Shown piece by piece: positions 1-39,468 of a DNA stretch of 39,468 bases. Where the stretch lies: contig JAFMJW010000009.1 in assembly GCA_017853315.1 (NCBI GenBank), positions 1 to 39,468 of the forward strand, given 5' to 3'. The notes below the pieces were generated by a model, which worked only from the letters and a program-made list of their open reading frames with translations, was not told the DNA's origin and made no database searches. The DNA comes from Alphaproteobacteria bacterium. GTDB lineage: Bacteria; Desulfobacterota; Binatia; UBA12015. Position numbers and translations under genes: made by a program. How positions within the stretch are numbered: the stretch's first letter is position 1; every line of letters begins with the position of its first letter.

Positions 1-2
1 AC

Positions 3-878
3 TTCGTCGAGGTCGACGCGCCGGACGCGCCGCCGCCGTCTTCGACCTCCGTCCCCCCGGTGATCGGGACGGAAGATGCATGGGATCGTCGAGTCGAGTC
101 CGCCCTCGCGGAGATCCGGCGCGGATCTCTCGACAAGGTGGTCCTGTCGCGCCGCAAGCGGCTCGCGCGCCCCGGGGTGCCGCTGCGAAGCGTGCTCCGC
201 CGACTGCGCGAGACGCGCCCCGGGTGCGTGACCTTCGCGATCCGCAACGGCGGCAACGTGTTCTTCGGTTCGACGCCGGAGTGGATGGTGCGGCTCGACG
301 CCGCAGGACTGCACGCGCCCGCGCTGGCCGGGACCTACCCGCGCGGCGACTCCCCGGACCAGGACGGGATCCGCGGCGCGGCCCTGCTCGCCTGCCTGAA
401 GAACCGCCGCGAGCACCGGGCCGTGGTCGACGGGATCGTCGCCTCGCTCGTAACCCTCGGCATCCGCCCCGAGGTCGGCGATGCGCGCATCCTGCTGCTC
501 CCGGAAGCGATGCACCTGCGCACCGACGTCACCGGCCGCGTCCCGCCCGGGCTCGACGTGCTTCGCGTCGCCTCGGTCCTGCACCCGACGCCCGCCGTCT
601 GCGGCACTCCCCGCGCGGCCGCCGCGTCGTTCCTGCAGCGACACGAGGCCGACCGCGGCTGGTACACCGGCGGCATCGGCTGGATGGACGGGCTCGGGCG
701 CGGCGAGGTCGTCGTCGGGCTGCGGAGCGCCCTCCTGGACGCCCATGGAATCACCGTGCACGGCGGGGCCGGCATCGTGACCGGATCCGCCGCCGCCTCC
801 GAGTTCGCCGAGACCGAGCTCAAGATGAACGCGATGCTCGATCCCCTTCGGGCGCTCGATGCCGAGGTCTCGCGCTGA
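3..878 (+). CDS. menF: Isochorismate synthase MenF, C-terminal part (5' end outside window)
   Basis: Converts chorismate to isochorismate, the first committed step of classical menaquinone synthesis, in the cytoplasm. The visible part is about 290 codons of the chorismate-binding fold. It includes the segments LDKVVLSRR, FFGSTPE, ALAGTYPRG, KNRREHRAVVD, HPTPAVCGTPR and GWYTGGIGWMD and the final SEFAETELKMNAML helix, all typical of MenF/EntC. The family is usually 400-480 residues and this frame stays open to the left edge, so the gene is cut by the window. The GTG at 60 is an internal codon, not a convincing start. The stop overlaps the menD ATG (ATGA). Position first in a men operon favours MenF over EntC or a salicylate synthase. 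Confidence 0.93.
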   Translation, partial: FVEVDAPDAPPPSSTSVPPVIGTEDAWDRRVESALAEIRRGSLDKVVLSRRKRLARPGVPLRSVLRRLRETRPGCVTFAIRNGGNVFFGSTPEWMVRLDAAGLHAPALAGTYPRGDSPDQDGIRGAALLACLKNRREHRAVVDGIVASLVTLGIRPEVGDARILLLPEAMHLRTDVTGRVPPGLDVLRVASVLHPTPAVCGTPRAAAASFLQRHEADRGWYTGGIGWMDGLGRGEVVVGLRSALLDAHGITVHGGAGIVTGSAAASEFAETELKMNAMLDPLRALDAEVSR

Positions 879-2629
879 TGGACCTCGGACGGCTGAACCA
901 GGATGCCGCGGCGCTGCTCCTCGACGAGTTCGCGCGCTGCGGCGTGCGCCACGTGTGCATCTCGCCCGGTGGCCGATCGACGCCGCTCGCCGCCGCACTC
1001 GCCCGGTCGCCGCTGCGGGCCTGGGTCGTCACCGACGAGCGCGCATCCGCCTTCTTCGCCCTCGGTCTCGCCCAGGCGAGCGGCACCGCGGTCGCGCTCG
1101 TGTGCACGTCGGGCACCGCGGTCGCCAACTACGCACCGGCGGTCGCCGAGGCGGCCCACGCGGAGATTCCGCTTCTCGTCCTGACCGCCGACCGGCCCGC
1201 GGAGTTCCGCGACTGCGGCGCGGCGCAGGCCATCCGGCAGGACGGCATCTTCGGCCGTCACTGCAAGTGGACCCACGAGGCGGCCACGCCGGCCGAGGGC
1301 GTCGACCTCCACGACTACTGGCGAAGCCTCGCGTGTCGGGCGCACGCGCGTGCCGTCGAAGGGCCCGCGGGTCCGGTCCACCTGAACCTCCCGCTGCGCG
1401 AGCCCCTGGTCGCGGACGATCCTTCTGCGGCCGTCCCCGGCGGTCGCGCCGACGGACGTCCCTGGGTGAGAGTCGCACGGGCGAAGCAGCAGCTCCCCGA
1501 CGAGGACGCGGAACGGCTCGCCCGCGCCTTCGACGGCCGCCGCGGCTGCATCGTCGCCGGACCGCGGACGCAGGCGACGGGCGCCGACGCGATCGCGCAG
1601 CTTGCGCTCCACCTCGGGTGGCCGATCCTCGCCGATCCCCTCTCGGGGCTCCGCCACGGCACGCACCCGGCCTTCGACCTCGTGGTCGACGGCTACGACG
1701 TCTTCCTGCGGGACGCGAGGCTCGCCCGGGACCTCGAGCCCGAGGTGGTGCTGCGCTTCGGTGCGCTGCCGACGTCCAAGCCGTTGCAGCGCTGGCTGGC
1801 GGCGACGGGCGCGTGGCAGGTGCTCGCGGGCGCCGGTTCCGCGTGGGGCGACCCTTCGTTCCGCGTGGCCGAGGTGATCCAGGGCGACACGGAAGCCTTC
1901 TGCGACGCGCTGCGGACGCGGGGGCCGTCGCGGTCGACGGACTCCGCCTGGGCCGCCGGGTGGATCGACCTGGCACGCCGGACGCGCCAGGCGCTCGACG
2001 AGCTCGTGCCCCGGGGCGAGCCGCTGTTCGAAGGCGCCGTCGCGGCCCGGCTGTCGGCCGTGCTGCCGGACGGCGCGGCCCTCGTCGTCGGCAGCAGCAT
2101 GCCGGTGCGCGACCTCGACACGTTCGCGGGCGCGACCCGGCGGGACCTGCGCGTGTTCGCGAATCGCGGCGCCAACGGCATCGACGGCGTCGTCGCCACC
2201 GCGCTCGGAGTCGCCGCGGCGAGCGAGCGGCCCACCTGGCTCCTGGTCGGCGACCTGAGCTTCCTGCACGACCTGGGCGCGTTGCAGATCGCCGCGCGAC
2301 ATCGGCTCGACCTGTGCGTCGTCGTTCCCAACAACGACGGCGGAGGCATCTTCTCCTTTCTTCCGCAGGCGCGACTGGAAGACGCCTTCGAGCCCTTCTT
2401 CGGCACGCCGCACGGACTGGGGCTCGAGCCGGCGGTACGCATGTGCGGCGGAACCCACGTCCTGGTCGACTCGCTGGCCGGGCTCGAGTCCTCGCTCGCG
2501 TCGTTCGGTCGCGGTTCGGGTCTCCGGGTGATCGAGGTGCCGACCGACCGCGCCCACAACGTGCGCCGGCACCGGGCGATCGTGGACGAAGTCCTCGCGT
2601 CCCTGCAGCCGCGGCGGGAGGTCGCGTGA
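878..2629 (+). CDS. menD: SEPHCHC synthase MenD (thiamine-diphosphate dependent)
   Basis: Adds the succinic semialdehyde unit derived from 2-oxoglutarate to isochorismate, giving SEPHCHC; the cofactors are ThDP and magnesium. The 583 residues match the family length. The N-terminal ISPGGRSTP motif, the TDERASAFFALG segment with the ThDP-activating glutamate, the CTSGTAVANY loop, and the C-terminal VGDLSFLHDLGAL and NNDGGGIFSFLP motifs (diphosphate and magnesium site) are all present. The ATG at 878 overlaps the menF stop by four bases and the menD stop overlaps the menH GTG, so translation is probably coupled. Nothing looks degraded. Confidence 0.97.
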   Translation: MDLGRLNQDAAALLLDEFARCGVRHVCISPGGRSTPLAAALARSPLRAWVVTDERASAFFALGLAQASGTAVALVCTSGTAVANYAPAVAEAAHAEIPLLVLTADRPAEFRDCGAAQAIRQDGIFGRHCKWTHEAATPAEGVDLHDYWRSLACRAHARAVEGPAGPVHLNLPLREPLVADDPSAAVPGGRADGRPWVRVARAKQQLPDEDAERLARAFDGRRGCIVAGPRTQATGADAIAQLALHLGWPILADPLSGLRHGTHPAFDLVVDGYDVFLRDARLARDLEPEVVLRFGALPTSKPLQRWLAATGAWQVLAGAGSAWGDPSFRVAEVIQGDTEAFCDALRTRGPSRSTDSAWAAGWIDLARRTRQALDELVPRGEPLFEGAVAARLSAVLPDGAALVVGSSMPVRDLDTFAGATRRDLRVFANRGANGIDGVVATALGVAAASERPTWLLVGDLSFLHDLGALQIAARHRLDLCVVVPNNDGGGIFSFLPQARLEDAFEPFFGTPHGLGLEPAVRMCGGTHVLVDSLAGLESSLASFGRGSGLRVIEVPTDRAHNVRRHRAIVDEVLASLQPRREVA

Positions 2630-3546
2630 GCCGGGCCTGGATCGAGCACGAGGTCGCGGACGACGGCGGGACGCTCGTCGTCCACGAGAGACCCGGGGCC
2701 GCCCCGGGTGCTCCCGTGATCGTCCTGCTGCACGGATTCACGGGCTGCCACCTCGGCTGGACGCGCGTCGCCGGGCATCTCCCTCGCTTCCGCATCCTCG
2801 CACCCGACCTGCCGGGACACGGCCGTTCCCGCTTCGTCGACGAGGGAGACGCCTGCCGGATGGAGAGCGCCACGCGTCGCCTCGGCCGAGCCCTCGACCG
2901 GCTGGGCGTCTCGTCGTTCACGCTCGCCGGCTACTCGATGGGCGGACGACTCGCCCTGCACTTCGCGCTCGCCGAGGTGTGGCGCATCGAGGCCCTCGTG
3001 CTCGAGAGCGCGAGCCCGGGACTCGAGGCCGACGACGAGCGCGCGGCGCGGCGCGCGGCCGACGACGCGCTCGCGGCCTCCATCGAGCGCGACGGCGTCG
3101 AGGCATTCCTCGCGCGCTGGCAGGAGACGCCCGTGCTCGCCTCCCAGCGCGAGCTCCGCGCATCGCTTCGGCGGGAGGCGGCCGAGGAGCGGCGAGGCAA
3201 TCGCGTCGCCGGGCTCGCGGCCAGCCTGCGCGGCATGGGCACCGGGGCCCAGCTCTGGCTCGGCGACCGGCTCGCCGACCTGCAGGTCCCCGTCACGTGC
3301 GTCGCCGGCAGCGGGGACGCGAAGTTCGCCGCCATCGCTTCGAACATGACCGGGCGGATTCCGGGCGCGAGCCTCGAGATCCTGCCCGCCGGGCACAACG
3401 TGCATCTCGAACACCCCGAGGCCTTCGCGCGACTCCTGGGCCTCGCCACGGATCGCGCGCGACGGAAGCCGGGATTCGAGACGACAAGACCGCACCAGGA
3501 AACCGACCCGGACCTCGGCCCCCTCGGCCGAGACGCCCGGGCCTGA
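2626..3546 (+). CDS. menH: SHCHC synthase MenH (alpha/beta hydrolase fold)
   Basis: Expected to eliminate pyruvate from SEPHCHC to give SHCHC. The alpha/beta-hydrolase fold is clear: the HGFTG oxyanion segment, the nucleophile elbow GYSMGG with Ser104, Asp231 in GSGDAKF and His257 in [11 protein letters not shown] make a full catalytic triad. The GTG start at 2626 overlaps the menD stop (GTGA). At 306 residues it is about 40 longer than common MenH proteins. The excess is a basic, proline-containing C-terminal tail after the last helix, without a recognisable domain. The position between menD and menB supports MenH over a generic hydrolase. Confidence 0.9.
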
Positions 3547-3556
3547 CGAGGTGAGC

Positions 3557-4375
3557 ATGACCATCGATTGGCAGACGGTGAAGGAATACGAAGACGTCAC
3601 CTACCGGAAGGCCGACGGCATCGCGCGCATCGCGATCAACCGGCCCTCGGTCCACAACGCGTTTCGTCCCAAGACGGTGATGGAACTGATCGACGCCTTC
3701 GCGCACGTGCGCGAGGAGCGCGACGTCGGGGTCGTCATCCTGACCGGCGAGGGCGGTCGTGCCTTCTGCAGCGGCGGCGACCAGACCGTGCGCGGCGACC
3801 AGGGCTACGTCGGCGGCGACGGCGTGCCGCGTCTCAACGTCCTCGACCTCCAGAAGATGATCCGCAGCCTGCCCAAGCCCGTGGTCGCCATGGTCGCCGG
3901 CTGGGCGATCGGAGGCGGCCACGTGCTGCACGTGGTGTGCGACCTCACGATCGCGGCCGACAATGCCCGATTCGGCCAGACGGGCCCCAAGGTCGGAAGC
4001 TTCGACGCGGGCTTCGGCGCGAGCTACCTCGCGCGACTCGTCGGCCAGAAGCGGGCTCGCGAGATCTGGTACCTGTGTCGTCAGTACGACGCGCAGCAGG
4101 CGCTCTCCATGGGCCTCGTGAACGAGGTCGTCCCGCTCGACCGCCTCGAGGAGACGACGGTGCAATGGTGCCGCGACATGCTGCGCCACAGCCCGATGTC
4201 GCTGCGCTGCCTGAAGTCGGCCTTCAACGCGGAGACCGACGGCATGGCCGGCCTGCAGGAACTCGCGGGCAACACGACGCTGCTCTTCTACATGAGCGAG
4301 GAGGCGCAGGAGGGCCGCGACGCCTTCGTCCAGAAGAGGGCTCCCGACTTCGATCGCTTTCCCAGGCTCCCCTGA
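3557..4375 (+). CDS. menB: 1,4-dihydroxy-2-naphthoyl-CoA synthase MenB
   Basis: Crotonase-family enzyme that closes the second ring of the naphthoquinone from OSB-CoA. The motifs [46 protein letters not shown] and WYLCRQYDA are those of MenB and set it apart from ordinary enoyl-CoA hydratases. I prefer the ATG at 3557 because a GAGG lies five bases upstream (3548-3551). A GTG at 3551 would add two residues but would overlap that site. The 272 residues are the normal length. Only one base separates its stop from the menA ATG. Confidence 0.97.
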
Positions 4376-4376
4376 G

Positions 4377-5258
4377 ATGGCGACGACGGGCAGCGCGAGC
4401 GCGTGGTGGATGGCGCTCCGCCCGCGCACGCTGGGAGCGAGCCTCGTGCCGGTGCTGGTCGGCACGGCCTGGGCCGGTCGCACCCGCGACGTCGACGTCG
4501 GTGTCGCCGTGCTCACCGCGGTCGCGGCGCTCGCCCTGCAGATCGCGACCAACCTCGCGAACGACTACTACGACCACGCGAGCGGCATCGACACGGCCGT
4601 CCGGCTGGGACCGACGCGAGTCGTCCAGGCCGGACTGCTGGAGCCCGAGTCGGTGCGGCGGGCGGCCTTCGCGGCGATCGGGGTCGCTCTCGTCGTCGGA
4701 GCGGTTCTCGCGATCCGCGGTGGCTGGCCGATCGTCGCGATCGGCGCGAGCGCCGCGGTGGCAGCCCTCGCCTACAGCGCGGGCCCGGCACCGCTGGCCG
4801 CGCTCGGATGCGGGGAGGTCCTCGCGTTCCTCTATTTCGGGCTGTTCGCCGTCGGCGGAACGGCGTGGCTGCAGGGCGTGGCCCCGGACGGCGGGCTCCT
4901 GCTGGTCGCCATCCCCGTCGCCCTGCTGGTGACGGCGGTCATGCTCGTGAACAACCTGCGCGACATTCCGACGGACGAGATTGCGGGCAAGCGCACGATC
5001 GCGGTCCTGCTCGGCGACGCCTCGACGCGGAACCTCTACTCCGCGAGCGTGCTCGGAGCCTTTCTCGCACCGCCCCTGCTCGTGCCGACGCTCGGGTGGG
5101 CCGGCCTTCTGCCGTGCGTCCTTCTGCCGCTCGCGTGGCGCGAAGTGTCGCTCCTGCGCCGGAGGCGAGGCGCCGAGCTGAACCTCTCGCTCGCGGGCAC
5201 CGCGCGGCTCCACCTCCTGTTCGGACTCGCGTCCTGCATCTCGATGACGACGACATGA
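4377..5258 (+). CDS. menA: 1,4-dihydroxy-2-naphthoate polyprenyltransferase MenA
   Basis: UbiA-superfamily integral membrane protein that attaches the polyprenyl tail to DHNA, giving demethylmenaquinone. The two aspartate-rich magnesium/diphosphate sites are visible: ANDYYDHASGID (N62, D63, D66) and NNLRDIPTDEIAGKRT (N192, D196, D200). Several hydrophobic segments fit the expected helical bundle. The 293 residues are normal for the family. The last codons overlap the menC ATG (ATGA), continuing the coupled operon. Its product needs the MenG/UbiE methyltransferase, which is not in the window. Confidence 0.95.
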   Translation: MATTGSASAWWMALRPRTLGASLVPVLVGTAWAGRTRDVDVGVAVLTAVAALALQIATNLANDYYDHASGIDTAVRLGPTRVVQAGLLEPESVRRAAFAAIGVALVVGAVLAIRGGWPIVAIGASAAVAALAYSAGPAPLAALGCGEVLAFLYFGLFAVGGTAWLQGVAPDGGLLLVAIPVALLVTAVMLVNNLRDIPTDEIAGKRTIAVLLGDASTRNLYSASVLGAFLAPPLLVPTLGWAGLLPCVLLPLAWREVSLLRRRRGAELNLSLAGTARLHLLFGLASCISMTTT

Positions 5259-6277
5259 CCTGGACGGTGACTCGCTTCTCGATCCCGTTGCGTCACCCTC
5301 GCGCCCTCGGCACCGACCTCCCCGAGCGGAACGGCTTCCTCCTCGAAGTCCGGGACGAGGACGGCCTCGTCGGTCGGGGCGAGGCGAGCCCTCCCTACTG
5401 GATCGACCGGTGCGACCTCGATGCCCTCGGCCGCGAGCTCGCGGGGTTCGCGGCGACCCGCGGTCGAGGGGACGCCGCTCTCGAGGTCGACGACGAGGGC
5501 ACGCGCGACTCGCTTTCGCCGGCCGCAACCTGCGCCGTGGAGACGGCCCTCCTCGACCTCGAGGCTCGCAGGCGTGCGTGCAGCGTCGCCGAGCTGCTCG
5601 GCGCAGAGTTGCCCGCCACGCTCGAGATCGGCGCGCTGGTCGGGGGCGACGGGCCGTCGGACGTCCACGCGCAGGCTCTCGAACGCCTCCACCGAGGCTT
5701 CCGCGTGCTGAAGCTGAAGGTCGGCGGACGCGGCGCCGCGCAGGAGATCGAACGCATCCGGGCGTTGCGCGACGCCGCACGCGGAACCGCGGGGATTCGT
5801 CTCGACGCGAACCGGGCCTGGGATGCCGCCACCGCGCTCGAAGTGCTCCGCGCGGTCGCCGACTGCGGCATCGAGATGGTCGAGGAGCCGCTGCGAGACA
5901 GCCCCGCACCCGAGCTCGCGCGACTGCGCCGCGAGACGGGCGTGCCGATCGCCCTCGACGAGTCCGTGACCGACCACCGGGCGATGGAAGCCTTCGCCGA
6001 GCGAGGGGCGTGCGACGTCGTCGTGCTGAAGCTCGTTCGCCTCGGAGGACCGCGGTCGGCGCTCGCGATGGCCCACCGGGCGCGCGAGCTCGGGTTCGAC
6101 GTGGCATGGACGGACTCGATCGAGACGCGCGTGGGTCGACAGGCGACCCTCCACGCAGCCGCCGCCGGTCCCGGAGCCCGTCGAGCCGTCGGCCTGGGCG
6201 GGGCCGCGATCCTGCTCGAGCCCGGCGAGGGAGAAGCCTGCGCGCGACTCGACGTGCGAGGCCCGGGGCTGGGATGA
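5255..6277 (+). CDS. menC: o-Succinylbenzoate synthase MenC
   Basis: Enolase-superfamily dehydratase converting SHCHC to o-succinylbenzoate. The barrel carries the KxK motif in VLKLKVGG, the metal ligands in RLDANRAW, MVEEPLRD and ALDESV, and the opposite-side lysine in VVLKLVRLGG, which is the full MenC active-site set. It is 340 residues long. The ATG at 5255 lies inside the menA stop region (ATGA) and the menC stop overlaps the menE ATG. Muconate-cycloisomerase or dipeptide-epimerase roles are possible for such folds in isolation, but the operon settles the assignment. Confidence 0.94.
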   Translation: MTWTVTRFSIPLRHPRALGTDLPERNGFLLEVRDEDGLVGRGEASPPYWIDRCDLDALGRELAGFAATRGRGDAALEVDDEGTRDSLSPAATCAVETALLDLEARRRACSVAELLGAELPATLEIGALVGGDGPSDVHAQALERLHRGFRVLKLKVGGRGAAQEIERIRALRDAARGTAGIRLDANRAWDAATALEVLRAVADCGIEMVEEPLRDSPAPELARLRRETGVPIALDESVTDHRAMEAFAERGACDVVVLKLVRLGGPRSALAMAHRARELGFDVAWTDSIETRVGRQATLHAAAAGPGARRAVGLGGAAILLEPGEGEACARLDVRGPGLG

Positions 6278-7761
6278 CCCGGCCTTCGAACGCGTGGGTG
6301 GAGATCCAGGCCGCGCGCCGCCCGCACGACGAGGCCGTCGCCTGGCGCGGGAACTCCGTCGACTGGTTCGAGTTGCGGGAGCGAGCCGAGAGCCTCGCCC
6401 GGCGACTCGACTCCGCGCTCGCCAGCCGACCGCGCGTCGTCGCACTGCTCGCTCGACCGAGCCTGCGATTTCTCGAGGTCCTCCACGCGGCGCAACTGGC
6501 CGGCGTGACGCTCGCCCCTCTCCCCGCGCGAGGAACGGAAGCGGACTGGCAGAGGATCCTCGCCTCGACGAAGCCGGGGCTCGTGTTGCACGGCTCCGAG
6601 TTCGACGAGGTCGCGGCGCGCCTGGGTCGCACGGCCGGCGGCCGCTGGCTCGACGTCGACGCGGGCCTCGACCGCGAACCGGCCGGCCGCGGCTCGTTGG
6701 CCCCGATCCTCCCCGATCACGCGTGGCTGCTCGTGCACACCTCAGGCACCACCGGCGTCCCGAAGGCCGTCGAGCTGCGCAACGACCAGCTCGCGGCGGC
6801 CGCAGCCGCGGTGATCGAGCGGCTCGGCTGCCGCCCGGGCGAACGCTGGCTCGCCGCGATGCCCATGCACCACGTCGGCGGGCTGAGCGTTCCGGTTCGC
6901 GCCGCGGTCGGCGGACTCGGCGTCGTCCTGCACGAGGGCTTCGACGCTTGCGCCGTGCGGCGCAGCCTCGACGCCGACGCGGTCGCATGGGTCTCGCTCG
7001 TCCCGACCATGCTCGCGAGCGTGCTCGACGTCGCCCCCGGTGAGCCCGCTCCCCGAGCCTTGCGCGGGGCGATTCTCGGCGGCGGACGCCTGCCCCCTCG
7101 CCTGGTCGACCGGGCCGCGGGACTCGGCTGGCCGCTCGTCGCCACCTACGGGATGACGGAGACGGCCGCGCAGGTGACGACCAGCCACGAGCGGGACGCC
7201 TCGGCGCATCCCGGCTCGGCGGGCCACCCGCTGCGGGGCATCGAACTGCGCATCGACTCGCCCGACCCCGACGGAGTCGGCGAGATCCTGCTTCGCGGGA
7301 CGCAGGTGTCCTCCGGCCATCGCGCCGGGGGCGCAGGCGCCGCGGAGACGGCACGCGACGACTGGCTGCGCACCGGCGACCTCGGACGCCTCGACGACGA
7401 GGGACGCCTGTGGGTGGAGACGCGGCGGACCGACCTCGTCGTCACCGGCGGCGAGAACGTGCGGCCCGAGGAGATCGAGGACCTGCTGATGGAACACCCG
7501 GGCGTCGTCGATGCGGGCGTCTTCGCCGTCGAGGACGAGCACTGGGGCCAGCTCGTCGCCGCGGCGCTCGTCGTGGCCCCGGACGCGCCGAACGACGACG
7601 AACTGGCCACGTGGTGCCGCGCGCGGCTCCCCGGCTTCAAGGTCCCGCGACGATGGATTCGCCTCGACCGCCTGCCGCGCAACGCCGCGGGCAAGCTCGA
7701 ACGACTGCGGCTCCGCCGGCTCGCTGCCCCTTCGAGCGAAGCGACCGTGGGCGAACGGTGA
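6274..7761 (+). CDS. menE: o-Succinylbenzoate-CoA ligase MenE
   Basis: ANL-superfamily adenylating enzyme that makes OSB-CoA, the MenB substrate. The signature motifs occur in order: HTSGTTGVPK from residue 155 (phosphate loop), YGMTETAAQV, RTGDLGRLDDEGRL, TRRTDLVVTGGENVRPEEIE (hinge and swivelling lid) and the C-terminal catalytic lysine in NAAGKLERL. It is 495 residues long. It starts within the menC stop (ATGA) and is the last gene of the operon; a strong inverted repeat begins ten bases after its stop. Enzymatic order and gene order differ, which is common in men operons. Confidence 0.95.
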   Translation: MTRPSNAWVEIQAARRPHDEAVAWRGNSVDWFELRERAESLARRLDSALASRPRVVALLARPSLRFLEVLHAAQLAGVTLAPLPARGTEADWQRILASTKPGLVLHGSEFDEVAARLGRTAGGRWLDVDAGLDREPAGRGSLAPILPDHAWLLVHTSGTTGVPKAVELRNDQLAAAAAAVIERLGCRPGERWLAAMPMHHVGGLSVPVRAAVGGLGVVLHEGFDACAVRRSLDADAVAWVSLVPTMLASVLDVAPGEPAPRALRGAILGGGRLPPRLVDRAAGLGWPLVATYGMTETAAQVTTSHERDASAHPGSAGHPLRGIELRIDSPDPDGVGEILLRGTQVSSGHRAGGAGAAETARDDWLRTGDLGRLDDEGRLWVETRRTDLVVTGGENVRPEEIEDLLMEHPGVVDAGVFAVEDEHWGQLVAAALVVAPDAPNDDELATWCRARLPGFKVPRRWIRLDRLPRNAAGKLERLRLRRLAAPSSEATVGER

Positions 7762-7770
7762 TAAGGTCGC

Positions 7771-7799
7771 GCGAGAACTCCTCCGCGAGGAGGTCTCGC
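7771..7799 (+). terminator. Hairpin closing the men operon
   Basis: A 13-base inverted repeat with one mismatch (7771-7783 and 7787-7799) and a three-base loop begins 10 bases after the menE stop. No T-run follows, only a C/T-rich stretch, so it is not a textbook intrinsic terminator. The position fits transcript-end protection or termination. The 3' arm contains AGGAGG (7788-7793), but this lies 17 bases before the next ATG, too far for normal use. Confidence 0.6.
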
Positions 7800-7810
7800 C
7801 CCTCTCCGCC

Positions 7811-9280
7811 ATGGCCCCGCGACGCAACTCGTTCGTCACCCTCCTCGCCGCCGCGGCCGTGTTCGCCTGGGCGCTCTGGCTGCGCGTCGACGGGGTGTCG
7901 CGCGACTTCTGGCTCATGCAGGACCAGGTCGGCGACTGGCAGGCGGTGCAGGGAAGCTTCGCCTCCCTTCCGCTGACCGGCCCGGCGAAGACCGGCGGAG
8001 GCACGCACCTCGGCCCGTTCTACTACTGGTGGCTCTGGCTCTCTCGGCAGGTACTCGCGCCGTGGACCGGGCCGCTGCCGCACGCGATGGGCGTCTCGAC
8101 GAGCCTGCTCGACGCGGCCGCCTTCGCACTCCTCGTGCCGGCGATCGAGTCCGCCGGGGCGCCGCTCCTCGCCTCGTTCGCAGCCACCCTGCTCGCCGCG
8201 ACCGTGCCCTACGAGGCGGCGCTCGCCCGCGCCGGCTGGAACCCGTGCTTCGCGCTCGCCTGCCTCGACCTCGCGCTCGTCCTGCTCCTGCTCGGCCGGC
8301 ACCGCATGTCGCTGCCGCGCGCCGCCCTCGTGGCGGCACTCGCCTGGGCCGCGGTCGCGAGCCATCTCTCCGCGATCGTGGTCGCGCTCCCGATCCTCGC
8401 CTGCGTCGTCGCCGCGGCCGGGTCCCGCGGCGTGCGCGCCGCGGCCGTCGCGGCTGCGACCGTGATCGGCGTCGTGCTGGCGATGCAGGTGCCGTGGATG
8501 CTCGCGCAGCGCGGGTACGGGACGCCGGTCTGGATCCCGGGCCCGCCCGGAGAAGCGTCGCTTCCGGGGCGACCGCCCGCGGCCGCGCACGAGGACGCAC
8601 CCGTCGCCCGGGAGCCCGCCACGGGGACCGGGACCGCGGTCACCCGCACGGTCGACGCGATCGGCAGCGAGCCGTCGCGACTCCTCTCGGCGCGCGGCCT
8701 CCGCTTCGTCGCCGTCGAGCCACCGGCACTGTTGCTGCGCTCGCTCTGGCTGCCGTGGCCGGTCTCGACCGCCCTGCTCGCGGCCGCGACCGTGCTCGTC
8801 TCGGCCGGCCTCGTCCGCGGCCGGCTCGAACCTGTTCCCGCCGCCCTGGCGCTCCTCCCGCTCGCGGTCGCGGCGATCGCCTGCGGAGCGCTCGAGGCGG
8901 CACTCCCGTCCTACTTCGCGATCCCGCTGCTCGGGCCGCTCGCCCTGCTCGCGGGGCTCGCGATCGCGAGCCTGCCCGCGCGCGCATCGGCGATCTGCGG
9001 TGCCGCGCTCCTCGCGGCGACGCTCCTCGGCCAGCCCCACCGGCTCGAGGACCGGAGGTGGGAGCACGCGTGGCGCTGGTACGGGCCGGCGGTGCTCGGC
9101 GCGCGCGAGATCGCGATGCGTGGATCCCCGGTGCGCGCCGTCGTGGGCCCGGCCGACGGTGCCGCCGAGCAGCCGGCGACCTCGCTCGCGCGCTGGCTCG
9201 GCGCCACGATCGATCCGTCGTCGACGACCGTCGCGCGGATCTCGCGCGACGGCTCCGTGCGCTGGACCGCGACTCCCTGA
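7811..9280 (+). CDS. GT-C-type membrane glycosyltransferase (ArnT/RgtA-like), putative
   Basis: A 489-residue protein with an N-terminal membrane helix, about ten further hydrophobic segments and a soluble C-terminal tail. This is the layout of GT-C enzymes that use polyprenyl-phosphate sugars on the outer face of the inner membrane. The first periplasmic loop has acidic residues (LMQDQVGDW) followed by THLGPFYYWWLWLSR. The HLGPxYYW pattern is common in PMT/ArnT/RgtA-like proteins. There is no classical DE pair, so donor and acceptor cannot be stated. The ATG at 7811 is the only good start but lacks a well-spaced ribosome-binding site. It lies downstream of the men hairpin and is probably a separate unit. 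Confidence 0.6.
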   Translation: MAPRRNSFVTLLAAAAVFAWALWLRVDGVSRDFWLMQDQVGDWQAVQGSFASLPLTGPAKTGGGTHLGPFYYWWLWLSRQVLAPWTGPLPHAMGVSTSLLDAAAFALLVPAIESAGAPLLASFAATLLAATVPYEAALARAGWNPCFALACLDLALVLLLLGRHRMSLPRAALVAALAWAAVASHLSAIVVALPILACVVAAAGSRGVRAAAVAAATVIGVVLAMQVPWMLAQRGYGTPVWIPGPPGEASLPGRPPAAAHEDAPVAREPATGTGTAVTRTVDAIGSEPSRLLSARGLRFVAVEPPALLLRSLWLPWPVSTALLAAATVLVSAGLVRGRLEPVPAALALLPLAVAAIACGALEAALPSYFAIPLLGPLALLAGLAIASLPARASAICGAALLAATLLGQPHRLEDRRWEHAWRWYGPAVLGAREIAMRGSPVRAVVGPADGAAEQPATSLARWLGATIDPSSTTVARISRDGSVRWTATP

Positions 9281-9314
9281 TCCCCGGCCTCCCGGGTCGA
9301 CGGCGACCCCGCGC

Positions 9315-10136
9315 TCACTCCCACCAGTCGAGGGCCGCCCTCATCGCCGCCTCGAACTGCTCGAAGCTCCCCTGCGCGCGCACCGACGCGATCGTCTGCG
9401 CATCGGGCCCCACCAGCGTGCGCAGCGGGGTCGCCGGGTCGAGCGCCGCGCGCACGATCGCGTCGGCGACGAGCTGAGGATCGGGCGTGGACCCGCCTGC
9501 GTCGAAGGTCGAGAGCCGCGTGCGAAAGCGCGCGGCGCGCTCGAAGTACGGAGAGCGCTCCCATGCGTCGGGCCGCACGACGTTGCCGTCGAACGCGGTC
9601 TCGAAGCGACCCGGCTCGACGAGCGCGAAACGCAGGCCGTAGCCCTTCATCTCGTAGTGCAGCGCCTCCGTGAGCGCCTCCAGCGCATGCTTGGAGGCCG
9701 CGTACGCGCCCCCGTAGGGCACCGCGACCAGGCCCGCGATGCTCGACACGTTCACCACCACGCCCGAGCCGCGCTCGCGCCACGCCGCGAGCACGCGCCG
9801 GAGCACCCGGACCGGACCTCGCACGTTCGTGTCGAGCTGGCGGTCGAGCAGGTCGTCGTCGAGCAGTTCGATCGCCGTCTGCACCTCGAAGCCCGCGTTG
9901 TTGACGACCACGTCGAACTCCGCCGGGTCGGGAATCGCGGCCGCGATCGAGGCCTCGTCGGTCACGTCGAGCCGGCGCAGCTCGATCGCGAGGCCCTCCT
10001 TCGCCGCGGCGGCGCGCAGCTCGCCCGCCTTGTCCAGGTTGCGCATGGTCGCGACCACCGGGTGGCCGAGCCGCGCGAACGAGAGCACGGAGAGCAGCCC
10101 GAAGCCGCTGTTCGAGCCGGTGACCAGAACCTTCAT
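9315..10136 (-). CDS. Short-chain dehydrogenase/reductase (classical SDR)
   Basis: A 273-residue NAD(P)-dependent oxidoreductase of the classical SDR type. The nucleotide-binding motif TGSNSGFG sits at the N-terminus. It is followed by LDVTDEASI (adenine pocket), NNAG, the catalytic serine in VVNVSSIAG and the YAASK motif with catalytic tyrosine and lysine. An arginine after the second strand (MRN) suggests preference for NADP. The ATG at 10136 follows an AGGGGA site at good spacing. It lies 43 bases downstream of the beta-lactamase-fold gene on the same strand and probably shares its transcript. The substrate is unknown. Confidence 0.85.
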   Translation of the reverse strand: MKVLVTGSNSGFGLLSVLSFARLGHPVVATMRNLDKAGELRAAAAKEGLAIELRRLDVTDEASIAAAIPDPAEFDVVVNNAGFEVQTAIELLDDDLLDRQLDTNVRGPVRVLRRVLAAWRERGSGVVVNVSSIAGLVAVPYGGAYAASKHALEALTEALHYEMKGYGLRFALVEPGRFETAFDGNVVRPDAWERSPYFERAARFRTRLSTFDAGGSTPDPQLVADAIVRAALDPATPLRTLVGPDAQTIASVRAQGSFEQFEAAMRAALDWWE

Positions 10137-10179
10137 CGAGATCCCCTTCGCGGTACGGACCCGGGTCGACCCGCGGGTC

Positions 10180-11355
10180 TCAGCGACTCGCGTCGATCGC
10201 GGCGTTCGCGAGCGGGAGAACGCGGCCGAAGAGCTGCAGACCGACCGAGTCGGTGGCCTCGAGTGCGAGGAACGCGGCATAGCCACGCTCCTCGTCGATC
10301 CACGGGACGGCGCCGTAGGCGCCCGGGTCGATCGCGAGCGCCGGGTTCTCCCGGTCGATCCACCAGCCGAAGCCGTAGCCCTCGAAGCCCGCCCCGGTGG
10401 AGCCGCCCCAGGCGGCGAGCCGGTCGACGCGCATGCGGCGGACGGCCTCCTCGGAGAGCACTCGCCCGCCGTCGCAGGAGCCGCCGCGCAGGTGCATGAG
10501 CAGCAGCTTCGCGTAGTCGTCGAGGTCGGAGTACGCGCCGCCCTCCATGTTCGGGTTGTCGGTCGCGCGCAGGTTCGCCGGGTCGGCGTCGAAGCCCGCC
10601 GGGTAGCCGGTCACGCCGGTCACGAACTGGGCGAAATGGTTGTTGTAGGCGAGCGTCCGCAGCCCGCAGGGCTCGACGTAGGTCTCGCGCACGAGGTCGG
10701 CCCAGGAGCGGCCCGTGACCGCTTCCGCGAGACCGCCTGCGACCTGCCACTGCGCGCCGCCGTAGCGGAACGTGGTGTCGGGCGGGATCACGTCCGCGTC
10801 GTCGCCGTCGCCGGTGAAGATCGCCGCGGCGCAGTCCTGGATCGTCCCGGTCCAGAGGTACTGGCAGAAGTAGGGCCGGTAGCCGGGGTTCGGCCGCAAG
10901 CCGACGAGACCCGAGGAATTCGACAGGAGCTGCGCGGGAGTGATCGAGGGGTTGCCGGCCCCCCACGCGACCGCGTCCGCGACCGGCGCGTCGACGTCGA
11001 GCAGCCCCTGGTCGGCGAGCCGCATCAGGACGCCCGCCGTGATCATCTTGCTCGACGACGCGAGCAGGTAGACGCGGTCCTCGGAGAAGGTGCCGAAGGC
11101 ATGTCGGTAGACCACCCCCCGCGCGCGGTCGACGACGATCGCGCCGGCGCCCTCCACGTCCTCTCGCTCGTCCACGAAGGCCTGGATCTCGCGCTCGAAG
11201 GCGGAGAAGTCGGCCGTTCCCGGGGTGGGCGTCTCGGTCGGAGCGGGCGTGGGGCTGGCGACCGGCGAGGAGCCGGAACCGGAGCCGCCGCCGCAAGCCG
11301 CGAGGAGACCCAGGGGGAGGAGAACCATGGCCAGGCTGCGCCGGAAGGAGGACAT
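10180..11355 (-). CDS. Serine beta-lactamase-fold lipoprotein (class C/EstB-like esterase or peptidase)
   Basis: A 391-residue protein with a lipoprotein signal peptide: basic start, hydrophobic core and the lipobox LLAAC with Cys21 as lipidation site. A Ser/Pro/Thr-rich linker runs to about residue 48. The penicillin-binding fold follows, with the SxxK motif S100-S-S-K103 in [12 protein letters not shown], the SSGL segment, and [16 protein letters not shown] at the place of the YxN motif, here reading Y-G-G. I see no clear KTG/HxG third motif. This pattern is common in esterases and peptidases annotated as serine hydrolase, so antibiotic resistance should not be inferred. Start chosen at the ATG giving a proper signal sequence. 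Confidence 0.8.
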
Positions 11356-11390
11356 GCCTTCGCCTAGCCGTGGCCCGCCGAAGCGGTCAA

Positions 11391-11416
11391 GCCCGGTTCG
11401 GGGGTCGAAACCGGGC
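11391..11416. other. Inverted repeat in the divergent control region
   Basis: Perfect 8-base arms (11391-11398 and 11409-11416) with a 10-base spacer lie in the 167-base region between the divergent lipoprotein and zwf genes, nearer the lipoprotein start. It could be an operator or a leader hairpin of the lipoprotein transcript. I see no recognisable regulator motif. Confidence 0.3.
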
Positions 11417-11509
11417 GCGAGGCCTCGCCGCCGACGCACCGATTCCGCCCCGGCACGAGGCCCCCGCGGCCCCGCCCCCCGCGACTCGCGCGGCCCGCAC
11501 CCACTGGGG

Positions 11510-11515
11510 TAGAAG
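11510..11515 (+). promoter_or_regulatory. Possible zwf -10 element
   Basis: TAGAAG ends seven bases before the zwf ATG and no ribosome-binding site is visible, which would fit a leaderless transcript. No convincing -35 element is present, so this is tentative. Confidence 0.2.
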
Positions 11516-11522
11516 CCGGGCC

Positions 11523-12899
11523 ATGGACAACACCCCTTCGGATGCACTCGTCTTCTTCGGTGCGACCGGCGACCTCGCCTTCAAGAAGATCTTCCCCTCC
11601 CTCCAGGCGATGGCCCGACGCGGGAACCTCGAGATGCCGGTGATCGGCGTCGCGAAGGAGTCCTGGACCGACGAGCAGATCCGCGCACGCGCGAAGGAGA
11701 GCATCGAGAAGCACTCGAAGATCGACCCGCCGGCCTTCGAGAAGTTGCTCTCGCGCCTGCGGTACGTCGGAGGCGACTTCTCCGACCCCGCCCTCTTCCA
11801 GTCGCTCCGCAAGGCGCTCGGCGGCGCGAAGCACCCCGCGCACTACCTCGCGATCCCGCCTTCCTTCTTCGGAGGCGTCGTCGAGCAGCTCGTGAAGTCG
11901 GGCTGCGCCGAGGGCGCGCGGGTCGTCGTCGAGAAGCCCTTCGGCCACGACATGGGCTCGGCCCGCGAACTCAACGGCATCCTCCACTCCGCCTTCGAGG
12001 AGGACGACGTCTACCGGATCGACCACTACCTCGGGAAGAAGCAGGTCCACACGATGCTCTTCTTCCGCTTCTCGAACGCGTTCCTCGAGCCGATCTGGAA
12101 CCGGGAGCACGTCGAGAGCGTGCAGATCACGATGGCGGAGGACTTCGGCGTCCAGGGCCGCGGCGCCTTCTACGACGCGACGGGGACCGTGCGCGACGTG
12201 ATCCAGAACCACCTCTTCCAGCTCATGACCAACCTCGCGATGGAGCCGCCGGTCCGGGCCGACAGCCAGTCGATCCGCGACGAGAAGGCCAAGGTGCTGA
12301 AGGCGATCCCGCCGCTCGCGCCCGCAGACCTCCTGCGCGGCCAGTTCCGCGGCTACCTCGACGAGCCGGGCGTGAAGAAGGGCTCGAAGACCGAGACCTT
12401 CGCCGCGCTGCGGCTCGAGATCGACAACTGGCGCTGGCGCGGCGTGCCCTTCCACATCCGGGCCGGCAAGAACCTGCCGGTCACCTGTACCGAGGTCTTC
12501 GTCCGGCTGCGCCACCCCCCGACCATGTACAAGAACGTTCCGCTCGAGCCGAACCACTTCCGCTTCCGCATCAGCCCGACGATCGAGCTCGGCTTCGGCA
12601 TGAACTTCATCGCGGTCGACAGCGAGACCAAGGGGGTCTCCGCCGAAATCGAGGGAACGGGCCACCAGGGCACCCTCGACATGGACGCCTACGAGCGGGT
12701 GCTCACCGACGCGATGTGCGGCGACCAGACGCTGTTCGCGCGCGAGGACTACGTCGAGGAAGCCTGGCGGATCGTCGATCCGGCGCTCGCCGCCGACACG
12801 CCCGTCTCGGGCTACGAGCCCCACACCTGGGGTCCGAAGGACGCGGCACGCACGACTCCTCCCGGCGGCTGGCACGACCCGGTGATCGCGAAGAGCTGA
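11523..12899 (+). CDS. zwf: Glucose-6-phosphate dehydrogenase
   Basis: Oxidises glucose 6-phosphate to 6-phosphogluconolactone, feeding the oxidative pentose phosphate or Entner-Doudoroff route. Visible motifs are the Rossmann loop [12 protein letters not shown] at the N-terminus, [14 protein letters not shown], the substrate-binding [11 protein letters not shown] (family RIDHYLGKE), [14 protein letters not shown], and [10 protein letters not shown] in the beta/alpha domain. At 458 residues it is slightly shorter than the common 480-500. The ATG at 11523 gives the normal N-terminus. No pgl, gnd or opcA gene is adjacent; instead it faces the glycogen debranching gene, tail to tail. Confidence 0.96.
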
Positions 12900-12916
12900 G
12901 CCCGGCACCGGGCCGA

Positions 12917-12965
12917 CTCCCGCACGCCCGCGCGCACCGGCACGCGGGAGCGCCCGCGGGGGCGC
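12917..12965. terminator. Inverted repeats between convergent zwf and glgX
   Basis: The 83-base gap holds CTCCCGC (12917-12923) paired with GCGGGAG (12944-12950), and GCGCCC (12950-12955) paired with GGGCGC (12960-12965) across a four-base loop. The second repeat would be a compact hairpin on either strand. Together they probably end transcription from both sides; there is no T-run. Confidence 0.45.
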
Positions 12966-12982
12966 GACCGCTCGGCCCGCCG

Positions 12983-15049
<2,067 letters not shown>

Positions 15050-15209
15050 CGTCGGTTCTCCGGGCACGAAGCGCGCCCCTGGCGGACGTTGCGCGATCCG
15101 GGCTCCGACTGCAACGCCCGCGGCCCTCGGCCGCCCGCGCCCGTCGACCGTGACGGCGGACCGGAGCGCCGCCTCGACAGCGCGTCGCTCCTCTGGCATC
15201 CGGGGCCGC

Positions 15210-15644
15210 ATGAACGACCTGCTGAATCCGCTCGTCGCGCTCGTCGGCGGCCTCGCGATCACGCTCCAGGCTCACTGCATGGGGATCGTCGACGTGGCGC
15301 TCGGAACGAAGACGAGCGTCACCTTCACGTACGCGAGCGGCGGCCTCGTCGCGCTGCTGCTCGCCTTCGCGACCGGCGGGCTCGAGACGAAGGGCGCCTC
15401 CGCGCTGCCCTGGTGGGTCTGGACCAACGGCGCACTCGGGCTCGTCATCGTGGGCGCGATCGGCTTCGTCGTCCCGCGCCTGGGCGCAGGACGCGGCCTC
15501 ACCCTGATCCTCGTCTCGCAGTTCCTGCTCGCCGCGGCGATCGACCACTTCGGGCTGCTCGGCGCGGTCCAGCGGCCGATGGACGCGAGTCGCGTCGCCG
15601 GACTCGTCGTCCTGCTGGCCGGCGCGGCGCTCGTCGTGCGCTGA
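15210..15644 (+). CDS. Small DMT-superfamily transporter (DUF606/YdcZ-like)
   Basis: A 144-residue membrane protein with five hydrophobic segments, about residues 5-25, 33-53, 65-88, 93-115 and 122-143. The layout and the pattern near VALGTKTSVTFTYASGG resemble the YdcZ/DUF606 half-size branch of the drug/metabolite transporter superfamily, which is thought to work as dimers. No substrate can be assigned. The ATG at 15210 starts directly before the first helix; an upstream in-frame start at 15150 would add a charged, unlikely leader. It is divergent from glgX and the 160-base space between must hold both promoters. Confidence 0.6.
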   Translation: MNDLLNPLVALVGGLAITLQAHCMGIVDVALGTKTSVTFTYASGGLVALLLAFATGGLETKGASALPWWVWTNGALGLVIVGAIGFVVPRLGAGRGLTLILVSQFLLAAAIDHFGLLGAVQRPMDASRVAGLVVLLAGAALVVR

Positions 15645-15663
15645 CCCGCACGGGCCGGGGCCG

Positions 15664-15685
15664 GGCCGCGGGTCGGCCCGCGGCC
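15664..15685. terminator. Convergent terminator hairpin
   Basis: A perfect 9-base stem (15664-15672 and 15677-15685) with a TCGG loop fills most of the 48-base gap between the transporter and the LLM oxidoreductase. The symmetry suits both strands. There is no T-run. Confidence 0.5.
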
Positions 15686-15692
15686 GCCCGGA

Positions 15693-16703
15693 TCACGCCA
15701 CGGCGGGCCGCACGACCGAGGCGAGCGTCACGAGCGACGAGCTCACGACGTCCATCGGGGCGTCGCGCGAGCCGGGGACGACGCGACAGAAGTCGAGGCC
15801 GAGCGCCGCGAGCCGCTCGAAGCGCGGCAAGGCCGACTCGACCGGCCCGACGATGCCGAAGCGGTCGACGAAGTCGTCGTCGAGCGCGCGCGCATGCGAC
15901 GACGACGCGAGCGCGTGGCCGGCCATGTCGTAGCGCTCGCGGAGGTGCAGGGCCGCCTCGCGCAGCCCGGGCGCCATCGCCTCCGGCTTCATGCCCTCGA
16001 AGCCCGAGAAGTGCGCGAACACCGACAAGCCGCCCCGCACCGCGTCGCGCGCCGCGGCGAGGTCGGGATGGACGACCGCGTTCACCCACGCGCCGAGCGC
16101 GAGGTCGTCGGGGTCGCGTCCGGCTTCCCGCGCCGCGCGCCTCGCGGTCTCGATCGCGCGGGCGAGGCGCTCCTCGTCGGCACCCATCGCGAACACGATC
16201 CGGTCGGCATGGCGCGCGGCGAGCTCGATCACCCGTCGCCCGGTCGCCGCGACCTCGACCGGCACCTTCGGCACAGCCGCGTCGGCCCACCACTCGATGC
16301 GGCTCGGAGTCCCGTCGCGGTCGACGACCTCGCCGCGGAGGTAGCCCTGCAGGCGTCGGAGGTAGACTTCGAAGTCCGCGACCGGCACCGGCCCGCGCCC
16401 GATCTTGCCGAGCGAGGAGTCGCCGCGGCCGATGCCGCAGACCGCGCGGCCCCGGCTCTCGACCTGGAGCGCGAGCGCCGCGGACGCCGTCACGGCGACG
16501 TCGCGCGTTCCGGGGTTCGTCACGCCGGTGCCGAGTTCGATGCGCTCGGTGTCTCTCGCCGCGAGCATGAGCTGGCCCCAGACCTCGGGGGTCAGGTTCT
16601 GCGTGTCGGCGAAGACCATGCTGTCGAAGCCCATCGTCTCGGCCATGCGCGCGAGCGCAGCGGAGCCGCCGGGAGAGGGGAAGAGCAGGATGCCGAGTTT
16701 CAT
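15693..16703 (-). CDS. LLM-family flavin (F420 or FMN) oxidoreductase
   Basis: A 336-residue TIM-barrel protein of the luciferase-like monooxygenase family. It has the N-terminal strand MKLGILLFPSPGG, GFDSMVFADTQNLTPE, RIELGTGVTNPGTRD, CGIGRGDSSLGKIGR, then PVEVAATGRRVIELAARHADRIVF and the later FDAGF-like region replaced by VFAHFSGFEGMKPE. The TGVTNPGTRD region resembles methylenetetrahydromethanopterin reductase-type, F420-using members, but the cofactor cannot be proven by eye. The ATG at 16703 is preceded by GGAGGT at slightly long spacing. It is a single gene with no partner; the substrate is unknown. Confidence 0.8.
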   Translation of the reverse strand: MKLGILLFPSPGGSAALARMAETMGFDSMVFADTQNLTPEVWGQLMLAARDTERIELGTGVTNPGTRDVAVTASAALALQVESRGRAVCGIGRGDSSLGKIGRGPVPVADFEVYLRRLQGYLRGEVVDRDGTPSRIEWWADAAVPKVPVEVAATGRRVIELAARHADRIVFAMGADEERLARAIETARRAAREAGRDPDDLALGAWVNAVVHPDLAAARDAVRGGLSVFAHFSGFEGMKPEAMAPGLREAALHLRERYDMAGHALASSSHARALDDDFVDRFGIVGPVESALPRFERLAALGLDFCRVVPGSRDAPMDVVSSSLVTLASVVRPAVA

Positions 16704-16845
16704 GGGGCCGCACCTCCGAGAGGAGACCCCGCCGACGTACGGCCGGGGGCGACGGCTTTCAATCGCGCCTCGGAATCGGCGCCCGGCGGGCTTTTCCGCC
16801 GACACCCCTTCACGTTGCCCGCCCGTTGCGGCAGGATGCGTCGGC

Positions 16846-16890
16846 GAGGGGAATCCACGGGGCTGCGAGGGCAGCCGCAGCGCCTCGCAG
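16846..16890. repeat. Left copy of a diverged non-coding repeat with hairpin
   Basis: GAGGGGAATCC (16846-16856) and TGCGAGGGC (16864-16872) recur in the same order and orientation at 23512-23536. The segment continues into an inverted repeat, CTGCGAG (16863-16869) with CTCGCAG (16884-16890). It lies in the divergent region between the LLM gene and the HzsA-related gene and could be a regulatory RNA, a protein site or a repeat bounding the two secreted-protein genes. Confidence 0.4.
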
Positions 16891-16937
16891 CACGCTCGCA
16901 ACCGCGACGGAGGCGGGCTCCGCACGGGGCGACGGCC

Positions 16938-16944
16938 AGGGAGG
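16938..16944 (+). promoter_or_regulatory. Strong ribosome-binding site of the HzsA-related gene
   Basis: AGGGAGG ends six bases before the ATG at 16951. It decides that start over the many earlier in-frame starts that would run through the divergent promoter region. Confidence 0.7.
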
Positions 16945-16950
16945 TCGGCG

Positions 16951-19617
16951 ATGAGGATTCGGATCCCGACGAAGCGGGCGCGGCTCCGCGCCGCGCGGAC
17001 CGTCTCGACCGCTCTCGCCGCACTCGCGTGCATCGCGTCGACCTCGCAGGCCGCCCCGAACCCGATCCTGTTCGTCACCCAGGTGCCGGTCGGCCGCTTC
17101 GGCTCCGTGACGAGCGCCTTCGGCAACCATGTCCCGACGATGCAGGCCGCCCCCCGCGGCGGCGACCTCGTGCTCCGCGCGGCCGACGGCAGCCTTCGCT
17201 TCCTCACCGCCGAGGCCGGATACGGCTCGTCGGGACAGCAGGGCGCGAATGCGATCGCGGTGCGCGAGCCGTGCGTGCACTGGAGCGGCGCGAAGGCACT
17301 GTTCTCGATGGTCGTCGGTGCACCGACGCAGCGCTACCAGGTCGGCACCTTCCTCTGGCAGGTCTACGAGGTGACCGGGCTCGGCACGGGCGAGACCGCG
17401 CAGATCCGCAAGATCGCGGGCCAGCCGGCCTACAACAACGTCTCGCCGGTCTATGGCACCGACGGCCGGATCCTCTTCGTCTCCGACCGCACGCCGACCG
17501 GCGAGCCGCACCTCTACCCGCAGCGCGACGAGTACGAGTCCGCGCCGACCGTCGCCGGTCTCTGGTCGCTCGACGAGGCGGCCGGCGACCTGCGACTCCT
17601 CGAGCATGCGCCGAGCGGTCTCATGTCGGTCTCGCTCGACTCCTTCGGCCGGGTGATCTTCACGCGCTGGGACCACCTGCAGCGCGACCAGCAGGGAGAC
17701 GCGACCGGCGTCGCCGCCGCCTACGGGGCCTTCACCTGGGCGAGCGAGGCCGCGTCCGCGGCGAAGACGACGGCCGTCGCGGGCGCCGAGGTCTTCCCCG
17801 AGCCTCGTTCCGTGAACGATCCGGGCTTCTCGTCGGCGCTCTCGCTCCACACCTTCAACCAGTTCTTCCCCTGGCAGATCGAGGAGGACGGCACCGGCGA
17901 GGAGACGCTGAACCACGTCGGCCGCCACGAACTCGGCGGCACCTACACCGACGGCAGCTTCCTCGCCGACCCGAACCTGACCTACGACGTGCCGCCCTCG
18001 TTCCATGCGAACCAGCTCGAGATCGGCGGCGACGGCGGCCTTCTCCACCTGCGGGAGGATCCGACGCACCCCGGCGAGTACCTCGCGACGAACGCCCCGG
18101 AGTTCGGCACGGGCTCGGGCGGCGTGGTGCTGCGACTGACGGGCGGCACGCCCGGCACGAACCCCGACGCGATGACGCTCGTCGCCGTCACGCCGACACG
18201 AAACGACGCGCAGGTCCCGCAGGCGACCGGCTACTTCCGAAACCCGCTCCCGCTCTCCGACGGGACGATCGTCGCGTCGCACACGGGCGCGACCGGCCAG
18301 CTCGCCGACACGGGCACGACGCAGGCACCCGCCTGGAACTACGCCTTCCGCCTGAAGCAGCTGCAGTCGAACGGCGCCTTCCTCGGGGCCGGCGCGACGC
18401 TCACGCCCGGCCTCTCCAAGTCGATCACGTGGTGGACGCCCGACGAGCTCGCGAGCTTCTCGGGAAACCTCTGGGAACTCGACGCCGTCGAGGTGGTCGC
18501 GCGGCCGAAGCCTCCGACCCGGCAGCCCGCGCTCCCCGCGATCGAGAGCGCGGTGTTCGCGGACGAGGGCGTCGACGTGGCCGAGTTCCGCGCCTGGCTG
18601 CGCGAGCGAGGCCTCGCGCTGATCGTGAGCCGCGACGTGACCCAGCGCGACCGCTCCGACCGCCAGCAGCCGTTCAACCTCCGCGTGCCCGGCGGCGTGC
18701 AGTCGATCGGCACGCCGGGCACCGTCTACGACGTGGCCCACCTGCAGGTCTTCCAGGCCGACGCGCTGCGCGGCTACGGCGGCGTCGACGCGCCGCAGCC
18801 GGGGCGCCGCGTGCTCGCGCGCGCGATGCACGCGGAAGGCGTCTCCCCGCCCCAGGGCGGGCCCGCGGGCAGCGTCGCGGTGTCGCCGGACGGCTCGGTC
18901 GCGGCGATCGTCCCCGCGGGACGTGCGCTCGCCTGGCAGCTCGTCGATGGCGTCGGGACGCCGGTCGTCCGCGAGCGCAACTGGGTGAGTCTCCAGTCGG
19001 GCGAGGTGCGCGTCTGCGCGAACTGCCACGGCATCAACACCGCGAGCCAGACCGGCGACACCGAGCCGACCAACGAGCCCGCGGCCCTGCACGCGCTGCT
19101 TCGGTCGTGGAAGTCGGGGTCGGGCGGCGGTGGTGGTGGCGGAGGTGGCGGCGGTTCCGCCTGCTCGAGCGGGATCGCTCTCGAGCGCCCCGTGCTGCGC
19201 GTCGTGGCGAGCCCGTTCAAGCTCGTGCTCTCGGGACAGGCGCCGTTGTCGCCTGCGGCGGGCGGCGGCTCGCCCGCGTCGAGCGGGCTCCGGGTCGTGG
19301 TCGACGGCGTGCTCGACGCGACGATCCCCGGCGGCGCGGGCTGGACGTCGGCCGTGACGGGGAACCGCTGGAAGTTCGTCGACGCGACCGGAGCCCACGA
19401 CGGCGTGCGGCAGGTCGTCGTGCGCGACCTGGGCGGCGGGCGGCTCTCGGTCTCGCTGCGAGCGAACGCGGCCGCGCGCCCCCTGCCCGGCCCGGCCGCG
19501 ATGCAGGCGTCGGTCTTCCTCGGCGCGTCGCCGGCGTGCACCGCGGCCGCGTGGAACGGTCCCGGGGCGGCGCGGCCGCGCTGCGACGGCGACACGAGTC
19601 GCACCGCCTGCCGCTGA
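16951..19617 (+). CDS. Secreted HzsA-related monoheme protein
   Basis: An 888-residue exported protein. An Arg-rich signal peptide (about residues 1-36, ending TSQA-AP) precedes a long beta-rich region with propeller-like repeats (about 40-430: DGRILFVSDR, LDSFGRVIFTRWDH, GTIVASHTG). A region like the end of hydrazine-synthase alpha-subunit relatives follows: ALAWQLVDGVGTPVVRERNW, then one c-type heme motif, C689-A-N-C692-H693. A glycine run (about 725-736) links to a 150-residue C-terminal domain ending CDGDTSRTACR. HzsA-related is a family resemblance only. No partner HzsB/HzsC gene is present, so hydrazine synthesis should not be inferred. A periplasmic or surface redox or binding role is more cautious. 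Confidence 0.65.
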   Translation: MRIRIPTKRARLRAARTVSTALAALACIASTSQAAPNPILFVTQVPVGRFGSVTSAFGNHVPTMQAAPRGGDLVLRAADGSLRFLTAEAGYGSSGQQGANAIAVREPCVHWSGAKALFSMVVGAPTQRYQVGTFLWQVYEVTGLGTGETAQIRKIAGQPAYNNVSPVYGTDGRILFVSDRTPTGEPHLYPQRDEYESAPTVAGLWSLDEAAGDLRLLEHAPSGLMSVSLDSFGRVIFTRWDHLQRDQQGDATGVAAAYGAFTWASEAASAAKTTAVAGAEVFPEPRSVNDPGFSSALSLHTFNQFFPWQIEEDGTGEETLNHVGRHELGGTYTDGSFLADPNLTYDVPPSFHANQLEIGGDGGLLHLREDPTHPGEYLATNAPEFGTGSGGVVLRLTGGTPGTNPDAMTLVAVTPTRNDAQVPQATGYFRNPLPLSDGTIVASHTGATGQLADTGTTQAPAWNYAFRLKQLQSNGAFLGAGATLTPGLSKSITWWTPDELASFSGNLWELDAVEVVARPKPPTRQPALPAIESAVFADEGVDVAEFRAWLRERGLALIVSRDVTQRDRSDRQQPFNLRVPGGVQSIGTPGTVYDVAHLQVFQADALRGYGGVDAPQPGRRVLARAMHAEGVSPPQGGPAGSVAVSPDGSVAAIVPAGRALAWQLVDGVGTPVVRERNWVSLQSGEVRVCANCHGINTASQTGDTEPTNEPAALHALLRSWKSGSGGGGGGGGGGGSACSSGIALERPVLRVVASPFKLVLSGQAPLSPAAGGGSPASSGLRVVVDGVLDATIPGGAGWTSAVTGNRWKFVDATGAHDGVRQVVVRDLGGGRLSVSLRANAAARPLPGPAAMQASVFLGASPACTAAAWNGPGAARPRCDGDTSRTACR

Positions 19618-19638
19618 CGCCGCGGGTGCGCCGCCCCC

Positions 19639-22600
19639 TCAGCGCCTCTGCGCCTTGAACTGCGTCGCCGTGGAGGTCTTCGCCGAGGCTGCCGGGTAGG
19701 TCGCGCCGAAGCAGTTCGTGTTCGCGTCGTTCGCGACCTGGACCACGAGCGTCCCCTCCACCGGGAGCGGCGGCGAGACCGCAGCGCCGCGCGCATCCAC
19801 CTGGACGGACCCCTTGGCGGGCACCGCCGAGCCCAGCAGCGAGAGCTTGCCGACGCCGTCGATGCTCCTCGCCTTGTCCGCGTAGGCATGGCCACGCGTC
19901 GACGACTTCCAGCAGGGACGAGTGCCGCAGGTACCTCCCGGCGGCACGACCGCGCTCTCGACCAGGCCGCGGTCGTCCCAGGCACAGACGGTCGTCATCG
20001 TGGTGGTCGTCGGCGCGCCGAAGTCGGCGGGAGACGCCGTTCCCTTGTCCCACTTCCACTGCAGCCGTCCGCCTCGCGCGTCCACTGCGGCCCCCAGAAG
20101 CACCTGGCTTTTCGGCGCCGCGGCGCAGCCCACGCGCGGCACCGACGGGCAGGAAGACTGCGGGGTCGCGAACTCGACCGACGCGGACGCCGGTACCGGC
20201 ACCGGCCCGCAGAGGCCCGGCCCGGACCAGGCGACCGAGAGGTGGTCCCCGCCGCCGCCCTCCTTCATGCGCGCCTCGAGGTAGTAGCGCCGCCCCGCGA
20301 CCAGCGGGACCTTCGCCGAGCGCTGCTCTGCGTAACGCGTCCACTGGCGCCACGAGGTGTAGCCGGGAACCGAGGCGATCCGCACGGCGTTCGACGCGGA
20401 GTCGTCGGGCGAGAGCAGCAGCGCCCCCTGGTCGTCCGAGGCGATCCAGAACGTGTAGAGCCCGGTCGTCGGCGGCACGACGAAGCCGCGCACGCGGGCA
20501 CCGTAGCTCCCGGCGCGATCCTTCGGCAGCTCGAACGACGTCAGTCGCACCGACTCGTCGGGCGAGCCGGGGAAGCGCGGGTCCGACTCGAGAGAGGAGA
20601 GGCTCGAGCCCGAGATCCCGTACCAGTAGTCGGCGACCACGCCGGTCACGACGTCGATCGCAGCCGCGAAGGACTGCTCGTTGCCGGCGCTCGACCGCAG
20701 CACGTAGTCGAACGAGTCGGATCCGACGAAGCCGGGCTCGGGCCGGTAGCGCCAGGTGCCGTCGCCCTGCGCTTCGAGCGTGCCGTGCGACGGAGCGCCG
20801 ACCGACACGACGGTCGCGACGCCGTCCATCGAAAGCGCGCCGCCCGCGACGTCGATCGTCGCGGACGAGCCGGCGAGCACGGCCGTCTCGGGAACGCCGC
20901 CCGCGAGCGGCATCCAGTCCGGCAGCGACGAGACGGCGGCCATCGCGGACGCGCCGACCTCGAGGCCCCAGGTGTCGACCATGAAGCGCTTCATGTCGAA
21001 CCCGACCCGGTTCGAGAAGCGCACGAACCACTGGTCCTTCTCCTGCTGGTCGTTCTGCGGGAGCGCGGACGGGTTCGAGGCCGCGTCCTGCTCGTAGCCC
21101 GCGAACACCCCGCGGTAGGCGTCCCAGCCGAAGCCGTCGGCGAGCTGGAACCAGAACGACCAGCGGCTGCCCTTCTGCGAGTACGTACCGCCACCGGACA
21201 CGTTCGAGATCGCCTCGGCCATCACCTGCGCCGGGTCGGCCGAGTAGCCCCAGCCCCCCTGGGGGCGCAGCGCCTTCGACTCCAGCGATTCGTTCGAGAA
21301 GATGTTGACGCTCACCTCCCCGTCGCCGGGGAAGGTCCACCAGCCGCGCTGGTGGTTGTGGCCGAGCTCGTGGAAGTCGCCCCAGGAGCCGTTGCAGACG
21401 AGCTCCTCCTCGTCCGCGAGGTTGCCCCAGTAGATGTCCCACGCCTGCACCGGGTAGCCCGAGTGAGCCGAGCCGGCCGAGTTCTGCACGTCGACGTTGA
21501 TCAGCTCGCCGCCGGTGCGGGGTGCGACGTGGGAGGCGAGCGCGTCCTGGTGCGTGATCACGTCGTTCCACCAGGTCATGAGCGAGGTCGGGGTCGCGAG
21601 CGCGCGCACGTCGCTCGACGGGATCGAGATCACGAGGTTCGGCGAGGCGAGCACGGCCCAGGGCGCCCCGCGGTCGCGCGCGCCGCCGGTCCAGTCGGCG
21701 TCGACGTGGCGTCCGAGCTCGAAGTACGGCTGCTCGATCGCACCTGCCACGGTCACCTGGAAGGTGCCGAGCCCCGGCGAGGCCGACTCGGCCCCGCCGC
21801 CCAGGTCGACGAAGATGCTGCCGCCGAAGGCGTTCGCGACCGGCACGACCGTCGCGTCGATCGGGAACCAGCGGTGCACGCGCGGCGGGCGCAGCCAGGA
21901 CGAGCGTTGCGAGACGTCGTCGGTGTGCGCGCCGATGCGCACCTTGTAGCCCTTGCCGACCAGCGCCGAGGGCACCGTCACGGTGACGAGCTCGCCCGGC
22001 ACCGCGTACAGGCCGGTCGGATGCCAGCGGCCGCGGCTGCCGTCGATCGGGACGGTACGGGTGACCCGCGGCGTCGCCGGGTCGATCGCGCCGTAGACCG
22101 CCGCGGCGTCCCGGTGCGCGGTCACCTGCGCGGCCGGGGTCGCCTCGAGGAGATCCGCCTCCCGGCGCAACAGCGCCTGGTCGAAGAGCTCCGCGACCGG
22201 ATTCGCCGGGGTCGCGTGGATGGAGGCGATGCGCGCGTCGAAGAAGCGATCGGCGAGCGCGAGGAGCAGGTCGTCCGGCGGGAGCACGTCGCCGATCGAG
22301 TCGAGGACCGAGGCCGCGAAGCGCTTTTCCTCGTCGGTCGCGGCCGAGGAGTCGGCGAGCAGGTCGAGCAGGAGATCGGCGTTCGGCTGGCCGACGGCGG
22401 GCGTCGCCGCGACGGCGCCGGAGTCCCAGAAAATCCCGTCGGGGAAGCCCACGCCCGCGCCGCGCAGCAGGAGGTTGCCCGGCGCCTGCGCGATGGGCTT
22501 GTTCCACCAGCCGCCGGTGTAGCCCCAGCCGAAGTCGGCGAGGAAGAGCCCGCCGCCCGCCTCGACGAAGGCCGCGATCGCGTCGAGGTTCGACTGCGGC

Positions 22601-23385
22601 TCGCTGCTGCCGAGCCAGCCCGGCAGGAGGACGTCCGCGCCGGCGAGCGCCGCGGCGAGGCCGGCCTCGTTGGTCGTGACGACGTTCGTGAAGCCCTGCG
22701 ACGCGAGCCACGTCGCGGTCGCGGACGTGACCGTGACGATCCGCACCGACTTGGCGGAGCTGTCCGCGAGCCACGCGATCGCGTTCGCGTAGAAGCGCGC
22801 CGTGTCGCCGACCGAGCCGCGGCTCGAGGCTTCGAGCGCCTGGTGGTCGCCCATCGCGACCACGCGCCCGGCGCCGAGCGTCGCGACGGCGCTCGTCCAG
22901 CCGCCGAAGGAGCCGGTGCCGCGCGGGGCCTCGGTCAGTGGAAAGGCCGTCGGGCCGAAGGCGACGACCGGCCCGCCGTAGCCGTCGGTCGCGAAGGTCG
23001 AGACGCCCGAGAGGATCGCTGCACGCGCGGCCGCGCCGTCGAGCGACGCGTTCACGAAGACGCGGACGGAGCCCGAGTCGGTCGAACTCCCGTCGTCCAC
23101 GACGTAGCCGAAGGAGTCCTCGCCGACGTAACCGGGGTCGGGCGCGTAGGTGACGCTGCCTGCCGCGACGGACACCGTGCCGTGCGAGGCCGCTGTCGCG
23201 GAGACGACAGAAAGGGCGTCACCGTCGGCATCGTGGTCGTTGGCCGCGAGGTCGAAGGTGCCGGCGACCCCGGCCTCGACCGCGACCACGTCGTCGGTCG
23301 CGACGGGGACCACGGCGGTGGCGCTCCGTGGTGTCACGAGCAGCGCGATCGCGAACACCGCGAGTTTGCCGACGAAGGAGGTCAT
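19639..23385 (-). CDS. Secreted M60-family (enhancin-like) zinc metallopeptidase with Ig-like and PA14-like domains
   Basis: A 1248-residue protein. A signal peptide (residues 1-24, cleaving after SATA) is followed by a cadherin/VCBS-like repeat (about 25-112). A glutamine-amidotransferase-like region (about 115-390) includes VRIVTVTSATATWLASQGF and LLPGWLGSSEPQSN. The M60 peptidase region carries the zinc motif H672-E-L-G-H676 with E690 as likely third ligand. A second Ig-like repeat spans about 830-910, a PA14-like domain about 915-1070 and a Cys-containing C-terminal module about 1085-1248. M60 enzymes cleave glycoproteins such as mucins. The ATG at 23385 has GGAGAG upstream; a GTG at 23415 would add ten charged residues. 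Only 21 bases separate its 3' end from the HzsA-related gene, tail to tail. Confidence 0.85.
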   Translation of the reverse strand: MTSFVGKLAVFAIALLVTPRSATAVVPVATDDVVAVEAGVAGTFDLAANDHDADGDALSVVSATAASHGTVSVAAGSVTYAPDPGYVGEDSFGYVVDDGSSTDSGSVRVFVNASLDGAAARAAILSGVSTFATDGYGGPVVAFGPTAFPLTEAPRGTGSFGGWTSAVATLGAGRVVAMGDHQALEASSRGSVGDTARFYANAIAWLADSSAKSVRIVTVTSATATWLASQGFTNVVTTNEAGLAAALAGADVLLPGWLGSSEPQSNLDAIAAFVEAGGGLFLADFGWGYTGGWWNKPIAQAPGNLLLRGAGVGFPDGIFWDSGAVAATPAVGQPNADLLLDLLADSSAATDEEKRFAASVLDSIGDVLPPDDLLLALADRFFDARIASIHATPANPVAELFDQALLRREADLLEATPAAQVTAHRDAAAVYGAIDPATPRVTRTVPIDGSRGRWHPTGLYAVPGELVTVTVPSALVGKGYKVRIGAHTDDVSQRSSWLRPPRVHRWFPIDATVVPVANAFGGSIFVDLGGGAESASPGLGTFQVTVAGAIEQPYFELGRHVDADWTGGARDRGAPWAVLASPNLVISIPSSDVRALATPTSLMTWWNDVITHQDALASHVAPRTGGELINVDVQNSAGSAHSGYPVQAWDIYWGNLADEEELVCNGSWGDFHELGHNHQRGWWTFPGDGEVSVNIFSNESLESKALRPQGGWGYSADPAQVMAEAISNVSGGGTYSQKGSRWSFWFQLADGFGWDAYRGVFAGYEQDAASNPSALPQNDQQEKDQWFVRFSNRVGFDMKRFMVDTWGLEVGASAMAAVSSLPDWMPLAGGVPETAVLAGSSATIDVAGGALSMDGVATVVSVGAPSHGTLEAQGDGTWRYRPEPGFVGSDSFDYVLRSSAGNEQSFAAAIDVVTGVVADYWYGISGSSLSSLESDPRFPGSPDESVRLTSFELPKDRAGSYGARVRGFVVPPTTGLYTFWIASDDQGALLLSPDDSASNAVRIASVPGYTSWRQWTRYAEQRSAKVPLVAGRRYYLEARMKEGGGGDHLSVAWSGPGLCGPVPVPASASVEFATPQSSCPSVPRVGCAAAPKSQVLLGAAVDARGGRLQWKWDKGTASPADFGAPTTTTMTTVCAWDDRGLVESAVVPPGGTCGTRPCWKSSTRGHAYADKARSIDGVGKLSLLGSAVPAKGSVQVDARGAAVSPPLPVEGTLVVQVANDANTNCFGATYPAASAKTSTATQFKAQRR

Positions 23386-23511
23386 CCGTCTCTCCGGTCT
23401 CTTGCCCTTCGCCACGAGAGTCGCCCCGGGGAGGGCGACGAGCGCCGCCCCGAACCGGCCCCGCCGACGGGCATGCGGGAGGAGAGGAGCAAGCGGGCCG
23501 GGGTCGCGCCA

Positions 23512-23559
23512 GAGGGGAATCCCCGGGTGCGAGGGCCTGCGCCGCCGAGGCGCACTCGC
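23512..23559. repeat. Right copy of the diverged non-coding repeat with hairpin
   Basis: GAGGGGAATCC (23512-23522) and TGCGAGGGC (23528-23536) match the left copy at 16846-16872. A bulged stem follows: 23529-23533 with 23555-23559, and 23538-23543 with 23549-23554. It sits in the 216-base space between the SGNH gene stop and the M60 start, about 130-175 bases before the latter. The rest of that space shows no other feature. Confidence 0.4.
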
Positions 23560-23601
23560 GCGACCGAGGGGGCCCGCAGCCCGGCGACCGCGGTCGTCGG
23601 G

Positions 23602-24765
23602 TCACCGCCCTCCCGCGCGGGGCCCGCCTGCGACCCGGTCGCCCAGCACCGCGAGGATCGCCCGGGCGACGATCTCGTTCCCCTGCGGAGTGACGTGCAC
23701 CGGGTCGGTGTACACCTGCTCGGTCGTCCCCTCGAACACGCGCGAGAGGTCCGTCTCGTCGGGCTTCCCTCCGTCGGCGACGAGCACGTTCGCCTGCTCG
23801 ACCATCTCGAGGAACGCCGGGACCCTACGCTTCTCGCGCGCCAGGATCGCCTGCTCTCCGGGCGCCAACGGCTTTCGTCCGGCGAGGAGGCAGGGCTGCC
23901 AGAAGAAGTGCGCCGCGAACCCGAATCGGGTCGCGATTCCCCGGACGATCTCGCGATTCACCCGGAGGACGCGGATCGCCTCCAGGACGAGTTCCGGGTC
24001 CCCCTGCCTGCGACGACCGTTTCTCGCCCGGAGCGGCCGGGCCGCGTCCAGCCTGCCCGCGAGACCCGGCGCGAACCATCTCAGGAGCTCCCGGAGCGAA
24101 CGCTCCGGCGCACGCCTCGCACCGCGACCTCGCCCCTCGCGTTCGAACAGCGCCGTGATTCTCGGGAGTTCCGCGTGACCGTAGGGATCGCCGTTGTCGA
24201 ACGCGAGATCGAGATCGTTCGCGCCGTCGTAGAAGACGGCAACGTCCGGAACTTCCCCTCTCTGGAGGGCCCTCACGAGTTCGATCACTTCCTGGGTCGA
24301 GCCCCACGCACCCTCGCCGAAGTTGCGCACGCACGTCGCCGTCGTCGATCGCTCGCGCATCCCGGAGAGGAAGAGGGCCGGGATCGTGCCCCCGTCCGGC
24401 GAACTCGTGCCCCACATCGTCGAGCCGCCGAAGAACCACACCTTCTTCGCACCCGGCGAACAATCGGACCCGGGCACGACACGAAGTCGGTCCGGCCCCA
24501 CGTTGACCGTCTCGCTCGCGTAGGGGGGGCGCCGCCACACGGTGAACGGCTCGTAATGCACCTTTCCCGTGCCCACGCCTTCCTGGTCCGCGATGAAGCG
24601 GGCCGTCCAGGACTGCCGCTCGTAGTAGGGGATCCCGGCGAGGCCGGCGGACGGGGAGGCGACCGGGGGAGAACCCGTCAGCGCGTCGACGATCGACAGC
24701 GCCACGGCCACCGCGAGGAGCCCGCAGGCGAGCGACACGTAGACTCGTCCCAGCACCTTCAGCAC
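23602..24765 (-). CDS. Membrane-anchored SGNH/GDSL-type hydrolase, copy A
   Basis: A protein of about 387 residues with one N-terminal membrane helix (VLGRVYVSLACGLLAVAVAL) and an extracytoplasmic SGNH domain. The blocks are FFGGST with Ser115 as nucleophile, NFGEGAWGSTQE with the oxyanion glycine, VFYDGANDL (GxND) and YTDPVHVTPQG with Asp354 and His357. Relatives often act as acyl-ester hydrolases or O-acetyl transferases on surface polysaccharides, so a cell-wall or exopolysaccharide role is likely but inferred. The start is uncertain: the GTG at 24765 matches the N-terminus of copy B, though its GAGGAG is too far upstream. Copy B lies 124 bases upstream, and the two look like a recent tandem duplication. 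Confidence 0.75.
   Translation of the reverse strand: MLKVLGRVYVSLACGLLAVAVALSIVDALTGSPPVASPSAGLAGIPYYERQSWTARFIADQEGVGTGKVHYEPFTVWRRPPYASETVNVGPDRLRVVPGSDCSPGAKKVWFFGGSTMWGTSSPDGGTIPALFLSGMRERSTTATCVRNFGEGAWGSTQEVIELVRALQRGEVPDVAVFYDGANDLDLAFDNGDPYGHAELPRITALFEREGRGRGARRAPERSLRELLRWFAPGLAGRLDAARPLRARNGRRRQGDPELVLEAIRVLRVNREIVRGIATRFGFAAHFFWQPCLLAGRKPLAPGEQAILAREKRRVPAFLEMVEQANVLVADGGKPDETDLSRVFEGTTEQVYTDPVHVTPQGNEIVARAILAVLGDRVAGGPRAGGR
23690..23763. repeat. 74-base block repeated at 24978-25051 (SGNH copy A)
   Basis: This block, coding for the Asp/His end of the active site, matches 24978-25051 in SGNH copy B with one mismatch (C/T at the codon before ACGCGCG). The surrounding DNA has diverged much more. 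Confidence 0.85.
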
Positions 24766-24889
24766 GCAGCGGTCTATCCGATCTCCTCGGCAGAGGAAAA
24801 TCCGCTCCGGTCGCCCGGACGCCCGCCCCCGGCGCGCGGCGGAACTCCTCGCCCGAGATCCGGCGGTCCGTCGCGTCCCGCGGGTCCGC

Positions 24890-26077
24890 CTAGGGCATGC
24901 CCTCGCCGGACCCGCTCGCGATCTTCTCGCCGATCGCGCGAACCATGGCGCGGACGACCAGTTCGTTCCCCCGTGGCGTGACGTGCACCGGGTCGGTGTA
25001 CACCTGCTCGGTCGTCCCCTCGAATACGCGCGAGAGGTCCGTCTCGTCGGGGGCTTGCCCGCTCGCCACGAGCGCATTCGCGAATTCGACCATCGAGAGA
25101 AACCCGGGGCGGTACCTCCGCGCCGATGCCATCATTTGCTCCTCGCCCGGGGCGAGCGGCTTGCGCCCCGCGACCAGGTACGGCTGCCAGAAGAAATGGA
25201 CTTCGAACCCGAATCGGCTCGCGAGCGCGCGCACGACTTCCCGGTTCAGGCGCAGGACGCGCACCGCCTCGGCCGCGAGTTCGCCGGGATCGAGCCGGTG
25301 ACCGGCCGCTTGCTCCGGCGCGACGGGCCACGCCTGGTCGACCCGTGCCGCGAGGTTCGGTGCGAACCAGCGCAGGAGTTCGCTCGGCGAGCGCTCGACC
25401 CCGCGACCGCCCCCCCGACTGCGGCGGGAACGATCGAATTGCCTCCTCACGATCGCGAACTGCGCGTGGCCGTAGGGGTCTCCGTTCTCGAACGCGAAGT
25501 TGAGGTCGTTCGCCCCGTCGTAGAACACGGCGACGTCGGGCAACTCGCCCCGCTGCAGGGCCTTCACGAGCGCGATCACTTCCTGCGTCGAACTCCAGGC
25601 CGACTCGCCGAAATTGCGGACGCACAGCGGCGCGGTCGTGCGCTCGTGCATCTCGGCCCGGAAGAGCGCGGGGATGGTCGCCCAGTCGGGCGAACTCGTT
25701 CCCCACATCGACGAGCCGCCGAAGAACCAGATCTTCCTCGCACCCGGGGTGCAGTCCGAGCCGGGCACCACGCGCTGCCGATCCGGCCCGACGTTCACCG
25801 TCTCGCTGGCGTAGGGCGGGCGCCGCCACACGGTGAACGGCTCGTAGCGCACCCTCGCCGAGCCGATCGCGTCCTGGTCCGCGACGAAGCGGCCCGTCCA
25901 CGCCTGGCGAGCGTAGTAGGGGATCGAGGCAAGTCGTCCCGAGTAACTCGTGCCAGGCACGTACCCGACGATCACGTCGGCGATCGGGAGCAGCAGGGCC
26001 GCGGCCAGGAGCCCGCAGGCCAGGGCGATCATGGCCCGGACGAGCCCCCGACCGATGCGACCGAGTCGTTCGAGCAC
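24890..26077 (-). CDS. Membrane-anchored SGNH/GDSL-type hydrolase, copy B
   Basis: A close paralogue of the downstream gene, about 395 residues. It has an N-terminal membrane helix (MIALACGLLAAALLLPIADV), then YYARQAWTGRFVADQ and YEPFTVWRRPPYASETVNVG shared almost word for word with copy A. The catalytic blocks are FFGGSSMWG with Ser122, NFGESAWSSTQE, VFYDGANDLNF and YTDPVHVTPRG with Asp362 and His365. The GTG at 26077 mirrors the copy A start; an ATG at 26032 would begin inside the membrane helix. Both copies keep all active-site residues, so both are probably functional. It is divergent from lemA. Confidence 0.75.
   Translation of the reverse strand: MLERLGRIGRGLVRAMIALACGLLAAALLLPIADVIVGYVPGTSYSGRLASIPYYARQAWTGRFVADQDAIGSARVRYEPFTVWRRPPYASETVNVGPDRQRVVPGSDCTPGARKIWFFGGSSMWGTSSPDWATIPALFRAEMHERTTAPLCVRNFGESAWSSTQEVIALVKALQRGELPDVAVFYDGANDLNFAFENGDPYGHAQFAIVRRQFDRSRRSRGGGRGVERSPSELLRWFAPNLAARVDQAWPVAPEQAAGHRLDPGELAAEAVRVLRLNREVVRALASRFGFEVHFFWQPYLVAGRKPLAPGEEQMMASARRYRPGFLSMVEFANALVASGQAPDETDLSRVFEGTTEQVYTDPVHVTPRGNELVVRAMVRAIGEKIASGSGEGMP
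24978..25051. repeat. 74-base block repeated at 23690-23763 (SGNH copy B)
   Basis: Direct-repeat partner of the block in SGNH copy A with a single mismatch. A second conserved stretch surrounds the ETVNVGPDR coding region in both copies. Confidence 0.85.
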
Positions 26078-26212
26078 GATCCGGGGTAGCCCGGGCCGCC
26101 ATCGACCGGCAAGCGCGACGACGCGCCGCGAAGCTCGGCGCGACCGCGCCCGCCCGCGGGCCGGCGGCTCCCCGCACTCACCCGGTCGGTCCACGCCTCG
26201 TCGGGGTCGTGC

Positions 26213-26218
26213 TATCCT
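26213..26218 (+). promoter_or_regulatory. Possible lemA -10 element
   Basis: TATCCT, preceded by a TG-containing GTGC, ends ten bases before the lemA ATG. No ribosome-binding site is seen, so a leaderless or very short-leader transcript is possible. The -35 region is weak. Confidence 0.3.
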
Positions 26219-26228
26219 CCGGCCCGCC

Positions 26229-26801
26229 ATGGAGACGTCGGCCGCGTTCGTCCTCCTCCTGCTGGCGATTTCCGGGGCCGCACTCGCCTTCAACCGCCTC
26301 GTCCGGCACCGCAACCTCGTGCGCGAGGCCTGGAGCGGCGTCGACGTGCAGCTCGCGCGGCGTCACGACCTCGTCCCACGGCTCGCCGAGATCGTGCGCG
26401 GGCATGCCGACTTCGAGCGCGGGGTGCTCGAGAACGTGACCCGGCTCCGTGCGCAGGCTCCCGCCGTGGCACCGTCGCGTCGAGCACCGGTCACCTCGCG
26501 CGAACTGCAGGACGGCGAGAACGCTCTCGCCACGCAGATGAGGAGCCTCCTCGCCGTCGTCGAGGCCTACCCGGAGTTGCGGGCCGGCGAGAGCTTCCTC
26601 GACCTGCAGGCGCGGCTCGTCGAGGTCGAGAACCAGCTGCAGATGGCGCGGCGCTACTACAACGGCACCGTCCGCGACTACAACACGGCCGTCGAGTCGT
26701 TCCCGTCGAACCTGGTCGCTCGCGCGACGGGATTCGGGCTCGAACCGTTCTTCCAGGTCGAGAGCGCGCTCGAGCGCGCGACGCCGGAGGTCCGGCTTTG
26801 A
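26229..26801 (+). CDS. lemA: LemA family membrane protein
   Basis: A 190-residue protein with a single N-terminal membrane helix (about 4-21) and a helical cytoplasmic domain. Family marks are the NRLVRHRNLVREAWSGVDVQL start, RRHDLVPRLAEIV, YPELRAGESFLDLQ, the ARRYYNGTVRDYNTAVESFPSN signature and the ATGFGLEPFFQVE end. The function of LemA proteins is not settled; they commonly sit next to DUF2207 or TPM-domain membrane proteins, as here. The stop overlaps the TTG start of the next gene (TTGA), so the two are probably translated together. Confidence 0.93.
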   Translation: METSAAFVLLLLAISGAALAFNRLVRHRNLVREAWSGVDVQLARRHDLVPRLAEIVRGHADFERGVLENVTRLRAQAPAVAPSRRAPVTSRELQDGENALATQMRSLLAVVEAYPELRAGESFLDLQARLVEVENQLQMARRYYNGTVRDYNTAVESFPSNLVARATGFGLEPFFQVESALERATPEVRL

Positions 26802-28801
26802 GGCCCCGGCGCGACGCCCGCTCCGCGGCACGGGCGCTGCCGCTGCTCGCGACCCTGGTCGCGGTCGTCGCGACCTGCGTCGCGACCCCTCCGCCGGCCC
26901 GCGCCGAACCCGATCCAGGCGAGGAGCGCATCGAGGACTTCGCCTCGCGCATCGTCGTCGGGCAGGACGGCATGCTCGACGTCACGGAGACGCTCGCGGT
27001 CTCCGCGCAGGGCCGCGAGATCAAGCGAGGCATCTTCCGCGACTTCCCGACCGAGTACGACGGGCCGCTCGGCACCAGGGTCCGCGTGCCGTTCGAGGTC
27101 GTGGACGTCGAGCGGGACGGCCGGCCGGAGCCGTGGGACACCGAGGGCACGGCCAACGGCGTGCGCATCCGCATCGGCGACCCGAAGTCGCTGCTGCCAC
27201 CGGGACGCCACGTCTACCGGATCCGCTACCGCACCGGCCGCCAGCTCGGCTTCTTCGGCGACCATGACGAGCTCTACTGGAACGTGACCGGCAACGGCTG
27301 GCGCTTCCCGATCGAGCGGGCACGGGCCGACGTGGTGCTGCCCTTCGACGCCCGACGACAGGACGTGCGGCTCGAGGGCTACACCGGGCCCGCGGGCTCG
27401 ACCGAAGCCGCGCTCTCCTCGGAGGTCGACGACTCGACCGGAGCGCTCCGCTTCGAGGCGACGCGCCCCCTCGACGCCTTCGAGGGGCTCACGATCGTCG
27501 CGAGCTTTCCGAAGGGATTCGTCCGCGAGCCGACCGACGCCGAGCGACGCGGCGACTGGCTGCACGCGAATCGCCACCTGCTCGCCGCGTGGGCCGGCCT
27601 CGCCGCGGTGCTCCTCTACTACCTCGGCGCGTGGAGGAAGGTGGGGCGCGACCCGCCGCGCGGCACGATCATCCCCCTTTTCGAGCCGCCCGCGGGGCTC
27701 GACCCGGCGGGGCTCCGCTACGTCCACCGCATGGCGTGGGACGACCGCTGCCTCTCCGCGGCGCTGGTCGACCTGGGCGTGAAGGGCTGGGTCCGCATCG
27801 AGGAGCAGGACGGCGTGTTCACGGTCCGCCGCGACGAGTCGAAGACCAAGCCGCTCTCGGCTCCCGAGCGCGCGCTCCACGCGGCTCTCCTCGGCGGCCG
27901 CGACTCGATCGTGCTCTCGAGTGCGAACCACGAGCGGGTGAAGGCCGCGATCGAGGCGCTCCACTCCTCGCTCGAGGCCGCGCACCACGGACCGCTCTTC
28001 CGCCTGAACCGCCCGTGGCTCTGGGCAGGGCTCGCGCTCTCGGCGCTCGCCGTGCTCGCGGCGGGATGGCTCTCGCCGGTGAACGGCGGCTTCGCCGCGC
28101 TCGGCTTCATGACGGTCTGGCTGGTCGCCTGGACCTTCGCCTGCTGGACGCTGCTCGGCTCGGTCCGCCGCTACTGGAGCGATGCCGCTCGGCCGGGCCG
28201 CGGCATCCTCTCGCGCGCCGGGGCCGTCGTCGGCGCGACCGTGTTCACCGCTTTCGCGATCCCCTTCGTCGCGGCCGAGATCATGGCTCTGTTCGCGATG
28301 GGCCGGATCTCGGGCTGGTGGGCGGTGCCGATGCTCGTGCTGCTCGTCGCCGTGAACCTCGTGCTCGCGCGCCTCCTGAAGCAGCCGACTCTCGAAGGCC
28401 GCAAGGTGATGGACGGCATCGAGGGCTTCGGCATGTACCTCTCGGCGACCGAGGGACACGACCTCCGCGAAGCCGGACCGCGCACGCCGGAGGCCTTCGA
28501 GGCGATGCTGCCGTTCGCGATCGCCCTCGGGGTCGAGCACCAGTGGACCGAGCGCTTCGCGGACGTGCTCCGCGAGGCGGCCGCCGCCTCGCCCGACGGC
28601 CGGGCTGGCCCGCGCTGGTACTCGGGCACGTCGGGGTCTTCCTGGGGCGACGTGGGCGACTCGCGCTTCGGCTCGATGATGGGCTCGGCGCTCGCGGGCG
28701 CGATCTCGTCGTCCTCGGTCGCGCCCGGGTCGTCCAGCGGGGCCGGCGGCGGAGGCTCGTCGGGCGGAGGAGGTGGCGGCGGTGGCGGCGGCGGCTGGTA
28801 G
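26798..28801 (+). CDS. DUF2207 membrane protein with glycine-rich tail
   Basis: A 667-residue protein with a signal peptide (about 1-36, ending ARA). An extracytoplasmic beta domain (about 42-250) begins IEDFASRIVVGQDGMLDVTETLAV and contains GIFRDFPT. A membrane helix spans about 262-280, then a cytoplasmic region, four more membrane segments (about 407-425, 436-455, 475-502, 507-528) and a C-terminal soluble part ending in a Ser/Gly run closed by Trp. This is the full DUF2207 layout, including the typical GGGGGW end. The TTG start at 26798 gives the four-base overlap with lemA. The function is unknown; the LemA pairing suggests an envelope complex. Confidence 0.88.
   Translation: MRPRRDARSAARALPLLATLVAVVATCVATPPPARAEPDPGEERIEDFASRIVVGQDGMLDVTETLAVSAQGREIKRGIFRDFPTEYDGPLGTRVRVPFEVVDVERDGRPEPWDTEGTANGVRIRIGDPKSLLPPGRHVYRIRYRTGRQLGFFGDHDELYWNVTGNGWRFPIERARADVVLPFDARRQDVRLEGYTGPAGSTEAALSSEVDDSTGALRFEATRPLDAFEGLTIVASFPKGFVREPTDAERRGDWLHANRHLLAAWAGLAAVLLYYLGAWRKVGRDPPRGTIIPLFEPPAGLDPAGLRYVHRMAWDDRCLSAALVDLGVKGWVRIEEQDGVFTVRRDESKTKPLSAPERALHAALLGGRDSIVLSSANHERVKAAIEALHSSLEAAHHGPLFRLNRPWLWAGLALSALAVLAAGWLSPVNGGFAALGFMTVWLVAWTFACWTLLGSVRRYWSDAARPGRGILSRAGAVVGATVFTAFAIPFVAAEIMALFAMGRISGWWAVPMLVLLVAVNLVLARLLKQPTLEGRKVMDGIEGFGMYLSATEGHDLREAGPRTPEAFEAMLPFAIALGVEHQWTERFADVLREAAAASPDGRAGPRWYSGTSGSSWGDVGDSRFGSMMGSALAGAISSSSVAPGSSSGAGGGGSSGGGGGGGGGGGW
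28768..28773 (+). promoter_or_regulatory. Ribosome-binding-like AGGAGG inside the glycine codons
   Basis: AGGAGG lies eight bases before the GTG at 28782 that begins the next gene. The G-rich codons of the preceding Gly tail could create it by chance, but the spacing is ideal. Confidence 0.4.
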
Positions 28802-30236
28802 CGAGGCGCGCGCAGGGCACGAACCCCGTCGCCGGCGGGTCATCGAGCCCGCGATCGCCTCCGCGAGAACCCGTGTCTTCGCCGTCGGCTGGGCGATCGC
28901 GGCCATCTACGACAAGCTCTGGTGGAAGCACTGGTCCGGAGTCCCTTCGAACTTCGCGCTGGTCGCAGCCGGGCTCCTGCTGATCGCGAGGCCCGAGTCC
29001 GCCGCCGTGCTGCTCGCGTTTGCCGCCGTGCAGGTCGTGGACTGGTCCTTCGAGCCGACGGTCATGGGCGGACACTTCCTGCTGCTTGCCTCCGTGAACG
29101 CGTCGATCCTCGTGACCGGGACCTGGATGCTCGCGACCGGCCGCTTGCGCACGGACGACGGCCCCGCGCTCCTGAACACGGCCGCGCCCGCGCTGCGCAC
29201 GGAGTTGATCGTCGCCTACCTGGTCGCGACCCTCCACAAGCTCAACCTCGACTTCCTCGACCCGGGAACGAGCTGCGTCGCGGTGCTCCTGCACGAGGCG
29301 AACGAGCAGGCCCTGCCGCTGCGGTTCCTGCCCCGGGTCCCGGACGGTCTCGTCCGGCCCGCCATTCACGCGACGCTCTTCGTCGAGGCGGCGATTCCCC
29401 TCCTGCTCTGGTTGCGACGCGGGCGCACGGCGGGAATCGGGCTCGCACTCCTCTTCCATTCCCTCCTCTCGTCGGGGCCGCGCAACGGGTTCTCGGCCTT
29501 CGCCATCGTGATCCTCCCGCTGCTCGTCCTCTTCTCGAGCGAGGCGAGCGCGGCACGCCTCGTCGACGCGACGCGCGCCGTGAGGACCCGGCTGTCCGAA
29601 GGATTCGCAGGCCGCATGGGACCGTGGCTGGCGGGACTCGTGCTCCTCGTCGTGTCGGCGACGGCCGACCGGCTCGGGATGTACCGGCTCTTCCCGTTCT
29701 GGATCACCCTCGATCTGTCCCTCCTCGCCTTCTTCACCGCCGAGGTGCTCCACCACCGGGCCGACATCGGCGATGCGTCGCCCCGACTCTTCGACGTCGA
29801 GTCGGCGGTGCTCGCCGTGATGCCCGCCCTGCTGCTCGCGAGCAGCCTGCCGCCTTACCTGGGACTCAAGACGGAAGGCTCGTTCGCGATGTTCTCCAAC
29901 CTGCGCACCGAGGGACCGCACCCGAACTCGCTCGTCGTCCCGGGCGAGGCAAAGCTCTTCGGCCTGCAGGACGACCTCGTGGAAGTGAAGGACACCTCCG
30001 TTGCGGAACTCGAGCCGTTGGTCGGAAGAGGCGTCCGGGTGCCGTTCTTCCACCTGCGCAGCCTGCTCACACCGCATCCCGAGGGATCGGTCGTCTTCGT
30101 TCGCGACGGCCGGGAGATCCGCATCGATCGCGTCGACCGGCACCCGGACCTGCTGCCCCCGGTCCCGGGCTGGCAACGCCGCCTCCTGCCCTTCCGGGCG
30201 GTCGATGCCGAGGGGCCCCAGCGCTGCAGGCACTGA
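28782..30236 (+). CDS. Multi-pass membrane protein, HTTM-like
   Basis: About 484 residues with roughly nine hydrophobic segments in the first 370 residues and a soluble C-terminal part (about 370-484). TRVFAVGWAIAAIYDKLWW, AYLVATLHKLNLDFLDPGTSC and ALLFHSLLSSGPRNGFSAFA resemble the HTTM (vitamin-K-carboxylase-like) membrane family by eye, but no catalytic assignment is possible. No start fits without overlapping the preceding gene; the GTG at 28782 has AGGAGG eight bases upstream and overlaps it by 20 bases. A hairpin follows its stop. It is probably the last gene of the lemA transcript. Confidence 0.55.
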   Translation: MAAAAGSEARAGHEPRRRRVIEPAIASARTRVFAVGWAIAAIYDKLWWKHWSGVPSNFALVAAGLLLIARPESAAVLLAFAAVQVVDWSFEPTVMGGHFLLLASVNASILVTGTWMLATGRLRTDDGPALLNTAAPALRTELIVAYLVATLHKLNLDFLDPGTSCVAVLLHEANEQALPLRFLPRVPDGLVRPAIHATLFVEAAIPLLLWLRRGRTAGIGLALLFHSLLSSGPRNGFSAFAIVILPLLVLFSSEASAARLVDATRAVRTRLSEGFAGRMGPWLAGLVLLVVSATADRLGMYRLFPFWITLDLSLLAFFTAEVLHHRADIGDASPRLFDVESAVLAVMPALLLASSLPPYLGLKTEGSFAMFSNLRTEGPHPNSLVVPGEAKLFGLQDDLVEVKDTSVAELEPLVGRGVRVPFFHLRSLLTPHPEGSVVFVRDGREIRIDRVDRHPDLLPPVPGWQRRLLPFRAVDAEGPQRCRH

Positions 30237-30243
30237 CACGGGG

Positions 30244-30262
30244 GCGATCTTCGGGGGATCGC
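30244..30262 (+). terminator. Hairpin after the HTTM-like gene
   Basis: GCGATC (30244-30249) pairs with GATCGC (30257-30262) across a seven-base loop, eight bases after the stop at 30236. It is short and has no T-run, so termination is only probable. Confidence 0.35.
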
Positions 30263-30351
30263 GGACTCGGAAGCCTTCCGGCACGAGGCGTCCGGGAGAG
30301 GTAGAGACGGGACACGTCCAGGCGCGTCCGCCCGGGCGAGCCGACCGACCG

Positions 30352-31113
30352 ATGCCGCCTCTTCCCGCGATGTCCCCCGAGTTCGACGCGCTCGCCGCCG
30401 ACCTGCGCTCGGCGAGCGGCGGGCGCCCGGTCGTCTGGCTACCGAACCCCGGGAACTGGGGTGCCGCCCTGACGCGCGCGGCCACGCGCGAGTTCCTCGT
30501 GGCGCACGACATCGCCTTCCGCGAGGTGGGCCGCATCGGACGCGCGGATCTCCTGCGCGCGCTCCTGGCCCGCGACGTGCTCGTGCACGGCGGCGGCGGC
30601 GCATGGAGCGACCGCTTCCCCGGCGCGTGGCTGGCCGTCCGTCGCGCGGCACCGTGGTTCCGCCGCACGATCGTCCTGCCGTCGGCGTACGGTCGCCCGG
30701 TGCGGCTCGATCGCTGCTCGCTGTGGGCGCGCGATCGCGGAGCGAGCCTCGCCTTCGCGCCCGCCGCCCGATTCTGCCACGACCTGGGCTTCTTCCCGGG
30801 AAGGACCGACGCGCCCGGCGGCGAGGGCACGGGGTGGTTCCTGCGCGACGACGTGCTGTCGCGCGCGTCGGGGCCGGGCGGCCCGCGCGCTCCCGACCTG
30901 AGCAGCCGGGGCGACCAGCTCTCGCCGCTCGAGCCCTTCCTCGCCGAGATCGCCCGCTTCGCGGAGATTCACACCGACCGGGTCCACGTCGCGATCGCGG
31001 CGTGCCGCATCGGGCGCCGGGTCCACGTGCACGCGGTCGACGGCCCGATGCTCTCGGACCTCTTCGAGGCGAGCATCGCCCCCTTCTTTCCCGGCGCCGT
31101 CCTTCACCGGTGA
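30352..31113 (+). CDS. Polysaccharide pyruvyl transferase-like protein
   Basis: A 253-residue protein. The N-terminal PVVWLPNPGNWGAALTRAATREFL (loop at about residues 30-45), the VLVHGGGGAWSDRF loop and the late TDRVHVAIAACRIGRRVHVH match the CsaB/WcaK-type polysaccharide pyruvyl transferase pattern: an N-terminal glycine loop, a GGG loop and an RxH-type motif. It is shorter than the usual 300-400 residues. Such enzymes put ketal-linked pyruvate on cell-wall or exopolysaccharide sugars. The ATG at 30352 is preferred; an in-frame ATG at 30370 is also possible. It is convergent with the sulfotransferase, 22 bases apart. Confidence 0.65.
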   Translation: MPPLPAMSPEFDALAADLRSASGGRPVVWLPNPGNWGAALTRAATREFLVAHDIAFREVGRIGRADLLRALLARDVLVHGGGGAWSDRFPGAWLAVRRAAPWFRRTIVLPSAYGRPVRLDRCSLWARDRGASLAFAPAARFCHDLGFFPGRTDAPGGEGTGWFLRDDVLSRASGPGGPRAPDLSSRGDQLSPLEPFLAEIARFAEIHTDRVHVAIAACRIGRRVHVHAVDGPMLSDLFEASIAPFFPGAVLHR

Positions 31114-31135
31114 CGGCCCGCCGCGGCCGCGGCCC

Positions 31136-31918
31136 TCAGGACTCGAAGCCGAACCAGGCGATCTCGCGCGCGAAGACGCGCGCGATCTTGTCGCGGTCGG
31201 CCGGGGAGAGCGCCTCGCGGTAGCCCGCCGTCTTCGGGCGGGATCCGGACTTGGCGCGGGGCAGCGGTGGAAGGTCGCGGATCCCGAGATGCTCGGCGAC
31301 CGAGCGCAGTTCCTCGTCGAGGCGCTCGAAGCGCAGCACGCGGTCCACCACGACCTCGCCGTCGATCGAGTAGAGGTCGAAGCCGCGGACGAGGTTCGCA
31401 CGGCCGCTCTGCACGAACTCCGAGAGGCTCCGGTCGCCGACCGGCCGCATCTCGATCGTCCGGATCACCCCGTCGGCGTAGCGACCGAGCCCTCGGGCGA
31501 ACCCCGCGGGGTCGTCGCGGTACTGCGACTCGAGGTGTCGCCACCACCAGTAGGCCGAGACCACCTTGTCCCACGGGTTCCGCTCGACGCAGAACTTGAA
31601 GTAGGTCGCCCAGACCTCGGGATCGACGAAGCGGCGGATCTCGGCGGCACCCATGTGGTTCTCGAAGCGCAGGCGACGCCGCCGCGCGATCGCCTGCGCG
31701 AGATCGAGCGGCGTGTACTTCGAGAGCGGGACGAGCTCGTGCTGCGCGTCCCGGTAGCCGGCCCCGAGCGATTCCTTCAGTGCGCGGTCGTCGGGGTGCA
31801 CGACCGGCGTGATCACGTCGTCGGGACCGCACACCTTCGACAACGCGATCTCGATGCTGGTGCCCGCCGTCTTCTCGGTCTTGATGAAGATGAAGCGATG
31901 ACGGTGACTCAGGATCAC
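31136..31918 (-). CDS. Sulfotransferase family protein
   Basis: A 260-residue cytoplasmic enzyme of the PAPS-dependent carbohydrate sulfotransferase type. The 5'-phosphosulfate loop is seen near the start (FIFIKTEKTAGTSIEIAL), and the 3'-phosphate motif in FCVERNPWDKVVSAYWWW. A conserved late FERLDEELRSVAEHLG follows. The GTG at 31918 overlaps the stop of the upstream glycosyltransferase (GTGA) and gives exactly the family N-terminus. It is the last gene of the six-gene minus-strand operon. The acceptor is most likely a sugar or hydroxyl made by the operon, which is inference. No cysDNC/PAPS genes are in the window. Confidence 0.85.
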   Translation of the reverse strand: MILSHRHRFIFIKTEKTAGTSIEIALSKVCGPDDVITPVVHPDDRALKESLGAGYRDAQHELVPLSKYTPLDLAQAIARRRRLRFENHMGAAEIRRFVDPEVWATYFKFCVERNPWDKVVSAYWWWRHLESQYRDDPAGFARGLGRYADGVIRTIEMRPVGDRSLSEFVQSGRANLVRGFDLYSIDGEVVVDRVLRFERLDEELRSVAEHLGIRDLPPLPRAKSGSRPKTAGYREALSPADRDKIARVFAREIAWFGFES

Positions 31919-33090
31919 GCGGCTCCCCCGGTCGTCCACGGCGAAGCCGCGAGGTCCAGGTCGAGCGGGTCGCCCTGTCGACCGAGCAGGCCCGCGGCCC
32001 GGTGAAAGGCGCTCTCCGCGGCGCAGAGCCAGGTGGTCGTCCGCGCGAACGCCGCGGGGCGTGCCCGCGCGAGCATCGCCGGGCCGCCGAGCGTCGCGGC
32101 GAGACGGCGCATCTCCCGCCCGGTGCGCGGAGCGTCGGCGGGCCAGCCCAGGAGCGCCGCCTCCGACACCCGCCTCGGACCGTCTCCTCCGCCGGTCGCG
32201 AGCCAGCCGAGGAAGCGGACCGCGACGAGCACGAGTCCGTCGGGGCAGCCGCGCAGGTGAGCCTCGAGCGACCTCGCCGCGCCGCCCGGGGCACCGCCGT
32301 CGCGAAGCGCTTCGAGCAGGCGGGCGACGTCGCCGAGGATCGCCTCGCCGAAGCCCGCGGCCGCCTCCCGCCTCCCGGGCGGGAGTGCCTCCACCGCGTC
32401 GCGCGCGGACGAGCGGATCGCGGCGAGGTAGGCGAGGGGGTCGCGGCGGTGCACGGCACTGCGCGATCCCTCGGCGAGACGAACGCCGACCGTGCGCGAG
32501 GCCGAGACCGCGAGGGGACCGAGGGCCCCGAGCCGGAGCCATGCCAGCAGGTCGGCCGCGACCGCGCGATCCGCGGGCCATCCGCCGACGACATCGAGCG
32601 ACCCGCGGCGGAAGACGGCCATCGAAGGCGTGTCGATCACGGCGAAGGGGTACCACCGCCACGGATCGCGACGCACCGTCGGGCCGGGCACCGTCGAGAG
32701 CGCGAGTTCGGCTCGGCGATGGAAGGTGCGGCGTCGCCCGATCGCGGCCGGCGCATCGGGGTGCTCTCGGAGCGCGTCGAGGCACCGCGCGAGGTGCTGG
32801 GGATGCCAGAGGTCGTCCTGGTCGAGGAGGGCGACGAAGTCGCCGACGGCCTCCGCAAGCCCGAGCGCGCGAGCCCGGTTCGTGCCGAGACCACCGGCGG
32901 GCAGGACCCGCCACCCGGCGCGCGCCCGCAACCAGTCGCCCGAGCCGTCCGAGGAGCCGTCGTCGACCGCGATCCGCTCGACCTCGCCGTGCGTCTGCGC
33001 CTCGACCGACGCGACGGTCTCCTCGAGAAGCGGCAACCCGTCGTGCACCGGCACGATCACCGAGACGAGCGATCCGGTTCCTGTCGACAC
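31915..33090 (-). CDS. Glycosyltransferase family 2, copy B, with long C-terminal extension
   Basis: A 391-residue protein. The GT-A fold occupies about residues 8-215: VSVIVPVHDGLPLLEETVASV, VDDGSSDGSGDWL, GLGTNRARALGLAEA and the metal-binding LLDQDDLWHP (DxD region). The last 175 residues are helical and Arg/Ala-rich without a known domain. The GTG at 33090 follows GAGGGG at six bases, which overlaps the stop region of the dehydrogenase gene. This is the largest gap in the operon (11 bases). Donor and acceptor are unknown. Confidence 0.85.
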   Translation of the reverse strand: MSTGTGSLVSVIVPVHDGLPLLEETVASVEAQTHGEVERIAVDDGSSDGSGDWLRARAGWRVLPAGGLGTNRARALGLAEAVGDFVALLDQDDLWHPQHLARCLDALREHPDAPAAIGRRRTFHRRAELALSTVPGPTVRRDPWRWYPFAVIDTPSMAVFRRGSLDVVGGWPADRAVAADLLAWLRLGALGPLAVSASRTVGVRLAEGSRSAVHRRDPLAYLAAIRSSARDAVEALPPGRREAAAGFGEAILGDVARLLEALRDGGAPGGAARSLEAHLRGCPDGLVLVAVRFLGWLATGGGDGPRRVSEAALLGWPADAPRTGREMRRLAATLGGPAMLARARPAAFARTTTWLCAAESAFHRAAGLLGRQGDPLDLDLAASPWTTGGAA

Positions 33091-33101
33091 GCCCAAGCCC
33101 C

Positions 33102-34055
33102 TCAGTACCCCGCCGCCTGGTCGACGACGTGGAGCAGCGGCTCCCCGCGGACGAAGCGTCGCAGGTTCTCCTCGAAGAGCGGCTCCCATCGCCGCACTCC
33201 CGGCTCGAGGCTCCGTCCGACGTGCGGGGTGAGGAGCAGCCCCGGCACCGACCACGCGGGGTGATCGGGCCCGGCCGGCTCCTCGCGAAGCGTGTCGAGA
33301 CCGGCGCCGCCGAGTCGGCCCGAGCGCAGTCGCTCGAAGAGAGCGTCTTCGTCGAGCACCGCCCCCCGCCCGACGTTCACGACGATCGCGCCGGGCGCGA
33401 GCGCGTCGAGTTCCGCGCCGCCGATCGAGCCCTCGGTCGCGGCCGTGAGCGGCAAGGCGACGAGCAGCACGTCGGTCGAGGGCAGCTCCGCGCGCCAGGT
33501 CGCGGGCCCGTGCACCCGGACGCCTTCTCCGTCGGCCGCGGGCGCGCCCTCGTGGCGGCGGCGGACCCCCTGCACGGAGACGTCGAAGGCACGCAGCCGA
33601 CGACCGATCGCGCGACCGGTCTCGCCCCAGCCGAGCACGAGCGCGCGCGCTCCGGCGAGGGTCCGCAGGCTCCATCGATCCCAGCGACGCGCACCGAACG
33701 ACTCGACCGCGGAGCGAAGCCCGCGCGTCACGCCGAGGAGGAGCGCCATCGCGTGATCGGCGACCTCGTCCGCGTAGAGCCCGCGCGCGCACGTGAGCAC
33801 GACGCCGTCGAGCCGACCGCCGGCGCGCCGCAGGATCGGATCCACGCCCATCGAGCCCGACTGCACCCACCGCAGCCGGGTCGCGAACGGAAGCGACTGG
33901 AGGAGAAAGCGGTTCCCGAGCAGGGCGTCCGCGTCGGCGACCATCGCGCGCGCCTCCTCCTCGCTGCCGGCCACGACGACCTCCGACTCCGGCGCGACCG
34001 CCCGCAGCCGTTGCAGGTGCGCCGCCGACGCCTCGTAGGTGACGACGATCTTCAT
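33102..34055 (-). CDS. D-isomer-specific 2-hydroxyacid dehydrogenase
   Basis: A 317-residue NAD(P)-dependent oxidoreductase that interconverts 2-oxo acids and D-2-hydroxy acids. An N-terminal flavodoxin-like part (MKIVVTYEASAAHL) leads to the cofactor loop LVLGWGETGRAIG. The catalytic Arg is in NVGRGAVLDEDAL, Glu in DTLREEPAGPDHP and His in LLLTPHVGRS, so the set is complete. A typical specificity segment, RWVQSGSMGVD, precedes the core. The ATG at 34055 overlaps the aldolase stop (ATGA). Pairing with an aldolase that makes or splits 2-oxo acids suggests it reduces that product, which is inference. Confidence 0.9.
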   Translation of the reverse strand: MKIVVTYEASAAHLQRLRAVAPESEVVVAGSEEEARAMVADADALLGNRFLLQSLPFATRLRWVQSGSMGVDPILRRAGGRLDGVVLTCARGLYADEVADHAMALLLGVTRGLRSAVESFGARRWDRWSLRTLAGARALVLGWGETGRAIGRRLRAFDVSVQGVRRRHEGAPAADGEGVRVHGPATWRAELPSTDVLLVALPLTAATEGSIGGAELDALAPGAIVVNVGRGAVLDEDALFERLRSGRLGGAGLDTLREEPAGPDHPAWSVPGLLLTPHVGRSLEPGVRRWEPLFEENLRRFVRGEPLLHVVDQAAGY

Positions 34056-34909
34056 CGCGCCGCCGCCGGGGTTCGGGCCGAGTGGCCGAGGAGGGTGTCG
34101 AGCACCGCGCGGAGCTCGTCGTGATCGCGCCTCACGGCCTCGGGAGACCGCACGGCGAGCCGGGTCCACGCGGCGCGCATCTCCGCGACCGCCCGTCCGA
34201 GAGCCTCCCTCGGCACGTCGCGCAGGAACGAGCGCCGCAGGAAGGTGTAGTCGCAGCCGAGCCGGGAGAGCTCGGCCGCGAGCAGCCGCGAAGCGATCGG
34301 GAACCCGCCGCCGGGCAGCGTCATGCCGCCGAAGCCGAAGGCGACGTCACCGGTCGCTTCGCGGACCCGCTCGACGGTCCCGTCGCGCAGCCCCTCCCAG
34401 AGGCTCCGCGATCGTCGCTGGATGCCGAGGTCGTGCAAGCCGACGAAGACGCGACGGACGGGCTCGGCGGCCAGCCGGTCGGCATGGGCCACGGCCCACT
34501 CGGTCTCGATCATGAGGGCCAGGTCGACCCGTCCCGCGATCGCCTGCTGCGCGCGCCGGACGTCGTCGATCGACTCGACCATCGGCACGAAGACCTCGTC
34601 GGCGCCGGCGGCGACGACCTCCTCGATCTCGCGCTCCATCTCTCCCGGCCGGTTGTTGACCCGGCAGAGGATGCGCCGGTCGCCGACCGCCTCTCGACAA
34701 CGGCGCACGTCGGCAGGGACGTTGCGGTTGATCTCGGTGTCGGCCCCGGCCTGCCTCGCGTCCTTCCCGCTCGACTCGAGGTCGACGACGAACCCGTCGA
34801 CGCCCGCCGCGGCCGCGGCGCGCGCGTAGTCGGCGTCGTGAAAGAAGAGGTAGAGGCCGATCGTGCCCGCCGCGCCGCGGGTCGACGGCGGAGGATCCGC
34901 GGGCGTCAC
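34052..34909 (-). CDS. HpcH/HpaI-family aldolase (CitE-like)
   Basis: A 285-residue TIM-barrel, metal-dependent class II aldolase/lyase of the HpcH/HpaI-CitE family. Visible are GVDGFVVDLESSGKDARQAG (barrel strand with acidic ligand), CRVNNRPGEMEREIEEVVAAGADEVFVPMVES, LALMIETEWAV with the metal-binding Glu, and FVGLHDLGIQ with the metal-binding Asp. These enzymes join or split pyruvate or acetyl-CoA-type units and aldehydes. The GTG at 34909 overlaps the oxygenase stop. Residue choice does not show which substrate is used. Confidence 0.85.
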   Translation of the reverse strand: MTPADPPPSTRGAAGTIGLYLFFHDADYARAAAAAGVDGFVVDLESSGKDARQAGADTEINRNVPADVRRCREAVGDRRILCRVNNRPGEMEREIEEVVAAGADEVFVPMVESIDDVRRAQQAIAGRVDLALMIETEWAVAHADRLAAEPVRRVFVGLHDLGIQRRSRSLWEGLRDGTVERVREATGDVAFGFGGMTLPGGGFPIASRLLAAELSRLGCDYTFLRRSFLRDVPREALGRAVAEMRAAWTRLAVRSPEAVRRDHDELRAVLDTLLGHSARTPAAAR

Positions 34910-35787
34910 CGGTGCCTCGGCCCCTGCGATCCGCCCGTCGCCGGCGAGCGCTCGCCCGCGCCGAAGCGGCGGACGGCCTCGCGCGAGACCCTCCCGTAGC
35001 CTTCGTCGCCCGATTCGAGGTGGCGGAAGAGGGAGACGAAGGCCGCAGCGCGCCCGCCGAACCGGTCGAGCTCGAGCGGCTCCATCGGGTCGATGTCCGC
35101 GACGCCGTGGACCGTGCGCCCGTCGTAGACCAGCACGTCGCCGGCCTGCGCGAAGTCCTCGAAGGGGATGCGCCGCTCGTCGCGCTCCACGTAGGCCCCG
35201 CCCTCGCGGTAGTCGACGCCCTTCTCGGAGAGGAGGAAGAACACCTGGAAGTAGCCCATCTCCGACTCCTCGGTGACGAGCCGGGAGAACAGGTCGCGAT
35301 GCGGGACCATGAAACCGCCGCCGCGCGGGTACTGGTGGATGCGCGCGCAGGTGAACAGCCCGTCGTCGGTGCCCGCGACCGCGAAGTCGTCGGGCAGCCC
35401 GTAGAGCCGGTTGCGGAAGCGGGCGACCCGCGAAAAGGCGTCGCGCAGCCCGAAGACGTCCGGCGCGAAGATCGGGTTGTAGAGGATCCGGAGGAAGCGG
35501 CCCAGGGTGCGCCGCGTGTCCATGCCCGAGTTCGCACCGACCACGAGCTTCTGGAAGTTGCGCCGTACGGCCTCGGTGTCGCGCGGGTCGTGCTTGCGGT
35601 CGTTCGCGGGATCGAAGCCGCGCGCGATCCGCTCGTGGGCCGCTCGAATCTCCCGGCGGTCGAGCAGGCCGGTCACCCGGACGACCGATCGCTCCTCGAG
35701 CTGAGCGCGCAGGCGCTCGTAGTCGAGAGAGTCGAGTCCCGAGGCCCGGTGGGTCACCTCGGCGAGGAAGTCCGATGCCTCGCTCAT
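34906..35787 (-). CDS. 2-Oxoglutarate/Fe(II)-dependent oxygenase
   Basis: A 293-residue double-stranded beta-helix oxygenase. The iron triad is H163 and D165 in FMVPHRDLFSRL and H227 in YDGRTVHGVADID. R246 in DRFGGRAAAF is the probable 2-oxoglutarate anchor. The segments FFLLSEKGVDYREGGAYVE and FAQAGDVLVYDG are typical of phytanoyl-CoA/prolyl-hydroxylase-like members. It would hydroxylate or otherwise oxidise a carbon on the pathway intermediate. The ATG at 35787 has GGAGG seven bases upstream and overlaps the glycosyltransferase stop. Substrate unknown. Confidence 0.85.
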   Translation of the reverse strand: MSEASDFLAEVTHRASGLDSLDYERLRAQLEERSVVRVTGLLDRREIRAAHERIARGFDPANDRKHDPRDTEAVRRNFQKLVVGANSGMDTRRTLGRFLRILYNPIFAPDVFGLRDAFSRVARFRNRLYGLPDDFAVAGTDDGLFTCARIHQYPRGGGFMVPHRDLFSRLVTEESEMGYFQVFFLLSEKGVDYREGGAYVERDERRIPFEDFAQAGDVLVYDGRTVHGVADIDPMEPLELDRFGGRAAAFVSLFRHLESGDEGYGRVSREAVRRFGAGERSPATGGSQGPRHR

Positions 35788-36701
35788 GGAGAGGCCTCCG
35801 CGGTCGGCTCTCCGCCGAGCAATTCCGCCACGAAGCCGACGGCGTTCGCACCCTGCCACGCCAGGAGGAGCCCTGCCGCGCGAGAGTGCCAGGCGAGGGA
35901 GCGTCCCCGGGGCGCGAGCCGCCGGTACGCCGTCGCGAAGTTCGAGTAGAAGCCGAGGTCCTGGCCGAGGCTCCCCGACCCGCGCGCGCGGCGCGTCGCA
36001 TGGTAGCGAAAGGCGCCCCGCCCGTAGCGGGCGTGAAGCCGCAGGAAGTCGACGAGCCCCTGGCGGTGGAAGTGCTCGACCTCGGCGTCGGGAACCCAGG
36101 TCATCGGACGCCCTTGCGCCCGCCAGCGGTCGCAGAACTCGCGGTCCTCGGACGCGACGCGGAAGGAGGGATCGAACCCGCCGCTGGCGAGGAACGGCCC
36201 TCGGCCGCAGGCCATGTTGTTGCTCGCGAAGAATCTCGGCCCTGCTCCGGCGCGGTTGTAGAAGTCGTAGGCGATCGACACGATGAGCTGGCTCACCTCG
36301 GGGCAGAGCTCGCCGTCGAGACCGTTGCGCGTCGCCCCTCCGGCGAGCACGTCCGGATCGCGTCGCACGGCAGCGACCAGCCCGCCGAGCCACGCCGGCG
36401 TCGGCACGCAGTCGTCGTCGATGAACGCCAGGATCTCGCCGCGGGCGGAGGCCGCACCGAGGTTGCGCGCCACGCCCGGACCCGCGTTGTCCTGCCGGAG
36501 GACCCGCAGCTCGAAGCGGCCACGCGCGAGCGAGGAATCGAGAACCACGGGCTCCGGGGATCCGTCGTCCACCACGACCACCTCGAACTCGCCCGCCTCG
36601 GCCGACTGGCGCGAAAGCCCCTCGATGCAGCGGGCGAGCGCGCCCGGACGCGCGAAGCTCGGGATCACGACGGTCGTCGACGGAGACATCATCGCTGCCA
36701 T
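35784..36701 (-). CDS. Glycosyltransferase family 2, copy A (first gene of operon)
   Basis: A 305-residue GT2 enzyme. TTVVIPSFARPGALARCIEGL, VVVVDDGSPEP, GPGVARNLGAASARGE and the DxD motif in LAFIDDDCVPTP form the GT-A core. SEDREFCDRWRAQGRP and VEHFHRQGLVDFL are the acceptor-side elements of rhamnosyl- or galactosyl-type GT2 members. The C-terminus has a helical stretch (AAGLLLAWQGANAVGFVAELL) that may touch the membrane. The start is uncertain among three near ATGs (36701, 36692, 36689). It is divergent from the TetR gene across 92 bases, which must carry the operon promoter. Confidence 0.88.
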   Translation of the reverse strand: MAAMMSPSTTVVIPSFARPGALARCIEGLSRQSAEAGEFEVVVVDDGSPEPVVLDSSLARGRFELRVLRQDNAGPGVARNLGAASARGEILAFIDDDCVPTPAWLGGLVAAVRRDPDVLAGGATRNGLDGELCPEVSQLIVSIAYDFYNRAGAGPRFFASNNMACGRGPFLASGGFDPSFRVASEDREFCDRWRAQGRPMTWVPDAEVEHFHRQGLVDFLRLHARYGRGAFRYHATRRARGSGSLGQDLGFYSNFATAYRRLAPRGRSLAWHSRAAGLLLAWQGANAVGFVAELLGGEPTAEASP

Positions 36702-36726
36702 GCGATTTGCCGATGCCCCGAGGGGC

Positions 36727-36736
36727 CTCCGCGGAG
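36727..36736. promoter_or_regulatory. Palindrome in the operon/tetR divergent region, possible operator
   Basis: CTCCGCGGAG is a perfect 10-base palindrome, 26 bases from the operon start codon. A five-base inverted repeat, GCCCC-GA-GGGGC, lies beside it at 36715-36726. TetR proteins bind such symmetric sites, commonly in the region between their own gene and a divergent target. The link is by position only. Confidence 0.3.
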
Positions 36737-36793
36737 AGGAAGATCACGGCGGGGCTGGACTCGGCAACGTGGACCTGTAGCAGTCATCCCGCC

Positions 36794-37510
36794 ATGGCGT
36801 CGACCACCTGGACCCCGCTCAAGAAGGCGATCCTGGAGGCGGCCATTCGCCAACTCGCCAGGAGCGGCGAGGCCTCCCTTCGGGTCGACCGGATCGCGAG
36901 GGAGGCCGGCTGCTCCGCGGCCCTGCTCTACCGCCACTTCGAGAGCCGCGAGGGACTCCTGGAGGCCGCCATGGTCGAGCGGCTTCGGCGGGAGGCGGCC
37001 GCGATCACGAAGGACCTGCTGCGGGCCGTGGAGCAGAGCCGCGACACCGGGGACTTCGTCCGGATGGACGTCGCGATCTCCCGCGAGACCCACGGACGCC
37101 ACCGGGCGCGCAACCGCGCGATCATCGCCGAGGTGCTTGCCGCGTCGCGCACCCGCCCCGCCCTTCGCAAGGAATTCCTGCAGCAGCAGCGGGAAGTCCA
37201 GCGCGCCCTGGCCGAGCTGGTGGGCGCCGGGCAGGCGAAGGGCATCTTTCGCGCCGACGTCTCGGCCGAGGCGATCGCCGAGTTCGTCCGGGCCTACACC
37301 TTCGGCCGAGCCCTGATGGACGCCGACCCGGATTCGGTCGATCGTCTCGAGGAGTGGGTCCGGATCGTCGCCATCTTCGTCGAGAGCCTGCGCCCCGCTC
37401 CGGGAGGCGCGCCCGCCCAAAAGCGCGTGCGGCGGGAGACCTCGGCCGCCCCGGTCAAGAAGGCCGAGGTCGGCCCGCCTCGTTCGCGACGCGTGCCGAA
37501 GACCCGCTGA
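36794..37510 (+). CDS. TetR-family transcriptional regulator with basic C-terminal tail
   Basis: A 238-residue repressor-type protein. The N-terminal helix-turn-helix is clear (about residues 8-54): KKAILEAAIRQLARSGEASL, VDRIAREAGCSAALLYRHFESREGLLEAAM. A helical ligand-binding and dimer domain follows to about residue 195. The last 40 residues are Pro/Arg/Lys-rich and unusual for the family. The ATG at 36794 gives the normal spacing to the HTH; an in-frame ATG at 36707 would cross the shared promoter. Divergent placement suggests it controls the six-gene operon and itself. The ligand is unknown. Confidence 0.88.
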   Translation: MASTTWTPLKKAILEAAIRQLARSGEASLRVDRIAREAGCSAALLYRHFESREGLLEAAMVERLRREAAAITKDLLRAVEQSRDTGDFVRMDVAISRETHGRHRARNRAIIAEVLAASRTRPALRKEFLQQQREVQRALAELVGAGQAKGIFRADVSAEAIAEFVRAYTFGRALMDADPDSVDRLEEWVRIVAIFVESLRPAPGGAPAQKRVRRETSAAPVKKAEVGPPRSRRVPKTR

Positions 37511-37511
37511 A

Positions 37512-37997
37512 CCGGAACCCGTCCTCGCGGCATCGGCGATCGCGCTGGGTCGGGTGCCGACGAGCGTCCGCGCCGACCTGCCCGCGATCTCCTTCGACCG
37601 CGACGGGCTCGCCGACGTCGCGATCGAGCCGGTGAAGCTGGGCTGGCGGCTGCCGCACGTGGACGTGGTGGGCGGCTACGACGTCGACGTGACCCGCGGC
37701 CAGACCGTGCAGGTGCAGGGCGGGATCGGCGGCCGCTTCCTTCGCATCGTCGACCTCGGCGTCGCGAGCTACGCGCTCTGGCAGACCGGCCGCGACCGGG
37801 GCTCCGACCTGCCGCCAGCGCTCACGGGCCAGCGCGAGCGCGCCGTCGGCGTGGGCCCCGAGATCGACGTGCTGCTGCCGTGGATCCGGAGCAAGCTCAC
37901 CGTGCGCTACGAGTGGGAGGTCACGGGGCGCGCGCGCCTCGACGGGAGCATCCTGGTCGTCGGTCTCGGGTTCGCGGCCCGGCAACCGGAGCGATAG
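37512..37997 (+). pseudogene. Remnant of a MetA-pathway/phenol-degradation-type outer membrane protein
   Basis: The frame reads RADLPAISFDRDGLADVAI and LGWRLPHVDVVGGYDV, then jumps to TRGQTVQVQGGIGGRF, YALWQTGRDRGSD, RAVGVGPEIDVLLP and KLTVRYEWEVTGRARLDGS. These are the middle and C-terminal strands of the Phenol_MetA_deg-type beta-barrel family, normally about 300 residues. There is no signal peptide and no room for the N-terminal third, because the TetR gene ends at 37510. The central strands after GGYDV also seem missing. A GTG at 37554 could still start a 147-residue product, but a decayed gene is more likely. Family assignment is by remembered pattern only. Confidence 0.5.
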
Positions 37998-38007
37998 CCT
38001 CACGCTC

Positions 38008-39087
38008 GTGGCCGCCCCGGTCCTGGTGCTTCTCGCGACGGCAGGGGCCGCCCTGGCGATCGCGGCCTGGCTCGCGAAGGCGGCCATGCGCGTTGGCCGT
38101 CGATCGGGCGAGCGGCGGGCCCTCGCGGCGGCGGGAGCGCTCGCGGGGGTCGCCGTGGCCTGTGCGGCGCTGCTCGTGCGCGGGCCCGCTCCGGACGGAG
38201 ACCGCACCCTGTTCGTGGGCGGAGTCGCGACCGAGCCCTTCGTCTTCGTCGAGGGCATCCGGCGCCCGCTTCCCTCGCAGCAGATCCGCGCGGTGAAGCC
38301 GCCGACCGGCACGCCGGTCTTCGACGTGACCTACACGATCGACTCGTGGGGAAACCGGTCGGCGCCGGAGGCTCCCGGCCGTCCGGCGGTGGTCTTCTTC
38401 GGCTGCTCGTTCGCGTTCGGCAACGGGGTGGAGGACGACGAGACCCTGCCGTGGCAGTTCGCCCTCGACGTCGGACGGCGGTTCGACGTCGTGAACGCGG
38501 CGCTCTCGGGCTACGGCGCGCACCACGTGTTGCGGATGCTGGAGCTCGGCCTGCTCGACGGGCGCGTGCAGAGCGGCGTGGCCCGTGCGTTCTACTCGGC
38601 GATCCCGGATCACGTCCGCCGCGCCGCGCAGGGCCAGTCGTGGGACCTCGTCGGCCCCCGCTACGAGCTCGCGGGAGACGGGCTGCGTCTCGCCGGGCCG
38701 ATGAGGAGCCTCCCCGGGCGACTCTTCGTCGAGACGCTCCAGTACGCGCTCGGCCGCAAGTGGCGACCACCGTGGGAGGACGCGACTCCCGGCCCGGCCG
38801 ACGTCGAGCGGTGGGCGAGGATCGTCGCGCAATCGGCCGCTCTCGTCCGCGAGAGATGGGGCGCTCCGTTCACCGTCGTGATGTGGGACTTCGGGACGCC
38901 CCGGGGACGAGGACTCGGCGCGGAGCTGCGCAGACACGGGCTCGACGTCGTCCTCGTGAGCGAACTCCTCCCGCCGGCGAAGGTCCGCCTCATCCCCGGC
39001 GACGGACACCCGACGGCTTCGACCGACGCGGCCCTCGCTCGCGCCCTCGCCGAGAAGTACTTCCCGGGATCCGGGACTGCGGACTGA
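38008..39087 (+). CDS. Membrane-anchored SGNH-hydrolase-like protein, copy C
   Basis: A 359-residue protein with two N-terminal hydrophobic segments (about 4-22 and 38-58) and an extracytoplasmic SGNH-like domain. TYTIDSWGNRSA leads to FFGCSFAFGNGVEDDETLP with Ser134 as nucleophile, then NAALSGYGAHHVLRML with the oxyanion Gly, and PGDGHPTA with Asp332 and His334. The order matches copies A and B but sequence similarity is low, so it is not part of that tandem duplication. I see no clear GxND block; MWDFGTPRG occupies that region. The GTG at 38008 is the only upstream start and lacks a clear ribosome-binding site. A polysaccharide acyl-ester role is possible. Confidence 0.65.
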   Translation: MAAPVLVLLATAGAALAIAAWLAKAAMRVGRRSGERRALAAAGALAGVAVACAALLVRGPAPDGDRTLFVGGVATEPFVFVEGIRRPLPSQQIRAVKPPTGTPVFDVTYTIDSWGNRSAPEAPGRPAVVFFGCSFAFGNGVEDDETLPWQFALDVGRRFDVVNAALSGYGAHHVLRMLELGLLDGRVQSGVARAFYSAIPDHVRRAAQGQSWDLVGPRYELAGDGLRLAGPMRSLPGRLFVETLQYALGRKWRPPWEDATPGPADVERWARIVAQSAALVRERWGAPFTVVMWDFGTPRGRGLGAELRRHGLDVVLVSELLPPAKVRLIPGDGHPTASTDAALARALAEKYFPGSGTAD

Positions 39088-39113
39088 CCTTCCCGGGGGG
39101 TCGACGGATGAAC

Positions 39114-39145
39114 GAAGGGCCCGGGGCATCGGCCCCGGGCCCTTC
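39114..39145. terminator. Strong bidirectional hairpin between SGNH copy C and ssrA
   Basis: A perfect 14-base stem (39114-39127 with 39132-39145) and a four-base ATCG loop. It ends eight bases from the 3' end of the tmRNA on the minus strand and 27 bases after the SGNH stop on the plus strand, so it can serve both. No long T-run follows; the minus-strand side reads GTTCATCC. Confidence 0.75.
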
Positions 39146-39152
39146 CCGGGAG

Positions 39153-39468
39153 TGGAGGCGGCGGGAATCGAACCCGCGTCCGAAGGAGCTCACCCGAACG
39201 TTTCTACACGCTTAGCCCACGATTTTCGTCATCCCGGCAGCGCCCGTGGGCGGGCTATGCCGAGACCAGCCGGGGAAGATTTGAGTCTCGGGCCTCCCGG
39301 CGGCAGCCCTCGACCGATCCCGCATTGTGTCGCCCGTTTCGACCCGGCAGGAGCGGACCGAGCGAGCGCCAGAAGACCTTAGGCCGCCTGGAGGGTGTTG
39401 AAATTATCCGCAGTTAGTCTGCGTGCCGGATGATTAACGAGGCCAACCGACATCCTCGGCGTGCTGCG
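39153..39468 (-). ncRNA. ssrA: tmRNA (ssrA), 5' end outside window
   Basis: Rescues stalled ribosomes together with SmpB. On the minus strand the 3' end reads GGACGCGGGTTCGATTCCCG followed by CCGCCTCCA, the tRNA-like T arm and acceptor arm. CCA is not encoded, since CTC follows the discriminator A at 39153. The tag frame runs from GCG at 39411 to TAA at 39381-39379 and codes ADNFNTLQAA. Upstream of it, CCGAGG...CGGTTGGCCTCG matches the first pseudoknot of known tmRNAs. About 316 bases are visible; some 40-60 at the 5' end are missing past 39468. It explains the AT-richer patch around 39400-39440. Confidence 0.95.

Follow-up and report, generated by a model that had tools for sequence, protein, structure and literature searches.

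The window, that is the whole 39,468-nucleotide stretch of DNA analysed here, carries on its minus strand (from 36701 down to 31136) a run of six intact genes coding for a family 2 glycosyltransferase (GT2a), a 2-oxoglutarate (2OG) oxygenase, a HpcH/HpaI-like barrel protein, a D-2-hydroxyacid dehydrogenase, a second family 2 glycosyltransferase (GT2b) and a sulfotransferase (Table 1). An earlier note, made from the letters alone, had described six genes joined by four four-base overlaps and one 11-base junction, and this arrangement is confirmed, the junctions from GT2a to the sulfotransferase measuring -4, -4, -4, +11 and -4 bases. The GC content reaches 70-77% per kb across the operon and both strands are rich in long spurious ORFs; for this reason the frames were checked with a codon-position gene caller, which chose the same six. 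The enzyme identities proposed in the earlier note were borne out as well, by Pfam matches for five of the six proteins and by the fold for the exception, the oxygenase. Of the 15 other pairs of same-strand neighbours in the window, 4 likewise overlap by four bases. Since such overlaps are not unusual there, they support a single transcript and nothing more, and the co-expression claimed by the note stands as a likely co-transcription predicted from the junctions. The divergent TetR-family gene starts 92 bp from the GT2a start and its product is a candidate regulator of the operon; no clear operator palindrome was found in the gap between the two genes.

Table 1. The six genes of the operon, in order of transcription, and the divergent regulatory gene.
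Feature	Coordinates	Strand	Product	Support
GT2a, family 2 glycosyltransferase (gene 1)	35784..36701	-	305 aa	PF00535 3.8e-25
Fe(II)/2-oxoglutarate oxygenase (gene 2)	34906..35787	-	293 aa	fold and HxD...H...R; family without Pfam/NCBIfam model
HpcH/HpaI-like PEP/pyruvate barrel protein, 'aldolase' (gene 3)	34052..34909	-	285 aa, GTG start	PF03328 1.6e-9
D-2-hydroxyacid dehydrogenase (gene 4)	33102..34055	-	317 aa	2-Hacid_dh_C 5.2e-39
GT2b, family 2 glycosyltransferase (gene 5)	31915..33090	-	391 aa, GTG start	PF00535 4.8e-24
PAPS-type sulfotransferase, Sulfotransfer_2 (last gene)	31136..31918	-	260 aa, GTG start	PF03567 2.4e-5
TetR-family regulator, divergent from the operon	36794..37510	+		TetR_N 1e-12

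The dehydrogenase aligns with 3hg7 with the GxGxxG motif and the catalytic Arg, Glu and His in place (GWGETG, NVGRG, EEP, TPHVG). The nearest solved relatives of GT2a are chondroitin synthase and PglI, and direct reading reveals DDD and ED motifs in its sequence. In GT2b, PF00535 spans residues 10-166 and the C-terminal part comprises about 200 residues; this protein matches heparosan synthase B (7e-8) and, again by direct reading, contains DQD but bears AAD in place of the usual ED, the glutamate being missing. Both glycosyltransferases match EPS/TuaG-type models and are not DPM1-like. The sulfotransferase scores 25.0 bits against Sulfotransfer_2 (cut-off 22), and its 5'-PSB and 3'-PB motifs were recognized by inspection as KTAGTS and RNPWDKVVSAY. 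It has full-length relatives sharing 32-35% identity in exopolysaccharide clusters of Sinorhizobium (pSymB) and Salipiger, and none among phages. The location of these relatives favours sulfation of the glycan itself. Their polysaccharide loci differ from the window in that the annotation of the parts examined names no 2OG/barrel pair.

The oxygenase has no match in Pfam or NCBIfam. Its AlphaFold model (mean pLDDT 71) matches 2OG oxygenases with a Foldseek probability of 1.00 and a Z score of up to 13.7 (201 residues aligned, rmsd 3.9), while H163-x-D165, H227 and R246 are invariant among its relatives. As modelled, the protein is a 2OG-fold enzyme with the iron triad HxD...H and the 2OG-binding arginine set on a double-stranded beta-helix.

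The barrel protein scores 37.8 bits against Pfam HpcH_HpaI (cut-off 25), and in profile comparisons with solved structures its nearest relatives are acyl-CoA lyase beta chains (3e-9) and HpcH/HpaI aldolases (4e-7). Its model (pLDDT 81) reaches a Z score of 22 to pyruvate-kinase barrels, of which fifty entries fill the list; judged from the model, such scores indicate a shared PEP/pyruvate barrel superfamily only. The protein belongs to the same superfamily as the HpcH/HpaI aldolases (GarL, HpaI, YfaU) and the citrate-lyase-beta/acyl-CoA lyases, and alignment with GarL reveals that it keeps D43, E45, R83, E135 and D160, among which E135 and D160 correspond to the metal-site Glu and Asp and R83 to the substrate Arg. 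It diverges from these aldolases at a histidine, the catalytic base of HpaI and GarL within the motif D-x-E-H-A-P-N-D, which is replaced by serine at a position that varies in the family. It also bears a family-specific inserted loop, GKxxRQ, of which G48, K49, R52 and Q53 are invariant throughout the family. The earlier statement that all active-site residues are present thus holds for the oxygenase, the dehydrogenase, the sulfotransferase and GT2a. It is wrong for the barrel protein as an HpaI-type aldolase because the catalytic His is missing, and doubtful for GT2b with its A-D for E-D.

Single-protein searches of phyla retrieved the oxygenase from the window genome only, and the barrel protein from the window genome together with weak catabolic homologues. 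As this was too little, profiles were required for both. A two-sequence oxygenase profile scanned against one genome per species (84,980 genomes) returned five loci, whose oxygenases share 96% identity with that of the window in the congener MAG REEB422, 55% in Lysobacter telluris, 55% in an Acidobacteriota MAG, 42% in Roseobacter and 36% in one further MAG; a search of plasmids gave two matches. Profile searches detected the oxygenase in 5 of 143 genomes from the window's class, in 2 of 162 from an Acidobacteriota order and in 1 of 198 from the Lysobacter family. Its distribution is rare and patchy. The barrel protein was found in 5 of 398 genomes of Pseudomonadota, in 4 of 247 of Acidobacteriota and in 6 of 148 from the window's class; included in this last figure are the window itself, the fragment in REEB422 and a single weak match.

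Phylogenetic analysis, from which L008 was left out as a miscalled neighbouring gene and no aldolase, revealed two types of barrel proteins. The first (L014, L038, L040, L041) is found in capsule-type clusters with varying sets of asparagine-synthase-like, sugar transferase, flippase and NeuB genes. The second groups seven sequences from glycan cassettes, including that of the window (support 96/100); within the tree, the window protein is nearer to sequences from Acidobacteriota than to the others from its own family. This placement bears on whether the middle genes might be a unit of catabolism or central metabolism, performing retro-aldol cleavage of a 2-keto-3-deoxy acid followed by reduction and lying by chance between the glycosyltransferases. 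HpcH/HpaI aldolases adjoining hydroxyacid dehydrogenases or reductases are indeed typical of sugar-acid catabolism, as for GarL and GarR, which are adjacent in E. coli. Yet the window protein is remote in the tree from both GarL and the CitE-like protein of its own genome, lacks the GarL catalytic His, occurs with its relatives in glycan cassettes rather than catabolic operons, and has neither a transporter nor a kinase gene nearby. We consider such a catabolic unit very unlikely.

The oxygenase clade and the barrel protein are encoded at most 4 kb apart in three distant lineages, namely those of the window, Lysobacter and the Acidobacteriota MAG. The oxygenase genes of Lysobacter telluris (L017) and of the Acidobacteriota MAG (L018) each lie 2.4-2.5 kb from the gene of a barrel relative (40-44% identity to the window's), and both loci also hold methyltransferase, NAD epimerase and GT2 genes. 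In the oxygenase tree, the four oxygenases co-localised with a barrel protein, which include that of the window and its near copy in REEB422, fall on one side of a branch with a support of 90/99, and 4 of 500 label shuffles were as low as observed. The earlier note had proposed conserved co-occurrence of the six families as a check; elsewhere, only the oxygenase and the barrel protein, along with a GT2, were found together, and in neighbourhood searches of the relatives the dehydrogenase and the sulfotransferase were never beside either of them. These searches support an oxygenase-barrel module as the conserved unit, and not a six-gene pathway.

The barrel protein also belongs to a wider cassette comprising one or two methyltransferases, the barrel protein, a large membrane protein, an NAD epimerase and a CsbB/DPM1-like GT2. 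In L054 and L056, which belong to the window's own family, the genes follow the order methyltransferase(s)-barrel-YfhO-epimerase-GT2 and the membrane protein matches the YfhO Pfam model, while the corresponding membrane proteins of L017, L018, L039 and L045 have no clear Pfam match. In multi-component transmembrane glycosylation, a GT2 couples the sugar to polyprenyl phosphate, from which a GT-C protein transfers it outside the membrane (PMC8035078). The cassette has the layout of such Gtr/CsbB-YfhO-like systems, with its CsbB/DPM1-like GT2 and its GT-C protein (the YfhO match of L054 and L056), and L019 also carries a GtrA-like gene, identified by inspection. The known CsbB-GtcA-YfhO/Gtr systems differ in having no barrel, 2OG or sulfotransferase genes. 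Furthermore, a polyprenyl-phosphate-sugar synthase GT2 and a GT-C protein share one locus in the cassettes of the relatives but not in the window, where no GT-C or flippase gene adjoins the operon and the GT2s are of the EPS/TuaG type.

More distant oxygenase relatives occur in other contexts, in which several genes were named by reading their sequences. Those of L070 and L071 lie inside an exopolysaccharide/dTDP-sugar cluster with sugar aminotransferase and acyltransferase-like genes, and those of L013, L015 and L019 accompany DegT aminotransferase genes, ATP-grasp genes, or an aminoacyl-tRNA-synthetase-like gene and a carrier protein gene. The relative of L069 is at a contig end, and the short contig of L020 shows no sugar genes around its own. 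In Roseobacter (L019, 8790-11045), the 2OG relative is directly flanked by an aminoacyl-tRNA-synthetase-like gene on one side and a small acyl-carrier-protein-like gene on the other, which suggests oxidation of a carrier-bound amino acid. Such neighbours, together with the ATP-grasp ligases of L013 and L015 and the aminotransferase and acyltransferase-like genes of L070 and L071, would fit an oxygenase whose substrate is an acyl or aminoacyl group carried by an amino sugar and not a carbon skeleton supplied by the barrel protein. This alternative appears rather unlikely for the window, given that its operon contains no aminotransferase, ligase or carrier protein gene and that the barrel-linked oxygenases form a separate branch. 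Another recurring context combines oxygenase relatives with an amidohydrolase and an ATP-grasp gene (L015, 4915-9764; L073, 821-3964), and a DRE-TIM aldolase-like gene is also found in the neighbourhood of L015.

The six-gene set and its order were found nowhere besides the window in neighbourhood searches. REEB422 (L016), from the same genus, exhibits about 96% protein identity and 92-96% DNA identity in the region, but its contig jumps from window position 29934 to 34720 and from 35957 to 36305, so that it lacks 29935-34719 (about 4.8 kb) and 35958-36304 (347 bp) with sharp joints. Five of the six genes are hit: the sulfotransferase, GT2b and dehydrogenase genes and most of the barrel gene are removed and GT2a is broken, the truncated barrel gene now adjoining an antisense HTTM gene. 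The joints share 2-3 bases of sequence (microhomology), too few for a false join by a k-mer assembler, and we therefore lean towards real deletions, a chimeric contig being the less likely explanation. A gene at 30370-31113, convergent to the operon, is also lost in REEB422. It carries GNWG and GGG motifs like those of polysaccharide pyruvyl transferases; as it has no Pfam match and BLASTP to one such protein gave E = 0.039, it was not counted as part of the operon. Another congener, 97% complete, lacks the oxygenase as well as the barrel protein, and its DNA matches to the operon are short chance-level pieces only. Together with the REEB422 deletions, this absence indicates that the operon is accessory and variable. 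Surface-glycan genes are often accessory and variable.

These observations raise the question of whether the operon is a chance or recent mosaic, its genes gathered by transfer in this lineage without acting on one molecule. Its singular gene set, its absence or decay in the two congeners and the affinity of its barrel protein for Acidobacteriota sequences would all agree with such an origin. Nevertheless, a mosaic seems unlikely in view of the oxygenase-barrel linkage in three lineages, the overlaps at four of the five junctions and the integrity of all six frames in the window.

For the oxygenase, the barrel protein and the sulfotransferase alike, most relatives reside in surface-sugar gene clusters, which supports a role in glycan decoration. 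We conclude that the six genes probably constitute an accessory operon building or decorating a cell-surface polysaccharide, although the lack of any polymerase, flippase, export or nucleotide-sugar gene adjoining the operon counts against it. The earlier note had suggested a glycan or a small molecule as the product; the first agrees with these contexts, while the second is not favoured since none of the genes adjoining the operon was recognized as an NRPS, PKS or ligase gene. Plausibly, the locus is a surface-glycan decoration operon of a kind known already, in which the combination is new. A precedent for a 2OG oxygenase hydroxylating a surface-glycan residue, likened here by function and not by sequence, is KdoO, the Fe(II)/2-oxoglutarate Kdo-3-hydroxylase of LPS, which acts after the Kdo transferase (PMC8533242); its cited description differs in including no linked barrel protein or sulfotransferase. 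Literature searches returned nothing relevant on such an aldolase, or such an enzyme set, in surface-glycan loci.

More tentatively, the oxygenase and the GKxxRQ-loop barrel protein could be an undescribed two-enzyme module that furnishes bacterial surface sugars with an uncommon hydroxylated acid or carbon branch. Such a module would have moved between phyla and joined various glycosylation cassettes, and in the window it would be combined with a hydroxyacid dehydrogenase and a sulfotransferase. In a reaction scheme that we regard as speculative, the barrel protein would make or break a C-C bond of a pyruvate- or PEP-derived unit, by putative aldol chemistry conducted without the HpaI/GarL His, and the dehydrogenase would reduce a 2-keto acid to a D-2-hydroxy acid, a slot that the epimerase may fill in the relatives. 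The oxygenase would hydroxylate the unit, GT2a and GT2b would place the sugar or sugars, and the sulfotransferase would cap a hydroxyl, leaving an acidic, hydroxylated and sulfated residue on the surface glycan; the order of these steps is guesswork. The module has no dedicated model in curated family libraries, the oxygenase having no library match at all and the barrel protein a weak general one only, and no function was found for it in the searchable literature. If our proposal is true, two enzyme families without their own Pfam/NCBIfam model supply uncommon surface-glycan chemistry, the product of which could be sought in a named isolate, Lysobacter telluris. The exact six-gene set of the window, local and variable, matters chiefly as a sulfated variant of this module.

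Other features were noted in the surroundings of the operon. A tmRNA gene (ssrA) is located at 39150-39468 of the window and at 2666-3020 of L016; in both congeners it lies 2.4 kb from the operon, towards which its 3' end points. The 3' ends of ssrA genes are common integration sites; no integrase gene was found among the called genes. Two tandem paralogues (23602-24765 and 24890-26077) match GDSL lipases weakly, and inspection revealed a third gene, SGNH-like, at 38008-39087; these GDSL/SGNH-like genes possibly encode glycan O-acyl enzymes. Finally, sequence reading identified a menaquinone biosynthesis cluster at 1-7761, with the gene order menF, D, H, B, A, C, E and four-base overlaps.
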